DNA of 64,000 bases from a virus. This document shows positions 1 through 64,000 of this stretch, in pieces. The notes under the pieces were generated by a model, which searched no databases, was not told the origin of the DNA, and worked only from the letters and a program-made list of their open reading frames with translations. A program made the position numbers and the translations under genes. Each line of letters begins with the position of its first letter. Position 1 is the first letter of the stretch. The stretch lies in IMG/VR virus record IMGVR_UViG_3300010885_026047, positions 1-64,000 of that record; one strand, 5' to 3'.

Positions 1-1
1 A

Positions 2-64
2 AACTCCTACTATAAAGGCCTGAGTACATATACAACTCGTAACGGAACTAAACTACAACAGTAA
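2..64 (+). CDS. C-terminal end of an upstream gene (partial)
   Basis: An open frame enters from the left edge and stops with TAA at 62-64, directly before the ATG of the giant gene at 65. Twenty codons are visible, with the codon choice of the neighbouring genes. Too little is present to name it. By position it is probably another virion protein gene of the same operon. Confidence 0.6.
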   Translation, partial: NSYYKGLSTYTTRNGTKLQQ

Positions 65-3000
65 ATGGCTGACTTTACACTACACGATCTTGACCTACCT
101 ATAGTTTCACAGACAGCACAAAATGGTTATGCTCCTGATGCAAGTAACGTATCTGCGCCTGTAGACAGATATAGCCCACCTGCTTATACTGAACCTGGAG
201 AAGCTAAAGACGATGATCTCTTTGCTGATATAAGAAAAGCTGGAAACACTCAAAACAAGTACCAGCAGCAGTTTTTTGACTATGATGCTACAAAGGCACA
301 ACAGTTTATAAACACACCACAGTACAAAGAGTTAGGCTTTGATCCAAACCTTGGATACCAGGTAGAAGATCAACGTTATCACGAACTGGAAAGTAACTGG
401 GAAACTACCAAGAGAGTAGGTGAAGGTTTTGCAGTTGGTCTTGGTGAAGGTTTTGCAGGTATGGTTACTAACCTTAAAAATGTAGGAGAGTGGTTTAAAG
501 ACCCTTCTCTACAGGGTTCGTTTAAACAAAAACAACTAGAAGAGATAAACAAACAACAACAAGACTTTCAAAACAGGTTCTATATACCACAAGGTTACAA
601 CCCTACTGTTTTAAACTCAGTAGCAAGAGGGGTACAAGGTTCCGGTAACTTTATAGGAGCTTTAGCTGAAGTTGCAGCTTTCTCCTATCTGACTGGAGGT
701 TTAGCTGGTGCTGTAGGTGGAGTTGCTGGTCTTGGAGAAGCAGTAGGTGCTGCTGGAGATCTTAGTGAACTGAGTGCTGGTTTAAGTGCTCCTGAGATAA
801 TGGCTAACACTGAGAACTTAACAAGTGCTATAAACAACGCAGCTAACCCTACTATGTGGGAACAGGTTGGACAGTTTGCAACTAAAGCAGGTCAGAAACT
901 TCCTTTACCTGGAGCACAAACTGCAGGGTATATAGTAGGTGATGTTTTACAAGGATCTGAAGGTGGGGCGATAGCAACTGTATCCAGAGGTTTTGCAGCT
1001 TTTGCAAACGATATAAACTCTGTAAACACTGCTACAGGTTTTGCAAGTAGTAACGCTGCAAACACCTATCAGCAGTTAGTGAACGATCAGGTAGAAAAGT
1101 ACAAAAAGTATCATAATGGTATAGAACCAGATACAGACACACTTAAAAGTTTTCAGGACAAAGCTTTAAAGTCTGCTAAAGTAGGTGGTGCTATAGATGC
1201 TTACTTTATGTTAGGTCTGGAAAAACTGGCTTTGGGGAACCTTTTAAACTCCCGGTCAACTCTTCAGGAAGCTATAGAGAAAAGTGGTAAAGGTTTCTAT
1301 GACAAGATAGGTATAAAACCAAGTTGGGCTGAAGGTGCTGCTGAAGAGCCTTTGTATATCAGACAACAAGCTAAGTGGTACGACTTTAAAGCAAACTTAA
1401 CTAACAACTACTACGAAGGTCTACGACATATAGGAGCTACAGGTGTGGAGTTTGGAGTAGTGAACAACCTGATGGAAGGTGTTGACAAGGGTATCAGAAG
1501 TTATTTTGATGCTAAGTATGATAACAAAGATATAGATTTTACTGATGCTCTCTTAGACGGTATAGGTCAACAGTTCAGTAAAGAAGGTGCTGGTACTTTT
1601 ATCTCTGGGTTCTTACAAGGAGCTTTGTTACTTGGTATAGGTGGTGCAGCTTTGGGTAAAGTTAAAAACTGGGGTTTAGATAAGGCTGCTGGTAGAACAG
1701 AAGCAGATATAAAGACAAGTGATATAGATGCACAGAACTATGTACAACAGGTAAACGATGCCTGGAAAGATCCACTGAACCCTATCAAAGGTACTATCCA
1801 TGACATGATCCTGCAGAGTGCTTTAGGAGAAGGTTCTAAAACTGCTCTGGGACAAGATGATCGTAAGACCTTCCACGACTTTGCTGATGACAACCAGAGA
1901 AGTTTCCTGATGAAGCTTATCAAAAACGGTATGGCTGATGCATGGGTAGACAGAGCTGTAGAGAAAGCAAGAAGTTTAAGTCAGGATGAACTCTGTCAGT
2001 TTATGACTGTACCAAGTACTCCAGAGAACTTTGAGGCTATAAAAGCACAGATAAACGAACTACCTGCAAGAGTTAAGGACCTGAGAAACATCCGTAAGTA
2101 TATAGACACAAAACTACAGAACCCTTTCAACCCTTGGGCTAAAGACCCTGAAACCGGTAAGAGAAAGTTTGCTGATGGTTCTGTAGAGTTTACAACAGAG
2201 TACAACAACAGGGCTATATACGAGATAGCTAAAGACTATGTAGCTACTATGAAGGATGTAGCTCAAATGGCTATAGTACGTCAGGGAGCTTTGTTAAACG
2301 GTAAAACTGGTACAACAGGTATACTTGATATGCCTTTTGCTAAGAACTTAGGTTTTGCTGATGTGTTTACACTTACTTCTACAGAGTTACTGGATAAGCA
2401 GATAGCTGGTTATCAGGAGTCTGTAGCTATAAGTAAAGATAAAGAGACACAAGAAAGGTTAGAAAAGACTATAGCTTACAAAGAGAAACTTACAGAGTAC
2501 CTGAAAGGTTATGCGGATATACTTAACGAAGGTAGTTCTAAAGACAGGGCACAAAGGATAAAAGCACTGGACGATAAACATAAGGGAGAGTTAGCAGAAG
2601 CCATGTACTACTACCTGGAAACTATGCTGATAAACAGGAACCTGAAAGGAAAGGTTACTGACAGAGTTACACCTCCGGGTATGCAGGAAGTTATAGATGG
2701 TATGGATAAGATGTTAGACTACTACAAGTTAGGAGTAGATCATCATGCTATGTTGCACCAGGTAAACATACTTCTTGATCCTCATATCGTTAGAAAGTTT
2801 GAGAAGTCTTTTATGACTGAAGGTGCTAAGAGACAAGCAGAAGCTAAAGCAGAACAGGAAGCACATACTAAAGATGTAAAACCTGAAGAACCTATAGTTA
2901 CTCCTGAACCAGAAACCAAACCAGGACCAGAGTCAACAAAAGAACCGGAAGTCCCACCAACACCTGAACCACAACCAACTCCTACCCCTAAACCAGAGCC

Positions 3001-6000
3001 TGTTATACCAGAAGTACCACAACCTGTAACTACTTCTCCAGCTATAGAACGGTACAAACAACAAGAGAGAGACTTAAAGACTCTTATAGACAACTTGGAA
3101 GATGGTGTACCTGTTCCAAACGTTGATGCTTTTGATGCTATGATAAAGTCAGGAGATGCTCAAAGGTTGATGGCTGCAGATAAGTTAGCTATACAGCACA
3201 AAGTACCTCTTCAGGAACGTAAAAAGGAGTTACTGGATATAGTACAGGAGTTCTATGACCGAAAGTTACCCGAAGACAAACACGAAGTAAAGAACATAGA
3301 AGGTGATCCAAAGATAGTTGCAGACGGTAACAAGTTTGCTATCTGGAAAAACGGTGACTTTGTAGACAGTACAAGATACGGTTCTGTACGGGAAGCTAAC
3401 AGAGAGTTTGATAAGTACATAGCTGCAAACCATCCACTTATACCAGGTACAGATATCCGTGTTGGTGAGAAAGTCTACAACGAAAACAGTAACGAAGTAA
3501 AACTGGTACAGAGAGACGATAAACTTTATGTACGTCCATGGAACGAAAAGACCAAAAACAAAGACATAGAGATAATTCCTGAAGAGCTATCAGAGTACAG
3601 TAAGGACAAACCAGCAGCCCAAGATAAACCAGTAGAGAGTAGGTTTGATGGTACACAACCAAAGGTGCAGTTCAAACAGTCTACAGCTACAAGTATAGAG
3701 TCGTTCAAACAACCCGGAGAGTTCTCTGCAGAAGGTAGGGTTATAGCCGATCAAAGGTTTGCAGACACAGTTAAAACTATACCACAACAACACCTATCTA
3801 CAGGTGAAGGTTTCTCTATACAAGTTGTACCTAACGATAAGTTTACCGAGAGTTATAGAAGTGCTTTATCCCCACAACTGGTGCAGAAAGCAGACAAGGG
3901 TTTCTGGATACTTCATTACAACGGACAACCTGTAGGAGTTATAGAGAACTCTGGTAAGAACTTGTACAAGACAAAAGATGGTAAAGAGCTAACTATAGAT
4001 CAGCTAACATTACAAGATATAGCTGCTATATATGATATACCAACTACAGGTGACTACACTACATCTCAAAAGGTTTACGACAAACTGCTGGAGAACCACT
4101 TGAACTCTTTAGCTCTTAGTGATCTGCTGAAAGGTAAAGACAGTGTAGAGCTTGACGGAAAGATATCTGTAGACACTAACTATAGCTATAACTGGATAGA
4201 CACTGGAGAAGTAGGGCCTAAGTTAGCCGAACTGGAAGGACTGCAAAGAAACGAGAGAGGTGAAGTGAAGATGTATGTCTGGAACAACTACAAGTCTCCT
4301 GAAGAAGCTGGTTGGGAGATACAGAACACCATGTCTCCTGAAGAAGCACAACAAGCCCTGAAAGTAAAACCTGCCGGTAACCCTAACTACTACTCTGCAG
4401 TTGTAAAACTGGAAAGTGGTGACTATATACCTGTACAACTTACACCGAGACAGATCAGTACTGAAGAACTATCTAACATCTGTACAGCTATATCAGGTAT
4501 AGACACTGACGAGAAACTCAAAGCAGCTAACGGACAACTGAACAAAGTCTTTGTAGCTCTACCAAAAACAGATGAGTTAAGTGGTCTCAAGATATACATA
4601 AACAGTGTAGGAGTTGGTGATGATAACCACTTGTTTGTAACTGTACACAGAAAACTTCCAGGTAAAGACGTACCAACAGAAGAACTTGGTACTGGAAACA
4701 TCTACGGAGCTAAAGGTGAACTACTAAAACTATCCCCTGACGAACTTATAGACAGACTGAACAAAGTACTGCAAAGTGACAAGATAAAAGCAGATATACC
4801 CACACTTACTGTAGATAACTTAAAGTTCCAACCTGACGAAAAGAACATCGCAGAGATGGAAGCAAGTGTCAGAAAGAACCCTATAAAGAGTGTACAAGCC
4901 AGTTATAAGGTTATAGACACAAAAGGAGAACAAAGAGTCTACGAGAACAAACCCCCTGTTCCAAGTGCTCCTGTAGGACCTAAAACACCTGTTACAGATA
5001 TAGAAGCTAAGAGAGGTGATATAGAGAGGAGAAGGCAAGAAGAACTCATCTCTGCTTTTGGCAGTTCGTTTAGTAGAAACGAAGAAGTGATAAGGTCAGG
5101 AAAAAAGGCTGTCATAAGTAGAAATCCTGAGTTAGTTGCACTTTCATCAGACCCTCTTGTAAGTGACAGGAGAGCCCAAGATGTTATAGATGTATATAAC
5201 ACTATAAACCAAAAGTACGACACAGAACTAAAAGCACTTGAACAACAACCAGAGATAAAACCTATCAGTTCACTTGAACAGTTAGCTGATGAGTTAGATC
5301 AGGAAGAGAAAGCTATAAACAGTAAGTACGGAGTTCCAAAGACTCTTGACAAGGGTTTTGCTGTAGAACATGTAGCAGATATAGATAAGTTTAACGAGTT
5401 TGTAAACGAGAACTTACCAGAGTTTCTTCAGGTCGGTGAGTTGTCCGGAGTTGTAGATAACTTGCTTAACAACCGTGTAACAGTTGGTCAGTTTGTAACT
5501 TATCTGGACGAACTTGGGAACGTACAAGGTCGGATAGAAACTGGTAAAGACTTGCCATATAAGTACCATGAGGCTTTTCACGGTATCTTCAGACTACTTC
5601 TTACACCAGAACAACAGAAGCGTCTATATCAGGAAGCCAACAAACAAAACCTTGTAAGTGCCAAACAGTTAGCTGAGTTCCAGAAGTCCCATCCACGGTA
5701 TGCTGATATGGGCAAAGAACAGCTCAAAGAGGAGTATCAGGAAGAGTGGATGGCTGACCAGTTCGATAACCTGTCAAACAAGAGAGAAACACAAGCTAAA
5801 GGTGGTGTAAAAGGTCTTCTGAACCGTATCTGGGACTGGATAAAGTACATGTGGGACAAGCTGACTGGTAATAGGTTAAGGGCTTTGTTCCATGAAGTAC
5901 ATACCGGAGACTACAAGAGTGCTAAACTTCAGGAGAACAGTTTTACAGATAAAGAGTCTGTAGGTGTATCTCTACCAGTACCAAAAGCTATAAAAGTCGG

Positions 6001-9000
6001 TACAGGTGAGACAGAGATAGAACTTAGTAACGGTGATAAAAAAGCAGTTAAGATAGACAGATATCTGCCAAACGATATAGCTACACAGCTATCTAACGAT
6101 ATAACAGCTAACGTTTTACTGGAGATGCAGTCACAGACTTATCCAAGTTTTGACAAAGCTATCAAAGCAGTTATACAGAGATACAGTGATACGTACAGTT
6201 TAAAACACCCTGCAAACATACAGACTTTTGAAGGTATAACTAACCAGGGAGAAAAACGTGAGTGGGCTAAACAACTAAAAGACTACAGTACTGCAGTAAA
6301 CAGTAAAGAGCTTAGAGAGAACGTAGAACAAGGTCTTCGTATACAAGGTATCAAACAGCAGTTACTTGACGAAGATGACACTGACGAAACTACTGGAGAA
6401 CAGTTTGGTAAAGCTAAGAGTTCTATAGGTGGATATGGAGCACAAGACAAAGAACTACGTACCTATATAGCAAGTACTACACGAAAGTTAACTGAACCAG
6501 ATAGTTTTGGACTTACACAACATGCTGATGGTTCACCTATAACCCAGTCAGTTAACAGTGACTATGTGTACAACGGTCTCTTAAAACTACTCTCACAGGA
6601 GTCTGATGTCAGCAAGAACGTACAGAAACTACTTGACTACAGAGATCAGGGAAATAACCCTGACACAGTAGCTGTTATAACCAGGTGGTTGAGAGAAACA
6701 GGTTTTAACGAAGGTCTGTTTAAGTCTACAGGTCAGTTGCAAGTAACTCCTGGTGGAGAGAACCTGTTCAACAAACTTGTCAAGAACTTGTCTGAAGTAA
6801 ACAACCAGTATACCACTGTTATCATGGACCCTATAGATAACAAAGTGAGTGTTGTTGACGCAGGTAGAAGAGGTCCGGAGAGTTACCAGTTTAACCAGGC
6901 AGCTAACGGCTTCTACCAGAACTTGTACAAACAGATAGAAACTTCTACCAACAAAGGAGATAACAAGAAAGCTATAAGTGAGGCTATAAGTCCGTTTAAA
7001 GAACTGATAAAGACTACTAAGAGTATATCAGCTAAACATACACTGATAGAAGATCAACCACTTGCAGAACTGTCTTTAAGACTGTCTAACGAACTATCTG
7101 ATAAGCCGGGTATCTACATACATCCAAACTACATCCAGTTCTCCATAGTATCAGCTAAAGAGCCAAAAGCACGAACAGAGAACCAGTCAGGACAACTTTT
7201 GGTCTACCCACAGGTTAAACCTATGGACATGACAGGTCTTGAACGTGATCTGTTACCAGTTATAGAAGCAGGTAAGAACCCTTTTATACGTCCTGAAGGT
7301 TTAGATAAACCAACTGCTGCTGAAGTGTGGTTACTGAACACGTTTAAGGGAAACGCTCCTTTTGACAGTACTGTAGATAGTATGTCTCACACTAACAGTA
7401 ACGGAGACAGTGTCTACAACTATCAGTATGGTTCGTATAACTCTACAGAGATACAGAAGTTAAACGACAGTGCTTATCTGAAACAGCTCAGAAACAACCC
7501 AGATAGAAATACCTGGTTACTAGATAACCCGGAGTTCACTTCTATGACCAAGCAGTTTGTCTCTATCGGAGGTCTTGACCTGAAAGAGATGTTTGTGGAC
7601 AAGAAAGAGGGAGAAGAACCAGAACTAAACGTACAAGGTAAAGACATAAACAAAACAGGTACAGACTTTGGTGACTTTGGACCAAGAGAAGATAACGCTT
7701 ACAAACTTAGTCTCTATGACGTTTCCAACAACTCTGCAGCTTATAACCAAGATAAGAACGGAGTTGTGTGGTACTCTATACCTGTCTCTCTGGGACCTTT
7801 AGCTGAAAAGGGTACACATCACATGGTCTATCTACCAGTTACAAGGTGTATAGAAAACGGTAAACTTACAGATAAAGTTAAAGATGTCTTGTACCAGGAA
7901 CTACAGACAGAGTGTGACCGGATACAGAGAGTTAAAGCAGAGATAGATAAGGGTAGAAAGCAGGTTATAGACGAAGGTGGAAAATGGATAACTGACTACC
8001 ATGACGGTAAAGAGAAAGGTTTAAAACTGTTGTCTCTTAACGGACTTATGTCTGAAGAACTAAGAACTAAGATAGAAGCAGAACCTGACAAACTGGAAGA
8101 ACACAAAACAGAGTTTCTAAACGGTGCTCAGAAAGAACTGTTTAAACAAGTTGAAGAGTACAAACAACAACTTACAGATCAGGAACTTATAGGTAAAGAC
8201 GGTAAGAACAAACTCTTACCAAAGTACTTGTTTAAAGGCCTTGACGAGAAAAAGAACAGTGCTCTGAACTTGAAAGCAGGACAGTTTGACCATAACTTGT
8301 CTCAGGTCTATATCAACAACTACATCAGCTACTTGGGTATATCCAGGCTCTTGTACGGAGATAAAGCAAAGGTTTCTAAAGATGTACAGGACTGGTGGAA
8401 ACGTATGGCTGGTAACAACGGGCAAGGTATGTCTATGAACCCTATAGTTAGTACTGTAGATAAACCTGCAGTCTCCAGTTATCAACTGATCACTTACCCG
8501 GTTACAGAGTTTACAACTATACATGGGACTAAAGGAGAGAGTGATGACGGTCAGGCCAATGTGACTCCTTATGGATACAAGACTTTGTTAGAAGGAACTG
8601 GTAGGTTAAGTGAACTTCACAACGATCTGATAGAGACAGTTATACGTGGAAAAGATCTTACACTAAAACAGTTCAAAGCAATGCATGAAAACGATGCAGT
8701 GATGAACTCTATCAAAGATATCTACAAAGACACAGATATATACCTGAAGAACTCTGTAGGTATGTTGAACAGACAGGATACTAGCTATAAGGTAAACGGA
8801 GAGTGGGTAGCTTTACCGGGTAGAGAGGTTCTACACGAAAGACTTAACAGTGCTGAAGAACAAGAGAAAGAGAAACAACAACCTGTCTTTATCGGTAACA
8901 CGTCTATCTCTAAAGCTGCTAAAGTCAACGTACCAACAACAGAAGAGATAGAACAAGGTGATGTAGCTAAGACTTATACCCAGATACAGGGAGAGTTTAT

Positions 9001-12000
9001 GAGGTGGCAGACACAGACCCCTATGACTGGTTCTACAGGTAACAAGTCTACACAGCCAGATAAACAGATACTCTCTAACCAGGACGCAAACAAGTCTGTG
9101 TACTTTGATGGTAAACATGTTAAAGCCGGAGAAGTTATCAAGACCTACATGGATAGTAACAGACAGAGGGTTCTTAACAACCTCTTAACTGCTATTTCTG
9201 AAGTCTTTGAACCTATAACTGATCTGAAAGACTTAGACAAGATAGAGTTTGACCAGGCTAAGTTCCAGGACAAAGTTTTACCGACTCTGATGGCTACCGG
9301 AGTAGATGCTCAAACACTTGAACTCTTTCAGGAACACTACGATATAAACCTTCCACCACTAGTAGAAAAGGCTACAAGTATGTGGTTATCAGGTATGATC
9401 AAAGGTGTAAGTAAAGAGAAAGTACCGATGTGGAAGATGACACTTCGTTCTGATGCAGGTATGTCTGTGATGAGAAGGGTTAAAACCTTGACTGAAGATG
9501 GTCAACCAAAGACTTGGGATATAGTTCCTATGGACGAGTTCAAGAAAAACCCAACTTCTTACAAGAAACTATCTGGTGACGACAAGTTCTACGGTTTAGC
9601 TGAAAGTGATCTGGTAGCAGACAGGTTAAGAGATAACGTTCCACAGTACGATGACAACGGTAAAGTCTTGTACTGGTATAGTGAAGCTATGAGACCGTTT
9701 ATGACTGTAGACGAGAAAAAGAACGGTAAGTTCTCAGATGCTCTTGGTTATGGTTTTGGGGCACGTACACCGGGTACAGGTTTTCAGAGCTATAAGAGAG
9801 TACACTGGGTAGACAGGTTATCTGATGTTCTGGGTAACACTATGGTACAGTCAAGGGATGTTATGACTGCTACAGGTGAGGACTTGGATATCGACTCCAA
9901 GTTTGTAGCTATACCTGAGACATACTTTGTGGATAACAGTGACCCTAAAGAACTACAGGAGTTTAAAACTATCGGTGATAAACGACAAGAGATTAAAGCT
10001 GCTATACGAAAGATATCTTCAGACTTTGAGAGAACTGAACACTATGATCCTGCTATCAGCAGACAGGTAAAAGAGCTACGTAAACAGATAGCGCACTTAA
10101 CAGAGAGATATGATGCCGGAGCTATAGAAAAGAGTCAGTACGAACACGATAAACACGATCTTGAGATAGATATCGCTTCCTTGGGTACACCTGAAGGTAA
10201 AGCGGCAAGACATGCTGTTATAAGACAACAGAACGAACTCAAACAGGAACTTAAAGAACTCGATAAGAGATACGATGAACTGAAGGACTCTTTAGATAGA
10301 AGTAAAAAAAGAGTACAGTATGGTGCAGCTATAAGTGATAAAGATAAGTTTGAAGAGTATCTTTTATATAAGTCTCAGAGCAACTCAGTTAAAGATAAAG
10401 TGAAAGAGTTAGAAGGGACTGAAGAAGGGTATATATCGCTTATACTTTCATCTGAACGAAGTATCCTTATATCTGCTCTAAAAGAACTCAAGTTACCTTC
10501 TACACTTGAAGAGTTTACAAAAGCAGGAGGTGATAAACTTAACAACGGAGTGCTTACAAACAGATCACTTCATGCCCAGTTAGCACTTCTGTCTGGAGAG
10601 CATGTGTCCGGTGGTGGGAAAGACGCACTGATAAACAGAGCTACAAGTACACAACCTGTAGAAGATATCATCAAAGACCTTACAGACAAGTTACTGGAAG
10701 GAGAAACAAGTAAGTGGGGCAGAGATATCGCTGACCAGTTACAAGGCAAGACCGGAGACTTGAACAGTATGTTGGGGCAGAACAAAGCTTACGAAACACT
10801 GAAACAAGGTGGTGAAGGTATAGGTGGAGTAGCTAACATGATACAAGCTACTGCAGTTCTAAACCAGTTCAACAAGAAACTGTCTGTACCGTTTACCTTC
10901 GGTGGTGTGCAGTATGATGAGTACAAAGGAGCTAAAGGTGAGCCGGAAGTTACCAGAGATAGGAACGCAGATATCATGGCACAGATACATGTAGATGCAC
11001 CAAAGAACTCTATACCTTCAAAGCTCAAACTTACCAGGGAGTACGCTATGGTACTTACACATATGTTGAAACTTGGTTTACCTCTTGACAGTGCTCTCTT
11101 GTATCCACTAACTGAAGTGTGGGACAGATATGCTAAAAAGGTTGCTTATGGACAGAAACCGTTCAAACTTGGTTATGGTGTAAACGCAGATAAGGAACTA
11201 AGTAAGATGCTCAGTAGTTTGTCTGACGAAGGAGCTAAGAGGGTAGAGCTTAACAACGAGAAGTTAACAGAGTATATCAAAAGTGGTAAGTCTGACAGAG
11301 ATATAGACTACACTCTTTTGGATGACCTGAGAACCATGAAACAGATCACAGAACCTCTTAGGTATATGAGCAGGTTTATGAGGATGGATACTGGTAGGTT
11401 ACTCTCTGACTGGACTGCTATAGATCACGTACAAGAAGGTCTGAAAGAACTTGGTATAGGACTTACTGACGAAGAGTTTCACAAGACACAGAAACCTTTG
11501 GATGTCAGAGATGTGATAGAAAAGAGACATGGCAACATGAGTGCTAACTACGAAGTCTTTAAAGTTATACAGGAACTTGGTAAGAAAGTGTTTATAGAGC
11601 GTTCTCCAGTCTTCAGAGATATACAGAAAGCTACTTTGGCTGAAGTTAAGTTACCGGAGAGTGATAAGATAGCAAGATCTCAACTGAACCATGATATCCG
11701 GTCTTATATATCCCTTACAGCTTACAAGACGTGGTTAGACCAGAAAGGCAGAACAGAGGTTACAGATACTATGAACCAGAACCTACTGTGGGATAACTCT
11801 GACAGTAGTAAGTCTATCATCAAGGTTTTAACTGACCTGAGAGAGCTTACTTCTACAGACAAGGTCAAGAACTACGCACTAAACAGTTTCTTAAACACTG
11901 TACTGAAAGCCAAGAGAACAGAGATAAACACAGTTATAGCTAACACCTGGACAAGGTTAAGTGACCAGCAACAAGCTAAAGTGGTTGGGTCTATAAACGA

Positions 12001-13981
12001 TATGGTCGGTGATAAACGTGGAAGTGTACACAAAGGAGCTTTAACACTCTTAAACTATTTGTTTGTTAAAGACGGTGGACAGTACAAGAACGGTTCTTTT
12101 ATCCGGTTTATACCACCACACATGATGAGAGAGTGGTCAGATAGGATGTCTGCAGTAACAAAAGCCTTGTCTAAACCTATGTCTGAAGAACAGTTCAGAG
12201 ACTTGTTTGGTACAGATCAGGCTACTTTTCAAGATAAGTTTGTAGACAGTTGGGCTACACACAAAGACAGTCAGAAGTTTATAGCAAAAAAAGAGAAGTT
12301 AAAAGAGGGAGATGAGCCGGGATACTACAGGACTATAGAGGGGAAACTGTTTAAAAAGCAGATAGAGGACTACATGAGAAAAGGTCCAAAAGAACCTTTA
12401 GTCTTACCAGAACTACCACAGTACAAAGGAGAAAAAGTGGCTGCTTACAAAGAAGTTTTTGTAGACGGAGACAGTAAACAGTGGAGAGGTGCTAAAGCTG
12501 TGTTTGGTGACTATCCAAAGTCTGTAGAAGAGCAAAGAGCTGCTGAGACAAACGCAGTAAGAACCAACGAAAACAACAAGTACAAGACCTCACGAGAAGC
12601 TCTTTGGAACCAGTATCAGATAGCACCGGGTTTTATAGATGGTAACTGGATATATAGCGATAACGGAGAAACAAGAGGTGACCTAGAAGGACTTAACCCT
12701 GATCAGGTTTTACAAGAGATAAGTGGAGAAAAAACAGAGCCAAAAGTTATGACTTCTGAACCTTCTGTTGTATCTTCAAGCTTTATGAGAAACATCACTT
12801 TTAAAGAACATCCTCTTGCTGACTACCCTTCCAGAACACGTATAAATGCCTCATCTGATGCTACTCTTGCACTTGCTACAGACTTTACTACACCTGGAGA
12901 AAAGCTAACTAAAAACAGTGTTACTGCACAAGGGAAAAAGTACATACCGATAGACCTTAACAAAGGTTTAGACATAACTCCTGAGAGAGTAAGCAAGATC
13001 GTACAGATGTTAAACGAATCTGCAGGTTCTGATATGTTTGCTAAAAAGGAGATATCACTTAACATAGCAGGTAATGGTATATATACCCTGAAGAGTAAGT
13101 ACACCCAACAACAGTTAGACGAGTTCACTTACAAACTTCTTAAAGCTGTAACTGAGTCACCAGATCTGAAAGTAACTATAACTAGTGCTAACAGTGGTGG
13201 ACAAACAGGTATGGATGAGGCAGGTGCAAAAGCAACACAACGGTTAGGTATACCTACTACAGTACTTGCTCCAAAAGGGTACATGTTCAGAGATATAAAC
13301 CACAAAGATATCGCAAACGAACAGCAGTTTAAACAGAGGTTTGAGCAAAAACCTACAGAACCTGTAGTATCTTCATCTAATGGTGTAAAAGCATTTATGA
13401 GACTTAGGTTTGGAAACTTACAAGGAGAACAACTAGTAAATGCTATGATTGAGGATAAGAAAGAGATGTTTGAAGATACTATAAAACTCTTTAAGCAGTT
13501 AAATCCCAATTTATCATCAGCAGAATTGAATAAGGGAATAGAAGATATAAAAAAGAATTATAACTTTATCTCTTCACCAGTACCTACGGAAATAGGAGAG
13601 GGAAGTATTGTTAGTATTAAAGGAAAGAAATATAAGGTACAAGCATCACAGGAGAGTTCATCCGATTTAATGAAGAGAGTTGCTGAAGAAAGAAGTGGTA
13701 AAGTTTATGATGAGTTATCTACTGATGAGTTTTACCAAATGATGGGAGATAAAACTGGTAAGGATGGTTTTGATATACAATCAAGTATATTGTCTTTAAC
13801 TCAAGTATATGACTTAGTTCCTTTAAATGAATGGGATCCTGAAACAAATCCAAATGGAGATGAGCCAATATTTACTATAACTAATCATGAACTAATAGAT
13901 ATGATAGACAAACCTGTTGTACCTTCACAAAGCGATATAACAAAAGAAGAGATAGAACAACAACTAAAACACTGTAAGTAA
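65..13981 (+). CDS. Giant virion polyprotein with RNA polymerase-like DxDxD motif (crAss-like)
   Basis: A 4638-residue protein, among the larger phage proteins. Visible features in order: Gly/Ala-rich hydrophobic stretches near 190-240 and 515-540, as in ejected virion proteins; a Pro/Glu/Thr-rich linker near 940-985; a zincin-like HEAFH at 1835-1839 with a downstream EEWMAD; a GEDLDIDSK segment with DLDID at 3273-3277, matching the metal-binding DxDxD of crAss/YonO-type single-chain RNA polymerases; and a Rossmann-like SGGQTG at 4377-4382 followed by LGIPT and APKG, typical of SLOG/Moco-carrier folds. Known from the family: crAss-like phages inject a large virion RNA polymerase that transcribes early genes. 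Inferred: this is that protein, fused to other cargo and perhaps processed. The start ATG follows the previous stop immediately, and the stop overlaps the next ATG by one base. From about 13370 codon use shifts to AAT and ATT. RNAP assignment moderately sure. Confidence 0.75.
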   Translation: MADFTLHDLDLPIVSQTAQNGYAPDASNVSAPVDRYSPPAYTEPGEAKDDDLFADIRKAGNTQNKYQQQFFDYDATKAQQFINTPQYKELGFDPNLGYQVEDQRYHELESNWETTKRVGEGFAVGLGEGFAGMVTNLKNVGEWFKDPSLQGSFKQKQLEEINKQQQDFQNRFYIPQGYNPTVLNSVARGVQGSGNFIGALAEVAAFSYLTGGLAGAVGGVAGLGEAVGAAGDLSELSAGLSAPEIMANTENLTSAINNAANPTMWEQVGQFATKAGQKLPLPGAQTAGYIVGDVLQGSEGGAIATVSRGFAAFANDINSVNTATGFASSNAANTYQQLVNDQVEKYKKYHNGIEPDTDTLKSFQDKALKSAKVGGAIDAYFMLGLEKLALGNLLNSRSTLQEAIEKSGKGFYDKIGIKPSWAEGAAEEPLYIRQQAKWYDFKANLTNNYYEGLRHIGATGVEFGVVNNLMEGVDKGIRSYFDAKYDNKDIDFTDALLDGIGQQFSKEGAGTFISGFLQGALLLGIGGAALGKVKNWGLDKAAGRTEADIKTSDIDAQNYVQQVNDAWKDPLNPIKGTIHDMILQSALGEGSKTALGQDDRKTFHDFADDNQRSFLMKLIKNGMADAWVDRAVEKARSLSQDELCQFMTVPSTPENFEAIKAQINELPARVKDLRNIRKYIDTKLQNPFNPWAKDPETGKRKFADGSVEFTTEYNNRAIYEIAKDYVATMKDVAQMAIVRQGALLNGKTGTTGILDMPFAKNLGFADVFTLTSTELLDKQIAGYQESVAISKDKETQERLEKTIAYKEKLTEYLKGYADILNEGSSKDRAQRIKALDDKHKGELAEAMYYYLETMLINRNLKGKVTDRVTPPGMQEVIDGMDKMLDYYKLGVDHHAMLHQVNILLDPHIVRKFEKSFMTEGAKRQAEAKAEQEAHTKDVKPEEPIVTPEPETKPGPESTKEPEVPPTPEPQPTPTPKPEPVIPEVPQPVTTSPAIERYKQQERDLKTLIDNLEDGVPVPNVDAFDAMIKSGDAQRLMAADKLAIQHKVPLQERKKELLDIVQEFYDRKLPEDKHEVKNIEGDPKIVADGNKFAIWKNGDFVDSTRYGSVREANREFDKYIAANHPLIPGTDIRVGEKVYNENSNEVKLVQRDDKLYVRPWNEKTKNKDIEIIPEELSEYSKDKPAAQDKPVESRFDGTQPKVQFKQSTATSIESFKQPGEFSAEGRVIADQRFADTVKTIPQQHLSTGEGFSIQVVPNDKFTESYRSALSPQLVQKADKGFWILHYNGQPVGVIENSGKNLYKTKDGKELTIDQLTLQDIAAIYDIPTTGDYTTSQKVYDKLLENHLNSLALSDLLKGKDSVELDGKISVDTNYSYNWIDTGEVGPKLAELEGLQRNERGEVKMYVWNNYKSPEEAGWEIQNTMSPEEAQQALKVKPAGNPNYYSAVVKLESGDYIPVQLTPRQISTEELSNICTAISGIDTDEKLKAANGQLNKVFVALPKTDELSGLKIYINSVGVGDDNHLFVTVHRKLPGKDVPTEELGTGNIYGAKGELLKLSPDELIDRLNKVLQSDKIKADIPTLTVDNLKFQPDEKNIAEMEASVRKNPIKSVQASYKVIDTKGEQRVYENKPPVPSAPVGPKTPVTDIEAKRGDIERRRQEELISAFGSSFSRNEEVIRSGKKAVISRNPELVALSSDPLVSDRRAQDVIDVYNTINQKYDTELKALEQQPEIKPISSLEQLADELDQEEKAINSKYGVPKTLDKGFAVEHVADIDKFNEFVNENLPEFLQVGELSGVVDNLLNNRVTVGQFVTYLDELGNVQGRIETGKDLPYKYHEAFHGIFRLLLTPEQQKRLYQEANKQNLVSAKQLAEFQKSHPRYADMGKEQLKEEYQEEWMADQFDNLSNKRETQAKGGVKGLLNRIWDWIKYMWDKLTGNRLRALFHEVHTGDYKSAKLQENSFTDKESVGVSLPVPKAIKVGTGETEIELSNGDKKAVKIDRYLPNDIATQLSNDITANVLLEMQSQTYPSFDKAIKAVIQRYSDTYSLKHPANIQTFEGITNQGEKREWAKQLKDYSTAVNSKELRENVEQGLRIQGIKQQLLDEDDTDETTGEQFGKAKSSIGGYGAQDKELRTYIASTTRKLTEPDSFGLTQHADGSPITQSVNSDYVYNGLLKLLSQESDVSKNVQKLLDYRDQGNNPDTVAVITRWLRETGFNEGLFKSTGQLQVTPGGENLFNKLVKNLSEVNNQYTTVIMDPIDNKVSVVDAGRRGPESYQFNQAANGFYQNLYKQIETSTNKGDNKKAISEAISPFKELIKTTKSISAKHTLIEDQPLAELSLRLSNELSDKPGIYIHPNYIQFSIVSAKEPKARTENQSGQLLVYPQVKPMDMTGLERDLLPVIEAGKNPFIRPEGLDKPTAAEVWLLNTFKGNAPFDSTVDSMSHTNSNGDSVYNYQYGSYNSTEIQKLNDSAYLKQLRNNPDRNTWLLDNPEFTSMTKQFVSIGGLDLKEMFVDKKEGEEPELNVQGKDINKTGTDFGDFGPREDNAYKLSLYDVSNNSAAYNQDKNGVVWYSIPVSLGPLAEKGTHHMVYLPVTRCIENGKLTDKVKDVLYQELQTECDRIQRVKAEIDKGRKQVIDEGGKWITDYHDGKEKGLKLLSLNGLMSEELRTKIEAEPDKLEEHKTEFLNGAQKELFKQVEEYKQQLTDQELIGKDGKNKLLPKYLFKGLDEKKNSALNLKAGQFDHNLSQVYINNYISYLGISRLLYGDKAKVSKDVQDWWKRMAGNNGQGMSMNPIVSTVDKPAVSSYQLITYPVTEFTTIHGTKGESDDGQANVTPYGYKTLLEGTGRLSELHNDLIETVIRGKDLTLKQFKAMHENDAVMNSIKDIYKDTDIYLKNSVGMLNRQDTSYKVNGEWVALPGREVLHERLNSAEEQEKEKQQPVFIGNTSISKAAKVNVPTTEEIEQGDVAKTYTQIQGEFMRWQTQTPMTGSTGNKSTQPDKQILSNQDANKSVYFDGKHVKAGEVIKTYMDSNRQRVLNNLLTAISEVFEPITDLKDLDKIEFDQAKFQDKVLPTLMATGVDAQTLELFQEHYDINLPPLVEKATSMWLSGMIKGVSKEKVPMWKMTLRSDAGMSVMRRVKTLTEDGQPKTWDIVPMDEFKKNPTSYKKLSGDDKFYGLAESDLVADRLRDNVPQYDDNGKVLYWYSEAMRPFMTVDEKKNGKFSDALGYGFGARTPGTGFQSYKRVHWVDRLSDVLGNTMVQSRDVMTATGEDLDIDSKFVAIPETYFVDNSDPKELQEFKTIGDKRQEIKAAIRKISSDFERTEHYDPAISRQVKELRKQIAHLTERYDAGAIEKSQYEHDKHDLEIDIASLGTPEGKAARHAVIRQQNELKQELKELDKRYDELKDSLDRSKKRVQYGAAISDKDKFEEYLLYKSQSNSVKDKVKELEGTEEGYISLILSSERSILISALKELKLPSTLEEFTKAGGDKLNNGVLTNRSLHAQLALLSGEHVSGGGKDALINRATSTQPVEDIIKDLTDKLLEGETSKWGRDIADQLQGKTGDLNSMLGQNKAYETLKQGGEGIGGVANMIQATAVLNQFNKKLSVPFTFGGVQYDEYKGAKGEPEVTRDRNADIMAQIHVDAPKNSIPSKLKLTREYAMVLTHMLKLGLPLDSALLYPLTEVWDRYAKKVAYGQKPFKLGYGVNADKELSKMLSSLSDEGAKRVELNNEKLTEYIKSGKSDRDIDYTLLDDLRTMKQITEPLRYMSRFMRMDTGRLLSDWTAIDHVQEGLKELGIGLTDEEFHKTQKPLDVRDVIEKRHGNMSANYEVFKVIQELGKKVFIERSPVFRDIQKATLAEVKLPESDKIARSQLNHDIRSYISLTAYKTWLDQKGRTEVTDTMNQNLLWDNSDSSKSIIKVLTDLRELTSTDKVKNYALNSFLNTVLKAKRTEINTVIANTWTRLSDQQQAKVVGSINDMVGDKRGSVHKGALTLLNYLFVKDGGQYKNGSFIRFIPPHMMREWSDRMSAVTKALSKPMSEEQFRDLFGTDQATFQDKFVDSWATHKDSQKFIAKKEKLKEGDEPGYYRTIEGKLFKKQIEDYMRKGPKEPLVLPELPQYKGEKVAAYKEVFVDGDSKQWRGAKAVFGDYPKSVEEQRAAETNAVRTNENNKYKTSREALWNQYQIAPGFIDGNWIYSDNGETRGDLEGLNPDQVLQEISGEKTEPKVMTSEPSVVSSSFMRNITFKEHPLADYPSRTRINASSDATLALATDFTTPGEKLTKNSVTAQGKKYIPIDLNKGLDITPERVSKIVQMLNESAGSDMFAKKEISLNIAGNGIYTLKSKYTQQQLDEFTYKLLKAVTESPDLKVTITSANSGGQTGMDEAGAKATQRLGIPTTVLAPKGYMFRDINHKDIANEQQFKQRFEQKPTEPVVSSSNGVKAFMRLRFGNLQGEQLVNAMIEDKKEMFEDTIKLFKQLNPNLSSAELNKGIEDIKKNYNFISSPVPTEIGEGSIVSIKGKKYKVQASQESSSDLMKRVAEERSGKVYDELSTDEFYQMMGDKTGKDGFDIQSSILSLTQVYDLVPLNEWDPETNPNGDEPIFTITNHELIDMIDKPVVPSQSDITKEEIEQQLKHCK

Positions 13982-16900
13982 TGATAGATAGGTGTCCACA
14001 TGGTCCTGACTGGGAGAAACTGAAAAACCGTATAGGTAAGACTGAAGCTATGGGTGTCTGGTTAGAACACGAAAAAGCCGGTACTAAGTATGATCCTATG
14101 TCTTATCCAAGACCTCGTTTCCCTGGAGACTTTGAACATGTCTGGACAGAACAGATAGACGGTATATCTGACTATCAGAAGCTATCAGCACGTAAAAAAG
14201 AACTGGAAGCAGAAGGAGCAAGAGTATCTATACAAGGTAACGGTCTACGTGTATCTATGAGTCCTGTAGAACAAAGACAAGAAAGGTACTACCAGAAAGT
14301 TGCAAAACCTGTTAACTTAGAAGAGCGACTTACAGAGTTTACAAACGGTCTTGGGTTTGAGAGTAAGCACTTAGATAACCTTAAAGACCTTATCGGTTCT
14401 GATGCCATAAGTGCCGTAGATCTGATGAACAAGGTTATCTTATACGGAAAGCACAGTAACTTACATCATGTAGCTAAAGAGACTGCTTATGTAGCTTACT
14501 CCATGTTAGGGCGTAAGAACAAGATAGTTACTGACCTGAAGAGAAACATAGAGTCTATACCTGACTACGATAAGATATATCAGCAGTACAAAGACAAAAG
14601 TCCAAACCTTCCTGATGGAAAGATAAAGGAGCTTATAACTATAGACTTCTTAGCTGATAGTATCAGAAACAACTGGGAAGCTCCTAAAGATAGTTATACA
14701 AACAGAAAGAGTGAGTTCTGGAGCAAAGCTGACTTTCCACCTGCTACTAAAAAGACTATAGGCAGTATACTTAGACAGATATGGGAGAGCCTGAAGAGTC
14801 TCTTTGTAAAGTCTGATAAGAACAGAGTACATGTAGGTGAGTTAGCTGATGATCTTGCTAACGACATCTTATCCAAAAACTATCAGAAGTTCCAGACAGA
14901 ACTTGCTCCTGATCAACAGAGAGTTAACTATGAAGAGACTATAGCTAAAGACCCTGTAGCTAAGAAGATAGTAGAGAGGTTTCATGATATGGGACTTACA
15001 CTAACTGGTAGTTTATCCGTTAGAAAACAAGGTACTTTATACAGAACACCTGACGAGAACTTACATGACTTAGACTTTACTGTTCAAAACCATCTTGTTA
15101 ACAAGGAACTACAGGAAGACATCAGAAAAGCAAAGTATCTTGCCTATGACTACGGGCAAAACTTGGTATCTAAAGTTTTCCATAAACAGATAATAGAAAA
15201 CATAGATAACTACTCATTTTTCAAGAACATCAAAAAGAACTTCCCGGAGTTTGAGATAACTAAGAGTTTTGTAGATAAAGATAACCGTATCTGTATAGCT
15301 GGAAAGATAGGAGAACATGGGATAGACCTCTTTATAAAACCAAAGGAACATGACCGGTTAGACAAAGACGAACAAGGTTACCAGGACTGGAAACAAGTCT
15401 TTTTAGAGAAGTTGAGACTAGGTAGAGCTAAAGATATGTTAGACTTTGTACACTATAAACCTTTTAACATAGACGAGAACGGAAAGTTTGCACAGATACC
15501 AAGTTTCAGACACTTTACGTTTGAGAAAGAAAGTCCTGTTAAACAAGCCCCTATCTCTTTTCAGAAAACCTCAACAAAAGAAAAACCTATACCAGAACTC
15601 GACAAAGTAGTAGAGAAGTTCCTATCCAAAGCAAACGTAGACGTACAAAGACTTAAAGACGAAGGTCAGGACTTTGCAGCTATGTATGAACCGTTTAAAA
15701 AGACTGTCTCTGTAGTAGACGGTAAAGCAGATATAACTACACTGGGAGAAGAAGCTACTCACGTTTATGTCAGGATGTTGGACAAAGACAGTAAGCTCTA
15801 CAGAGACATCATAAAAGACGTAAGAAACAGAGATGAGTTTGACGAAGTGTATGAACAGTACAAAGATGATCCGCAGTATCAGAAAGACGGAGAACCTGAC
15901 GAAGAGAAGATAGCTGAAGAAGCTGCTGGAAAGATAGCTGCAAAGGTTATAGCTGGTAAGTTTAAAGACCAGAAAGCTATGAAGTGGTGGGAAAGGTTGT
16001 GGAACTACATCAAGTCTCTGTTTAAAGACAAGAAGTGGGAAGATACTATAGCTGAAGATATACTGGGAGCTAAAACTACACGACTATCTAAAGAGAAGAT
16101 ACGTAAGATGGAGGAAGCTGCTGAACGAGGTGAGATATACTACCAGAAACTCGATCATGTATCTGATGACGCTAAAAAGTATATAGAAGACCTGCTATCC
16201 AGTAAACACACTTCAGATGTACAAAAAGCTCTTGTAAAAGCCTTCTATCTGAAAGACGAAGGTTATGAGAAAGTGGCAGAACATCTTGGTGTAAAGCCAC
16301 ATATACCAGCTATGTTGATCAAAAAAGAGAACGGTTTACCTGTTCACAAACACATGGATGTACAAGGGAGAGAGTATCCAGGTATAACAACTTTGATAAA
16401 GGGGAAACTGTCAGAAACTCAACAAGCAGACTTACAGTGGATAGCTGATATAGGTACAGATGTACATAGTATCTTAGAAGGGCTTGCTATAGATAAGAAA
16501 GTAGAAGAGATAGAAACATCTCATATACCCGATGATATAAAACGAACTGCTTATAAGATACTTGGTGCTTTTATAGAAGACTACAAAGCTAAAGGTTATA
16601 TAGCACTACCTGAAGTAGAAGCTATAGATCCTGTTAGTGGGGTAGCTACAGCTATAGACCTGTTACTCTTATCTCGTGATGGTACTGATAACAAGATAGT
16701 AGATCTAAAAAACTCTCTAACTGCAGCTCTGATAAAAGATGCAAAGACTGGAAAAGACCGAAAAAGTGATAAGTATCTCAGTTCATGGGAAATGGAGGAA
16801 GGTTCTGTCTTTAAAGCTGCAGGTATAGAGCTATCTAAAGACCTGCAACATGCTATCCAGTTAGGTTGCTGTGGGAAACTGATGGAGCTACAAGGAGTTC

Positions 16901-19900
16901 CTGTAACAGGGTTATATATCCTGCACATGCTTCTTAAAACAGAGAAAGGGATCAGTGGTATAACTGGTATACAAAAGGAAGGAGTTTCTTACTACTCTCC
17001 TACAGATAACGAGCCTTATGTCAACTTAGTTATACCTACAGAGATAGACGAGCAGAACCCTTCCCAGTTACAGATGAACCGTCCAGGTTATGACTACAGT
17101 GATATAGACCCACAAAACCCTTCAAACGAACCAAAAAGTGATGAGCAGGTAGAAAAAGAAGCAGAAGGTGCTGAACAACTTGATACGCTTAAACCTGTAG
17201 TAGATAAAGCTATAGACTTGTTAAACCAAAGACAAGTTTGGTTACAGGACTTGAACCGTTCTAAACCTGGTGCAGAGATAAAAAACAAGACGATAGACAC
17301 ACTTACACAGTTCAGAAGATCACTAATAACCAGCAGAGACGCCGGTGACTATAACTCTGCTATGAAGGACTTCATGGAGTATACCCGTAAACAGGTAGAA
17401 ACTACCATGGACTTTATCAGAGATACCAACAACTACACACTGAAAGAAGAGCGATATCCACAGATACTTATACAAGCAAGTAAGTTCTTAGATGGTTATC
17501 AAGGAGTTTATAAACTGGTAGACAGGGAAACAGGAGCTAAACATAAAGAGTATGCACAAGTAGTAGGTTCTCTGAACGAACTGCAGGAAGCTATAAGAGA
17601 GGGTTTACAAGGGTACTTTGCCACACAGTTCCGTAAAAACTTTCCACCAGAAGTTATACCTGATAGTACTATAACTGAGTGGATATATGGTATGTCACCA
17701 GATATAACACAAGCTACTTACAACTTAGAAGCTCCTCACGGAACTAGGGACTTAGGTATAAGTGCTATGGATAAAGAACTGAGAGATGCCCTGTTCTTTG
17801 GTAACCAGATATCTGTAGAGACTGTCAAGAAAGTTCAGGACATGCAGCAGAAGCTTTTTACTGCTCTTGGAACTAAGAAGTACCAGAAAGGTATGTATGA
17901 CTTTATGACCAACAAAGATGGTACACTTACACAGAGAGTCGGTAAGCAGTACTGGGATATGGTTAAAAGTGCTAGAGACCTTATACTGGACGATAACGGT
18001 AACGAACTGGAAGAGAAAGAAGGGAACTCTCCGGAAGTTATAGCTTACAACAAAGACTTACACAACAAAAAAGAAGCTTACAGAAACCTTACAAGAGCTG
18101 AAGTTTACGACAAAGTATCACAAGACTATGTAGAAGGACAGTACCAGAGGTATACACAGGAGTTCAAAGATGCCCGTAGCCAACATGAGTACCAGAACAA
18201 GTACGGTATCTGGGAACCAAGACATCCTGAAAGTGCAGCTTATAGAGAGTACAGAGAGAAACACTATATAGTTATACCTGATGTTTACGAAAAGATATAC
18301 GACAAGAAAGGAGAGTTTACTGGAGTAGTAGGAGACAGAACAAACATCTGGGTAGTAAACCCTCACTTTAAAGAAGTTAAAGATAAACGAACTGACGGTT
18401 TAGAACTAAGAGATGAGAAGTATCTGAAGATGTTAAACGATCAGTCTTCAGTAGGTAAAGCAAGAAAAGAGTTCTATGATAGTTGGATGAAGTTAGCAGA
18501 TAGTTACTATGGTGAACTTCCGTTATCTGTTATAAAGAACATGAAGGGAAAGATGCCTGTTAAAGAGGCTACATGGCTGGAACAGTGTAAACAGGCTGAA
18601 GGTCTAAATGGTTTACTTGGAGTTATCGGGAAGTCAGTTAAAGACCAGTTTACTTACGGTACTTACTATGGAGAGAGGATGGTAGATGAAGCTGGAAACT
18701 TTAAGCAGTCTATACCTGTAGGATATACAGGGGACTTCAGAGATCAGGAGAGGATACAAGACTTGAACAAACAGATAGCTGACCTGGAGAGCAGAAAGAC
18801 CACTGGAGAGTTTAAACAGAAACATCAACAAGACTACTACAGACAACAGAGAGATATACTCAAAGCAAGTCTCCAGGCAGAGATGAGAAAGATCACTCCT
18901 GACAAAGTAGAACAGGATATAGCTAAGGGTCTGATGGACTTTATACCTCAAGCAGAGAAGTATATCCAAAAAGACAGGATAGAAGATAAAGTACTGGCAC
19001 TTAGAGCACTTATACAGCTAAAGACAGAGACTGGAGGATACTTTGAGAGAGATACTCTGAACAGGACTATTTACAAAAAAGGTACCACTGAACCACTGGC
19101 TCTACAGGAGACTTATGCAGAAAAGATGGCTAAACATATATGTGAGGTTATCATGTACAACTCCGGTGAGAGAGACAACTCTTTCATGAAGATGATGGCT
19201 GAGAACATGGCTAGATACACAGGTATACTTGCTTTTGCAGGTCAACCTCTAACCTCTTTGTCTGTAGGTTCCATGGGTATGTTCAACATAGCAAGATCTG
19301 CTGTAGGTGGACAACACTTTGGTATGAGGTCTTTAGCAAGTGCTTTAGGAGAGTACTGGAAAGAGATGGTTCCTGCATGGACAAAAGGTAAACTATCTGG
19401 TAACAAGACACCTTATCACTCTAAAGGGGAAGCTCTTGTAGCTTTATACCAAGTACCAGTTAAGATGTTTGCTCCAGACAAAGGCTTCTGGCACTTAGCT
19501 ACTATGAACGAACATGCTACAGAGTACTTCATACAAGCAGTTCCGGCAATAGCTACTATGAAGTCTAAGAACATAAAAGGGGCAGATAGTTCTACCAAGA
19601 AGTTGTGGGATTGCTGGAACTTTGATAAGACTACAGGTAAACTGACTCCTGTGAAGGGTTTTGAACATGTTGCTGGAGACAAAGAGATGACTAAGTGGTT
19701 TGGCTATCTGCAGGATGTAAACAACATGGAACACGGGCCTTTTGCGGCTATGGAACAGAACGTTGTGTCTAAACACTGGTTGGGTAAACTTGGCATGATG
19801 TTCCACAAGGTTATCTGGCCTGGTTTCAAGAGTAGGTTTGCTAACAGTTACACACACCAGAACTTTGGAGAAATAGAAGGGTCTTACCGGACAACTTTGA

Positions 19901-20415
19901 ACTTTGTAGCAGATATGAAGCACTTTGAAGGTTCTATCAAAGATAAGATGGAGCAGAACTGGGAAGGGTTATCTGATAACCAGAGGTCTAACATACGTAA
20001 AACTTTGTTTGATCTTGGTGTGTTTATGTTCGGGTTTGCTCTTATAGCAGTTATCAAGTCCATAGAACAAGGTATACCTGAAGACGATAAGAACTTACGT
20101 AAGTGGATAAACTTCCTACATAGGATGTCTGAACGTGTACTTCAAAGCCAGATCATGTATATACCTATCATAGGTAGCAAGTATCAGTACCAGATGCTCA
20201 AGTCACCTATAGCCTCCCTTGGTACTATGGCTAACTTTGGTGATGCACTGATGGAAACGATGCAGTTACCTTTTCCACCATACGGAGATCACTACTACAC
20301 TAACGGTATACACAAGGGAGAACTAAAGGCTTACGAGAAAACGTTGAAAGTACTTCCGATCATAAGTCTCCGAAATCATTGGGAGTCACTTACTTCTGAT
20401 CAGTACTTTAAGTAA
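13981..20415 (+). CDS. Giant virion protein with nucleotidyltransferase-like and PD-(D/E)XK domains
   Basis: A 2144-residue protein overlapping the preceding giant gene by one base (TAATG), so probably co-translated. Visible domains: a nucleotidyltransferase-like signature GSLSVRKQG at 343-351 with HDLDF at 362-366; a degenerate zincin-like EEATH where HExxH would be expected; a RecB/Cas4-like nuclease core with GTDVHSILE, AID around 891-893, DLK at 908-910 and QHAIQLG; and a long helical, charged C-terminal half with a hydrophobic segment (LFDLGVFMFGFALIAVIKS) near residues 2009-2027. By analogy with crAss-like virions it is likely carried in the capsid or tail and ejected with DNA; that is inference. 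The stop overlaps the converging gene at 20408. Confidence 0.7.
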   Translation: MIDRCPHGPDWEKLKNRIGKTEAMGVWLEHEKAGTKYDPMSYPRPRFPGDFEHVWTEQIDGISDYQKLSARKKELEAEGARVSIQGNGLRVSMSPVEQRQERYYQKVAKPVNLEERLTEFTNGLGFESKHLDNLKDLIGSDAISAVDLMNKVILYGKHSNLHHVAKETAYVAYSMLGRKNKIVTDLKRNIESIPDYDKIYQQYKDKSPNLPDGKIKELITIDFLADSIRNNWEAPKDSYTNRKSEFWSKADFPPATKKTIGSILRQIWESLKSLFVKSDKNRVHVGELADDLANDILSKNYQKFQTELAPDQQRVNYEETIAKDPVAKKIVERFHDMGLTLTGSLSVRKQGTLYRTPDENLHDLDFTVQNHLVNKELQEDIRKAKYLAYDYGQNLVSKVFHKQIIENIDNYSFFKNIKKNFPEFEITKSFVDKDNRICIAGKIGEHGIDLFIKPKEHDRLDKDEQGYQDWKQVFLEKLRLGRAKDMLDFVHYKPFNIDENGKFAQIPSFRHFTFEKESPVKQAPISFQKTSTKEKPIPELDKVVEKFLSKANVDVQRLKDEGQDFAAMYEPFKKTVSVVDGKADITTLGEEATHVYVRMLDKDSKLYRDIIKDVRNRDEFDEVYEQYKDDPQYQKDGEPDEEKIAEEAAGKIAAKVIAGKFKDQKAMKWWERLWNYIKSLFKDKKWEDTIAEDILGAKTTRLSKEKIRKMEEAAERGEIYYQKLDHVSDDAKKYIEDLLSSKHTSDVQKALVKAFYLKDEGYEKVAEHLGVKPHIPAMLIKKENGLPVHKHMDVQGREYPGITTLIKGKLSETQQADLQWIADIGTDVHSILEGLAIDKKVEEIETSHIPDDIKRTAYKILGAFIEDYKAKGYIALPEVEAIDPVSGVATAIDLLLLSRDGTDNKIVDLKNSLTAALIKDAKTGKDRKSDKYLSSWEMEEGSVFKAAGIELSKDLQHAIQLGCCGKLMELQGVPVTGLYILHMLLKTEKGISGITGIQKEGVSYYSPTDNEPYVNLVIPTEIDEQNPSQLQMNRPGYDYSDIDPQNPSNEPKSDEQVEKEAEGAEQLDTLKPVVDKAIDLLNQRQVWLQDLNRSKPGAEIKNKTIDTLTQFRRSLITSRDAGDYNSAMKDFMEYTRKQVETTMDFIRDTNNYTLKEERYPQILIQASKFLDGYQGVYKLVDRETGAKHKEYAQVVGSLNELQEAIREGLQGYFATQFRKNFPPEVIPDSTITEWIYGMSPDITQATYNLEAPHGTRDLGISAMDKELRDALFFGNQISVETVKKVQDMQQKLFTALGTKKYQKGMYDFMTNKDGTLTQRVGKQYWDMVKSARDLILDDNGNELEEKEGNSPEVIAYNKDLHNKKEAYRNLTRAEVYDKVSQDYVEGQYQRYTQEFKDARSQHEYQNKYGIWEPRHPESAAYREYREKHYIVIPDVYEKIYDKKGEFTGVVGDRTNIWVVNPHFKEVKDKRTDGLELRDEKYLKMLNDQSSVGKARKEFYDSWMKLADSYYGELPLSVIKNMKGKMPVKEATWLEQCKQAEGLNGLLGVIGKSVKDQFTYGTYYGERMVDEAGNFKQSIPVGYTGDFRDQERIQDLNKQIADLESRKTTGEFKQKHQQDYYRQQRDILKASLQAEMRKITPDKVEQDIAKGLMDFIPQAEKYIQKDRIEDKVLALRALIQLKTETGGYFERDTLNRTIYKKGTTEPLALQETYAEKMAKHICEVIMYNSGERDNSFMKMMAENMARYTGILAFAGQPLTSLSVGSMGMFNIARSAVGGQHFGMRSLASALGEYWKEMVPAWTKGKLSGNKTPYHSKGEALVALYQVPVKMFAPDKGFWHLATMNEHATEYFIQAVPAIATMKSKNIKGADSSTKKLWDCWNFDKTTGKLTPVKGFEHVAGDKEMTKWFGYLQDVNNMEHGPFAAMEQNVVSKHWLGKLGMMFHKVIWPGFKSRFANSYTHQNFGEIEGSYRTTLNFVADMKHFEGSIKDKMEQNWEGLSDNQRSNIRKTLFDLGVFMFGFALIAVIKSIEQGIPEDDKNLRKWINFLHRMSERVLQSQIMYIPIIGSKYQYQMLKSPIASLGTMANFGDALMETMQLPFPPYGDHYYTNGIHKGELKAYEKTLKVLPIISLRNHWESLTSDQYFK

Positions 20416-20779
20416 CTCCATACAACTTATACTCTGTATCCGGAGCATATCTGAACAACCTATACAAAGGTCTGTCCAGGTAGTCTCGTTTTACTCTGTC
20501 ACCTTCCCAGTAAAGAGCATACTCGGTATCTTCTATATCTGGTGGTTCTGTAGTTATGTAGTCTATGATGTTACCTGGCAGACAAGTGTTTACTCTCAGG
20601 TTCATACACGTTGTCTCAAACTCTGTTTCCCGGACATCTGTACACTCTTCATAGTCTTCAAACCATACACTCTTCTGCCGGATAGTTACTATCATAGTAC
20701 CGCTATCCGATAACCTATATATACTTCCGTTATGGTTTTCTACTATATGTACCATGCCATATATCTTTTTTGTCTTCAT
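20408..20779 (-). CDS. Hypothetical protein, 123 aa
   Basis: Encodes a polar protein (MKTKKIYGMVHIVENHNG start) with no fold I recognise. It converges on the giant gene, overlapping its last 8 bases, and is divergent from the gene at 20828. The ATG is preceded by the A-rich AAAAGATATG-like leader seen before many minus-strand genes here. It probably belongs to the early minus-strand set. Confidence 0.7.
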   Translation of the reverse strand: MKTKKIYGMVHIVENHNGSIYRLSDSGTMIVTIRQKSVWFEDYEECTDVRETEFETTCMNLRVNTCLPGNIIDYITTEPPDIEDTEYALYWEGDRVKRDYLDRPLYRLFRYAPDTEYKLYGVT

Positions 20780-20802
20780 ATCTTTTATGTTTCTTTTTTA
20801 AC

Positions 20803-20810
20803 TAACTTTG
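20803..20810 (+). promoter_or_regulatory. Bacteroidota-type -7 box TAACTTTG
   Basis: TAACTTTG matches the TAnnTTTG -7 element of Bacteroidota promoters and lies 17 bases before the ATG at 20828. No clear TTG is seen 20 bases upstream, so a different factor or polymerase may be used. Confidence 0.5.
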
Positions 20811-20827
20811 CTTACAAACGTACTACT

Positions 20828-21220
20828 ATGCAAAACACCACTCAAAGTGCTAACTATAACTGGGTAACTCACTCACCTAACAATGCTCCGTTTACTACAC
20901 AACCTTGTAGTCTTTTCTACTACGTATCTTTAGATACTACAGGTGCTCCGATCTTATCAACCATGAGAGCGAAGAACTCTAAGACTTACGATAAGGGTAA
21001 CGGTCCTTGTACAGAAGCTTTTCTCCCAAACACACAGATGGTAGCACCTGCAGGACAACATCAGTGCTTTTTCCCTAACGGCAACAGATACTTCTATCAG
21101 GTTTCAAAGATCAACGGTCAGATCATCGGAAACAGTATGATCTCTGTTGGTGGTCAGAAAAAACCTCCTATGTGTGTAGGTAGACACGTTTACTTAGAGT
21201 TCAAACACTTCTCTGTATAA
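20828..21220 (+). CDS. Small structural-type protein, 130 aa
   Basis: The start at 20828 is chosen because it follows a TAACTTTG promoter box; a longer frame would run through the promoter into AT-rich non-coding sequence. The product is rich in Asn, Thr, Gly, Pro and aromatic residues with a beta-type pattern and several Cys, as in phage tail or virion decoration proteins. Its stop overlaps the endolysin start by one base (TAATG), so the two are co-expressed. I do not recognise the family. A virion or lysis-associated role is inferred from position only. Confidence 0.75.
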   Translation: MQNTTQSANYNWVTHSPNNAPFTTQPCSLFYYVSLDTTGAPILSTMRAKNSKTYDKGNGPCTEAFLPNTQMVAPAGQHQCFFPNGNRYFYQVSKINGQIIGNSMISVGGQKKPPMCVGRHVYLEFKHFSV

Positions 21221-21816
21221 TGGACATATCTAAACTACAAGATCACTTACCAGACTTTATCTATAACCAGATACCTCAAACCTTCCCTCTTGGTGTAGAC
21301 GGTCCCAAACGACTGTCTAACCTTTTGGGTCAGTGTAAGCTTGAGTGTGGTAACTGGACAGCTTTTACAGAGAACTTAAACTACTCCGGAGAGAAGTTGT
21401 GGGTTATGTTTCATACTCACTTCTCTGACATCAACGAAGCTCAGAGTTTTGCACATCAACCAGAACGTATAGCTAACCGTATCTATGCTAGTAGAAATGG
21501 CAATGGTCCTGAAAGTTCAGGAGAAGGTTGGTACTATCGTGGTCGTGGTTGTGTGCAGTTAACTGGTAAAACAAACATCCAAGCCTTTTTCACTTCTATC
21601 GGTTTACCTGCAGACAGTGATCCTAACCTTATAGCTACAAACTACCAACTTATATCTGCTGCCTGGTACTTCAAAACACACAACCTTTGGGCACTTTGTG
21701 ACCGTGGAACCGATCTTGCAACTATCACAGCAGTTACACAGAAAGTGAACGGTGGACAAAACGGCTTACAACAGAGAGTACAGTACACTCAGGAGTTCTA
21801 CCAGTTACTTACATAG
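21220..21816 (+). CDS. Endolysin, GH19 chitinase-like muramidase
   Basis: A 198-residue protein covering one glycoside hydrolase 19-type lysozyme domain. Seen: an early helix with the candidate catalytic Glu42 in LECGNW, the family hallmark GRGCVQLTGK at 108-117, and a C-terminal VNGG at 176-179. Enzymes of this family cleave the glycan strands of peptidoglycan for host lysis. There is no signal peptide, so it would need a holin; the small membrane protein at 60338 is a candidate. Translationally coupled to the upstream gene. The last 12 bases overlap a converging minus-strand gene. Confidence 0.9.
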   Translation: MDISKLQDHLPDFIYNQIPQTFPLGVDGPKRLSNLLGQCKLECGNWTAFTENLNYSGEKLWVMFHTHFSDINEAQSFAHQPERIANRIYASRNGNGPESSGEGWYYRGRGCVQLTGKTNIQAFFTSIGLPADSDPNLIATNYQLISAAWYFKTHNLWALCDRGTDLATITAVTQKVNGGQNGLQQRVQYTQEFYQLLT

Positions 21817-22122
21817 TTGGTCGTACATAGCAGCTTTCTCTCTTAGTTGGTCATACTCTGACGTGTGTATAACTACCAAGTTGCTTTTGTTCCTTTTACT
21901 CATCTGTTCGTTTGCCAACCTTTGTTTAAACTCTGCATCGTTTTCTTCTTCCCAGTGTCCTGAAGTGATATACGTTCGGTTCTCTCTGTTATCTGTATCT
22001 ATCTTTACTATATCAGCAGAACTCAAACTATATAGCATCTTCTGTAGTTCTCCGCATACTATACCTTCCTGACCTTCTACAGTCCAACTTTCTCCTTTTA
22101 CCCATAGTTTCTTTCTTTCCAT
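21805..22122 (-). CDS. Hypothetical protein, 105 aa
   Basis: A charged protein with Glu/Lys-rich helical segments and no recognised domain. It converges with the endolysin gene, overlapping 12 bases, and follows the UDG-like gene on the minus strand with a 1-base gap, so they are probably in one transcript. Confidence 0.75.
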   Translation of the reverse strand: MERKKLWVKGESWTVEGQEGIVCGELQKMLYSLSSADIVKIDTDNRENRTYITSGHWEEENDAEFKQRLANEQMSKRNKSNLVVIHTSEYDQLREKAAMYDQLCK

Positions 22123-22123
22123 A

Positions 22124-22777
22124 TCATACTGTTTTTACTTCTTTAACTGCTCTTTCCCACTGTACCTGTTGATGTCCTTGTTTCTGCAGTGTTTCGTTTA
22201 TCCACTTCCAGGTATCTTTACAGCGTACTTCGGGCCATATCTGCACTGTTCTCTTGTGAGGGCTTTGTATCTGGTCTAAGTATATCTCAGCCTCCTTCCC
22301 AAAAGTTACCCAGATATCTTCCGGGTGTATCTCGTTGATCTTGTTGACTAGGTAACTTGTCCACTCCTTCCATATATCATAATGGTGCTCCATACCTACA
22401 GAACTAGTCATAGCTGTAGAGACCTGTAGAACTCCTTGTTTACCCCACTTAGTTGGAGCTGTACCTTCTAAACTGTCACGTATCTTCTTCATAGGGGTTA
22501 TATCCTGAAGAAAAGGTAGTATACTGTGCCCGTACTCGTTTGACTTGAGACTGGTCAGTAGTACTACCTTAACGTCAGTTGGTTTACACTGGAAGAACTG
22601 GAACATCGTATCCGAGAGCTTTGGTGTTATCCTACTACCAGTGTTCTTTATCTCCAGTAACTTATCTACTATCTGTTCCATGGATCTACTGCAGACAAAC
22701 TGCCATAACAGGTCATACCATCCACACTCTTTAAGTTCATCTTTTATACCTTCTATGATCTCTTGTTTTGTCTGCAT
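22124..22777 (-). CDS. Uracil-DNA glycosylase-fold protein lacking catalytic residues
   Basis: The 217-residue sequence follows the order of family 1 uracil-DNA glycosylase: DVKVVLL at 68-74 (core beta strand), QGVLQVST at 114-121, WKEWT plus a helix at 136-150, DIWVTFGKEAE at 154-164, and a final WINETLQKQG helix. The catalytic GQDPYH is replaced by TSLKSN (75-80), the Asn of the LLNT motif by Ser, and the HPSPLS loop by WPEVR. It should therefore not excise uracil by the usual chemistry. Possible roles (inference): a uracil-DNA-binding shield against host Ung, or a polymerase accessory factor as poxvirus D4 is. A second UDG-like protein, also altered, lies at 35691-36425. Confidence 0.6.
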   Translation of the reverse strand: MQTKQEIIEGIKDELKECGWYDLLWQFVCSRSMEQIVDKLLEIKNTGSRITPKLSDTMFQFFQCKPTDVKVVLLTSLKSNEYGHSILPFLQDITPMKKIRDSLEGTAPTKWGKQGVLQVSTAMTSSVGMEHHYDIWKEWTSYLVNKINEIHPEDIWVTFGKEAEIYLDQIQSPHKRTVQIWPEVRCKDTWKWINETLQKQGHQQVQWERAVKEVKTV

Positions 22778-22793
22778 ATCTTTTATATCTTTG
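22763..22793 (+). promoter_or_regulatory. Promoter TTG-N20-TATCTTTG
   Basis: TTG at 22763-22765, exactly 20 bases, then TATCTTTG at 22786-22793: the Bacteroidota -33/-7 arrangement. It lies 21 bases before the plus-strand gene at 22815 and overlaps the start of the divergent minus-strand gene. Confidence 0.65.
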
Positions 22794-22814
22794 TATCGAA
22801 CCTAAAGTTACAAC

Positions 22815-23111
22815 ATGAGCACTGAAAAAAATGTACCACACATAAAAAGTGGAGCTAAAGTCCCAGTCATCTTCACCAACACAGAGATCCATGCCTTGTA
22901 TACCATATATGAGCATCTCATAAACGGTCTGACTACAGAAGACTCTCTAGCTCTTAAAGACCGTATAGAGAACAAGAAACCTTTATCTGGTAGAGATATC
23001 TCAGTTATAAACATAACCAAGATCTTGAACATGGTCCATAAAGCTGCTGAAGAGAACAACTTAGTTGAGTTTAAACCTCTTACAGATACTGTCCTGGCTG
23101 TTGTGTCTTAG
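22815..23111 (+). CDS. Hypothetical protein, 98 aa
   Basis: An isolated plus-strand gene inside the minus-strand block with its own promoter. Mostly helical by composition, with no recognised motif. It ends with TAG and overlaps the converging gene at 23108 by 4 bases (TTAG read from both sides). Separate control suggests timing different from its neighbours; this is inference. Confidence 0.75.
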   Translation: MSTEKNVPHIKSGAKVPVIFTNTEIHALYTIYEHLINGLTTEDSLALKDRIENKKPLSGRDISVINITKILNMVHKAAEENNLVEFKPLTDTVLAVVS

Positions 23112-23422
23112 ATCAGTTCTCCTCTTTCTATCTCCAGTTTACGTAGAACTTGCTGTTCTGTTGTAAGTTTCCATAACTGGTACTTTGTGGTTATCTCGTT
23201 TGTAAGAGCTTGTTTTGTTGGGTACTTTTCAACATCCTCTATCCAGCCACTTACAGTAAAAAGTTCTACAGGTTCTTCTTCTGTCCATAACCCAAACCAT
23301 CTCTTTACTTCTTTCTTTTCTCTGTAGAACATCGTGTTCCAAAAACCACCATACTCCATAGATATCCATACAGCTCTATAGTAAAACTCTTCACCTTCTA
23401 TCGTTATCTTTTTATCTTTCAT
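23108..23422 (-). CDS. Hypothetical protein, 104 aa
   Basis: Aromatic-rich, mixed alpha/beta composition, with no recognised fold. The ATG overlaps the stop of the upstream HNH gene by four bases (ATGA), indicating translational coupling. Confidence 0.75.
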   Translation of the reverse strand: MKDKKITIEGEEFYYRAVWISMEYGGFWNTMFYREKKEVKRWFGLWTEEEPVELFTVSGWIEDVEKYPTKQALTNEITTKYQLWKLTTEQQVLRKLEIERGELI

Positions 23423-23787
23423 AACCCATACTTTTGTTTTACTTGTTCAGTTCTCTTTCTCACTATCTCTGAAGGGTTTCCGTTTTCTGTATCTGCATGT
23501 TCCTGTAGAGTTAGCAAGATCACGTTATCGCTGTCATACCTATAAACAGGATACTTTGCTTTTGAAACGAGGTGATGAACACATGCCCAGTTGGGTTCTG
23601 AACCGAGATATGTTCCTGACACTTCACTTCTTGGGCCTCTTGTTCTCCATAACTCTTCACAAAACCTTCTGTCTGCATCTCTGGTTAACCTATCTATCTC
23701 TTTTTGTTCCTCTGTTCGAGGTTTTGCTTTCAACTTACTTCTCTTCAGGCTTCCTGACTTCTTTAGGGGTGTTGTTCTCTTGAGCAT
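23419..23787 (-). CDS. NinG/Rap-like HNH endonuclease
   Basis: 122 residues. The N-terminus is a Lys/Arg-rich tail with repeated LKxxxxLKR, typical of NinG/DUF1364-type proteins. The core has Cys69, His71-His72 (CVHHLVSK), Asn88 and His97, a beta-beta-alpha-metal HNH-like arrangement. Family members cut branched recombination intermediates or act as HNH nucleases. It sits among replication and recombination genes. Its start overlaps the upstream 40-codon gene by 53 bases. Confidence 0.65.
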   Translation of the reverse strand: MLKRTTPLKKSGSLKRSKLKAKPRTEEQKEIDRLTRDADRRFCEELWRTRGPRSEVSGTYLGSEPNWACVHHLVSKAKYPVYRYDSDNVILLTLQEHADTENGNPSEIVRKRTEQVKQKYGL

Positions 23788-23857
23788 CTATCAGTTGTTT
23801 TAGGTCTTGTATGGCATACGTATACTTGTGCTCCCAGTAGGTCATCTTTTCTTGCAT
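23735..23857 (-). CDS. Small hypothetical protein, 40 aa
   Basis: Short frame starting MQEKMTYWEHKY with good codon fit, helical and charged. It overlaps the upstream 46-codon gene by 16 bases and runs 53 bases into the HNH gene in another frame. The series of overlapping starts and stops is the pattern seen throughout this block. Confidence 0.55.
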   Translation of the reverse strand: MQEKMTYWEHKYTYAIQDLKQLIDAQENNTPKEVRKPEEK

Positions 23858-23982
23858 ACTCTTCTGATTTTTCTAATGTTTGCTCTTCTAAGTACTATCA
23901 ACGGTCCTGTTTTGCATGTATACTTCCATACTACATCATGTATATATACCTCATCTCTTTGGAAGTTGTTACTTTTTTCCAT
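23842..23982 (-). CDS. Small basic protein, 46 aa
   Basis: Starts MEKSNNFQRDEVYIHD and ends in an Arg/Lys-rich tail that could contact nucleic acid. It overlaps the end of the upstream 87-codon gene by 14 bases. No family recognised. Confidence 0.55.
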   Translation of the reverse strand: MEKSNNFQRDEVYIHDVVWKYTCKTGPLIVLRRANIRKIRRVCKKR

Positions 23983-24232
23983 CTTCTGTAGTTTCAACTT
24001 TTATACCTGTAAACAACTTTACTTTTGGATAACCGAACCACACTAACAGCTTTCTCCACCAGTTATACTTGTACACCTTGACTACTTTTACTTGAGTGTT
24101 CTTGTTACCCATGTTTAGAACATCTCCTTTTGAGAACTCTTTAGGTGACAGTGTCACTTTGAACCTCTGTTTACCTATACCCGGATGACTTGTATCTGGT
24201 ATCTTACGGTATCTATGTACCCAGTATCCCAT
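23969..24232 (-). CDS. Hypothetical protein, 87 aa
   Basis: Beta-rich, basic protein (KVTLSPKEF and KVVKVYKYNWW segments) with no recognised family. It overlaps the upstream gene by 20 bases and the downstream small gene by 14. Confidence 0.7.
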   Translation of the reverse strand: MGYWVHRYRKIPDTSHPGIGKQRFKVTLSPKEFSKGDVLNMGNKNTQVKVVKVYKYNWWRKLLVWFGYPKVKLFTGIKVETTEDGKK

Positions 24233-24833
24233 CTGTATCTGTGTTTATACCTAACCATAACATAAGTTGTCTGAGAGCTGCTATATCTGGTAGATAACCT
24301 TGGTACTGCCCATACTCGTTCTCATCACTCCAAACGTTTACCCATACCTGTTCTGCATAACCTACAGTCATCAGCCACAGTTGTTCTTGTGCCTCAAACC
24401 ATCCGTTTCTTTCTGACCAAATCCAACCAAGAGCTTCTATGTTCTCCTTGTTTAACTCTTTACCTTTCTGGGAGAGTTTTTCTCTGCTTTTCATAAAAGC
24501 TTTATAACCGGGATACTTATCAGTTACACTTTCTTCGTGTTCTTCTACGATGTCTGGAGAGTTGTGTTCTCGGATAGTCCTTGCTTTGTTTAGCCCTACA
24601 ACTGTATAGCCCTCCTTATCTGTAGTGCCTAACACTGGAACTGTTTGCTGTTCTGTATCTGGAGAGATAAGTTCTACTTCTGTATCTGAAACTACTCTGA
24701 TATACCATCTTACATCTCCTTGCTCTACCCCTCCCATATACTGTTCTTCTTCTGCAGTCCTTGTCCATGTCACATCTCTACTACTGTTAGGTACTCGGAA
24801 CTTCTGTCCTTCTTTTACATCTTTCAGTTTCAT
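24213..24833 (-). CDS. Hypothetical protein, 206 aa
   Basis: The start at 24833 is preferred over one 13 codons earlier because it forms a four-base ATGA overlap with the upstream stop. The N-terminal part is beta-rich; the C-terminal part is Trp-rich. No known domain recognised. Confidence 0.7.
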   Translation of the reverse strand: MKLKDVKEGQKFRVPNSSRDVTWTRTAEEEQYMGGVEQGDVRWYIRVVSDTEVELISPDTEQQTVPVLGTTDKEGYTVVGLNKARTIREHNSPDIVEEHEESVTDKYPGYKAFMKSREKLSQKGKELNKENIEALGWIWSERNGWFEAQEQLWLMTVGYAEQVWVNVWSDENEYGQYQGYLPDIAALRQLMLWLGINTDTDGILGT

Positions 24834-25078
24834 ATGTCGTTTTCCCTGTTTAGTTTCAAAAGTTTTGCCCATTTCTTTGTAAACTTTATCGGCTTGATAA
24901 ACCTGTTCCCAAACCCTCCATCGTTATCTTCTCTACTTGTCAGGTGATACACATCACTATCAGGACACTTGTAACACCTGCAGGGACTTCTATCTCTTGT
25001 TCGAGAGTTCTTCTGTAGAGCGTTTAGTGCTGTCTCACATCCCTTCTTGTCGTAACTTTTCTTCTGGCATAAACACAT
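24830..25078 (-). CDS. Cys-rich small protein, probable zinc binder, 82 aa
   Basis: Cys pairs near the N-terminus (CLC) and CRCYKC in the middle suggest a zinc knuckle; function unknown. Coupled to the downstream gene by ATGA. Confidence 0.65.
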   Translation of the reverse strand: MCLCQKKSYDKKGCETALNALQKNSRTRDRSPCRCYKCPDSDVYHLTSREDNDGGFGNRFIKPIKFTKKWAKLLKLNRENDI

Positions 25079-25081
25079 AAC

Positions 25082-25453
25082 CTACTCCTCCCCTTTTATC
25101 TGTAGATAAGCTCCTGTAGAGATAGTTCTTGACAGCTTTTCTGCAATCTCTTGTATCTGTTTTATAGCTCCCTTTTCCGGTACTAACAGCAAGTCGTTTA
25201 ACAGATGTTCCAGACTCTCGTAAACTACCAACCCTTTCACCTTTATCTGTGCAAGAGCATCGTTCATCTTACTACCTTGTTCGTTAGCACGATCTCTTTC
25301 TTGGTTTACTTCTGTGATAGCGTTCCATATGGTAAACAGGTTCCGTACTTCTGGTGACATCTCCCGTTTTCCCTGTTCTTCTGCATATAATTCGTCAGAC
25401 TTGTCTGTGTACTCTACCTCGAAGTCTCTGTCTGTTTTCTTTATCTCGTTCAT
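25082..25453 (-). CDS. Hypothetical acidic helical protein, 123 aa
   Basis: The start at 25453 (MNEIKKTDRD) is preferred because it follows the AACAAACAAC leader used by other genes here and avoids a longer overlap. Strongly helical and acidic, with no recognised domain. Confidence 0.7.
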   Translation of the reverse strand: MNEIKKTDRDFEVEYTDKSDELYAEEQGKREMSPEVRNLFTIWNAITEVNQERDRANEQGSKMNDALAQIKVKGLVVYESLEHLLNDLLLVPEKGAIKQIQEIAEKLSRTISTGAYLQIKGEE

Positions 25454-25463
25454 GTTGTTTGTT

Positions 25464-25661
25464 TTATAGTGATCCATAACTCATCTGTCCTGGAGAACTT
25501 TCCAGTCTTGCTATCCTCTTCTCCTGTTGTTCTATCAGTTCTTGTTGCCATATAGTTACATCTATAAGTTTTCCTACTACTTTGCCAATAGCCATACCTT
25601 CGCTATCTTTTAGTAGAGTGGCTATGTCCTGAAAGGCTTCTGCTATACTTTTCTGTTCCAT
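25464..25661 (-). CDS. Small helical protein, 65 aa
   Basis: Predicted almost entirely helical, with a Gln/Glu-rich second half (QQELIEQQEKR) able to form a coiled coil. It sits directly after recA with a 4-base gap, so probably in the same transcript. Confidence 0.7.
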   Translation of the reverse strand: MEQKSIAEAFQDIATLLKDSEGMAIGKVVGKLIDVTIWQQELIEQQEKRIARLESSPGQMSYGSL

Positions 25662-25665
25662 ATCT

Positions 25666-26715
25666 TTACTTTTCTATACTGTTTATATCTGGCCTTATAG
25701 CTTGTAGTACTTTTGTCTCCAGTTCTAACGCAAACTCTTCGTTATCTTTTAGGAACTGAACCATAGCATCAAACCCGTTAGCTAACTTTGTTTCTCCGTT
25801 GTTGTAGTAACTACCTGTCTTCTGTAGTAGTTTGTGCTCTTCAGCCAGGTCTACTATCTCGTTCTGTCTCTGTATACCTTTACCAAACTCTACATAGTAC
25901 GCAGCTTCTTTGTGGGGTATAGATACCTTAGACTTGGTTATCTTAGCCTTTACGTCCAAACCATACACACCATCACTATCCTTATCCAGAGACTTGGTTA
26001 TCTCTATCTTCAGAGCTGTGTAGTACTTCATAGCTTCTCCGGCACACTCTATAAACGGGTTACCATATCCACCTATGTTTACCCTGTACTGGTTCAGAAA
26101 CACCAAACCACAGTTTGTTGGTATCAGTTTAGCGTTTATAGTTCTGAGAGACTTGCTCATAAGTCTACCAACTCCTGCTATACCTGCTGATCTTACTCCT
26201 GCCTGAAGTTCTGACATCGGACAAAGTTCCGCGATACTGTCTAACACGATGATCCCAAAACTCCGGGTATCTAACATGTCACACAGTATCTCCAACCACT
26301 CTTCCCCAGAGATCGCCTGTATCTCACTTTCCTTTTTCTTCTTCAGCAACATCTCTACGTTTACTATGTAGAGCTTACTGAGATCTACGCCTATATTTTC
26401 TGCGTAGTTCAGGTCCAAGGTGCCCTCTACATCGAGAAACGCACACATGTTTCCTTTCTTCTGTTCCTCCTTGATGATGTGTAGAGAGAGCGTTGTCTTG
26501 GAACTGCTTTCTTTGCCCAGTATATGGGTTATCTTGCCATCTTTTGGAACACCTTGGATACCTGTAGCGATATCTAAAGTCAAACTTCCTGTAGAAGTGC
26601 TTTCTTTTACCCGTTCTATAGTAGACGAACTAGCCTTTACTATCGAGTTCTTTCCATACTTTTCCTCTAGTGCTGCTAACTTGTCTGCAGATACGTTATC
26701 TTTTATCTTTGCCAT
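25666..26715 (-). CDS. recA: RecA/UvsX-like recombinase
   Basis: A 349-residue strand-exchange ATPase. Walker A is GKESSSKTT (67-75; the usual GPESSGKTT is altered but Lys-Thr-Thr is kept), Walker B IIVLDS (155-160), and an NQYRVNIGG...GGxAxKYY-like L2 region follows. It should pair and exchange homologous DNA strands during phage replication and repair. The start overlaps the C-terminal codons of an HNH homing endonuclease. A 27-codon frame upstream of that endonuclease (27368-27451) may be the displaced original N-terminus, so the present N-terminus (MAKIKDNV) may be a replacement. Confidence 0.9.
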   Translation of the reverse strand: MAKIKDNVSADKLAALEEKYGKNSIVKASSSTIERVKESTSTGSLTLDIATGIQGVPKDGKITHILGKESSSKTTLSLHIIKEEQKKGNMCAFLDVEGTLDLNYAENIGVDLSKLYIVNVEMLLKKKKESEIQAISGEEWLEILCDMLDTRSFGIIVLDSIAELCPMSELQAGVRSAGIAGVGRLMSKSLRTINAKLIPTNCGLVFLNQYRVNIGGYGNPFIECAGEAMKYYTALKIEITKSLDKDSDGVYGLDVKAKITKSKVSIPHKEAAYYVEFGKGIQRQNEIVDLAEEHKLLQKTGSYYNNGETKLANGFDAMVQFLKDNEEFALELETKVLQAIRPDINSIEK

Positions 26716-27278
26716 GTTATATTGTTTAGTATTTGTGATATGTTAGATATTGATGAGTTATATCTTTTTGCCAGACACTCCAAGTTGCAAGTTTTCTTGT
26801 TGTAATCTCTCCTTATCTCATCCACTTCTACTTGCTTTAACTTAGAAAAGTTAGACTTTTCTCCTTTTCTAACAACCCCATCTCGAAGACCTGTTATAGT
26901 CGCATGTTGATTATTTTCTAAAACTGTACACCACTCTAAGTTTTCTACTCTATTATCTGTCTTTATCCCGTTTATGTGGTTTACACACGGTTTGTTCTTC
27001 GGGTTTAAGATAAATGCTATAGCGACAAGTCTATGTAGAGTAAACCATTTGCCTTTTTGATATCTATATAAACCTATATGAAGATATCCATACTTATCTA
27101 ATTTTGGTTTGAGAGCTTGTCCTTTCAAAAGACAAGGTCTAGTTGTAGCCCTTATCAACCTGGTACAACTACGTATATTACCAAGACTACTTATCTCGTA
27201 GCTATCTTCAAAACCTTTTACAGGTTTCCAAACCTCTTCTTCGCTATAGTCGAAACTGTTTATCTCTAACTCTTTCAT
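26703..27278 (-). CDS. NUMOD4-HNH homing endonuclease
   Basis: 191 residues. The N-terminal NUMOD4-like segment (VWKPVKGFEDSYEISSLGNI) is followed by an HNH core: His82 in TLHRLVAIAF, Asn100-His101 (VNHING), and Asn109/Asn113 in NRVENLEWC; the C-terminus looks like a helix-turn-helix (CLAKRYNSSISNISQIL). Such enzymes cut a DNA target to spread their own gene. AAT/ATT-rich codon use, unlike its neighbours, shows recent acquisition. It is inserted in front of recA, overlapping its start by 13 bases. A crossed inverted-repeat (pseudoknot) leader ends 10 bases before its ATG. Confidence 0.9.
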   Translation of the reverse strand: MKELEINSFDYSEEEVWKPVKGFEDSYEISSLGNIRSCTRLIRATTRPCLLKGQALKPKLDKYGYLHIGLYRYQKGKWFTLHRLVAIAFILNPKNKPCVNHINGIKTDNRVENLEWCTVLENNQHATITGLRDGVVRKGEKSNFSKLKQVEVDEIRRDYNKKTCNLECLAKRYNSSISNISQILNNITWQR

Positions 27279-27288
27279 ACAATGAGCA

Positions 27289-27363
27289 AGCCCTATATAG
27301 GTTCAAGGAGTGCCATCCTATCCCCCATATAGGGCTATCAGTATCATCAATGCAGTGGCACCT
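27289..27363 (-). ncRNA. Pseudoknot leader of HNH homing cassette (element 3)
   Basis: Read on the minus strand: arm A1 (27363-27356, AGGTGCCA), arm B1 (27337-27325, TAGCCCTATATGG), arm A2 (27315-27306, TGGCACTCCT) and arm B2 (27301-27289, CCTATATAGGGCT). A1 pairs with A2 (8 pairs, 2-base bulge) and B1 with B2 (about 12 pairs, one bulge). The crossed order makes a pseudoknot. B2 ends 10 bases before the endonuclease ATG. The same arrangement precedes both GIY-YIG genes. Confidence 0.6.
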
Positions 27364-27367
27364 GCTA

Positions 27368-27451
27368 TCATACAGCTAAGGTACGATAAGTCTCTGAAAC
27401 TTCCAAGCTTTTGTCTTTCTTTTCTTCATCCTTCTTTGTACCTTTTGCCAT
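27368..27451 (-). pseudogene. Stranded N-terminal fragment, possibly of recA (27 aa)
   Basis: Frame starting MAKGTKKDEEKK and ending TYRTLAV-stop. Like the present RecA it begins MAK, is Lys/Asp/Glu-rich, and ends in an E-x-x-Y segment comparable to LEEKY at RecA 16-20. It stops at the edge of the homing cassette. I infer the original recA 5' end cut off by the insertion; it could instead be an independent small gene. Confidence 0.45.
27376..27406 (-). promoter_or_regulatory. Promoter-like TTG-N20-TACCTTAG before HNH cassette
   Basis: On the minus strand TTG (27406-27404), exactly 20 bases, then TACCTTAG (27383-27376), one base from the TAnnTTTG consensus. The ten bases GTACCTTAGC are identical to those before the GIY-YIG/UDG cassette at 37380-37389. 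It lies inside the 27-codon frame. Confidence 0.5.
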
Positions 27452-27464
27452 ATGTCTTGTGTGT

Positions 27465-27815
27465 TTACTTGTTTGTTACTGCGTTTCTAAGTTTCTCCAG
27501 AGCTTCTGTGTACTCCGGGTAAGTGGTTATCTTACTCTGTAGAGCCATCAGACAGCTACTATGGTCCCATCCCCACTCTACTTCCATCTGCATGTAGGTG
27601 TACTTCATATCTCTAGCTACCTGGAACATTGCTGTTCTGGGTATCAGGTACTTGTGTCTGCGGCTACTCTCCAGTGGGTCTACAGTGAACAGTACACAGG
27701 CTTTTTCGTGTATCTCTTTCATAGGTACTATAAACATCTCCTGTACTACAACCTCTCTACCAGTTAGCTCTTTGTAAGCTTGTCGAAACTGCTCTATAAG
27801 TTCTGCTAGAGTCAT
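27465..27815 (-). CDS. DnaA domain IV-like DNA-binding protein, 116 aa
   Basis: Residues 52-95 (RRHKYLIPRTAMFQVARDM, then EWGWDHSSCLMALQSKI) resemble the C-terminal helix-turn-helix of DnaA, including the DHS(T/S) signature that reads the DnaA box. There is no AAA+ domain. It could bind an origin or promoter with DnaA-box-like sites, or act as a transcription regulator. Overlaps the upstream gene by 4 bases (ATGA). Confidence 0.6.
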   Translation of the reverse strand: MTLAELIEQFRQAYKELTGREVVVQEMFIVPMKEIHEKACVLFTVDPLESSRRHKYLIPRTAMFQVARDMKYTYMQMEVEWGWDHSSCLMALQSKITTYPEYTEALEKLRNAVTNK

Positions 27816-28120
27816 AGCTGTTCTTTTTGAAGCTCTTCGTAGTCCTTTTCCTGTTGTTCCCTCTCCAGTCCTATAGCTTCTACAACATCTTGTGGTAGGT
27901 CTTCAGAGAGGTGTGAAGTTTTCAGTTTTATCAGATCCCCACAGTCACTACACAAGATAGCATCGTGAAAACCTGTCTCTATTCCCCATACCTCTCCTCT
28001 ACAGTACCACCTACCTTGGTGTACATGTTCGTGCTTACACTCTTTCCTTATAGCTTTTATCTGCTCTTGTGCTACCTTTATAACTCTCTGTAGAGCTTCT
28101 ACTTCTTCTTTAGTTGTCAT
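27812..28120 (-). CDS. Zinc-binding small protein, 102 aa
   Basis: Contains CKHEHVH and a later CSDCG, suggesting a Cys/His metal site, between helical segments rich in Glu and Gln. No specific family recognised. Confidence 0.65.
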   Translation of the reverse strand: MTTKEEVEALQRVIKVAQEQIKAIRKECKHEHVHQGRWYCRGEVWGIETGFHDAILCSDCGDLIKLKTSHLSEDLPQDVVEAIGLEREQQEKDYEELQKEQL

Positions 28121-28122
28121 AA

Positions 28123-28197
28123 CTACTTACCTTTTAGTTTCTTTATCCTGTTCTTGACTATCTGTATACAGTTATCTACACCTGTGTTTGCTCCCAT
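28123..28197 (-). CDS. Tiny basic protein, 24 aa (tentative)
   Basis: A 24-codon frame (MGANTGVDNCIQIVK start) fills the gap between two well-supported genes and ends with TAG two bases before the next start. Short enough to be chance, but spacing and codon use fit the operon. Confidence 0.4.
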   Translation of the reverse strand: MGANTGVDNCIQIVKNRIKKLKGK

Positions 28198-28203
28198 ATC
28201 CTT

Positions 28204-28611
28204 CTATTGGTTTGTTGTGTTCATGGGTTTGTATATCAGCAACTGTAGGAACCTGTCTGCTCCTTTGTTAGCTACTTCATGAATATCTACTATACCATCT
28301 TTTTTATCTCTTTCCATATACTCATCATACATACTCATAGCTATGTTAGCTTTCCAACTTTCATAATACCCTGAGTCTGTTCTGAGAGCTGTACAAACTA
28401 TCTCTACTGCCTGTGCTAGTTTTGTTTGGCCTCCAGTTACTATAGCGTATGCATCATGGAGATCGTGCCCTACATGAGCTTTTCCATCTGTTGGTTTCTC
28501 TTCATTTCGGAACCAGTTGTCATGGTGTTCATATGTTACCCAACCTGCATCTTGCAGTGTCTTTACCATATCTGGTATCTTGCTACCAGCTTTTCTCATT
28601 TCTTGTTCCAT
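28204..28611 (-). CDS. Hypothetical protein, 135 aa
   Basis: Mixed helical protein with an N-terminal amphipathic helix (MRKAGSKIPDMVKTLQDAGW) and His-rich middle (HVGHDLHDAY). No family recognised. Confidence 0.7.
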   Translation of the reverse strand: MEQEMRKAGSKIPDMVKTLQDAGWVTYEHHDNWFRNEEKPTDGKAHVGHDLHDAYAIVTGGQTKLAQAVEIVCTALRTDSGYYESWKANIAMSMYDEYMERDKKDGIVDIHEVANKGADRFLQLLIYKPMNTTNQ

Positions 28612-28614
28612 ATC

Positions 28615-28962
28615 TTACATGTTTGTTGTGTTCATCTCATCACCGTTTACTGTTACCTTGTCCATCAGTTGTTTTTGGAACTTCTTATAAGCCTTTATAC
28701 TTTTCCTGTCAGCAGCCTTTTGCGTCTTTCCATATCCCCATATCTGTATCCGGATAGGTCTTTCGTGCTTCACTTCTGGCTTTCTGTAGAACAAGTCACC
28801 GAACACACTTTGTAGCAGCTTTATAGAGAACTCTCCTTGCTGTACAGGTGTTCCTTGTAACCTACTATACAGACCTCCTGCATAGACAGGTCTCTTCTTA
28901 CATCTACCTGTTCTTCCTCTTTCTTTGTATAGTTGTTTCATACCTACTCTGTTTTGTCCCAT
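28615..28962 (-). CDS. Basic hypothetical protein, 115 aa
   Basis: Highly basic (KERGRTGRCKKRP near the N-terminus), likely to contact nucleic acid. The start at 28962 overlaps the RepL-like gene's end by 19 bases; a second ATG seven codons later is possible. Confidence 0.65.
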   Translation of the reverse strand: MGQNRVGMKQLYKERGRTGRCKKRPVYAGGLYSRLQGTPVQQGEFSIKLLQSVFGDLFYRKPEVKHERPIRIQIWGYGKTQKAADRKSIKAYKKFQKQLMDKVTVNGDEMNTTNM

Positions 28963-29504
28963 GTTGTTACAACCTTTATCTTATCTGGGTACTTGTTTAC
29001 ACGGTTACCTGGGAAGAACCTGTGTGGGTTTATCCAGAACCAACCTTTCTCATGTGTCGGTTGTATAAACTGATATCTGTGTAGCTCCTTTACAGCAGCG
29101 TTAAACGTTGTCTGAGACTTTACGTTGTTTCTCTTCATGTAGTACTGCCTGTTGATATACACATAGTCCTTGTTCTTCTTCATAGTGTACAACAGGTGCA
29201 GAAACAGCCTCTGTGCCCTATCTGAGAGAGCTGCTACGTTTGCACCACTACTCTCGTGTATATACAGCTCAACCTTCTTCGTTTGCTCCAGATAGAACGC
29301 CTTATTTACCAGTATCCCATCTACGTTTTCAGCATACTCTATATCGCTTATAAGCTTTGTCACCGGGATGGTTAACTCATACGTGTACGGGTTATCTTTG
29401 AACTGTGTTTCGTCTATCGGAGGTATCTTTCTCATATCATCGTTGTTTTCCAACTCGTTGACAAAGATACAGCTTGTTTCCGTTTTTCCATCTAACTGTT
29501 TCAT
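28944..29504 (-). CDS. RepL-type replication initiator-like protein, paralogue 1
   Basis: 186 residues. The winged-helix block LSDRAQRLFLHLLY...NKDYVYINRQYYMKRNNVKS, followed by a FWINP.RFFPGNRVNKYP segment, is shared with the protein at 54652-55152, so the two are paralogues. The pattern matches RepL-like plasmid initiators; crAss-like phages are known to encode RepL homologues. The N-terminal 80 residues differ from the paralogue. Either origin binding or transcription control is possible. Confidence 0.65.
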   Translation of the reverse strand: MKQLDGKTETSCIFVNELENNDDMRKIPPIDETQFKDNPYTYELTIPVTKLISDIEYAENVDGILVNKAFYLEQTKKVELYIHESSGANVAALSDRAQRLFLHLLYTMKKNKDYVYINRQYYMKRNNVKSQTTFNAAVKELHRYQFIQPTHEKGWFWINPHRFFPGNRVNKYPDKIKVVTTWDKTE

Positions 29505-29552
29505 ATATCTTTTTTCATACTTCCACCTATTTGATAGCTTCTTTTTCTTCTA

Positions 29553-29672
29553 AAACCTGCACTGGGCTTGTGTTTCAGACGTTTTTCAGAGCAACATAAC
29601 AACCTCCCCTAAGTCCACATAGTAGTTATGTTATCTCTCAAAAGCTCTGTATATAGCCATCAGTGCAGGTTT
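29553..29672. repeat. Three nested inverted repeats forming a long structured intergenic element
   Basis: Plus-strand arms: AAACCTGCACTG (29553-29564) with CAGTGCAGGTTT (29661-29672), 12 perfect pairs; CAGAGC (29587-29592) with GCTCTG (29644-29649); AACATAAC (29593-29600) with GTTATGTT (29625-29632). The two inner stems stack on one side. Transcribed from either strand it would fold into a 120-base branched hairpin. It fills the gap between the exonuclease region and the RepL-like gene. Candidate ncRNA, attenuator or protein-binding site. Confidence 0.55.
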
Positions 29673-29727
29673 CATCGACTTTTCCTCTTTCCATCTACCT
29701 GTAAGAACTGCCCTACTCTCATAGTAA

Positions 29728-29820
29728 CTACTCTGCAGGAAGTGTGTTCTGGGTAGCAAGTTGTAGTTCTTGCACCTCTCGTAGCTTCCTGCAGGTAGTT
29801 GTGTTTCTACAGGGTTCCAT
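29728..29820 (-). CDS. Small hypothetical protein, 30 aa (tentative)
   Basis: Starts MEPCRNTTTCRKL, overlapping the last codons of the exonuclease, and ends with TAG. A Cys-spaced basic N-terminus and helical C-terminus. The overlap style is typical of this block, but the length is near the limit of recognition. Confidence 0.4.
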   Translation of the reverse strand: MEPCRNTTTCRKLREVQELQLATQNTLPAE

Positions 29821-30901
29821 AACGTAAACCAAGATCTACATAGCCGTTTGTCTTGTCTAGCTGTTCTGAGTTTCCCCAGTCCCCAGTAGACAAGCACCAA
29901 GCTATATCTGCCTGAAGTTCTCGTAAGCCCTTACTCCTTATCCCCCTGTACATAAACCCCCTACAAGCCCTATTTACATCGTCATCTGTCAACAGTAACT
30001 TTATCGAGGCCTGAAACCCTGTAGTATCGCAAAACACAAACACCATCGGTTCTATCTTGTAGTCAGACAGGTCGTTTTCTTTAGCCCACATCCTTACTGC
30101 ATCTCTGTACATAGCTGCCTGTAGATAGTACCCGTACTTCAGATAAGCAAACTGTGGCTTATCAACATCAAAAGTCGTTTTCCAGTCGTAGGTCTTTATA
30201 ACCTTATCTGTGTGAGAAACTACTAACTTATCTACCATAGACTTGTAACCAACTCCTTCCAGTTCAAACAGTATCGGCAGTTCGTTAAACACTTCTACCT
30301 CATCACTTGTCTCCAGGTTAGCTATACCTGATGTGTACGGGTGAGCTTTTATCTTTTCCACTATCCTTTCTGCAGACTCTATAGTTGCTGTAGAGACAAC
30401 AGTTCTACCGATACTCTCCATACACTCCTTGTAGTACATCTCCGGTTCTTTGTCCTGGAACTTCTCTAAAGCCCAAGACATCTCTTTCTTCTTAAACGCT
30501 ATCTCGTTACCTTCATAGTCAAACTTTATACTATTAAACGCATCAGAGAACAACACAGAGAACTTATCCTGTTGTACACCATTTTCATCTATAGTCTTCA
30601 ATGCCCTGGCCACCAATGCATCTGTGAAATCCCCCATCTGTCCACTTGGTCTCTGTGTACCTGCTATGACAAACTTCTCATCGAATGACTCTGGAAGTGA
30701 CAGTAGTAGATGACATAGATCCCCGAGAACTAACGCAATACTCTTTTTCTCTGTAGGTAATTCACCTAACACCATTTGTTTGTAGAAGGATTTGCGATCT
30801 GTGTCAAAAAGTTTTATCGAACTATAGCTCAATCTACTTCGTATACCTCTATATTCTTTTTCACTTATACGTGAAGTTTCAACTTTCTTTGTTATATTCA
30901 T
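29807..30901 (-). CDS. RecE/RecB-like PD-(D/E)XK exonuclease
   Basis: 364 residues from the ATG at 30901, chosen because the domain starts there and the longer version only extends into the GIY-YIG gene. Seen: LSYSSIKLFD at the N-terminus, GDLCHLLL (60-67), then SMVDKLVV with Asp224 and TYDWKTT with Asp239/Lys241, and a YGYYLQAAMYRDA helix: the layout of RecE-like/DUF3799 and RecB-type nucleases. It would resect DNA ends to give 3' single strands for the annealing ATPase and RecA. Its first codons overlap the end of the GIY-YIG endonuclease. Confidence 0.8.
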   Translation of the reverse strand: MNITKKVETSRISEKEYRGIRSRLSYSSIKLFDTDRKSFYKQMVLGELPTEKKSIALVLGDLCHLLLSLPESFDEKFVIAGTQRPSGQMGDFTDALVARALKTIDENGVQQDKFSVLFSDAFNSIKFDYEGNEIAFKKKEMSWALEKFQDKEPEMYYKECMESIGRTVVSTATIESAERIVEKIKAHPYTSGIANLETSDEVEVFNELPILFELEGVGYKSMVDKLVVSHTDKVIKTYDWKTTFDVDKPQFAYLKYGYYLQAAMYRDAVRMWAKENDLSDYKIEPMVFVFCDTTGFQASIKLLLTDDDVNRACRGFMYRGIRSKGLRELQADIAWCLSTGDWGNSEQLDKTNGYVDLGLRYGTL

Positions 30902-31916
30902 ACTTTTTCCATTTGTAACCGTGAGCACTTTCTTTTTTACCTTTTACTGCTAACCATATGACATCATATGTAGCATCTATAGATCTGGCTGCTTGTTTAC
31001 AGTCTCGAAATCTATCTATGAGTTTTCCGTCTCTGTACATTTCTATAGGTTTATATAGCATTTTCAATTTTTGTATTTCTTCATCTGTCATTTCTTTGGT
31101 GGAGAAATAGAGCCCATTCGTAAGCCATTTCTTATCTATCAATGCTGCTATACCACCCTTGTATATTTGTAGAGTAATAGTTGCATCTGTATATGAATTG
31201 AATTTCTGATAATTGGAGTTGATTAAATTATATACATGTACTTCTTTTCTATGCACGTCTCTTTCATATCTGTACACAGCAGTTGTATCATACTCTAACT
31301 TATCTACGAACATATACCCTCCTGCACTTTTTGTTCTACCTGTAACTATCGATGATATTTGACAATGAGATAGATTCAATTCTCTAACTGCATCTGACTG
31401 AACTTCAAATCCCTTCACAAATTTTCCATTCATATCTAACATTACAACAGCTTTTCCAGAGTCTTTTCTCCTTCTTTTCACATGAGCATTTCTAACCTCT
31501 GTAGACATTTTCATCCCAGTTTTGGTTTTTCTCATTTTCTCTATATGCTCTGATGTTTTTGGTTTTCCGCTATGAGCTATTGATAATTTTCTCTTTGTCT
31601 CCTCTGATAGTCTAGGTGTACCATATGGATGTGTTGGCCTGATGTTATACCCATATCTTCTATCATGAGATTTTGTCAATAAGCACCAATAATGCTCCAT
31701 ACTGTATAAGTACTCTTCAGCACATTCTTCCAGAGTTTCGAATACAAAGTTATCAGCTCCATATTTGTTCCATGCATGTTGTAATTTCTCATTATCGTGG
31801 TCTCCTCGTATCAGGTCATTTCTATGTTCCTTGAGTCTTTTCTCAATGTCTACAGCTAGTCCTATATATAGCTTATTGTCTAGCTGATTCGTAATGGTAT
31901 ATATTCCAGAGTTCAT
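30879..31916 (-). CDS. GIY-YIG homing endonuclease with NUMOD repeats
   Basis: 345 residues. The N-terminal GIYTITNQLDNKLYIG (4-19) is the GIY-YIG catalytic start, with further core segments HRNDLIRG and YGADNFVFETLEEC. Then come a NUMOD3-like TEETKRKLSxxHxGKxxS run and two IENR1-like modules (GFEVQSDAVRELNLSHCQIS...GRTKSAGGYMFV and ...GKKESAHGYKWKK). Codon use (AAT, ATT, TTT) differs from neighbours. It is placed in front of the exonuclease gene and ends 22 bases inside it. A pseudoknot leader ends 12 bases before its ATG. Confidence 0.9.
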   Translation of the reverse strand: MNSGIYTITNQLDNKLYIGLAVDIEKRLKEHRNDLIRGDHDNEKLQHAWNKYGADNFVFETLEECAEEYLYSMEHYWCLLTKSHDRRYGYNIRPTHPYGTPRLSEETKRKLSIAHSGKPKTSEHIEKMRKTKTGMKMSTEVRNAHVKRRRKDSGKAVVMLDMNGKFVKGFEVQSDAVRELNLSHCQISSIVTGRTKSAGGYMFVDKLEYDTTAVYRYERDVHRKEVHVYNLINSNYQKFNSYTDATITLQIYKGGIAALIDKKWLTNGLYFSTKEMTDEEIQKLKMLYKPIEMYRDGKLIDRFRDCKQAARSIDATYDVIWLAVKGKKESAHGYKWKKYEYNKES

Positions 31917-31928
31917 AACAAACAGATA

Positions 31929-32034
31929 CCACCGTACACAGGTGCTATTATATACCAGTATGGGCTGGATATATCCTGTGCAGGTGGCATTTGTAGTGTG
32001 AGTAATTTCTTCATGGACTGGTATATAATAGCAC
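31929..32034 (-). ncRNA. Pseudoknot leader of GIY-YIG cassette (element 1)
   Basis: On the minus strand: A1 32034-32017 (GTGCTATTATATACCAGT) pairs perfectly over 18 bases with A2 31959-31942; B1 31987-31975 (CCACCTGCACAGG) pairs with B2 31942-31929 (CCTGTGTACGGTGG; 13 pairs, one bulge). Order A1-B1-A2-B2 gives a pseudoknot. A short GGAU-AU-AUCC hairpin follows B1. B2 ends 12 bases before the endonuclease ATG. Shares topology and the TTACT..ACTACA spacer with element 2. Confidence 0.65.
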
Positions 32035-32036
32035 TA

Positions 32037-32044
32037 CGAATGTA
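32037..32044 (-). promoter_or_regulatory. Weak promoter-like box TACATTCG
   Basis: Same position relative to the pseudoknot as the TACCTTAG boxes at the other two cassettes. The -33 position reads TAG rather than TTG, so it is the weakest of the set. Confidence 0.35.
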
Positions 32045-32047
32045 CGA

Positions 32048-32536
32048 CTATTCTTTCATGTAACCTATAGTTTGATCGATTAATTGTTGAGTCATTCCTT
32101 CTGATTTGTAGTACCACTTATCTAGTAGAGAGATGCACTTCTTCTGTACATATTCTAGTGTCCAGTTTTGTTTGTACCCTTCTCGGAACCCATCTATCCC
32201 CTTTGCTAGACTCAACATACCGAATGCCATCATACTAACTCCATGTTCATCTTCACTCATTTCACTATTGGCTTCTAGTTGTTCTGATATATCGTATCCA
32301 TTCTTGTATAACCACACTAGCAGTTTTGTATTATCGAAATGGAGAACGGCATTATCTTGTCCATTGTGATATCGTATACCTATAATGGATCTACCGGAGA
32401 GCATTAATTGTTGCCTACCTTGTTCATCTATGACCATATCATGTGATATACCAGTATAGTAGTAATTTTTTCCTGGATACACATACTCTAGTGCCTCTTC
32501 GCATTCTTCTTTTGTTATTTCTCGTATATTCTTCAT
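32048..32536 (-). CDS. Hypothetical protein, 162 aa
   Basis: Mixed alpha/beta protein with an acidic middle (EANSEMSEDEHG) and no recognised domain. It ends with TAG immediately before the homing-cassette promoter box, so the cassette boundary lies at its 3' end. Confidence 0.75.
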   Translation of the reverse strand: MKNIREITKEECEEALEYVYPGKNYYYTGISHDMVIDEQGRQQLMLSGRSIIGIRYHNGQDNAVLHFDNTKLLVWLYKNGYDISEQLEANSEMSEDEHGVSMMAFGMLSLAKGIDGFREGYKQNWTLEYVQKKCISLLDKWYYKSEGMTQQLIDQTIGYMKE

Positions 32537-32538
32537 AT

Positions 32539-32631
32539 CTATATGGTTTTCATATTACTATCACGTATTGCCCTATATGCCTGTTCATTCATTGGTCCTC
32601 CCTGGGATGCAATTTTCTTACCTATGTTCAT
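32539..32631 (-). CDS. Small hypothetical protein, 30 aa
   Basis: MNIGKKIASQGG start. Its ATG overlaps the stop of the RuvC-like gene by four bases (ATGA), good evidence for a translated, coupled frame. No family recognised. Confidence 0.55.
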   Translation of the reverse strand: MNIGKKIASQGGPMNEQAYRAIRDSNMKTI

Positions 32632-33089
32632 TGTATGTTCTCTTTGATTTTTCCATAATGCATTATCAGTACAGCATCTGCAGTATCCAGTGTCAGTTTG
32701 CTGCCGGGATATAGTTGTTGTGCTCGTGCTTTCAGGTGGTTCTTCCACTCACTCTTCGTTCTGGTACCTCTGGTGCCCATTCCTAGCTCTTTCTGCCACT
32801 TCTGGGGTGTAACTGCTTCTGTAGGTATTTTCAGTGCCAGTAGTGCCATTTCTAGATGTCCATAACCTTTTCCGAAGTTGAACATCGGACTACCTCCCAT
32901 ACCCGGCATACCTCCTACTTTCTCCAGGTAGCATTTGCTGTTGTATTCCCATCCTCGTAGTAGTTCCAGTACATCCTGTGCAGTTTCTGGCATCTTGTGT
33001 ATGATTATCTCTCCATAGTCAGTCCATACTACTATAGCACCTGCTCCTCCCGGATCTATTCCTATGATATTCTTTCTAATACTTTCCAT
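32628..33089 (-). CDS. ruvC: RuvC-like Holliday junction resolvase
   Basis: 153 residues with the RNase H-fold resolvase pattern: GIDPGGAGAI with Asp12, YLEKVGG with Glu56, and LDTADAVLIMHY with Asp135 and Asp138, giving the four acidic metal ligands. It should cut four-way junctions before packaging or during recombination. Overlaps the upstream 53-codon gene by 14 bases and is coupled to the downstream small gene. Confidence 0.85.
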   Translation of the reverse strand: MESIRKNIIGIDPGGAGAIVVWTDYGEIIIHKMPETAQDVLELLRGWEYNSKCYLEKVGGMPGMGGSPMFNFGKGYGHLEMALLALKIPTEAVTPQKWQKELGMGTRGTRTKSEWKNHLKARAQQLYPGSKLTLDTADAVLIMHYGKIKENIQ

Positions 33090-33237
33090 CTTTTCCTATT
33101 TTGTGTATTGCGTCTATATAGCCTTGTAATGTGCTCGCATCTTCTACTGGTAATTCTATATCTGATGCAGCTACTATACTCATCCATTTATAGTGCATGT
33201 TTATTGCTATTTGCCTGAGTATTTCAATATCTTCCAT
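33076..33237 (-). CDS. Small hypothetical protein, 53 aa
   Basis: Helical frame starting MEDIEILRQIAINMHYKW, with normal codon use, filling the gap upstream of ruvC and overlapping its start by 14 bases. No family recognised. Confidence 0.65.
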   Translation of the reverse strand: MEDIEILRQIAINMHYKWMSIVAASDIELPVEDASTLQGYIDAIHKIGKDGKY

Positions 33238-33248
33238 CTATCTGTAGT

Positions 33249-33527
33249 TTATTCTTCTCTGTACATATGTGACTGTATATCTATACCTCCATCTGGGAAG
33301 TACTTTGATCCTATTGTATGGAGATTGTTCAGTTTATTGTCTATCAGCTTCTGTGCTTTGTCTGTCCATATGAGGGACCACTCTTCCGGATCATTTTCTC
33401 CTGCTGATCTGGTCATACCTTCTTCCTTTTCCAGTCTCTCACAGAACTCTGTCAGCATCTCACTGAGAGCCTCTGACATTTCATCTTCATCTGCTATTTC
33501 TTCGTTTTCCAGTTCTTCTACTATCAT
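33249..33527 (-). CDS. Acidic hypothetical protein, 92 aa
   Basis: N-terminal 45 residues are rich in Glu/Asp (VEELENEEIADEDEMSE), possibly a DNA mimic or protein-interaction segment. Coupled by ATGA to the upstream gene. Confidence 0.7.
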   Translation of the reverse strand: MIVEELENEEIADEDEMSEALSEMLTEFCERLEKEEGMTRSAGENDPEEWSLIWTDKAQKLIDNKLNNLHTIGSKYFPDGGIDIQSHMYREE

Positions 33528-33763
33528 ATCTGTTCTTTTTCTGCTATGGAATCTTCGAGATCTACCTGTTTCACCTTCACTACTTTCTTTGGAAGTTGTT
33601 CTTTGTACCTGACTGAGAGTAACCCTACTATCTGTAGAGCTACTTCAGTTAAGTCTGTTGCCCATCTCCCTTCTTCGTACTCTTTCAAAACATCGTAGAT
33701 AACCCTGTTGATACCTTCTTTCTTTAACAGAGCTATCTGTTTACGTAACTGGTTTGGTGTCAT
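33524..33763 (-). CDS. Helical hypothetical protein, 79 aa
   Basis: Short amphipathic helices and a basic core (KEQLPKKVVKVK). Overlaps both neighbours by four bases (ATGA), a translationally coupled chain. Confidence 0.7.
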   Translation of the reverse strand: MTPNQLRKQIALLKKEGINRVIYDVLKEYEEGRWATDLTEVALQIVGLLSVRYKEQLPKKVVKVKQVDLEDSIAEKEQI

Positions 33764-34074
33764 ATCGCTCTTTCTAGGTCTTTTATCACTCTATCTATCA
33801 TCTCTTCAGCAACTTGTGCATTTGCACCCTCTACGTCTGAGAGATCTATCTGTTTCAGGTCATAGATAGAGTCCCTAACCTCTCGTTTCAGATCTTCTAT
33901 CTCTTCTTCTAGTGTTTCTACTTTATCTACAGCACCTTTTACATCATCAGCCTCACTCTGGAGATCTTCCACTGCTTCTTTGAACCTATCCCAGTCACCA
34001 AACTTGTACTTGTAGTTTTCTGGTATGTATATCTCAAACTGCCTGAAGTACTCTTGTATCGTATCTCTGTTCAT
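33760..34074 (-). CDS. Coiled-coil protein, 104 aa
   Basis: The start at 34074 makes a four-base ATGA overlap with the upstream stop. Residues about 30-75 form a clear heptad-like, Glu-rich coiled coil (VETLEEEIEDLKREV). Probably an oligomeric accessory factor; function unknown. Confidence 0.7.
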   Translation of the reverse strand: MNRDTIQEYFRQFEIYIPENYKYKFGDWDRFKEAVEDLQSEADDVKGAVDKVETLEEEIEDLKREVRDSIYDLKQIDLSDVEGANAQVAEEMIDRVIKDLERAI

Positions 34075-34733
34075 ATAGTTGCCATTTCTGCGTGTGAATA
34101 TTTTGGTAGTTTCTCGTACTCTTCCTGGGATTTCTGGCACATATAGTCTACCATTCTCTTTGCCTCTTCTATGACTCCACTCTTGTCTGGATCACCATAG
34201 AACCCCGAACATGCCTCACCAGTATCATTACCATCTGCAGTCTCTATATCATACCCATACACGTTACCAATCAGCCAGTCATCATAGGTTTCTACTTCAC
34301 CCTCCATGTATAGTGCTGCTTTTTCTGGTGCCCATCCCTCCTTCTCTATTGTTTTCTTCGTGCAGTATATCCACCCTACCTGACCACTATCCCATGGACA
34401 TCCGAACTTTCCTGTACTCATCGTGATACCACTGTGATCATATAGGTATAGGGGCAGTATCACAGTTCCTTGTTCCTCTATCATCCGTATACAATCTTCT
34501 CTGCTGAACTTGTAGTCATCTACATCAGTATCTATATTGGCTACCTGTTCTAGCCACTCATCTGGATCACACTTTGGCTGTTCATCTCCGAGAGTGTATT
34601 TCCTGTGCCAGCATGTCATAATCGGTTCCTCACCTTTGCACTTCCATGACCTCGGATTTTGCGCAGTATCATCTTGTACTATCTCGATGCTGTATCCCTT
34701 GTATTCTATTGTATCTGCTATATATCTGCTCAT
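34071..34733 (-). CDS. Conserved phage protein, 220 aa, function unknown
   Basis: Contains LPLYLYDHSGITMS, CPWDSGQVGWIY and YGYDIE...CSGFYGD blocks that I recognise as a widespread phage/plasmid protein family without an assigned biochemical role. N-terminal part beta-rich. Coupled to the downstream coiled-coil gene. Confidence 0.75.
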   Translation of the reverse strand: MSRYIADTIEYKGYSIEIVQDDTAQNPRSWKCKGEEPIMTCWHRKYTLGDEQPKCDPDEWLEQVANIDTDVDDYKFSREDCIRMIEEQGTVILPLYLYDHSGITMSTGKFGCPWDSGQVGWIYCTKKTIEKEGWAPEKAALYMEGEVETYDDWLIGNVYGYDIETADGNDTGEACSGFYGDPDKSGVIEEAKRMVDYMCQKSQEEYEKLPKYSHAEMATI

Positions 34734-34734
34734 A

Positions 34735-35082
34735 CTACTGTTGTTTATCTAGTTGCTCATTGATATATCGTATCATATCCTCGGCTCTGTCGAATGACCC
34801 TACCCCTGTACCGTCTTCTGCATATCCCATATCGAACACCTTCCCATTGTACTTGGCCAATATTTGCTGATTTGCGTGAGTATCTTCTATCTGATAGTCT
34901 AACCACCACCAGTCACTGATATTATCCATCCAGTTTCTTGCATATGGAACTCGGGTATTCTGTATCAACTGATACTTGCCCATTCTATAGAACGATCTCT
35001 GATATTTCGTACCGGCTACTGACCATTCTATCTGGTCATATGCCTCTATCTGATCTAGTTCTTCTATTGTATACTGGCTCAT
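34735..35082 (-). CDS. Hypothetical protein, 115 aa
   Basis: Trp/Tyr-rich, beta-type composition with an acidic tail; no domain recognised. The start overlaps the stop of a 22-codon gene (ATGA). Confidence 0.7.
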   Translation of the reverse strand: MSQYTIEELDQIEAYDQIEWSVAGTKYQRSFYRMGKYQLIQNTRVPYARNWMDNISDWWWLDYQIEDTHANQQILAKYNGKVFDMGYAEDGTGVGSFDRAEDMIRYINEQLDKQQ

Positions 35083-35147
35083 ACCTTCTCTTTTTCCAGT
35101 AACTCTATAATCTCTGTATATGTCCTCACACGTTCCCTAGTTCTCAT
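35079..35147 (-). CDS. Tiny protein, 22 aa
   Basis: MRTRERVRTYTEIIELL start. Ends in a four-base ATGA overlap with the next gene, supporting translation despite its size. Possibly a leader that sets downstream expression by coupling. Confidence 0.45.
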   Translation of the reverse strand: MRTRERVRTYTEIIELLEKEKV

Positions 35148-35150
35148 TCT

Positions 35151-35501
35151 CTACAGGTTGTCCCTCCATTCTTGGAGAGTTGTCAATAATACCGGCTGTG
35201 GTGCATCATCATCTCCCTGGTAGACCATCATCTCTCCATCTTCATAGAGAACTATCTTGGCTACAGTATACTCGTTTTCAGGCCAGTGTATCTGGTCAAA
35301 CTTCCTGTCTCCATCTCGAAACTGCTCTATATCATCTTCTACGTCTGCTATGATCTCCAGTTGCGCTAACCTTTCTGTCTCAAAAACCTGTGGGAGAGTT
35401 TCTTCTCCTTCACCTGTTCTCCAGACAAGTTCTGTACCACTTATCGTGTTTGTAAGTACGCAGTAGCCTTGTAGCTTTATACCTTTACTTTCTGTGCTCA
35501 T
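35151..35501 (-). CDS. Acidic hypothetical protein, 116 aa
   Basis: The start at 35501 is chosen for its ATGA overlap with the upstream stop. Rich in Asp/Glu (DVEDDIEQFRDGD, YQGDDDAP). No recognised family. Confidence 0.7.
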   Translation of the reverse strand: MSTESKGIKLQGYCVLTNTISGTELVWRTGEGEETLPQVFETERLAQLEIIADVEDDIEQFRDGDRKFDQIHWPENEYTVAKIVLYEDGEMMVYQGDDDAPQPVLLTTLQEWRDNL

Positions 35502-35674
35502 TTTCTTTTCAGTTTGTTGTAAACAATGTCGATACACAACAGAGACTTCTTAAACCCTTCCATATCTGTTATACCATGTAGAGCTGCCCAGTTCCTAAGT
35601 TCTCTACGTGTATCCATATTTCTTAACTCTGCTATGTTTAACCCTACACGTATCGTTATCTCTTGCTTTGTCAT
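35498..35674 (-). CDS. Small basic protein, 58 aa
   Basis: The start at 35674 (MTKQEITIRVG) lies 16 bases after the UDG-like stop; an earlier ATG at 35707 would overlap it. Basic C-terminus (YNKLKRK). No family recognised. Confidence 0.65.
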   Translation of the reverse strand: MTKQEITIRVGLNIAELRNMDTRRELRNWAALHGITDMEGFKKSLLCIDIVYNKLKRK

Positions 35675-35690
35675 ATATAAGTTTTTAACA

Positions 35691-37265
35691 TCAGAACGGA
35701 AGATCATCGAACCACATAATAGTTTGGTTGTTGTTATCCTTTAGTATTTTATCAGCTTTCTTAAAAGCCCCCTCTGAGTCCCAGTTAGTGTTGTTATAAC
35801 TTGCAGAAGCCGGGTGTTTTAGTGGTATACAGTAGTGTTGCATTGGGTTTATATAACTTATAGACCTTTGAGCTTCTTCTCCGAGAAAGAAAATGACTAC
35901 ACCTGACATATACTTGTTAACTATCTCTTCCCAAAAGTACTGGTTAAAGTCCTTCCATAAAAGTTGGTTTGATAGAGGTTTCCCTTCTTCTACAGTTAGA
36001 GCTACGTTATAGCATAAAACCCCCTGACTAGCTAACCACTTCATGTCACCATAAGAGTTGTTTTGTTTGTGCATACTACTCCCATATACTCTCTGTAGTT
36101 CATCATACCATTGCTGTAAACTAGGCTGTACACCTTTAGTGTTTTTAGTGTAACTACAAGACATACATAAGCCATCAGCGATAGGTTTTCCGTTCTCAAA
36201 AGTATGATATGGACACATTCCCGCTAGTATAACACGTACTTTTTCAGGAGGCGTTTCTTTGAAAGCTCTGAAAACATCAGAACTTGCCGGAGCTATGTTT
36301 ATCTTTCTTGCAGATCTATTTTTTAGAACTTTAAATATGTTATCAAAACTATCTGACTCTATAAATGGTTTAAATAGCCTAACCCACTCTTTTCCCATCT
36401 GACTTTCTACAGCTTCTATCTTCATTTGTTGTTTAGTTTTATACTTATATACATACCCTTTGTTACTCTTTGGTTTATACTTTCCTCTACACCATAAAGC
36501 CATAGTTATAGGATGAACTTTTGCATCTATAGCTGCTTCATTTTTACTATAAAAGCTACATATAAGGTTTCCATCAAGATCATACTTTTCTATCTCTAAC
36601 CTGCCTCCATTTTCTGATGTTCTCCTAGCATGTTCTGCATCATGCTTCATACCTCTTCTTTTAGCAGCACCCCTTTCTACTTGTTTTTTTGTTAGGGGTT
36701 TTCTCTTTTTCAGACCTTCTGATATTGCTATACTATGCTCTACTGATCTCTTTTTTCCTTTTAGTCTTTCACTGTTAGCCTTTTTCCACTCTTCAGTATG
36801 TTTTCTACCCTTTGTAAAACCTACACCGTTTCTACTTTCTAACACTTTTTTCCAAGACTCAGACTGACGTTTTCTTATCTCTGGTGATCTCTTCTTTCCA
36901 GTGTTAAAAACTCTTAACTTTTCTTTGGTTTCCTCTGATACAGAAGGAGCATCTCTGTGTGGATGAGTGGGTTCTATGTTATAACCACGCTCTCTGTTAT
37001 GTACATCAAGTAGTGTAGCCCAGTAATGTTCTTCGCTGAACAGGTGCTCTATATCACACTCAACTAGAAGTTCAAAAACAAAATTATCTATACCATACCT
37101 ATTAACTGCGTACTGTAGATGATCGTTTCCATGTACTTTTCTTACTAACTGAGATTTATGGTGCCTTAAACGACTTTTTACATAAGTTGCTTTACCTACA
37201 TATATTTTGTTATCTACAAGGTTAGTTATAGTGTATATCCCGCTTGTATCTTTTCTAGTGTGCAT
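35691..37265 (-). CDS. GIY-YIG homing endonuclease fused in frame to a UDG-like protein
   Basis: 524 codons. Residues 1-280: GIY-YIG core (GIYTITNLVDNKIYVG), repeated NUMOD3-like segments and an IENR1-like GKYKPKSNKGYVYKYK. Residues 281-524: uracil-DNA glycosylase fold, with an internal ATG at 36425 preceded by the usual AACAACAA leader, so a separate 244-aa product is likely. In that numbering the family 1 motif GQDPYH reads GMCPYH (69-74), so catalytic Asp is Cys71; Asn140 (CYNVALTV) and His204 (HPASAS) remain. Activity is doubtful. The endonuclease part is AT-rich and foreign-looking. No stop separates the parts, unlike the other two cassettes. Confidence 0.8.
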   Translation of the reverse strand: MHTRKDTSGIYTITNLVDNKIYVGKATYVKSRLRHHKSQLVRKVHGNDHLQYAVNRYGIDNFVFELLVECDIEHLFSEEHYWATLLDVHNRERGYNIEPTHPHRDAPSVSEETKEKLRVFNTGKKRSPEIRKRQSESWKKVLESRNGVGFTKGRKHTEEWKKANSERLKGKKRSVEHSIAISEGLKKRKPLTKKQVERGAAKRRGMKHDAEHARRTSENGGRLEIEKYDLDGNLICSFYSKNEAAIDAKVHPITMALWCRGKYKPKSNKGYVYKYKTKQQMKIEAVESQMGKEWVRLFKPFIESDSFDNIFKVLKNRSARKINIAPASSDVFRAFKETPPEKVRVILAGMCPYHTFENGKPIADGLCMSCSYTKNTKGVQPSLQQWYDELQRVYGSSMHKQNNSYGDMKWLASQGVLCYNVALTVEEGKPLSNQLLWKDFNQYFWEEIVNKYMSGVVIFFLGEEAQRSISYINPMQHYCIPLKHPASASYNNTNWDSEGAFKKADKILKDNNNQTIMWFDDLPF

Positions 37266-37274
37266 AACAGTAAG

Positions 37275-37377
37275 TCCCCAGCATATAGGTGCAGCTACAT
37301 ACCAGTCGAGAGTGGACGTATCCTATATGTGGGGAGTTTCTGTAGTTAGTAAATGTCATAAAACTGGTAATAGCTGC
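37275..37377 (-). ncRNA. Pseudoknot leader of GIY-YIG/UDG cassette (element 2)
   Basis: Minus strand: A1 37377-37363 (GCAGCTATTACCAGT) pairs with A2 37306-37291 (ACTGGTATGTAGCTGC; 7+7 pairs around a small bulge); B1 37336-37322 (CTCCCCACATATAGG) pairs with B2 37289-37275 (CCTATATGCTGGGGA; about 13 pairs). Crossed order as in elements 1 and 3. A GGA-UACG-UCC mini-hairpin follows B1. B2 ends 9 bases before the ATG. Confidence 0.65.
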
Positions 37378-37381
37378 AGTG

Positions 37382-37412
37382 CTAAGGTACTACTTTTCTG
37401 TCAACTTTCCAA
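37382..37412 (-). promoter_or_regulatory. Promoter-like TTG-N20-TACCTTAG before GIY-YIG/UDG cassette
   Basis: TTG (37412-37410), 20 bases, TACCTTAG (37389-37382). TTGGAAAGT at the start of this unit also occurs at the promoter before the RNase H leader (38850), so these are probably one promoter class. Confidence 0.5.
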
Positions 37413-37461
37413 ACTTTATCCACTTACCGAACTGTTTCTCTATCTGAGGTGTTACTGTCAT
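37390..37461 (-). pseudogene. Stranded N-terminal fragment of the UDG-like gene (23 aa)
   Basis: Frame MTVTPQIEKQFGKW...LTEK-stop, coupled by ATGA to the upstream gene. From its Trp it aligns without gaps to the UDG-like N-terminus (GKW-IKFGKLTEK against GKEWVRLFKPFIE), and stops exactly where the downstream copy continues SDSF. I infer this is the native 5' end, cut off by the homing cassette, which supplies a replacement. Confidence 0.55.
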
Positions 37462-37658
37462 ATCTTTTGTATCTGATAGTTTATGTCTTCAGGGGCTATC
37501 CTGTTTCCCCTGTTGTCTTTGTAGTATCCTTGCACTTTCCGGAACATCTCTCGCATCTCTTCTATTCTCTCTGTTACTTTCTTCTTACTTGTGTAAGTTC
37601 TGCAGAAGTCACACGGTATGTTGTCTGTACCGTTCCATATCCTGTACTTATAACTCAT
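37458..37658 (-). CDS. Small basic protein, 66 aa
   Basis: The start at 37658 (MSYKYRIWNGT) follows an A-rich leader. Has CDFC, a possible metal site, and a basic helical C-terminus. Coupled by ATGA to the stranded UDG fragment. Confidence 0.65.
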   Translation of the reverse strand: MSYKYRIWNGTDNIPCDFCRTYTSKKKVTERIEEMREMFRKVQGYYKDNRGNRIAPEDINYQIQKI

Positions 37659-37716
37659 ATCTGTTTGTTTTAAACTAACCACAAAACAGGAAGAGCTATG
37701 TCCTCCTGTTGCTTGT

Positions 37717-38406
37717 TTACCTTTGTTGTTTATACCTTTCCATGATCTGTACTACTGTTCTTGCCCAGTCAGAGCACTTGAACCATAGTTCACGCTCTTC
37801 TGCAGAAGTTGTGGGTAGATAGCTTTCTAACAGGAACTGTTTAGCAGTTACTGGTTGTCCGGGCATGATGTTTCTCCTTAACATAGCTGAGGGCATCAAT
37901 CTTTCGTAACCACTATCAGGTATAGCTGTCTTCTTGTACATCTTTCTGCAGAGTTCATCGGCATACTCGTTCCACCTCTTTCCTGCATGTCCTTCTGTCC
38001 ACATGTACTGTATGTGTGGGTTACAGCTTACGGCATCTTTCAACTTCTCCAGCAGATCACCGTTCTTGTTGGCTTCTTTACCCTTCTTAGCCATGATACT
38101 CTTATACACATACTGGCTATCTGTGTAGATAACCACCTGTTCCTGTGTAGTACTGTAGTCCAGTTCGAGATACTTTATAGCGTTTAACACACCCATGATC
38201 TCCATCCTGTTGTTAGTAGTACTTCTGAAGTGCTCTCCGTGTTCGTACAGGGCTTGTTCAGACTCCGTTATCACAAACGAGTACGTACCCGCACCTCCAG
38301 GGTTACGCATACAGCTACCATCTGTCCATACTCTCAGACAGGGTTTGTTTGGGTTAACCAGCACTTGTTTTGGCTCCCATTTCTTCTTGTTCTTTGTTAT
38401 CTGCAT
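37717..38406 (-). CDS. rnhA: Ribonuclease HI
   Basis: 229 residues. The four carboxylates of RNase HI are in place: Asp29 (WTDGSCMRNPG), Glu69 (NNRMEI), Asp96 (YTDSQYV) and Asp150 (NEYADEL), plus catalytic-loop His140 (TEGHAGKRW). It should remove RNA primers from replicating DNA or degrade R-loops. The C-terminal 70 residues beyond the domain are phage-specific. The long leader upstream (38407-38875) carries a promoter and strong secondary structure. Confidence 0.9.
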   Translation of the reverse strand: MQITKNKKKWEPKQVLVNPNKPCLRVWTDGSCMRNPGGAGTYSFVITESEQALYEHGEHFRSTTNNRMEIMGVLNAIKYLELDYSTTQEQVVIYTDSQYVYKSIMAKKGKEANKNGDLLEKLKDAVSCNPHIQYMWTEGHAGKRWNEYADELCRKMYKKTAIPDSGYERLMPSAMLRRNIMPGQPVTAKQFLLESYLPTTSAEERELWFKCSDWARTVVQIMERYKQQR

Positions 38407-38422
38407 ACTTTCGTTTTAACAC

Positions 38423-38509
38423 TCATGCTTTGGTAACCTTCAGGAAGTTTGAGGGACAGACAAGCCCCCTACCCCCTGTTTTTCTGTCCTTTGGGAACTT
38501 GCCTCTCAC
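38423..38509 (-). CDS. Short basic frame without ATG (tentative, 28 aa from GTG)
   Basis: From GTG at 38509 the frame reads RGKFPKDRKTGGRG and ends with TGA 14 bases before rnhA. The open frame continues upstream to AAAAAAA with no ATG, so it may be the remnant of a longer gene, need frameshifting at the A7 run, or be chance. Confidence 0.3.
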   Translation of the reverse strand: MRGKFPKDRKTGGRGLVCPSNFLKVTKA

Positions 38510-38697
38510 CTGTACTTTTTTTGCTATACTTGCTCAGTATAACCCCCTATCAGCCATCGGTGCAGGTTCACACAAGCTTAGAAAGTGAGTGCCTGACTAT
38601 CTGAGAGTTTCATGGTGACATACATCACCCTCACATGTTTACTGTTTACGCTCTGTGAAGTAGCACCAGACTATCTACAATGAGAAAACCCCCATCT

Positions 38698-38809
38698 GAT
38701 GGAGACCCGGAAAGGTTATCAGTGGAGGAATTCCGGAGCACTTGTCTCCATCGTTTTTACCTTTATGTGTTTAAACTTGTACTCTCTATTGGGAACTTTC
38801 CGGGTCTCC
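38698..38809. repeat. Competing inverted repeats in the rnhA leader
   Basis: Plus-strand GATGGAGAC (38698-38706) pairs with GTCTCCATC (38744-38752), enclosing CCGGAA/TTCCGG and followed by GTTTTT, as in an intrinsic terminator on the plus strand. GGAGACCCGGAAAG (38701-38714) also pairs perfectly over 14 bases with CTTTCCGGGTCTCC (38796-38809). The two stems share 38701-38706 and exclude each other, as in an attenuator or switch. Confidence 0.6.
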
Positions 38810-38819
38810 TATAGTAACA

Positions 38820-38850
38820 CAAAGGTACTATACCCATTTTTACTTTCCAA
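38820..38850 (-). promoter_or_regulatory. Promoter TTG-N20-TACCTTTG upstream of rnhA leader
   Basis: TTG (38850-38848), 20 bases, TACCTTTG (38827-38820): a full match to the Bacteroidota consensus. Transcription would begin about 38813, at the outer arm of the 14-base stem, so the structured RNA forms the start of the transcript. Confidence 0.6.
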
Positions 38851-38875
38851 TAGTTTTATCACATATTTCTTCTAC

Positions 38876-39625
38876 TTATGCAAGTTCCAGTTCTAACTTA
38901 CCGTACACGTTCTTCCGTACATCAGACAGGTTTAACTTGTTACTGATATACGTGTGTAACTTCAGGTGGTTCTTGATGTAGTTACCTGCATAACTCTCTT
39001 TGATCGCTTCTGTGGACCAGTTGTACAGGCTCCAGGCAGTTTTCTCACTGAAGACTTCGCTGTACCACATCTCTCTGCGTATGATCTCCAGTTGTGTGCT
39101 GTTTATCAGCTTTTCGTTCATATACATATCTCCTACAAGAGCAGCTATAGTCTGTTTAGACAGTTCCCGCTGCTTCATAGCCTCTTTTTCTGCTACCAGT
39201 TGTACATAACTTGTTTCTGCTTCTTCTATCACGTTAACCATCTGCTGACGGAGTTCCTGTAGAGCGTTTCCTGTGTGCTTTCTCTTGTACATGTTCTGTC
39301 CATGGCTATATGCCCCGTTAGAACAAACAAGCATGAGCATACCGCCATAGATACCCGCTTTCATCGTCTTGTTGTAGCTGTTGTGGAAACCTATAGCTAT
39401 CTGGCTCTCTTCTTCTACGTTGCTGATGATCCCATACTCCCCGGTTAGGATATGTCCGTTACTGGCAGAGAGATACTTCTTGCTACCTATAACCATGTTT
39501 TTCTTATCTAACTGTTCCTGTAGTTCTTCGATAAACACGTTATGTGGTATAACTGCGTATCTTCCCTCATATGTTGGCAGGTCTATACTCTGTAGAAACT
39601 GCTCGTTGTCTGTCCACTGTTTCAT
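38876..39625 (-). CDS. DUF932-like phage/plasmid protein
   Basis: 249 residues from the ATG at 39625 (an upstream ATG would add 18 residues of unlikely sequence). YGGMLMLVCSNGAY and the following HTGNALQEL helix resemble the DUF932 family found in phages and plasmids, whose function is unknown. C-terminal half helical. Family assignment is from pattern only. Confidence 0.5.
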   Translation of the reverse strand: MKQWTDNEQFLQSIDLPTYEGRYAVIPHNVFIEELQEQLDKKNMVIGSKKYLSASNGHILTGEYGIISNVEEESQIAIGFHNSYNKTMKAGIYGGMLMLVCSNGAYSHGQNMYKRKHTGNALQELRQQMVNVIEEAETSYVQLVAEKEAMKQRELSKQTIAALVGDMYMNEKLINSTQLEIIRREMWYSEVFSEKTAWSLYNWSTEAIKESYAGNYIKNHLKLHTYISNKLNLSDVRKNVYGKLELELA

Positions 39626-39645
39626 AACTTTTGTTGTTTTTGTTT

Positions 39646-39921
39646 TTACTTTACACTTATAACCCTGAAGTAGGCACACTCATACTTAACCATCAGGTCT
39701 TCTATCTCTGATATAGTCCCTTCCCACATCTCTTTACCCATCAACCTTTCTGTATCTGCTCTGATAGTTTCCGGGCTGTACATATGTTCCTGCAGGTCTG
39801 ACGTATCCATGTACTCATACGGTTCGTGCATCTCTAACCAAGACAACATATCTGTTGGTAACTGGTTACTGGAGATGTTCAAACAACTCACTTTGATATC
39901 ATCTGTATCTACTTGTATCAT
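39646..39921 (-). CDS. Acidic hypothetical protein, 91 aa
   Basis: Acidic, Met-rich helical protein with no recognised domain. Coupled by ATGA to the upstream zinc-ribbon gene. Confidence 0.7.
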   Translation of the reverse strand: MIQVDTDDIKVSCLNISSNQLPTDMLSWLEMHEPYEYMDTSDLQEHMYSPETIRADTERLMGKEMWEGTISEIEDLMVKYECAYFRVISVK

Positions 39922-40109
39922 ATCTCTGTAGTTTTATAGTCATCTATATCTACTATCTCACAGTTAGCTTGACACTTTATACACCACTGGTCGTCCTGAT
40001 CAGCTTCCCCTATACCATCACACTCTCCGGTGTTACAGTTTCTCCAAACCCGTTCCTGAACCTCTTTACTCCCACACTGGGAACATACCCATATAGTCTT
40101 ATCTATCAT
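39918..40109 (-). CDS. Zinc-ribbon protein, 63 aa
   Basis: CSQCG near residue 9 and CIKCQANC near 43, with further Cys between, give a two-knuckle zinc ribbon. Such small ribbons often bind nucleic acid or a polymerase; the target is unknown. Confidence 0.7.
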   Translation of the reverse strand: MIDKTIWVCSQCGSKEVQERVWRNCNTGECDGIGEADQDDQWCIKCQANCEIVDIDDYKTTEI

Positions 40110-40369
40110 AAACCTTGTTCTTTTATCAGTTTGAAGATCTCATCTGCTGGTAGTTCTAACTGTTCTTCGTTGTCCAGGTAGAAGTCTACAGTCATACCTC
40201 GTTCTCTTGCATCTGCTTTAACTCTCTCACTACCACTTTTCTTGTCCTTCTCCAACACACTCTGTAGAGCTATAACACTTACAGTTACGTCTCCAGTTTC
40301 TGCAGAGTAGATATCTCTCACGGGATAACTCTTACCTTTGTACTTTATCGTTCTGACTAAGTTGCTCAT
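40106..40369 (-). CDS. Hypothetical protein, 87 aa
   Basis: Beta-rich N-terminal half (TIKYKGKSYPVRDIY) and charged C-terminal helix. Both ends overlap neighbours by ATGA. No family recognised. Confidence 0.7.
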   Translation of the reverse strand: MSNLVRTIKYKGKSYPVRDIYSAETGDVTVSVIALQSVLEKDKKSGSERVKADARERGMTVDFYLDNEEQLELPADEIFKLIKEQGL

Positions 40370-40608
40370 AGCATCTCTTTTACTTTTTCTATAGACTCTC
40401 TATCTACGTGGATACTTTCTTTCTCATCTACTTCATACCATGTGAGAGACACTTGTTGTTGTCCACCATACTCTCTTTTGTCTATCATGATCTGGGCTTT
40501 TAAAGCACACTGATCTACTATATCTTCAGACCATCGCTTTAACGAGTTATAAGTAGCATACCAGTCTTTATCTTCTACTTCGTTTGTTATCTCTGTTACT
40601 GTCTTCAT
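40366..40608 (-). CDS. Hypothetical protein, 80 aa
   Basis: Helical protein coupled by four-base overlaps to the primase upstream and the 87-aa gene downstream. No domain recognised; a primase accessory role would be a guess from position. Confidence 0.7.
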   Translation of the reverse strand: MKTVTEITNEVEDKDWYATYNSLKRWSEDIVDQCALKAQIMIDKREYGGQQQVSLTWYEVDEKESIHVDRESIEKVKEML

Positions 40609-41600
40609 ATCACTTGCTTTTCCTGTAAAAAACTCTTTATGTTCTCAGCATGTCCATCTAACTTATACCAGTCGCTCCAGTCCTTAACCCCTTTCTCCAG
40701 TAGATATCTTGGTGTGTTTACGTATTTGTAACCATAGCTGTCACATATCTTCTTGCAGTTACGAACACCAGTATCATCTGCGTCAAAAGAAACTCGTATA
40801 TCCTTACCTTCCAACCGTTTTATCAGATCTGGTGTTATACCTGAAGTTCCTTCGTTCTGACTGTTGATAACCCATATATCTTCAGGTAACAAGTTGGACA
40901 ACGTGAGACGATCCTTACGGCTTTTTGTCAACACAACTTTTGGGTGACCGTTCAGACCTTCCAGGTTCTCTATCTTGCTGCAAGAAACGTTTGTCTTCCA
41001 CCTACCTTCCTGACGTGTTCTATCTGGCATGTACATCTTGAAAAGGTCTCCCTCAAACCTATACGCAAACACGTTTTCCCCTGACTTTATCTCTTGTCTT
41101 TTCCTGTTGAGAAACCACTCTGAGACGTTGTGTATATCCTCTTTCTGCAGTTGTTGTTGGTCTATCCCATACGCTTCCCAGTACTGTAGAGCTTTCTTTG
41201 TCCACTTAGCTGCTGTAACGTGTATCAGTGTGTCTTGTTTCTCTATAACCGGCTGTTGGTAGCTACTGACTATCTTGTTATACTGCAGACCATCTGCTAC
41301 CAGTAGACCAAAGTCCTGTGCTATCTTCTGAAGAGCTTGCGGATAGGTTAGACCGTACATCTTCTGTACCATATCTACAGGACCTCCTTTCTCATCAGTG
41401 CTATAGTCTCTCCAGTATAACCTTCCTGAAGTACTTGTACCTACCGAAAACGAAGGAGAACGATCACGTCTGAAAGGGCTTTTCATAACCGTGTTTAGCC
41501 GGAACTCCTGCAGGTACATGTGATATATATCAAACTCACTTAACTTACTGCTAACCAATTCCTTCAGGTCCGGTTTGGGACTTGCTACTTTTATCGTCAT
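40605..41600 (-). CDS. DnaG-like primase (toprim), short form
   Basis: 331 residues. The N-terminus has SPFRRDRSPSF (41-51) and WRDYSTDEKGGPVDMVQ, the strand order of the DnaG zinc-binding domain, but without the CHC2 Cys/His set, so the zinc ligands are lost. The C-terminal half has a toprim-like core with TKSRKDRL (225-232), NSQNEG and FDADDTG (272-278), the DxD metal site. Should make RNA primers for the phage replisome, probably with the DnaB-like helicase at 45660-46868. Confidence 0.8.
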   Translation of the reverse strand: MTIKVASPKPDLKELVSSKLSEFDIYHMYLQEFRLNTVMKSPFRRDRSPSFSVGTSTSGRLYWRDYSTDEKGGPVDMVQKMYGLTYPQALQKIAQDFGLLVADGLQYNKIVSSYQQPVIEKQDTLIHVTAAKWTKKALQYWEAYGIDQQQLQKEDIHNVSEWFLNRKRQEIKSGENVFAYRFEGDLFKMYMPDRTRQEGRWKTNVSCSKIENLEGLNGHPKVVLTKSRKDRLTLSNLLPEDIWVINSQNEGTSGITPDLIKRLEGKDIRVSFDADDTGVRNCKKICDSYGYKYVNTPRYLLEKGVKDWSDWYKLDGHAENIKSFLQEKQVI

Positions 41601-41856
41601 AACCTGTAGGTTTTTGAAAAGATAAACAAAGTTCTCGATACTGATCTACCAAAGCCCAAAAGTTCCCTGCAAAATGGTCAGATATCTCCTTTATGATCTC
41701 CACTTGTCCTGTAACCGGATCACGTATAGTAGATAAGTTGTATAGCTCCGTTTCTGGCACTTTATCTTCTACTTCTCGTTTCCACTGATCTTTTGCAAGA
41801 CATCTCGACAAAGCCTCAACATCTACTTCTATCCACTCTTGTTTTTCATCTGCCAT
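41551..41856 (-). CDS. Hypothetical protein, 101 aa
   Basis: Helical, acidic protein overlapping the primase start by 50 bases. No family recognised. The long overlap suggests the two are co-translated. Confidence 0.65.
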   Translation of the reverse strand: MADEKQEWIEVDVEALSRCLAKDQWKREVEDKVPETELYNLSTIRDPVTGQVEIIKEISDHFAGNFWALVDQYRELCLSFQKPTGYDDKSSKSQTGPEGIG

Positions 41857-41875
41857 CCTATCTGTTGTTTTGTTA

Positions 41876-42244
41876 CTACATCAGTCTTTTTACTATCTCT
41901 TCACACTCACTTAAAACTATCTGGTGTTTTGCTACAACACTTCTTATTTCTTGTAACTGTTTTAAGATACTTTCTTCTGGTGTAGTTGCATTATTATCTA
42001 TAGACCATATCCCTGCTCCAGTAAACCAGTTATCATCATCAGACACTAAACAGCTATACCTTTTTGCTTCATACTGACTAACTGCTATATGTCCACAGTA
42101 AACAGTGAAGTGCCATCCTAAGTTTTCATCTACTCTTATCTTCCACTTACTACCTGTAGACTTGTTTAACCTTGCTTGTAGCTTTTTAGCTCTTTCAGTA
42201 GCACTTTCTTTTGTCATCTTGTTATACCAATCTCCTATTCCCAT
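41876..42244 (-). CDS. Hypothetical protein, 122 aa
   Basis: The start at 42244 (MGIGDWYNK) follows the AAAGAAGATATG leader; the longer frame begins with TTG. Contains an aromatic beta-rich centre (WKIRVDENLGWHFTVYCGH) and a helical C-terminus. Confidence 0.65.
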   Translation of the reverse strand: MGIGDWYNKMTKESATERAKKLQARLNKSTGSKWKIRVDENLGWHFTVYCGHIAVSQYEAKRYSCLVSDDDNWFTGAGIWSIDNNATTPEESILKQLQEIRSVVAKHQIVLSECEEIVKRLM

Positions 42245-42350
42245 ATCTTCTTTGTTTTTAACACACTTCAAAGAGCTACACAGACAGCTTCGGACATCCC
42301 TTTCTCCAGCTATCTGTGTAACTCCCTTTAGTTGTGTATCGGTTTGTTTG

Positions 42351-42569
42351 TTAGAAACCTTGTAAGTCTTCGTATCTTTCTCCTTCTCTCCAAGCTTCTA
42401 GTACTTCGTCAGCATCTACTTCTATATCGTCCACTACATCTTCTACATAGTACTTTTCTAACCCCATATCTCTACTAAACAACCACTGTTCTACCTGCCT
42501 GAGAGTATCACATCGGTAGACTATCTGACCTTGGTACTCTCTGATCCTAAACTTTTGTACTTCTGCCAT
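42351..42569 (-). CDS. Acidic hypothetical protein, 72 aa
   Basis: C-terminal half strongly acidic (YVEDVVDDIEVDADEV). No recognised domain. Two bases downstream of the 203-aa gene. Confidence 0.7.
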   Translation of the reverse strand: MAEVQKFRIREYQGQIVYRCDTLRQVEQWLFSRDMGLEKYYVEDVVDDIEVDADEVLEAWREGERYEDLQGF

Positions 42570-42571
42570 AT

Positions 42572-43183
42572 CTATAGTTGTTGTATAGCCGTTATAGCTA
42601 AGTTCTTAGTTGTTTCTATCTCCTTTTGGAACCCTATCAGAACTTCTCTGGCAGCTTTACCTATGTTAGCCGGAAACCCATCACCGTCTACAGAGATACC
42701 GTTCAGGTACTCTATACACAGTATCTGCTCTTTTAACCTCTCCACTATCTCCACAGCACTCATAGCTTTACCACTACTCTTTACTACTGTAGTGTTTCGT
42801 GGTTGACGTTTCTTGGTAGGGTTTGAGTTTACATGATCTACTAACCTGTCCTGAAGAGACTTTTCTACTTTTGGACCTGGTTCTGGTACAAGTGTTTCAA
42901 CACCTATCTTTATGTTTTCAGCTATCTGATCACCTTCAGATACATCTTTCAGAGACTTCTCATAGTTCCCTATCTGTTCCATTAAGTACTCTGTTTCTTC
43001 TGAAGTACACAGGTTACTCCTATTCAGATAGCTCTGTACCAGTTTCAGATCTTTGTTCAGGTTCCACATTTTTACCACTTCACCTACTACATCTTCGTTA
43101 ACATCGTCTATATGCATCACCAGACGATCTTCACTGTCTTTTATCGCTTTACTGCTCTTTTCGTAACTCCAAAGTGTTCTCAT
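42572..43183 (-). CDS. Hypothetical helical protein, 203 aa
   Basis: Two helical regions joined by a basic, Pro-containing linker near 115-135 (PTKKRQPRN). Located between Sak4/replisome genes and primase, so a replication accessory role is possible but not shown. Confidence 0.7.
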   Translation of the reverse strand: MRTLWSYEKSSKAIKDSEDRLVMHIDDVNEDVVGEVVKMWNLNKDLKLVQSYLNRSNLCTSEETEYLMEQIGNYEKSLKDVSEGDQIAENIKIGVETLVPEPGPKVEKSLQDRLVDHVNSNPTKKRQPRNTTVVKSSGKAMSAVEIVERLKEQILCIEYLNGISVDGDGFPANIGKAAREVLIGFQKEIETTKNLAITAIQQL

Positions 43184-43188
43184 GTCTT

Positions 43189-43464
43189 TTACTTGTTTGT
43201 TTTGTTGTTAACTTGTTCTCTGAACTCTCTATACTCTGGGTACTCCCAACAATCACCATCTTCTATTTCACCATCACACTCTTGCCACTTATCAGCAAGA
43301 AACAGGTTACACGGCATACACCAGTATGTGCTCTGAAAGTCTCCATCCATCTTTCCTACAGTTTTCTGCATCTCTGTACCTAATGGATACTTTATAGAGC
43401 ATCCTGGACATCTGTGTTCTTTTCTTGTCAGCACTTTTCTACTACTGAGTTGTTCGTATCCCAT
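43189..43464 (-). CDS. Zinc-finger-like protein, 91 aa
   Basis: CPGCSIKYPLG and CMPCNLFLADKWQEC give two Cys pairs of a zinc-ribbon type. Acidic, aromatic C-terminal half. Two bases after the candidate ssDNA-binding gene. Confidence 0.7.
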   Translation of the reverse strand: MGYEQLSSRKVLTRKEHRCPGCSIKYPLGTEMQKTVGKMDGDFQSTYWCMPCNLFLADKWQECDGEIEDGDCWEYPEYREFREQVNNKTNK

Positions 43465-43466
43465 AG

Positions 43467-44447
43467 CTAGTAGTTCATATCAACTAGTGGAGCATCACTG
43501 TCTGTAGCTGGTGAGAAAGTACTGCTGCCAGCCTGGATAAACTTATCAGCTTCAAAAACGTGCAACGGAGAGAACTCCCACATGTGTTTGTTCCTCTTCA
43601 CAGAGCTATAGAACTGGTACATATCTTTCAACTTCCAGCTACCTTTACCCTTTGGAGCTACATCGAACTTACCCCAACTGTTACTACTGCTGTTGATGTT
43701 CACATCTTTGATCTTCCAACCCGGTAACCATGCACCATCTACACAGTTGTTGTTGTACTGTACACCGTTCTCTGCGTCTTTAGCTTCTACATAGACCATA
43801 AACACCAAGTCCTGGAAAGTATCTGTACCTATATACATAGCTATATCCTTAACTTTTCCACGGAGTAGATCAGCAAGTTTTATAAACAGGTTCGTGTCCT
43901 GATCTGCCTGGAACCAATCTTGTGTTACTAAGTGCCTCAACATACCGTAGAGAGAGGTTTCTCCTTTGTAAGCCTGACGATATATCAACTTGACAGGTTC
44001 TCCATTTTCTCCGATCACATCTTCCCACTCTTTGCTTTCTTCGTTCTGTTTCTGCATATGTGTGAAGGACCTGAAGAGGTTTTCTTCTTTGTCTACAAGT
44101 TGTGTTTGACCCCACTGGTTTAGCCACCAGCAACGTTTCACTTTCTCTCCGGGGTTTTTCTTGTCATCAGCTTCAAACTCAGCCAACTCATCAGAGATAA
44201 AGATACCATACTCTACATACTTCTTTGTCAGCTCATCCTGAAAGACAAAACATAGACGTGTCCAGTCTTTACCGTCTTTCTCACCGGTATATGCGATTTC
44301 CTTTTCATCGGCTTTATCTGCCCATCCATAGAGCTCTTTCTTCTTGGCCAGATCGGGATTCACACATATGAGTGGCCCTTTTCCGTATCCTATGAGTTTC
44401 TCTGATGTACCTGTTCCTGCTTTTTTCTCACTCGGTTTTACGTTCAT
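43467..44447 (-). CDS. Candidate single-stranded DNA-binding / recombination partner protein
   Basis: 326 residues with beta-rich, Trp- and Gly-containing middle and an acidic tail ending DSDAPLVDMNY, reminiscent of the acidic, hydrophobic-tipped C-termini of SSB proteins. It lies directly after the Sak4-like ATPase, the usual place of an ssDNA-binding partner in phages using Sak4. I do not recognise a defined family; the role is inferred from context and the tail. Confidence 0.5.
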   Translation of the reverse strand: MNVKPSEKKAGTGTSEKLIGYGKGPLICVNPDLAKKKELYGWADKADEKEIAYTGEKDGKDWTRLCFVFQDELTKKYVEYGIFISDELAEFEADDKKNPGEKVKRCWWLNQWGQTQLVDKEENLFRSFTHMQKQNEESKEWEDVIGENGEPVKLIYRQAYKGETSLYGMLRHLVTQDWFQADQDTNLFIKLADLLRGKVKDIAMYIGTDTFQDLVFMVYVEAKDAENGVQYNNNCVDGAWLPGWKIKDVNINSSSNSWGKFDVAPKGKGSWKLKDMYQFYSSVKRNKHMWEFSPLHVFEADKFIQAGSSTFSPATDSDAPLVDMNY

Positions 44448-44462
44448 GTTGTTTGTTTTTCG

Positions 44463-45299
44463 TTATTTGTTTGTAGTTTGCTTTTCTTCTTGTATGAACA
44501 CTTTTGCCCAGTCTAATTCTCCTGTATACCCTAACAGATGAGTAGCTCTCATACCACCTATCTTGTCACTATTACCTACGAATGACACCATCATCTTCCC
44601 GTTCTCATTCCACACATTACCTATGGCATCACAGAGCCTGGGGATCATGTCCCTGACTTTTCCTGTAAGGGCGAGATCTTTGATCATTACCTGTTCACCA
44701 TTCTTTTCTGCTATCATCTTATCTGCTACATGGCACACGAATATTGTACATATCTTGCCTAGATCCTTCAGTGTGTTGAATATATCCATGATGGCATCCC
44801 TAGAATACCTGTAGCCGTAACCCTGCCCGAGAGTCAATACACTCTCATATTCCTGATCTGTAGGTTTCAGCATTGTGGTCTTCTGTGTGATAGGGTCTTT
44901 GATCACTTTCCCATCTGCATCACATACCCGGTTGAAGTTCTTACCAGCTACACTATTCATGTAGTTCCAGGTACCTACCCATTCGCTGTCTATATCCAAC
45001 TGGCTGAATGTATCTATGGCTACATAGTCATATGGCCTACCCTGTGCTTTGATCTCTGCTGCCAGTTCTTTCAACCACTTGAACCTTCCTACTGGTCCTA
45101 GTGTCTCTGGTACTTGCATCACTATACCGTTGATGAAGGCACTTCCATTTTCTGTGTCAATAATAAGGCAATTCTGGAGAGCTGATAATGCAGTGGTCTT
45201 TCCTACTTTGCTTTTCCCGTACAGAGTCATTGACCTTGCATTCACAGCAGTTGCTTTTCTTGGTGCTGTAGGTAACACTATACCCTTCTTCTCTTCCAT
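44463..45299 (-). CDS. Sak4-like RecA-fold single-strand annealing ATPase
   Basis: 278 residues with a RecA-core/AAA_24 pattern: Walker A GKSKVGKTT (28-36), LIIDTENGS just after, Walker B YVAIDTFSQLD, and a sensor-like FVCHVADK. Short Rad51-like Sak4 proteins stimulate annealing of single strands with an SSB. It pairs with the exonuclease at 29807-30901 in function and with the candidate SSB downstream in position. Confidence 0.75.
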   Translation of the reverse strand: MEEKKGIVLPTAPRKATAVNARSMTLYGKSKVGKTTALSALQNCLIIDTENGSAFINGIVMQVPETLGPVGRFKWLKELAAEIKAQGRPYDYVAIDTFSQLDIDSEWVGTWNYMNSVAGKNFNRVCDADGKVIKDPITQKTTMLKPTDQEYESVLTLGQGYGYRYSRDAIMDIFNTLKDLGKICTIFVCHVADKMIAEKNGEQVMIKDLALTGKVRDMIPRLCDAIGNVWNENGKMMVSFVGNSDKIGGMRATHLLGYTGELDWAKVFIQEEKQTTNK

Positions 45300-45317
45300 A
45301 TGTTGTGTTCTATTGGT

Positions 45318-45518
45318 TTACTTGTTCTTCTTATCTGTGATTGCTATGAATGTTTTCCATCGTTCTGCATCTAGCTCATACTCTTCCTGTGCAGCTTTGT
45401 ATCCTGCTATCCAGCTATCCTGTATCTGTGTTATTGAGTGTACACCATCTCCATCTCCGAGGTCTTCTACATCTTTGCTGTAGTTCTCTGCTTCCTGTTG
45501 TACTTCTTCTTTTGTCAT
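45318..45518 (-). CDS. Small helical protein, 66 aa
   Basis: Acidic N-terminus (EEVQQEAENYSKDVEDLGDGDG) and a Trp-containing helix. The ATG overlaps by four bases the stop of the frame at 45515-45661, which supports that frame being real. Confidence 0.65.
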   Translation of the reverse strand: MTKEEVQQEAENYSKDVEDLGDGDGVHSITQIQDSWIAGYKAAQEEYELDAERWKTFIAITDKKNK

Positions 45519-45661
45519 ATCTGTTGTTTTAACTCGTCTACTATGAGGTGTACCAGCACTTCCTGTGAGAAGGTAACCGTAAATACTCTTCGTGACTTAT
45601 CACATGTTTCATACCCATATCCATAATAGGTAATCTCATTGCTATCAAATAGTGCTTTCTC
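45515..45661 (-). CDS. Small gene lacking a canonical start, about 48 codons
   Basis: The frame reads EKALFDSNEITYYGYGY and continues beta-rich to DELKQQI-stop, with the TGA in an ATGA overlap with the next gene. No ATG, GTG or TTG occurs near its 5' end. An ATG at 45663 opens a different frame. Either AUU at codon 10 starts it, a frameshift links the two, or the sequence has an indel. Confidence 0.4.
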   Translation of the reverse strand, partial: EKALFDSNEITYYGYGYETCDKSRRVFTVTFSQEVLVHLIVDELKQQI

Positions 45662-46868
45662 ATGTTGTTGCTTGTTTTACTTGTTCTAATACAGCTTCTC
45701 TGTTCCCAAAACCTTTAAACGGCTTACTCTGCAGTATATTTCGTTCTTCCCTCTCTATATCTGTTGGGAGAAAGTACCTGCCACTAGTAACCTCTTCATA
45801 GATGCTCTCTGGTATCTCGTTTGACCTGGCCAGGGTACGTAGTATCCCATATACAGGCTGTATAGCCATGGGAAAGTTCATACCGGTACTATCGAATGAG
45901 TTCTTCAGGATGTACAATGCTCTATAGTAGGTACGGAACCACTTGTCCTTCAACCTTTTCAGGTCATATCCATTATGAGGTTCTCTCTCTGATACACTGT
46001 GGTTGTATGGGTTGAACAGTGCCAACACTACATCTGCATCCCTTGCTGTCTGAGAGCTGTCTGCGAAGTCACTGAGCTTTGGTTGTAACTCACCTAGCTT
46101 CTGCCTGGACACATCAGACATGCCTCTGGATAACTGTTGTACTATCACCGGACTGAACCCGTATATATCCCTGGCCTCTCTCATTGTTCTACTGAACTTG
46201 TCCACCAATGTCTTCGTCTTTCCATCACCTTCTGGTGCCAGTATCCCCGAGTTGTCACCTATCACCAGCACTATATGGTTCAGATGATTCGGCACATAGG
46301 TTCTGCTGGCCAGGATGTTGTCCATACTGCTATCTGACTTATCCTTGTCATGTATAGTGCCATGTTTTCTGGCAAACGCTTCCAGATACTTACTGATACC
46401 TGTAGGGTTCTTGCTACCTGAGTGACATATCAACAGGTCTTCTGCTTCCCATTCATCCAGCACTGCATAGTACTTCTTGACCAGAGCATACTCACTATCC
46501 GATAACTGATCGTTCTCCCTCCTGCCCAGTATCTTCTTCGGTGATATGTCTGTACCTGTATCCTCGAAGATCAACCTACTCAACCATCTGGCCGTGTAAT
46601 TGTGTTGAGCCCTCTCCATGAAGAAGCAGATAACCGATAACTTCATGTTCTCTGGCTTGTTCTGCAGATACCATTTTATCGGATTGATCACGAACAGGTC
46701 ACTAGCCAGAGTTGTCTTACCATCTCCGGTCTCACCCCCAACTACATAGAGTGTGTTTCTGGCTATGTCTATATAGTTACCTATACGTTCATATGCTACC
46801 GGTATCACACCTACCTTACCATTCCTACCATTCTGTATCTCCTTGTCCAACTCTGTAGCTAGGCTCAT
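45660..46868 (-). CDS. DnaB-like replicative helicase
   Basis: 402 residues, about the size of the DnaB RecA-like domain without the N-terminal collar. Walker A is GETGDGKTT (45-53); ICFFMERAQ, HIVLVIGDNS and VIVQQLSRG fit motifs H1a-H4 of superfamily 4; ADVVLALFNP matches the hexamer-interface strand. It should unwind the template and recruit the primase. The stop overlaps the next frame. Confidence 0.85.
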   Translation of the reverse strand: MSLATELDKEIQNGRNGKVGVIPVAYERIGNYIDIARNTLYVVGGETGDGKTTLASDLFVINPIKWYLQNKPENMKLSVICFFMERAQHNYTARWLSRLIFEDTGTDISPKKILGRRENDQLSDSEYALVKKYYAVLDEWEAEDLLICHSGSKNPTGISKYLEAFARKHGTIHDKDKSDSSMDNILASRTYVPNHLNHIVLVIGDNSGILAPEGDGKTKTLVDKFSRTMREARDIYGFSPVIVQQLSRGMSDVSRQKLGELQPKLSDFADSSQTARDADVVLALFNPYNHSVSEREPHNGYDLKRLKDKWFRTYYRALYILKNSFDSTGMNFPMAIQPVYGILRTLARSNEIPESIYEEVTSGRYFLPTDIEREERNILQSKPFKGFGNREAVLEQVKQATT

Positions 46869-46872
46869 AGTT

Positions 46873-47460
46873 TTATTGCTTGTTTGCTACCTTGTTCATT
46901 GCTATTTGACGTATTTGCCATACCAGTTGCTCACTATTCCATTTCTGTATTGTCCGAAGAGCTTCTGGTCTACCGTCTATCAGTATCTGTAATTCCCGGT
47001 AACTGAACATTGGTTTGTTATCGGCTATATATGTTGTACGAGCTTCTGGAGAGCTGAACCATTTGAACTCGTGGTTATCCTTTGCCTGTTCTGCGTATGC
47101 TAGACCGCATTCCCATATATCATCAATACCGTATACCATTCTGTCTCCATCATAGCACTTGTATCCATCTTCTGTAGTGAGTAGTAGCTCTGGTGTAGGT
47201 TGCTTCTCTCCATCATTCCTCACAGCATCCTGTAGTATCTTGTTGATCCCATCAGCCATACTCTTTGGTACTATGTAGTTCACACCATCTATCTGCATGT
47301 CTACTTTTTCCTGTACTGGTTCTGCTACTGGTGACTGTTCTATCAGGTCTAGTACTTTTCCAGCAGCAAAGTACCTGTTAGGAGCACCATCGCTACTACA
47401 TCCGTTATCTCTTAAACACTCAGCTATCTTTGTCTGTAGCTGTTCTCTGTTTTTGTTCAT
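46873..47460 (-). CDS. Hypothetical protein, 195 aa
   Basis: Between the gpO-like gene and the helicase, with gaps of 2 and 4 bases. Helical, with a central region that could pack against another protein (YKCYDGDRMVYGIDD). A helicase-loading role is possible from position only. Confidence 0.7.
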   Translation of the reverse strand: MNKNREQLQTKIAECLRDNGCSSDGAPNRYFAAGKVLDLIEQSPVAEPVQEKVDMQIDGVNYIVPKSMADGINKILQDAVRNDGEKQPTPELLLTTEDGYKCYDGDRMVYGIDDIWECGLAYAEQAKDNHEFKWFSSPEARTTYIADNKPMFSYRELQILIDGRPEALRTIQKWNSEQLVWQIRQIAMNKVANKQ

Positions 47461-47462
47461 AT

Positions 47463-47999
47463 CTATGCGCAGTTTGAACCATGATCGTTATACTCTTCTT
47501 CTACTTCCATACCTATCAGAGACATGTATACCTGTTGTCTTAACCACACCTCACAAGCAGGTTGGTACTGCATCCGGTTCTGACCACTTTCATAGCTCTC
47601 TTCTTTTACCAGCTTTATCTGTTTTCTAAGAGCCTCTAACACTTGTTCTGCAGAGACGTTGTTCTCCTGTAGTCCTCGTAGATAGAGCATCTGGCATATC
47701 TGTTTGTTAGCTTTCAAGACCCTCGAACTTTTAAACTGCATACCTCTATAGCTAAAGTTGGCACTACTCGGATACTCCTGCCAGAACACCTCGAACCCTT
47801 TGTCATCTGTTACCTGTGGCTTTTTACGCTCCTTCTTTTGCTCTGTATCTGCCAGATATGTTTCCAAAGTACACTTAGCCAGTGTACCTAAGATAGTCTC
47901 TTCTGACAAGGTTCTATCCATCCCCATCTGTGTCCGTAACTTATCTCGGATATAGAGCATGATATCCGACCACTCTTTCTGTACTATCTGTAGTGCCAT
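47463..47999 (-). CDS. Replisome organiser / gpO-like protein, 178 aa
   Basis: The central FEVFWQEYPSSANFSYRG and the end QYQPACEVWLRQQVY follow the pattern FxxFWxxYP...xxxxWLxQxxW of phage replication-initiation and helicase-loader proteins. The N-terminal basic helical region may bind DNA. It lies two genes upstream of the helicase. Assigned from pattern and context. Confidence 0.5.
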   Translation of the reverse strand: MALQIVQKEWSDIMLYIRDKLRTQMGMDRTLSEETILGTLAKCTLETYLADTEQKKERKKPQVTDDKGFEVFWQEYPSSANFSYRGMQFKSSRVLKANKQICQMLYLRGLQENNVSAEQVLEALRKQIKLVKEESYESGQNRMQYQPACEVWLRQQVYMSLIGMEVEEEYNDHGSNCA

Positions 48000-48084
48000 A
48001 TAGCTTTGAGTTTTTGCGGAGAACCAAAGTACAACTAACTGTTGGTCTTTGCAACTCCTTTTTCGTTATACTGATGTTATTTCC

Positions 48085-48933
48085 TTAGTCTTTTTCAACT
48101 TCCATAGTTACAGATAGTACCATCTCTGGAAACTTCTCAGTGTCTGAAAAACTTATAGCTTTACAGAACTTTCCAGCTACAAACAAGTTCCAGGCTTTTA
48201 TAACAAAAGCGTTGAGAAACTTTGCACTGTACTTCTTAGTACTGGTGACGTTTGATACTAGCTTCTGTCTGAGAACATAGATAGGATCTTGTGTTCCGGA
48301 TAAGTTTAAACCTGTAGAGAGCTTGTCAAAGAACTCATTTCCCTTCTCTTCGTCTGCTTTACACATACGCATATAAAAAGCAGCTATAGTTGTTATAGCT
48401 AGTAACTTACCTCCTGTTTTGTACCAGCTTGAAGCTTTAGTACATATGTTCTGGTAGTACTCTGGTCTTTTGTTGTATAGTTCAAGTAACATAGAGGCAG
48501 ATACTCCTGCAGTAACATTTGACTGATGGTTGTTATACCCAGTTTGTCTAAAGATAATGTCAGCTTTTACTATAGCTGATATACGACTGGCATTAGGTAT
48601 CTCTGCTAGAGCAAATACTATACCAGACGTTCTTGATCTGTGTGTATCAAAGTGCTTAAAGTTTTCAGGATCTTCGTTGCGGGTAACACTGAACATGAGA
48701 GTTCTTCCTGACTTAACTACAGCAAGTAAACGATGTTGTCCGTTGTGCATACAGTTGTTCCAGTCAATAGATATACCTTGTGATGTTGTTTTCCACCGTC
48801 CTTCTACCATATCTTTAGCATACACAGAAACTAATCCCATATCAGGCTTTCTGTTGTGAGAGCAACTTTCCAGCATCTTTTTAGCGATCTGTGGAGTTAT
48901 CTTCTCTATACTTGTTATCATTTTCTTATCCAT
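48085..48933 (-). CDS. ParB/DGQHR-like protein
   Basis: 282 residues. ITPQIAKKMLESC...NRKPDMGLVSVYAKDMVEGRW followed by NGQHRL (64-69) matches a common phage protein group annotated as ParB-like or DGQHR-domain. The ParB N-domain binds nucleotide, and some members are nucleases. The remaining helical 200 residues are of unknown role. It precedes the gpO-like gene after an 85-base gap that contains nothing I can name beyond a weak hairpin. Confidence 0.6.
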   Translation of the reverse strand: MDKKMITSIEKITPQIAKKMLESCSHNRKPDMGLVSVYAKDMVEGRWKTTSQGISIDWNNCMHNGQHRLLAVVKSGRTLMFSVTRNEDPENFKHFDTHRSRTSGIVFALAEIPNASRISAIVKADIIFRQTGYNNHQSNVTAGVSASMLLELYNKRPEYYQNICTKASSWYKTGGKLLAITTIAAFYMRMCKADEEKGNEFFDKLSTGLNLSGTQDPIYVLRQKLVSNVTSTKKYSAKFLNAFVIKAWNLFVAGKFCKAISFSDTEKFPEMVLSVTMEVEKD

Positions 48934-48954
48934 AAGTTTTGTTTTAACTTGTTT

Positions 48955-50985
48955 TTAAAAAAGTCTCTGTAACCCAGATAGCCTTTCCTTTCGTTGCTGC
49001 TTGTAGTTCGGGTCTATCTTACCGATGATCTCATACGCTTTTTCTGCATACCAGTCTTTATCTATAGAGTAGTCCTCCCACTTAGCTACTTCAAATGGTG
49101 TGTTAAACAGTACCTGTTTAGCACTTGTTTTCTGCACATGACTGAGTTTTGGACCTGTTTTTACAGAGTGCTCCTGTTTGATCTTGAACAGTTTCTCTCC
49201 TATCTCTGCTTTTGGGTCTGCTGCATAGTATCTTACCAGCTTCTTCAGATCAGTTATCTGTCCGGTCTTTCTGTTAACTTGCCTGTAGAAGTAGTCTCTA
49301 CTTGCTTTAGCTGCCATAGTAAAGTCATAGATGTATCTGTGAGAGCTTATAACCTCTTCAGGTAGGCGGTTGTTCATGTAGTACTCGTATAGACATAGTG
49401 CAACCATCTTCTTGCTCTTGTTCTTTTCCAATAGGTAGTCTTTGAGAAAGTCCTTCTTCTCCTTTGTTGTACCGTCTGTCTTTATAGCCAGGTAACTGTT
49501 AACGTTTAGCATCACATACTTGGTGTACTCTGTATACTCCAGTTCTCCTATACCTGTCTGGGTTATCAGAACGACATCTTCCCACTTCTTACATAGTTGG
49601 TAGAACACTTCCAGTTTATCTGTAGGTACACCACATAAAGCACCATCAGTGTTAGCTGAGAGTACATCTATACCAGCATCACACATCCACTCTATCAGCA
49701 TCAGTATCTCAAACTGGTTACCGATAGTACACTGAAAGTGAACCCACGGGTCATACTGTACACTGTAAGTACTGTTGGTCATACCAAAACCACCACCGTT
49801 AACGGAGACTTTCAGTGTCTCGGCTATACCTTTGTACCGGGCATCTGTCTTGCCTCTCTTCTTAGCATCTAACCGTTTCTCTATCAACCGTTTGTAGTTT
49901 ACCAACCACTCTTTACCAAGATGTGCCGGATAGAGACCACGTTTTACGATACTTGACGGATACTGACTACCTGCATCAAACTCTATTAACTTGTAGCTAT
50001 CTGTTGACTGTAGTAGTACTGCAGGGTTTTCTGTGTGTATACCACCTTTAGCTATCATATACTGCAGACCTTGGTACACAAACGGAAACTCCTGTTTTGC
50101 ACCTCCCAGGTTCACTCTCTCCTGTTCTACCTGTTTACGAATACTTTGCATCTCTGCAGACTTGAACCTAATATAACTGGGTATACAGTCCCCAAACGTA
50201 AACTCTTTCTTCTTCCGGCTCTTTTTAGCTGCATAGAGATCGTTCCAGTTCTTACCGGACTCTTTCATATACCCTAACAAGTTTACCTGTTCACCAAGCT
50301 TTACATCTGAGTAGCTGATAGCTTCTTTTGCCAGACCAAACTCTTCCATAGCGTCTAACCGTTCCTGTATCTTATCCTTACCTTTATACAGTTCGTTATC
50401 ACAGTTACCCACTGTGTAGTTCCAAAGTGTCTCTGTTGCTCTGATATCGTGCTCACAGTACTCTTGTACCATCTTACACTGTTCTTCAGTCAGATAAGGT
50501 TCTGTATGGTCAAACGGCATCTCATCTACTATCTGGTCAGTCATAAACTCTATCCATTTCAAACTGGTCCGTTTGTTTTCGTTGAAAAAGTTGTGGATAG
50601 TTCCAAGGTCTATCTGAGCTATATCCATATACTTTTGGTTATATGGAGGCTTTATCTCATAGTCCTGGTTATTTATAATGTTTGACGCAAAACCAGCTAT
50701 AAACCCAACTATCTCCATAGCAGAACAGTTACTCCATACATGAGCTGTATCTAACACGTACTGTATAACCTGGCCATCAAACGATATGTTGTTAAAACCA
50801 CATATGTAGTCTTTTGGCATATCTACAAGCCACTTAACCAAACTGTCCAGTTCGTTCTTGTACTCGGATATCTCAAACCAGTACCACTCTTCTTTACCAA
50901 CCTTCTTGAACCCGAAAAGGCTTACAGCTTGAAAGGTCTCGATGTCATATAAGAAGGTTCTATCTGCTATGTCTTTAGTCGTCAT
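48955..50985 (-). CDS. polB: DNA polymerase family B
   Basis: 676 residues, compact. 3'-5' exonuclease motifs: Exo I YDIETF (13-18), Exo II FNNISFDG (64-71), Exo III YCEHD (176-180). Polymerase motifs: A DAGSQYPS (337-344), B KVSVNGGGFG (392-401), C SANTDG (443-448), where the usual DTD reads NTD. The TPR1/TPR2 insertions of protein-primed enzymes are not obvious. This is the phage replicative polymerase. Confidence 0.9.
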   Translation of the reverse strand: MTTKDIADRTFLYDIETFQAVSLFGFKKVGKEEWYWFEISEYKNELDSLVKWLVDMPKDYICGFNNISFDGQVIQYVLDTAHVWSNCSAMEIVGFIAGFASNIINNQDYEIKPPYNQKYMDIAQIDLGTIHNFFNENKRTSLKWIEFMTDQIVDEMPFDHTEPYLTEEQCKMVQEYCEHDIRATETLWNYTVGNCDNELYKGKDKIQERLDAMEEFGLAKEAISYSDVKLGEQVNLLGYMKESGKNWNDLYAAKKSRKKKEFTFGDCIPSYIRFKSAEMQSIRKQVEQERVNLGGAKQEFPFVYQGLQYMIAKGGIHTENPAVLLQSTDSYKLIEFDAGSQYPSSIVKRGLYPAHLGKEWLVNYKRLIEKRLDAKKRGKTDARYKGIAETLKVSVNGGGFGMTNSTYSVQYDPWVHFQCTIGNQFEILMLIEWMCDAGIDVLSANTDGALCGVPTDKLEVFYQLCKKWEDVVLITQTGIGELEYTEYTKYVMLNVNSYLAIKTDGTTKEKKDFLKDYLLEKNKSKKMVALCLYEYYMNNRLPEEVISSHRYIYDFTMAAKASRDYFYRQVNRKTGQITDLKKLVRYYAADPKAEIGEKLFKIKQEHSVKTGPKLSHVQKTSAKQVLFNTPFEVAKWEDYSIDKDWYAEKAYEIIGKIDPNYKQQRKERLSGLQRLF

Positions 50986-51004
50986 ACCTCTTTAGCTTTT
51001 ATAT

Positions 51005-51039
51005 AGGTGCTGATAGGGTTTGTTTGTCCTACCAGCACC
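51005..51039 (-). terminator. 12-bp hairpin between small gene and polB
   Basis: GGTGCTGATAGG (51005-51016) and CCTACCAGCACC (51028-51039), 11-base loop. In the minus-strand RNA all 12 positions pair (one G-U); in the plus-strand RNA one position is an A-C mismatch, but a T5 run follows there. It sits in the leader of the polymerase gene. Attenuator or processing site on the minus strand, or plus-strand terminator. Confidence 0.5.
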
Positions 51040-51046
51040 CTTTTTG

Positions 51047-51268
51047 TTAGTCTTGTTTCTTTTCTAACTTTCCCCACTTCTCCAGGTTATAATCTTTGTA
51101 CTCCATAACTACCATCTTCCATACATCAGAGAACGTACCTATAACTATCCTTACGTTGACTGTTAGCTGTTCCCGTTCTGTGTCGTTTGAGAGCACATCC
51201 ATCTCTCTGTACTCTGACCCGTATCTTGCTACTATCAGGTCTCCGGTCTTTAACTCGTTTAACTGCAT
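51047..51268 (-). CDS. Beta-rich hypothetical protein, 73 aa
   Basis: LKTGDLIVARYGSEYREMDV and later strands suggest a small beta barrel. No family assigned. Followed by the polB leader hairpin. Confidence 0.65.
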   Translation of the reverse strand: MQLNELKTGDLIVARYGSEYREMDVLSNDTEREQLTVNVRIVIGTFSDVWKMVVMEYKDYNLEKWGKLEKKQD

Positions 51269-51283
51269 CTTTCTGTTTGGTTT

Positions 51284-51499
51284 TTACTGTTTGTCTTCAG
51301 TTGGTTTTATCGTTTGTTGTTGTGGAGCCGATGTTATCACTACACAGTTGGCATGTGTCTTATCTCCTACTGGCATAGTTGCTACCTGTGTTGCTTCTAC
51401 AGGTAACCTGAAGAGTTCTGTAAGTAGCTGTTTCTCCAGCTCTGTTTCTGGAGTACATATCAGCTGCAGCTTTCCGTTACATATAAACGTTGTTTTCAT
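51284..51499 (-). CDS. Hypothetical protein, 71 aa
   Basis: N-terminal beta hairpin-like segment (TFICNGKLQLICTPE) and a Gln/Thr-rich tail. No recognised family. Confidence 0.65.
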   Translation of the reverse strand: MKTTFICNGKLQLICTPETELEKQLLTELFRLPVEATQVATMPVGDKTHANCVVITSAPQQQTIKPTEDKQ

Positions 51500-51568
51500 A
51501 TCTTCTTGTGTTTAAAGCTACACGGAGAGTACTTATCCCTCAAACATAGCTGGTTGTGAAAAGTACTT

Positions 51569-51922
51569 TTATACTTCTGACAGATGCTTCATTGCTGTGT
51601 TTATCAAACAACTTGCCCTGTACAATGTTTTCTTTTCCTTATAGTTGTTGTAACTTTCGGCATCTGTTACATACTTTTTTCCTCTTTCCGATACTTCAGC
51701 TACTTGCTTTCTAATATCTATACGAATACTATTTATCCGGGCCAGTATCTCTAACTTCCTGTTTTCACTATAGTTCCAGTTCAACCTGGTTCCTTGCAGA
51801 TAGTTAGCTACTGTCTCTGTAGAAGGTTTGTGTTTTGGTGCAGGTACATGTGTTTGTACTGTCTTCATGTCAAGTGTACTACCTGCCAAGTAGAGAACAC
51901 TTACTACTAGTTTTTTGCTCAT
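51569..51922 (-). CDS. Possible exported small protein, 117 aa
   Basis: The N-terminus MSKKLVVSVLYLAGST resembles a short signal peptide; the rest is helical and basic. It lies 40 bases after the membrane-anchored coiled-coil gene. An outer component of a two-gene spanin-like pair is conceivable, but there is no lipobox, so this is weak. Confidence 0.6.
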   Translation of the reverse strand: MSKKLVVSVLYLAGSTLDMKTVQTHVPAPKHKPSTETVANYLQGTRLNWNYSENRKLEILARINSIRIDIRKQVAEVSERGKKYVTDAESYNNYKEKKTLYRASCLINTAMKHLSEV

Positions 51923-51962
51923 CGTTTGGTTGTTTTAGTTGTTTTGTGAACTGTTTGTTTGT

Positions 51963-52604
51963 TTAACATCCTTCTCCAGGTTCTCTTCGGTCTGGTACTT
52001 TTCCATATACACTATCCAGAAACTCGTTCTCTTTTAACATCGTTTCAAACTCTTCATAAGACCCTTTCTTTAGTCCTGTTGTGTGGTTATAAAGGGGCAA
52101 GTCTTCTGATGGTACAGGTTCTCCAGATAACCATCTTGCATCTGTTTCTTGTTTTCCTTTTAGCCAGTTTACTAGTTCTTCATCAGTAGTTTCGGATAAC
52201 AGTTTGTCTATATCCTTTTCTAACTGTATAAGATCAACGTGAGGTCTTTCTGTCTCTTCGTGTGTTTCGTGTACTGAGCACTCTATCTCTTTCTGTAGAG
52301 CTTTGTACTTCTGTTTTAGTTCTTCATAGCCAGTGTCCAACATATCCCGTTGTTTTTTCATATACTTCAAAGTCTCTTGCGAAGTTTCGTACTTCTCTAC
52401 CCACTCATCTCTTTGTTTAAGTAGCATGTTTCTGTGCTTTGAAAGTATATCTAACAACTGTTGAGCTTTTGTTGCTTCTGTTATAGCGTTTTTAGCTAAC
52501 GGTTCCCATCTTTTTGCAGCATGTAAATATCCCCACAGATATCCAAGACCTGTAGTTACAAGAGAGATAGCAATGTATATCAGTACTATAGTTTGTGTTG
52601 TCAT
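51963..52604 (-). CDS. Membrane-anchored coiled-coil protein, 213 aa
   Basis: One N-terminal transmembrane helix (IVLIYIAISLVTTGLGYLWGYL, residues 6-27) followed by a long Lys/Glu/Gln coiled coil to about residue 110 and an acidic tail. The topology fits an inner-membrane spanin or a scaffold. No sequence family recognised. Confidence 0.65.
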   Translation of the reverse strand: MTTQTIVLIYIAISLVTTGLGYLWGYLHAAKRWEPLAKNAITEATKAQQLLDILSKHRNMLLKQRDEWVEKYETSQETLKYMKKQRDMLDTGYEELKQKYKALQKEIECSVHETHEETERPHVDLIQLEKDIDKLLSETTDEELVNWLKGKQETDARWLSGEPVPSEDLPLYNHTTGLKKGSYEEFETMLKENEFLDSVYGKVPDRREPGEGC

Positions 52605-52728
52605 ATCTGTTTTGTTTTTAATTTGGCTATCGATAGAAAAAGAGAAACAAGCAACTGGTTACCCATAAGATACACCAGTTACTGTTCTCCGTTCACATGC
52701 ACAACCAAACGTACATATCTTTTTTTCC

Positions 52729-53070
52729 TTAACTTAACCACTCTGCAGGTGCTGGTGTTGTTTTCCGGTTATAGCAGATAAGTCCTATCCAGTGTTCTCC
52801 AGTGTCTGTAACAAAGTGCTGTGGTTTCTCTACTTTCTCTGCATATCTCGGTTTTAAAACTCCTAGAGAACCAAGTAGTTCCTGAGACCTTATCCAGTCA
52901 GCGTACTGTGGATCTTCTCTACAGACATATCCCCAGGTCTTGTGTAGGTACTTTCCGAACGAGAGTAAACTTTCATACGACTCTCTGTGAGTAGACATAC
53001 TGTACGGTATTTTCTTCCACTCCTTCTTCTGTGTATCTGGTTTCTGTTGGACCTTCTTACTTATCTGCAT
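52729..53070 (-). CDS. Hypothetical protein, 113 aa
   Basis: Basic N-terminus, then a Trp/Tyr-rich domain (FGKYLHKTWGYVCREDPQYADW). Its ATG overlaps the stop of the upstream membrane protein. The 124 bases after it (52605-52728) hold a 7-bp hairpin and no convincing gene. Confidence 0.65.
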   Translation of the reverse strand: MQISKKVQQKPDTQKKEWKKIPYSMSTHRESYESLLSFGKYLHKTWGYVCREDPQYADWIRSQELLGSLGVLKPRYAEKVEKPQHFVTDTGEHWIGLICYNRKTTPAPAEWLS

Positions 53071-53399
53071 CAGTTTTGTTGATCTTCAGTGACTTCCAGT
53101 TGTTTGCTTTTCTCAACTCTTACAAATGGTTTTGTGTACCCATGTTCTTGCAGCCATATCTCCGGTCTTCTAACACGTAACCTCTGTCTGTAGAAGTGTT
53201 GCCCTGGTCTCGTAAACCACGAGAGAGCTATACCTACAAGACCTCCTACGTTTAACAAACCTGTCCATATAGCTCCCATAACGTGACTTGGTATCAGTTC
53301 TGAACGGTTCCATAGCTCTATAGCGGAGATATCTATACAGACTAACATAACTGTTATAGCTGTTCTATACGGTAGTGTGTATATCCATCTTTGTTTCAT
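53070..53399 (-). CDS. Two-helix membrane protein, 109 aa
   Basis: Two likely membrane segments: AITVMLVCIDISAIELW and TGLLNVGGLVGIALSWF, then a basic cytoplasmic tail. Could be a superinfection-exclusion or holin-like factor; nothing specific is seen. Confidence 0.65.
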   Translation of the reverse strand: MKQRWIYTLPYRTAITVMLVCIDISAIELWNRSELIPSHVMGAIWTGLLNVGGLVGIALSWFTRPGQHFYRQRLRVRRPEIWLQEHGYTKPFVRVEKSKQLEVTEDQQN

Positions 53400-53566
53400 A
53401 ACTGTTGTGGCTTTAAGTCGTTGTGAACAGATAGTTCTGAAACATATACATCTATCAGAGCACTTGGAGTATCATCTTCTATCCACATCCACTTGTTGGG
53501 ATCGTGTACTGGTTGTGTCCACTCTGCTACTGGTATCTTTCCTGAAGTTTCTTGGTTGTTGTACAT
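53396..53566 (-). CDS. Small hypothetical protein, 56 aa
   Basis: Frame MYNNQETSGKIPVAEW to KPQQL-stop, with TGA in an ATGA overlap with the membrane-protein gene. Codon use matches neighbours. Trp-rich centre; no family. Confidence 0.7.
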   Translation of the reverse strand: MYNNQETSGKIPVAEWTQPVHDPNKWMWIEDDTPSALIDVYVSELSVHNDLKPQQL

Positions 53567-53579
53567 AGTTTTGGTTGTT

Positions 53580-53885
53580 TTAGTGTGGTAACAATAGCTT
53601 ACAGACCGGAGCTGAGATAAACCCTGAAGATACTCTACGTAGTTCTGGTCCTATATGTCCGGCTTTTAACATCTCTTCATAGATACCTTCGTTTTCACTG
53701 TAGTCTTTTACGATAACTTCATCGGCTTCTATCTGTTCTTCAGGTATGTTGATAGTAGCTACACACTCTGACTCTGGCCCAAACTGTTCATCTTCTGTAG
53801 AGATATACACTACAGCAAGTCGTTTGTTGTTATATCTGTGAACAGTCGGTGTCCACTTGTGAAAGTTCTCTTGTATATAGTTCAT
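53580..53885 (-). CDS. Mobile-element-type small protein (VKDYSENEG family), 101 aa
   Basis: RYNNKRLAVVYIS, VATINIPEE, VIVKDYSENEGIYEEML and SGFISAPVCKL match a small protein family I have seen in phages and conjugative elements of Bacteroidota and others (DUF-type, function unknown; exact DUF number uncertain). Confidence 0.65.
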   Translation of the reverse strand: MNYIQENFHKWTPTVHRYNNKRLAVVYISTEDEQFGPESECVATINIPEEQIEADEVIVKDYSENEGIYEEMLKAGHIGPELRRVSSGFISAPVCKLLLPH

Positions 53886-53916
53886 GTTTGGTTGTTTTGT
53901 ATCGTTTAGTTTGTTG

Positions 53917-54396
53917 TTATCTGTACATCTTCATGTTGTTGTACTGGCTGTTTACTTCTTGCATGATCTTCTCGTTTCCTGTACCTGTGTCCGGGTGATA
54001 CATCTTGCAGAGTTGTCTATAACGTTTCTTCACTTCCTCTGCTGTTCTACAGCTAGAGAAGTAGTCAGTTTTACTTCTTACCCAGTCACTATAGTCTCTG
54101 CTGTTATAGCTCCTTGACTTTCTCTGACGAGGTTCAACCTTCAGCATAGTCAGACAGAACAGGTTTGTTACCCACTTCTGACCAAACTGTACACTCTTAA
54201 CACTGAAAGAGCCAGACACTTTATCGTTTAACTCTACAGGTCCTAACAGCTTCTCTATGTTATCGTCAAAGATAACCATATACAGGTCACGTTTGTCATC
54301 GGTGTGTATAACGATGTTGACCTTTCGTTTGATCTTACCGGTACACTCTTCAGACTCACCTACCCAGGTTATCCTGCCTATATAGTCGTATGTCAT
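53917..54396 (-). CDS. OB-fold (DUF3127-like) and J-domain fusion protein
   Basis: 159 residues. Residues 5-88 (GRITWVGESEE, VNIVIHTDD, LYMVIFDDNIEKL, KVSGSFSVKS, KWVTNLFCL) follow the five-strand pattern of DUF3127, a Bacteroidota OB-fold related to ssDNA-binding proteins. Residues 107-159 form a J-domain end: a basic helix KKRYRQLCKMY, HPD at 134-136, and a second helix. J-domains recruit and stimulate Hsp70 (DnaK). Inferred: the OB part binds DNA or a replication complex and the J part brings host DnaK to remodel it. Coupled by ATGA upstream. Confidence 0.7.
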   Translation of the reverse strand: MTYDYIGRITWVGESEECTGKIKRKVNIVIHTDDKRDLYMVIFDDNIEKLLGPVELNDKVSGSFSVKSVQFGQKWVTNLFCLTMLKVEPRQRKSRSYNSRDYSDWVRSKTDYFSSCRTAEEVKKRYRQLCKMYHPDTGTGNEKIMQEVNSQYNNMKMYR

Positions 54397-54647
54397 ATAG
54401 CTGTTATCTGAACGTCTTCATCTTCTGGTAAAACTCCTATAACTTCTAACAGGTTGTGGTCTACTTCTGTATCTATCGGATAGTGGATAAACTCATCGAA
54501 GAACTCCTCTTGTGTATACCCTAACTGTTCCATAGTTACCATATCTCCATCTTCTGTGTCAGTTCTTACTTTCAACTCTTTGTTGATCTCTGCAGAGACA
54601 CGAAACTTGTAGTTACTTGCATCTCTATACTGTAGTTCATACTTCAT
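54393..54647 (-). CDS. Acidic hypothetical protein, 84 aa
   Basis: Beta-rich first half and acidic second half (TEDGDMVTMEQ, LPEDEDVQ). Coupled by ATGA to the OB/J gene. Directly after the RepL-like gene with a 4-base gap. Confidence 0.7.
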   Translation of the reverse strand: MKYELQYRDASNYKFRVSAEINKELKVRTDTEDGDMVTMEQLGYTQEEFFDEFIHYPIDTEVDHNLLEVIGVLPEDEDVQITAI

Positions 54648-54651
54648 ACTT

Positions 54652-55152
54652 TTAGTCGTTTTTAACCCATTTGCTTTCTCCTACTACCACTCTCTTTGGG
54701 TACTTTCTTATCCGGTTACCGTTAAAGAACAACTGCGGGTTTATCCAAAACACATCTTTGTACTCTGCTGTAGGTGTCATAAACTCATATCTGCAGAGTT
54801 CCTTCATAGCCTCTTTGTACGTGTTTATAGACTTTATAGTGTTCTTCTTCATGTACCACTCACGGTTCAGATATATCCAGTCTTTGTTGACTTCCACGTT
54901 ATAGAGTAGATATAGATAGAGAGACTTAGCTGCTGCTGATAAGTTATAGACCCTGTCTTTACACCCTGCTGACTGGTATATCCGTGTTGACTTAGCTTTT
55001 TCTACCAAACGTTCTACAGGTATATCTTCACCTGTTTTCTCATCTCTGACGAACATCTTACTCTCTACAACAGCAGTAGCTTCTATACACAGTTTACTGG
55101 CAAACGGGTTGTTTATCAGCTTGGTTTGGTCTATCTCTTGTCGTTTCTTCAT
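54652..55152 (-). CDS. RepL-type replication initiator-like protein, paralogue 2
   Basis: 166 residues. Winged-helix block LSAAAKSLYLYLLY...NKDWIYLNREWYMKKNTIKS, then FWINPQLFFNGNRIRKYP, shared with the protein at 28944-29504. RepL-like proteins initiate plasmid replication at nearby sites. The upstream 270 bases carry a promoter and many TGTCA/TGACA arms, including two 16-base imperfect palindromes, so this protein may bind there for origin firing or autoregulation (inference). Confidence 0.7.
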   Translation of the reverse strand: MKKRQEIDQTKLINNPFASKLCIEATAVVESKMFVRDEKTGEDIPVERLVEKAKSTRIYQSAGCKDRVYNLSAAAKSLYLYLLYNVEVNKDWIYLNREWYMKKNTIKSINTYKEAMKELCRYEFMTPTAEYKDVFWINPQLFFNGNRIRKYPKRVVVGESKWVKND

Positions 55153-55153
55153 G

Positions 55154-55426
55154 TGTCAGTCTTTTGACAAAGTTACAAACTCTTTTTCAACTTGTCAAAT
55201 TTTTGACTACTTTTATCTTGTTTTTGAAACTGTCAACCAGTTGACACCGATCCTGACAACTTTGTCCTCTGAAACCCTTGTCTGTACTGTCATACAACTA
55301 CTTTTTACCATACAACACTTTTCCGCCCTTCTTGTTACTACGATAAAGTACGACCTACGTAAACACTCTTCATAGCAGCCATAGGTATAGGTTTCAGCAG
55401 TTTTTAGCACTGTCAACCTACTGACA
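55154..55426. repeat. Cluster of TGTCA/TGACA inverted repeats (iteron- or operator-like)
   Basis: TGTCA or TGACA occurs at 55154, 55165, 55193, 55231, 55242, 55254, 55288, 55411 and 55422. Best units are TGTCAACCAGTTGACA (55231-55246; 7-base arms, CA centre) and TGTCAACCTACTGACA (55411-55426). They surround the RepL-like promoter. No convincing gene lies in 55153-55549. Candidate origin or operator array. Confidence 0.6.
55168..55198 (-). promoter_or_regulatory. Promoter TTG-N20-TAACTTTG of the RepL-like gene
   Basis: TTG (55198-55196), 20 bases, TAACTTTG (55175-55168), 15 bases before the ATG at 55152. The -7 box and the -33 box both overlap TGTCA/TGACA arms, so a protein bound there would block transcription. 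Confidence 0.65.
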
Positions 55427-55549
55427 ACTATCTACAGCCAGTTAACCCACCAGATATAACTACTACCTGCAGAGAGTTGTTTCTAGCAGGGTTTCGTGTT
55501 TCTTCTACAGGTTGTTGTGTTCTGGGTATAGCTATACTTCTTCAGGTAG

Positions 55550-55876
55550 TTACTTGCTAGTATAAACCCTCTGCTGATACCAGTTGTGGAACTCTACAGG
55601 GTCTTTCATCATGTCTGACAGTGTCTGTGCTTTTGGCTCAACTCTGTCATAGGCAGGTCTTGTCTTCGGAAACTCTACATATCGACCACTTTCTTTGCCT
55701 ATAGTCAGTTCCTGTAGACCTAACAGAGTACCTACTTCTACACAAACCAGAACGTTATCTGTATCGCTGATAACTGGTATATACTGATCTGCAGGGTAAA
55801 ACCTGGGCCGGAACAAACCTATGACCCTGTCTTGCATTTGTCTGAGAGCTTCACTCAGTTGCTTTGTGTCTTGCAT
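55550..55876 (-). CDS. Hypothetical protein, 108 aa
   Basis: Mixed alpha/beta protein with a FRPRFYPADQYIPVISDTDN strand region. No family recognised. Upstream neighbour of the repeat cluster. Confidence 0.65.
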   Translation of the reverse strand: MQDTKQLSEALRQMQDRVIGLFRPRFYPADQYIPVISDTDNVLVCVEVGTLLGLQELTIGKESGRYVEFPKTRPAYDRVEPKAQTLSDMMKDPVEFHNWYQQRVYTSK

Positions 55877-55957
55877 GTTTTTGTGTTTTAACTGGTTAAC
55901 TTATCTTGGATAACGCTTCACTTCTGTAGAAAGGGTGTATAGAGCAGAACATCGAAC

Positions 55958-56197
55958 TTACTCTATATGGCTTAGGAGAAAGTTTGCCAACTGTTTTGCC
56001 TGTAGACTATCTATACCTACATGTAGCTCTCTTTCCAGGTCTTCATCCCATTTACAGATGTCCAGAAACGCACCATTACCATGTTCTGTAGAGTCTATAC
56101 TGAGCCTTTCAGCAACTTTATCATCACCATACTCTGCCTGTTGACCTTCTTTGTACTCGGTCAGAAACATCTCTAACTTACTGTAGCTGAGTTTCAT
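55958..56197 (-). CDS. Hypothetical protein, 79 aa
   Basis: The start at 56197 (MKLSYSKLEMFL) is preferred to a longer frame for its A-rich TATATATG leader. Acidic and helical. No family recognised. Confidence 0.65.
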   Translation of the reverse strand: MKLSYSKLEMFLTEYKEGQQAEYGDDKVAERLSIDSTEHGNGAFLDICKWDEDLERELHVGIDSLQAKQLANFLLSHIE

Positions 56198-56288
56198 ATA
56201 TCTAGACTTTTTAACTTTGTGTGAAACGAAAAACACCTGCACAGAACTATATCCATGCAGATGTTACTTAAACGAACAAGGTGTGTTA

Positions 56289-56423
56289 CTACTCCTCAAC
56301 TGGAGAAGGAACGTACACGAGAAGTGCTGTAGGGTACTGATCTTCGAACTGTGACCACGTTCCAACAAACTCTCTTATCTTGGCTGACTTAGACGACAGC
56401 AGCTTAAACATAAACAAAAACAT
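56289..56423 (-). CDS. Small protein, 44 aa
   Basis: Frame MFLFMFKLLSSKSAK to VPSPVEE-stop with normal codon use. Hydrophobic start then basic helix; it may associate with the membrane. No family recognised. Confidence 0.6.
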   Translation of the reverse strand: MFLFMFKLLSSKSAKIREFVGTWSQFEDQYPTALLVYVPSPVEE

Positions 56424-56752
56424 AATATCTACAGACGCGGCATTACCCTGCTGTAGACCCTGTACTTAAACACTTATAAACTACCCTGAAGAGAGAGAGT
56501 AGTAACTACAGGTAGATGATGTGAGTGAGAGTAGGATTCGGCACCTACAACAACTTTAGCTATGAACTTGACCCTATCAGTAGCCCAACCGTACTTCAGC
56601 CTGTTACAGCATGTACATATGCACTATCCTTCGTGCCGTTTATTCACTATAACGGAGCATCTGTTGCATCTTGCTTGACCTCACCCACACCACCTATCTA
56701 TACTACTACCCTTCTATCCTCTACTACAGGTAAAACTAACTTAAAACAACTA

Positions 56753-56923
56753 CTAGTTATAGTAAGACCCTTCCTCACCATCCCACTCTTTACAGCAGAG
56801 TATCTGATAGTTCGGGTTATTGGCATATGCTTTTGTCCTTGCTTCAGTATCTGAAGTAGCATTGATAGTAATCCACCAAGGTCTATCTGTGTGATGACAC
56901 GTAACTTGTAACTTATACAACAT
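56753..56923 (-). CDS. Small protein, 56 aa
   Basis: Frame MLYKLQVTCHHTDRPWW continuing ITINATSDTEARTKAYA to SYYN-stop. Beta strand/helix pattern with four Cys/His near the start; convincing composition. No family recognised. An overlapping plus-strand frame at 56525-56854 is less convincing here. Confidence 0.65.
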   Translation of the reverse strand: MLYKLQVTCHHTDRPWWITINATSDTEARTKAYANNPNYQILCCKEWDGEEGSYYN

Positions 56924-57474
56924 AACCTAGTAGCCACTGAAGTAGGCCCACACTATAAACATATGAACTTAAAAACAACTACACACACTACAAGAAACAA
57001 CAACTATACCCTTCAAACTACTACAGAGATAACCATAAGCTATACAAAACCACTGCAGAAACACCACAAAACCAACCAATATACCCTGAAGATACACCAT
57101 AACCCTACAAGAGAGCATAACCATACACCACTCTACCAAGCTAACAGTAGTACAGATAGCACTATAAGTAGGTCAAAAGGACACCAGTAAGGTCAGTTTG
57201 CGACAAAAAAGAGAGAAAATACTGTTATGTGGAGTAGTATAATACCCTCAAATCCCCTCTTTCACACACAAAGTAGCAGTTATATATCTTCGGTGCCGCA
57301 ATATGACCTTGAGAGTGGGTGTTTTTTGGTGTCAACCCCGCTATAGGCGATAACATTTGACCTATAGTAAAACCAGCTTATACGTAACTCACCACAACTT
57401 AGAGAAGTATAGAGAGCACCCTAACTTGTAGGATACTCTCTATAAACTCTTTATACATAACAAGGAATACTACT
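56924..57474. other. Non-coding region with two hairpins; origin or terminator candidate
   Basis: About 550 bases with no convincing gene. Holds CTATAGG/CCTATAG (57341-57347 with 57361-57367, 13-base loop) and TATAGAGAG/CTCTCTATA (57408-57416 with 57436-57444), the latter enclosing CCTA/TAGG. The second hairpin follows the 49-aa gene on the minus strand and may end its transcript. 57000-57180 is a C/A-rich tract on the plus strand. Confidence 0.5.
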
Positions 57475-57624
57475 CTATGCTACTTTGAAGTGACCTTTGA
57501 ACAGTCCTGCTCCAAGTGGTATCATAGTAAAAGAAACACTCCTACGATACCTGTTACGGAGCAGTTGGTAAGCAGCTATAAGCTGTACGTAGGTCCTGGC
57601 TGAGAACGATATAATCTTTTTCAT
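57475..57624 (-). CDS. Small basic protein, 49 aa
   Basis: MKKIISFSARTYVQLIAAYQ start, Arg-rich middle (LLRNRYRRS) and hydrophobic C-terminus. Positively charged amphipathic helices; may bind nucleic acid or membrane. Preceded by an A-rich leader. Confidence 0.65.
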   Translation of the reverse strand: MKKIISFSARTYVQLIAAYQLLRNRYRRSVSFTMIPLGAGLFKGHFKVA

Positions 57625-57726
57625 CTTTGGTTGTTTTAGATATGAACTGATGTTTTGTTTGTTAACCTTTAACGATAAGAGTGTAGAGAGTTACCCTTAA
57701 CGGATAACCCTCTATCTCTCAACTGT

Positions 57727-58398
57727 TTACGCTACAACAGGTGCTGCTGAAGTAACGGCTGGTGTAAACGCCTTGTTACGTGCAAACCATGCATCAGACA
57801 GCTGCTGTTTGTTGTCATGTGCTACATAGCTGTCCATAGCTTCGGGCTTATAAACACCGTTGTTGTTGGCAAAATGTGCCATAACCCTACGATATATCGG
57901 AGTTGCTACTGCCTCACCCTGGGCATTTGGTTCATACTTCAGCAACTGGATACCGTCTGGTGTCTTCTTCAGGTCACGACCTGGGTTAGTCTTGCTGAAA
58001 GGTATCGTACTTTCATGTACACATACCCGAACACGTTTAACGGGTTCACCTACCTTAGCACCTAACAGTACCAAACGGGTTTCGATATCATCCCCGTCAT
58101 CACCAAACACATTGGTATATACCGGAACAGGTTTCCCGCTGTCCGATAAATCCATAACACCAAGCCGCATAAATGCAACTTCTTTACCATTTGTACCCGG
58201 TTGGATACGTGCACCATTACCCTGTACTGGAGTCCATGCTCCTGAAGGGTCTTCCACAAACTCCGGTAACAGGATTACTGCACCGTCACCATACATAGCC
58301 GTCTTCTCTGCAAGATACCTGCGGATGGCTGAACGGTTAGCCTTTAACTGTGTGTCACTAAGTGACTGTCTTGCTGCAACATTAGCTGCTGTGCTCAT
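57727..58398 (-). CDS. Hypothetical protein, 223 aa, possibly abundant
   Basis: Soluble alpha/beta protein with Ala-rich ends (MSTAANVAARQS and FTPAVTSAAPVVA) and a beta-rich centre (VAFMRLGVMDLS, VPVYTNVFGDDGD). Codons here include more GCC, ACC and GGT than most neighbours, as in highly expressed genes. First sizeable gene after the divergent promoter region, so probably expressed early. No family recognised. Confidence 0.7.
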   Translation of the reverse strand: MSTAANVAARQSLSDTQLKANRSAIRRYLAEKTAMYGDGAVILLPEFVEDPSGAWTPVQGNGARIQPGTNGKEVAFMRLGVMDLSDSGKPVPVYTNVFGDDGDDIETRLVLLGAKVGEPVKRVRVCVHESTIPFSKTNPGRDLKKTPDGIQLLKYEPNAQGEAVATPIYRRVMAHFANNNGVYKPEAMDSYVAHDNKQQLSDAWFARNKAFTPAVTSAAPVVA

Positions 58399-58465
58399 AA
58401 GAATTGTTTTTAGTATAAAAGAAATGCCTACTCTGTTACAGGTTTTCGGCTTACCCTGTTTATCT

Positions 58466-58810
58466 TTAACCAGCTATATGGGCTATCCAGTTATTGATGG
58501 CTCTGGACATGCTGATGTTATCAGTAGCCTTAGCTTGGATTTCCTCTATGGACATAACTGTGACATCACCATATGTCTGGATGGAATTGTTCGGATTACT
58601 GGTATACACATCAACAATACCATTCTCACCATAGTACTCATCACACAACTGTTGTACAACAAACTCATTGTTATATGTATAATACTGGATACTACCATAA
58701 CACCTAAGGCATGTGAGGTAGATGTAACCGTCTGATGATTTCTCTAACTGGTTACGTAGATTGGCTACAAGTGCTGAAGCCTTTTTATACTGCTGGATTA
58801 ACTCTTTCAT
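58466..58810 (-). CDS. Hypothetical protein, 114 aa
   Basis: N-terminal helix, then a Tyr/Cys-containing strand region (DGYIYLTCLRCYGSIQYYTY) with a CxxC pair. No family recognised. Confidence 0.7.
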   Translation of the reverse strand: MKELIQQYKKASALVANLRNQLEKSSDGYIYLTCLRCYGSIQYYTYNNEFVVQQLCDEYYGENGIVDVYTSNPNNSIQTYGDVTVMSIEEIQAKATDNISMSRAINNWIAHIAG

Positions 58811-58843
58811 TGCTGATATATATTTAGAAGATGAGGAATAGAT

Positions 58844-59047
58844 TTAATGTGCTGCAAGCATTGCTATATCAGCATGGTGATTACACATGGCATAGCTACC
58901 AATATACTGTACTGCTGGATTAGGACAATCCATTTGGCATTTGCATACAGGTATTGCCTCTGACCAGTCTAACAGGTTATCAGTAGACAGTTGTTCATTA
59001 GCCATTTGGCTCAATGTTTGCTTTTCAGATGAAGTGAAGCCTTCCAT
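58844..59047 (-). CDS. Small metal-binding protein, 67 aa
   Basis: CKCQMDCPNPAVQYIGSY followed by MCNHHADIA supplies several Cys and His for a zinc site. First gene of the leftward block, just after the divergent intergenic region. Function unknown. Confidence 0.7.
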   Translation of the reverse strand: MEGFTSSEKQTLSQMANEQLSTDNLLDWSEAIPVCKCQMDCPNPAVQYIGSYAMCNHHADIAMLAAH

Positions 59048-59085
59048 AAGTATTGTTTTTAAGATGTTAACAATGGTTTAACTAC

Positions 59086-59103
59086 CGGGGTTCCCCCGCT
59101 TTT
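59086..59103 (+). terminator. Weak GC hairpin in the divergent intergenic region
   Basis: CGGGG (59086-59090), TTC loop, CCCCG (59094-59098), then CTTTT. Short but GC-rich in an AT-rich region; it could end read-through transcripts or act in the minus-strand leader. Confidence 0.35.
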
Positions 59104-59211
59104 GGTAAATGAACATGAAACGAGTAGGGTACTCCTAACCACTCACGAACACAAACAAAAAATAGCCAGGAAGTTTTTGGGGAAAAAGTTTTTATATGTG
59201 AACTCTGTTTG

Positions 59212-59219
59212 TATCTTTG
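59212..59219 (+). promoter_or_regulatory. -7 box TATCTTTG, ATG 7 bases downstream
   Basis: A full TAnnTTTG match ending 6 bases before the ATG at 59226. With usual spacing the transcript would begin at or next to the start codon, giving a leaderless mRNA. Confidence 0.55.
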
Positions 59220-59225
59220 TGTTAT

Positions 59226-59615
59226 ATGACTATAGATGAGAGGTTAGCTATACAGATAGAGTTACCGTTGTTTAGTCTGAAGTATGACAAGATAGCTGAA
59301 CCTCTTATACATAGTTTAGAACTACATAGTACGTATCTGATTTATGACTTTGAAGCTTACATGGATAAGTTCCCTGATGATGAAGATGAGTCTAAGGGAT
59401 GGGTAGTACCAAAGGAGGGGGTTTATCAGAAGATACGTCTGCAGGTTAGAAAAGATCGTATCTGTTCCATGGAGAGTTCTTGGATAGAGGATAGTCAGAT
59501 GTGGACACTTGTTATAACTTACCTATCTACAGACGAACATATACGGATAAAGTTCAATACTGAGAAAGAGCTGAGAGAAGTGGAACTGAAACTATCAGAG
59601 TGGTTGTTTTCTTAG
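59226..59615 (+). CDS. Hypothetical protein, 129 aa
   Basis: The ATG at 59226 is used; an in-frame TTG just upstream lies inside the promoter box. Mixed alpha/beta, acidic (KFPDDEDES). No family recognised. Ends with TAG 9 bases from the converging nuclease gene. Confidence 0.75.
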   Translation: MTIDERLAIQIELPLFSLKYDKIAEPLIHSLELHSTYLIYDFEAYMDKFPDDEDESKGWVVPKEGVYQKIRLQVRKDRICSMESSWIEDSQMWTLVITYLSTDEHIRIKFNTEKELREVELKLSEWLFS

Positions 59616-59624
59616 CAGAGAGTA

Positions 59625-60242
59625 TCACAAAGGACTTACACATAGTTCTCTCATCAAGTCTGCTATATGTTTAGCCATACGGTGATAGTGGAACTTATCA
59701 AAACGAACTAAGTTGATATCGTTATCTACACAGAACTTAGTCTTGATCTTGTCTACTTCTTTCCTATCAGGCCTGTCGTGGTAGAAGCTGTCGTACTCAA
59801 CTATGGTGTTGTGATCTGGCAACCAGAAGTCAAAGCGACCCCAACCACCTGTAGAGAGCCGGAGACCTGGAAAGCTTATCTCTCTTTCCCACTTGATATC
59901 ATACTTCTGCAGTTCATCTATGATCATCTGTTCAGGTACAGAAGGTTTGAGTGTATCTCCAAAGTTACTATCAAACCACTGCAGATCAGGACGAGGTCTG
60001 TACTTGTTATCTGGTAGCTTTTTCCACACTGTAGTTGTGCAACCTAAGAACTCATCTATCTGTTCGTGTATAGCTTTCTTGTACTCGTAAGAGGTCTTGT
60101 CTACAGGTGGTGCAGGTTTAGACAACTTCACTACGGGTTCCTGAAAAGTAGCTTTAACCGGAGTTTTCAGAGACCTATCTACCTCATGTGGTTTAAGTAA
60201 CCATATAAGAAAACAAACTACTGCAAGAACAACTATACCCAT
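59625..60242 (-). CDS. Membrane-anchored PD-(D/E)XK (Vsr/DUF559-like) nuclease
   Basis: 205 residues from the ATG at 60242; an in-frame GTG at 60332 would add 30 basic, Cys-rich residues. Residues 1-16 (MGIVVLAVVCFLIWLL) are a transmembrane helix, followed by a Pro/Lys linker. The domain has Glu104 (SVPEQMII), Asp138 (GRFDFWLP), Glu149-Tyr-Asp151 (IVEYDSFYHD) and Lys166/168, then LVRFD, as in Vsr and DUF559 nucleases. A nuclease tethered at the membrane could degrade host or incoming DNA at the cell edge; this is inference. It lies alone on the minus strand among plus genes. Confidence 0.7.
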   Translation of the reverse strand: MGIVVLAVVCFLIWLLKPHEVDRSLKTPVKATFQEPVVKLSKPAPPVDKTSYEYKKAIHEQIDEFLGCTTTVWKKLPDNKYRPRPDLQWFDSNFGDTLKPSVPEQMIIDELQKYDIKWEREISFPGLRLSTGGWGRFDFWLPDHNTIVEYDSFYHDRPDRKEVDKIKTKFCVDNDINLVRFDKFHYHRMAKHIADLMRELCVSPL

Positions 60243-60337
60243 AGCACACAAGATACAACAACACTTCCATCTGTGCAAGTGGTAGAGCGAACTTTTTTCA
60301 CGGTATAGTTTTTGTACAACTACTCTAAACACTCTTT

Positions 60338-60526
60338 ATGTCTGTACTTACACTTATCCTCGTTATAGTTCTTGTTGGTGTCCTTCTGTGGGCAATAAAC
60401 CGCTTTATACCTATGGATGCTACTATCAAGAACATCTTGTACTTTGTAGTCGTCCTTGTTCTGATACTTTGGTTACTCCAGGCTTTTGGTGTACTGGGAA
60501 CTTTAGGTTCTGTACGGATCAGGTAA
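60338..60526 (+). CDS. Two-helix membrane protein, Thivi_2564-like holin candidate, 62 aa
   Basis: Two hydrophobic helices (LTLILVIVLVGVLLWAI and ILYFVVVLVLILWLLQAF) flank a short NRFIPMDATIKN loop. The GVLLWAINRFIPMD...WLLQAFG pattern is found in many phages and bacteria as a small conserved membrane protein. Size and topology fit a class II holin partner for the endolysin at 21220. Confidence 0.65.
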   Translation: MSVLTLILVIVLVGVLLWAINRFIPMDATIKNILYFVVVLVLILWLLQAFGVLGTLGSVRIR

Positions 60527-60539
60527 CATAAACTTTTTG

Positions 60540-60569
60540 TTGGTAGTGTTACTTTACTTTGTATCTTTG
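60540..60569 (+). promoter_or_regulatory. Promoter TTG-N19-TATCTTTG, ATG 5 bases after box
   Basis: TTGG at 60540-60543 and TATCTTTG at 60562-60569, with the ATG at 60574. The transcript would start at or near the A of the ATG, again leaderless. Confidence 0.55.
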
Positions 60570-60573
60570 ACCC

Positions 60574-60837
60574 ATGCAGATAAATTTAACTAACATACTG
60601 CTCTTCTCTATAGCTGGAACACTGGGTTATATAGCTTACTTACGTCACCACTCAAACAAACATAAAATGGCAACTTTTACAGACATCACTACAGCACTTG
60701 GTAACCTTACAACAGCAGTTAACGGAGCTACTGCAGCTTTGACAGGCTCTATCACTCCTGCACAGGGAGATCAGATCGTAACGGCTATAACTGACGCTAC
60801 GACTACACTGAACGCAGCAGTTACTCCTGCACCTTAA
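60574..60837 (+). CDS. Small membrane/virion protein, 87 aa
   Basis: A hydrophobic N-terminal helix (NILLFSIAGTLGYIAYL), a His/Lys-rich turn, then Ala/Thr-rich heptads (ATFTDITTALGNLTTAVNGA) like phage fibre or tail-tip trimer segments. An internal ATG at 60667 would give a soluble 56-aa form. It precedes the tail fibre gene. Confidence 0.7.
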   Translation: MQINLTNILLFSIAGTLGYIAYLRHHSNKHKMATFTDITTALGNLTTAVNGATAALTGSITPAQGDQIVTAITDATTTLNAAVTPAP

Positions 60838-60901
60838 ACGTTTTCTCATAGGCTACACACATCAACCTCAGTCTCTACTGGGGTTTTTGGTTTTTATCTC
60901 C

Positions 60902-60909
60902 TAACTTTG
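60902..60909 (+). promoter_or_regulatory. -7 box TAACTTTG, ATG 5 bases after box
   Basis: Same box as at 20803, the other virion-type gene start. The short distance to the ATG at 60914 suggests a leaderless tail-fibre transcript. No clear -33 TTG is seen, as at 20803, so this may be a late class. Confidence 0.5.
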
Positions 60910-60913
60910 TCTG

Positions 60914-63900
60914 ATGTCTTTTCAACTGCTTGGTGTCTGGAACGCACAAACCAACTTGACCTCTACCGGTATACACCTTGCTGACGGTACTGGTACTACT
61001 GGAGACTGCTATACCTGCTGGACAAGTGGTACACAGAACCTTGGACATGGGTTCTTTAACTATCAGCAAGGGCAAGTTATCTTATATACAAACGGTCAGT
61101 GGGTATGGCCTGGTTCTAACGGAGAGATAGACTTCTCTCTTATCTTTCCAACCTTTACTTTAGCCGGAACCTGGAACCCGAACACAAACACAACATCTCT
61201 TGGAACACATCTTACTGCAGGAGTTGGTACTGCTGGTACTGTCTACACAGTTTCTACACCTGGTATCTGTGATCTTGGTTGGGGGCCTTTTAACTGGGCT
61301 ACCGGGTTTAACGTTGTGTACAGTAACGGTAAGTGGTTGTGGATAGGTAAAGATCTTGTTTGTAACTATGGTAACACATCCGGTGGAACTGGTGGTGGGA
61401 CCGGAACAGTTACTTACGTGAACATCCAAACATCTGGTTCTGGCCTATCTGTATCTGGTGGACCTGTAACATCTTCTGGAACTTTCCTACTGCAGAACAC
61501 ATTACCTGATCGTACTGTAGTACTCAACCAAGGTCCTGGTATATCTGTTACTGGTACTTACCCAAACTTTACAGTTTCTACTTCTGGTAGTACAAGCCAG
61601 ACATCTGGTACTGTAACCTCTTTCAACACATCTGGTCTATCCACACTCTTCACCACAAGTGTCAGTAACCCAACTACAACTCCATACCTTACCTTCTCAC
61701 CTATAGCTGAGAACCAGAACTTGTTCTTTGCCAGTCCTAATGGTTCTTCTGGCATACCCTTGTGGAGAGCTTTAACAGTCAACGACTTTAACAGTGGTAC
61801 AAGTGCAAACGCTACAACTTTCTGGCGTGGGGACGGAACCTGGGCAACTCCTTCCAGTACTACTTATACTGGTACATCAGGTGTAACTGTATCTGGTACA
61901 TCCATCTACCTGGCACCTATAGCAGCTAACTCTGTACTAGCTAATGTTGGTTCCGGTTCAGGTTCGCCATTTAGTGCCCTGTCTTACTCTGCTGTAAGTG
62001 CTGTAAACAGTCTTGTATATAGAGACGCTAACCAAAATGCCTTTGCCAATAACTTTACATCTAAGGGAACTAATGTTGTATCTGCAGGAAGTACTACTAT
62101 ACTTACAGCAGCATCTACCCGGTTACAAAATCTCACAGGTTCAGCTAACCAGACATTTCAACTACCAGATGCAACAACACTGTCCATAGGGGCAAGGTTC
62201 ACTTTCAACAATAACAGTACAGGTGTTCTAACAGTAACTAATAATGGAGGTATTACCATAGCGACTTGTCCTGCAGGAGGTGCTATAGAAGTTTTTGAGA
62301 TAGCAGCATCTACACCAAATGGAGCATGGGACTATCACTTCTATATACCTGCCAATGTACAATGGGGTACAACTGCTCTTATCTATTCTGGTCCTATAAC
62401 AGCTACAAAGTTTGTTACATCTGGAGGTACTTCCTCTCAGTTTGTAAAAGGGGATGGTACTCTTGACAGTACTATATATAGTACTACATCAGGTACAGTT
62501 ACTTCTGTAAGTTTACTCTTACCAAGTTCTGTGTTCTCTATATCCGGATCACCTGTTACTTCTTCAGGTACACTTACTGGAACACTTCAGACACAAACAG
62601 CAAACACTTTTTTTGCAGGACCTGTCAGTGGTTCTACAGCACAACCTACCTTTAGAGCTATAGTTGCTGGAGATCTTCCTTCCAGTACTGGAACAGTTGC
62701 CAGTTTCTCATCTGGTAATCTTGTACCTTTATTTACTACAACTATAGCAAATCCTACTACAAACCCTGCACTTACTTTCAATCTTTCTTCTGCAGGAGCT
62801 AAGACTATCTTTGGTAACCAAACATCTGCCAGTACAACACCTTCTTTCTTTATACCTATCTTAGCTGTGGGTCCTTTTGGTTCTGAAGGAGCAACAACGC
62901 AGGTACTACACGGTAATCCAAGTGGTAACCTATCTTGGTCCCAGGTCAACCTTGCTGCAGATGTTACTGGAAACTTACCTGTTACAAACCTTAACTCTGG
63001 CAGTAGTGCGGGAGCTACAACGTTCTGGAGAGGTGATGGTATATGGGCACAAACATCAGGTTCATCTATAACTCCTGGAGGATCATCTACACAGGTTCAG
63101 TATAACAATGCGGGTACTTTTGGAGGAGCTGCTCTAACTAACATTGCTACGGACGGCAATCTGTCCTTAGTTAGTACTTCCGGAGCTACAAATGCTATAT
63201 CAGGATCACTAAAAGTATATAGTAATAACCAAACAGGAATAGATGAGCTGCATGTAGTACCGTCTATAGGAATAGAAAGTATACTGCAAAACTCTTTAGG
63301 GCAAAATCAATGGGGTAGTTGGGATCTTAGTGGAGTAGTTACCACTGCTACACAAGGAGGTATATACAATCAGGCATTAGGATTTTCAGGAACACCAGTA
63401 GCTTCTACGAGAACTTATGATTCTACTAATCTTGTTCCTAATCATATGTACTTGAAATATCCTACGGGTTCAGGAAATAATTCTCAAGCAGAGTTATATT
63501 TTAGTTCTACTGCCAGGGCATCAATGATTGGTAATAATACATATGGAGGTGGTTCAAAATGGGTTGGTAAATTTAACCTTCCACAATATACTTCTGCTAA
63601 TAGAGTGTTTGTAGGATACGCATCTTCTGCTAGTGCATTAGGAACAACAGTTGACCCTTCCACATATACCAACATAATTGGTGTTGGTAAGGATGTTGCA
63701 GATACTACTTTACAGATAATGTTTAACGGTAGTGCAGGTACAGCTACAAAAGTAAATACGGGAATAACACCAACTGCTAATGATGAATATAGAGTTACAA
63801 TAATAATTTTACCTTCTGGTACAACATCCTATGTAACACTAGAAAGATTTACAAAGTCAGCTGTGACAACATTTAGTTCATCAAACTCTGCTAAGATGCC

Positions 63901-64000
63901 GGCAGCAGGTACTCTAATGTACTTTCACATGGCTGTAAATTCAGGTTCTGCATCTGTTGGTGTAACATCAATAGGTATTCTCCACATATTTGAAGAAATT
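60914..64000 (+). CDS. Tail fibre / receptor-binding protein (continues past the window)
   Basis: 1029 codons are visible and the frame stays open. Residues about 5-68 and 84-150 are a tandem repeat of a Trp/Gly/Thr module (G-WN..TN...GxHLxxGxGTxGxxYT, then ..NG.W.W.G), known from phage fibres. Further along come TFWRGDGTW (about 301) and TFWRGDGIW (about 703) turns and FVKGDGT, common in trimeric tail fibres. Sequence from about 63100 changes to AAT/ATT codons, as expected for a swapped receptor-binding tip. Ser/Thr/Gly-rich beta-helix composition throughout. Confidence 0.85.
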   Translation, partial: MSFQLLGVWNAQTNLTSTGIHLADGTGTTGDCYTCWTSGTQNLGHGFFNYQQGQVILYTNGQWVWPGSNGEIDFSLIFPTFTLAGTWNPNTNTTSLGTHLTAGVGTAGTVYTVSTPGICDLGWGPFNWATGFNVVYSNGKWLWIGKDLVCNYGNTSGGTGGGTGTVTYVNIQTSGSGLSVSGGPVTSSGTFLLQNTLPDRTVVLNQGPGISVTGTYPNFTVSTSGSTSQTSGTVTSFNTSGLSTLFTTSVSNPTTTPYLTFSPIAENQNLFFASPNGSSGIPLWRALTVNDFNSGTSANATTFWRGDGTWATPSSTTYTGTSGVTVSGTSIYLAPIAANSVLANVGSGSGSPFSALSYSAVSAVNSLVYRDANQNAFANNFTSKGTNVVSAGSTTILTAASTRLQNLTGSANQTFQLPDATTLSIGARFTFNNNSTGVLTVTNNGGITIATCPAGGAIEVFEIAASTPNGAWDYHFYIPANVQWGTTALIYSGPITATKFVTSGGTSSQFVKGDGTLDSTIYSTTSGTVTSVSLLLPSSVFSISGSPVTSSGTLTGTLQTQTANTFFAGPVSGSTAQPTFRAIVAGDLPSSTGTVASFSSGNLVPLFTTTIANPTTNPALTFNLSSAGAKTIFGNQTSASTTPSFFIPILAVGPFGSEGATTQVLHGNPSGNLSWSQVNLAADVTGNLPVTNLNSGSSAGATTFWRGDGIWAQTSGSSITPGGSSTQVQYNNAGTFGGAALTNIATDGNLSLVSTSGATNAISGSLKVYSNNQTGIDELHVVPSIGIESILQNSLGQNQWGSWDLSGVVTTATQGGIYNQALGFSGTPVASTRTYDSTNLVPNHMYLKYPTGSGNNSQAELYFSSTARASMIGNNTYGGGSKWVGKFNLPQYTSANRVFVGYASSASALGTTVDPSTYTNIIGVGKDVADTTLQIMFNGSAGTATKVNTGITPTANDEYRVTIIILPSGTTSYVTLERFTKSAVTTFSSSNSAKMPAAGTLMYFHMAVNSGSASVGVTSIGILHIFEEI

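Follow-up and report, generated by a model that had tools for sequence, protein, structure and literature searches.

Known leaders of homing genes

The known leaders of homing genes in T4-like phages are single hairpins that mask the Shine-Dalgarno site, and those of I-TevI, I-TevII, I-TevIII, segB and Aeh1 mobE are the closest described counterparts of the leaders reported here (PMC2988022). In T4, the I-TevI hairpin is confined to read-through transcripts and is missing from the transcript made at the late promoter (PMC2988022). The present leaders come from a phage record (IMGVR_UViG_3300010885_026047, 113.6 kb), whose first 64,000 nucleotides, the stretch analysed, are called the window. 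They share with the T4-type leaders an RNA structure near the start codon, a close promoter and the gene types served, GIY-YIG and HNH homing genes. They differ in that the fold is a kissing or pseudoknot structure in which the start codon stays open, instead of a simple hairpin hiding the Shine-Dalgarno site, and in that this fold begins after the cassette's own promoter box, whereas the T4-type fold is absent from the own-promoter transcript. In Aeromonas phage 25, seg43(25) likewise has a very stable hairpin just upstream of the ribosome-binding region that does not hide this region; it is a single hairpin and a single case, for which neither a kissing partner nor a second helix is described (PMC2988022). 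DUF805b RNA (Rfam RF02914, Cis-reg) is also a short leader before phage-gene start codons, and by inspection its arms can cross (CAGG-GCC-CCTG-GGC), but it is 35 nt long, of other sequence and farther from the ATG. One copy is located in the window at 58425-58459, apart from the elements described below, and another lies at the corresponding position in the genome of a Flavobacterium phage; the kissing-leader elements gave no match to RF02914.

Leader elements in the phage genome

Three elements are found on the minus strand of the window, E1 (27279-27365), E2 (31917-32034) and E3 (37266-37378), and are outliers against shuffles or against the other genes of the phage. Crossed arms in the order A1-B1-A2-B2, which the initial annotation had reported before all three genes, are present where it placed them. 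E2 precedes a gene (30879..31916) for a GIY-YIG homing endonuclease with I-HmuI-like NUMOD and NUMOD1 (Pfam GIY-YIG 1.4e-8; PHROG 314). Its arms are A1 GTGCTATTATATACCAGT (32017..32034), B1 ATGCCACCTGCACAGG (31975..31990), A2 ACTGGTATATAATAGCAC (31942..31959) and B2 (C)CTGTGTACGGTGGTAT (31926..31941), and a -7 promoter-like box, TACATTCG (32037..32044), lies 2 nt before A1. E3 precedes a gene (35691..37265) in which a GIY-YIG endonuclease is fused to a uracil-DNA-glycosylase-like domain (Pfam GIY-YIG 6.2e-7, UDG 1.9e-7). Its arms are A1 TGCAGCTATTACCAGTT (37362..37378), B1 TCCCCACATATAGG (37322..37335), A2 GACTGGTATGTAGCTGCA (37290..37307) and B2 CCTATATGCTGGGGA (37275..37289), and upstream are a -7 promoter-like box, TACCTTAG (37382..37389), and TTTG a further 20 nt away (37410-37413). 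Crossing scores exceed those of dinucleotide shuffles in E2 (94 against 38.8 +/- 4.3), E3 (74 against 37.3 +/- 3.6) and E1 (52 against 35.8 +/- 6.8), which rank first, second and fifth, respectively, among the 225 ATG ORFs of the whole record.

Read as a simple pseudoknot, E1 is weak. What was taken for its stem A is a kissing loop of 6 bp that links two small hairpins, and stem B carries the second of them. Hairpin C (27352..27365), recovered by the kissing-hairpin scan and by RNAfold of the leader alone, comprises GCAG (27362-27365), the kissing loop K1 GTGCCA (27356-27361) and CTGC (27352-27355). Hairpin D (27306..27319; same scan and RNAfold) comprises AGGA (27316-27319), the kissing loop K2 TGGCAC (27310-27315) and TCCT (27306-27309). 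It is carried by stem B, whose 5' arm AGCCCTATATGGG (27324..27336) was recovered by both crossing and kissing scans and whose 3' arm is CCTATATAGGGCT (27289..27301). The -7 promoter-like box of E1 is again TACCTTAG (27376..27383), with CTTG 20 nt upstream (27404-27407), and GTACCTTAGC, common to E1 and E3, is part of this box. The gene downstream (26703..27278) encodes an HNH homing endonuclease with NUMOD4 (Pfam NUMOD4 2e-15, HNH_3 5e-8; PHROG 59), and at its 3' end this gene overlaps with the beginning of recA.

A blind scan of the whole phage added E4, a fourth copy, which lies beyond the window and precedes a further HNH gene. Both E1 and E4 possess hairpin C, kissing loops of 6-8 nt and, on stem B, hairpin D; they take the top two places in the kissing-hairpin scan of the record with scores of 64.9 and 62.1; the next score is 46.3, and the highest in 200 shuffled genomes is 57.3. 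This layout was not found in E2 and E3, which possess the long crossing helix A instead. The helix described as stem A in the initial annotation is real in E2 and E3, while in E1, E4 and a large HNH class it is replaced by a kissing loop between two hairpins. The 18 bp given for stem A of E2 is exact, without a mismatch, but that of E1 has 6-7 bp rather than 8 and that of E3 about 16, with one bulge, rather than about 14. Stem B, put at about 12, 13 and 13 bp, measures 13, 16 (one bulge) and 14 bp in E1, E2 and E3; B2 ends 10, 9 and 9 nt before the ATG, within the proposed 9-12. The TTACT..ACTACA spacer and GGA-UAYR-UCC mini-hairpin, assigned to elements 1 and 2, are confined to the two GIY-YIG elements. 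The GG of the mini-hairpin is also part of B1.

Relatives and covariation

The leader represents a new RNA family that Rfam 15 does not contain; it shows strong covariation and natural compensatory variants, and it is found at homing genes of many phages whose promoters are of Bacteroidetes type. Homologues beside homing genes had been specified beforehand as the expectation, and relatives are located before HNH, GIY-YIG and T5orf172 nuclease genes; one RNA is thus combined with unrelated nucleases (HNH/NUMOD4, HNH/AP2, GIY-YIG/NUMOD3 and T5orf172), as had been claimed. Computation likewise bears out the claim that pairing is kept by compensated changes: 20 of the 22 pairs show double-sided changes among relatives, 92% of cells are paired, and the covariation score is 0.636 against 0.194 when shuffled and at most 0.123 when slid. 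These pairs include those of the kissing helix, six of seven of which are compensated. In a pattern scan of the collection that left the kissing 7-mer unspecified (80 of 114 pattern stretches listed), the exact complement of the 7-mer occurs at most 110 nt upstream in 71 of the 81 matches listed, compared with 1 of 3094 cross-element comparisons. Loop-loop kissing of about 7 bp is known between RNAI and RNAII of ColE1; the similar kiss here would form in cis, within one mRNA leader. Apart from E4, the blind finds include loci L347 and L348, each preceding an HNH gene.

Among the matches listed, 70 have an ORF, and these comprise 47 clear and three tentative nucleases, 13 copies before a 79-amino-acid gene and seven before other genes or without an adjacent gene. 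Since only about 70% of matches precede a nuclease gene, the association is strong but not exclusive. The leader is present at 24 of 93 distinct HNH loci in IMG/VR, at none of 102 GIY-YIG loci and at one doubtful locus of 80 from genomes, so that most related nuclease genes carry no leader. The proposal that the RNA defines the element is accordingly sound insofar as most matches precede nucleases, but fails for the 20 of 70 that do not and for the many leaderless nuclease genes.

A covariance model of the flavobacterial subclass, R1, gave no match in G000 at E <= 0.1. Because it misses E1 and E4, it is the descriptor and the loop bases in common that tie them to this subclass. Five distinct examples make up the long-helix class, and they do not prove a common origin with the kissing class. 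In 400 Flavobacteriaceae genomes R1 gave only three weak matches under strict filters that may have missed weak true copies, and these are treated as false because none has a kissing partner. GTDB locus L288 is accepted by the descriptor, but with an ATG 33 nt away it looks like a chance match. The element was not found at 15 homing genes inspected in human-gut crAss-like phages and two Flavobacterium phages; a pattern from the spacer shared by E2 and E3 matched only the same phage and, by chance, one coding region; and megablast of the window against phages gave no match.

Promoter box and predicted transcript start

All 71 kissing elements listed for the subclass possess a TAnnTTT(G/A) box, mostly 5 nt before the first stem. 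E1, E2 and E3 each have TAnnTTTG with one mismatch, at gaps of 10, 2 and 3 nt from the first stem, and E4 has only a weak TATCATTA. Flavobacterial boxes of this type are located at -12 to -5 (PMC9723704), which would put the first stem at about +1/+2. As the box lies 5' of the entire fold, transcripts from these predicted starts should carry it. Elements of the E1-E4 type may thus be 5' untranslated leaders of self-contained homing-gene cassettes, each with its own promoter, RNA and nuclease gene. A sigma-A-type promoter would start the transcript at the first hairpin, so that nearly the whole leader would fold as one unit. In the HNH class, E1 and E4, the 5'-end hairpin would kiss the loop of the second hairpin, adjoining the start codon; in E2 and E3 the long crossing helix would join the same two ends.

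Possible effects of the fold on expression

The reading preferred here is that the leader acts in cis on its own mRNA and that its fold curbs the start of translation, with a probability of about 0.5. Between the last stem and the AUG there are about 9-12 nt, mostly 10-12 among the matches listed, and the ribosomes of the phylum do not use Shine-Dalgarno pairing, so limitation of translation start is the most likely effect; the host of the window phage appears to be of Bacteroidetes type. No Shine-Dalgarno-like sequence was seen in the 9-12 nt between the last stem and the ATG. In Prevotella, a structure of -5.2 kcal/mol in the start region reduced expression to one fifth, and the least efficient construct was that with a hairpin 14 nt upstream, while a hairpin at -20 caused no inhibition (PMC3155529); in F. 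johnsoniae, pairing is low from -20 to +20 (PMC6847099). The B-D hairpins average -11.4 kcal/mol. The fold probably restricts the amount of homing enzyme produced, and a potentially harmful nuclease would stay low until the leader opens. Because the fold does not take in the AUG or the 9-10 bases before it, the block may be only partial, and docking or stabilisation could even be the role of the fold. Start-site hiding as in I-TevI, suggested initially, is retained as to a structured leader near the ATG, but not as to its manner, for the start codon is open and the own-promoter transcript is predicted to keep the fold.

The T-run in one subclass makes transcription attenuation possible. The B-D hairpin (-9 to -14 kcal/mol) and the T-run would form an intrinsic terminator between promoter and gene, with kissing deciding between stop and go. 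At least five T occur in the 8 nt past stem B in 70 of 70 flavobacterial-subclass elements listed, with a mean T count of 6.19 against 2.76 ahead of other start codons on the same contigs. E1-E4 and most of the long-helix class lack the T-run yet keep the fold and the ATG spacing, and a terminator does not explain the fixed start-codon distance; attenuation is therefore considered rather unlikely. In the flavobacterial subclass, on the other hand, the terminator-like run counts against a translation-only model, which has no need of it.

A 5'-end protector or translation enhancer, in which the 5' hairpin tied to the start-proximal hairpin blocks decay or docks non-Shine-Dalgarno ribosomes, would suit a first stem lying close to the predicted start of the transcript and the start codon left open at a near-fixed distance. 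It is quite doubtful, as structure so near the start codon lowered expression in Prevotella (PMC3155529) and high homing-nuclease output would be unusual. An operator or endonuclease-binding site in DNA, comparable to the operator over the late promoter bound by I-TevI in autorepression (PMC2988022), would be consistent with the overlap of the start region beside the promoter. It is very improbable, since compensated stems with G-U pairs and a two-loop kissing 7-mer are useless in duplex DNA and one fold serves unrelated nucleases and non-nuclease genes.

Homing genes are often located in group I introns, and IscB-type nucleases have an upstream RNA. The corresponding suggestion of a self-cleaving ribozyme, intron remnant or guide/mobility RNA is hardly tenable, as the elements match no Rfam ribozyme or intron and have no intron core, the loops pair mutually and offer no guide, and there is no RNA 3' of the gene (that of E1 runs into recA). 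The initial annotation was thus right that a group I core is missing, no group I or other Rfam RNA matching at the elements, and its uncharacterised ribozyme or mobility RNA finds no support. Hammerhead, pistol and group I readings were dropped for topology and lack of an Rfam match. An HDV-like ribozyme with P3 between P2 and the P1 3' strand was rejected for the HNH class, where L2 is only 8-9 nt, and for E2 and E3, where A has 16-18 bp and leaves no room after it. Stop-codon read-through into the leader, considered because the E2 and E3 frames are open, found no evidence.

Mobility of the promoter-leader module

Hosts whose ribosomes ignore Shine-Dalgarno sequences need another solution than the T4-type hairpin, and a leader that forms at the start of the transcript by kissing or as a pseudoknot, and that several nuclease families have in common, looks like one. 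Its occurrence suggests that homing genes can exchange promoter and leader as one unit, a point relevant to the survival of free-standing homing genes in phage genomes. A broader version is regarded as rather improbable: the promoter and a two-state kissing-loop RNA switch would form a mobile regulatory module, passed among homing nucleases of unrelated families and certain other genes of phages, and this module would respond to a signal from phage or host by releasing translation or transcription of the gene it serves at a fixed point of the infection. With RecA as bait no relative of the window phage was found, and hence no empty site for this phage itself. The leader also occurs in cultured Flavobacterium phages (mumin, snork, hattifnatt and others) and is hence testable. 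In these phages, the occupied site of mumin6-1 corresponds to an empty site in filifjonk9-1, from which it follows that promoter, RNA and nuclease gene arrive together.

Homing genes and their leaders in the phage

In the window, three minus-strand elements each precede a homing gene: E1 (27279-27365) an HNH/NUMOD4 gene (26703-27278), E2 (31917-32034) a GIY-YIG gene (30879-31916), and E3 (37266-37378) a GIY-YIG gene fused to a uracil-DNA-glycosylase-like domain (35691-37265, minus strand, phrog_12143). The crossed arms of two inverted repeats (A1-B1-A2-B2) are present before all three genes as the initial annotation described, with crossing scores of 52 for E1, 94 for E2 and 74 for E3 (35.8 +/- 6.8, 38.8 +/- 4.3 and 37.3 +/- 3.6 in dinucleotide shuffles). 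E2 and E3 ranked first and second among the 225 ORFs of the record, and this blind ranking also brought out E4, a fourth element outside the window (L080:14924-15005, at about 98.6-98.7 kb of the record). It lies 11 nt before an ORF for an HNH endonuclease of another family. The E4 leader and its own HNH gene (L080:14924-15529, record 98.6-99.2 kb) lie 3' of the terminator-like inverted repeat of the preceding gene.

The record comprises 113,639 bases and encodes DNA polymerase, primase, helicase, RecA, endolysin and very large ORFs. No near relative of the window was found in the phage collection, and usage of a Bacteroidetes-type promoter box is the only hint of the host. The GIY-YIG/uracil-DNA-glycosylase-like fusion is an unusual combination; a second, standalone phrog_12143 protein is encoded at 22124-22777. 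An ATG within the E2 spacer (31917-32014, minus strand) starts a small frame, MKKLLTLQMPP..., that ends in a TGA overlapping the ATG of the nuclease gene and is possibly an upstream reading frame. E3 is likewise crossed by open frames, similar to the small frame of E2.

Two types of fold

HNH-class relatives, collected via their nuclease proteins, revise the pseudoknot proposed for E1: the crossed pairing stands, while the plain stem A gives way to a loop-loop interaction. In this class, hairpins C (4-7 bp) and D (3-5 bp) have loops with 6-8 nt complementary to each other, and hairpin D is joined to the top of stem B via an internal loop, often UGAU/UGAU. The layout of E1 is (GCAG)<GTGCCA>(CTGC)...[AGCCCTATATGGG]ggat{AGGA}<TGGCAC>{TCCT}tgaa[CCTATATAGGGCT]. 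When the E1 and E4 leaders were folded alone with RNAfold, hairpins C, B and D came out exactly. These two elements score highest as kissing hairpins anywhere in the record (64.9 and 62.1, with 46.3 for the next place), and both exceed the highest score in 200 shuffled genomes (57.3). Across all loci then collected, a score of at least 56 was reached at 14 places and at none in shuffled sequence.

Alignment of 15 HNH-class sequences (14 distinct) bears out the proposal that pairing is kept by compensated base changes: in 20 of 22 pairs both bases changed, 6 of 7 pairs of the kissing helix were compensated, and 92.1% of alignment cells were paired. Pairing in RNA is favoured because G-U pairs occur. 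The covariation score was 0.636, against 0.194 for shuffled and at most 0.123 for slid alignments, the shuffle control being flattering since the alignment had already been inspected for the same structure; the pattern scan described below is the cleaner test.

The second type, comprising E2, E3 and the collected loci L094, L036/L037 and L073-L075, has a single long helix of 11-18 bp that connects regions corresponding to the two regions of the kissing type. When arms were cross-paired between elements, the own partner was the best partner for each arm in every case.

Pattern scan and distribution

The pattern TGATAAAGANNNNNNNCTTTTGAT, in which the hairpin D stem and internal loop are fixed and the kissing 7-mer is free, matched 114 stretches in IMG/VR, 80 of which were listed. 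Among the matches listed, 71 of 81 hits have the exact 7-mer complement within 110 nt upstream, with a C stem of at least 3 bp in 70 of these 71; a TAnnTTTG-type box accompanies all 71, most often 5 nt 5' of the stem, and none of the 10 hits lacking the complement. The complement of a foreign element's 7-mer was found upstream in one of 3094 cross-element comparisons. Six different kissing 7-mers occur, and the 71 hits are not independent events, since many contigs are closely related.

Genes 3' of the listed hits include 35 HNH (NUMOD4, AP2), 8 GIY-YIG and 2 T5orf172 genes, in agreement with the earlier suggestion that the RNA accompanies unrelated nucleases; two more are other HNH-like genes assigned by motif, and three tentatively encode a PD-(D/E)XK protein. 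These gene classes are backed by Pfam on 25 representatives. Another 13 hits precede a gene of 79 amino acids that is first in an ordinary small-gene operon, and seven have other contexts; five of the seven lack a gene at the usual spacing and are possibly remnants. The leader before the conserved 79-aa gene is seen in a group of related phages (L380, L398, L061 and others).

The kissing leader was found at 24 of 93 distinct HNH-relative loci from IMG/VR and, doubtfully, at 1 of 80 from GTDB genomes; 400 Flavobacteriaceae genomes contained no convincing copy. Whole phage records carry one or two copies. The kissing descriptor matched none of 102 GIY-YIG loci, and GIY-YIG genes with the kissing form come from the pattern scan only. 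A covariance model of the flavobacterial subclass, R1, led to a second HNH gene, whose 7-bp kiss is a fresh one (L347/L348), and to a weak copy 5' of a helicase gene (L350). In the window phage, it did not detect E1 or E4. These do not have the subclass sequence; what they share with the subclass is the fold, its position and some of the loop bases (GGAU/UGAA, also present in L195). A kissing-type structure with the TATATTTG box also lies 23 nt 5' of a DNA methyltransferase gene (L184, 685+). The GC-rich contig L202 has two very strong 9-bp kissing structures (275+ and 1497+), one before an HNH gene and both without the TAnnTTTG box, perhaps the same design in a separate lineage.

Proposed function

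Bacteroidetes do not use Shine-Dalgarno pairing. The TAnnTTTG box of Flavobacterium psychrophilum lies at -12 to -5 (PMC9723704), which with the usual gap of 4-5 nt places the first stem at +1/+2. Starting at the 5' end and stopping about 10 nt short of the AUG, the fold would take up nearly all of the leader. Structure in the start region is detrimental in Bacteroidetes. In Prevotella, expression fell to one fifth with a start-region structure of -5.2 kcal/mol; the least efficient construct was the one with a hairpin 14 nt upstream, and a hairpin at -20 was not inhibitory (PMC3155529). In F. johnsoniae, the region from -20 to +20 is as a rule little paired (PMC6847099). Because the fold ends in this sensitive zone, at about -10 to -12, a translation brake is the best-supported reading of these sequences. 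Its strongest rival, transcription attenuation, would suit the flavobacterial subclass, where a T-run follows stem B in 70 of 70 cases, but E1-E4 have no T-run, and translation is therefore preferred for the window. The leader could also protect the 5' end, possibly in addition to acting as a brake on translation.

In T4-type homing leaders, a single hairpin masks the ribosome-binding site on read-through transcripts, and the late-promoter transcript lacks this hairpin (PMC2988022). The kissing and long-helix leaders have another fold and another position relative to the promoter, and they leave the AUG open. Literature searches, which covered few subscription journals, returned no published description of such an RNA.

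A cassette with an empty site

The leader is present in 34 records of cultured Baltic Flavobacterium phages (mumin6-1, snork6-1, hattifnatt9-1 and others), in a 142-nt gap 5' of a NUMOD4 endonuclease. In filifjonk9-1 the site is empty, the same two neighbours being 10 nt apart. Since the homologous left flank in these phages stops 5' of the promoter, the promoter, the RNA and the gene are either all present or all missing. A ParB-like gene occupies the slot in lillamy9-1 and morran9-1; within this alternative insertion slot of lillamy9-1, a DUF805b RNA, from a known cis-regulatory family (Rfam RF02914), lies upstream of that gene. The window also contains a DUF805b RNA (58425-58459, minus strand; RF02914, 49.1 bits) before the ORF at 57727-58398, and by inspection its arms CAGG, GCC, CCTG and GGC are able to cross too.
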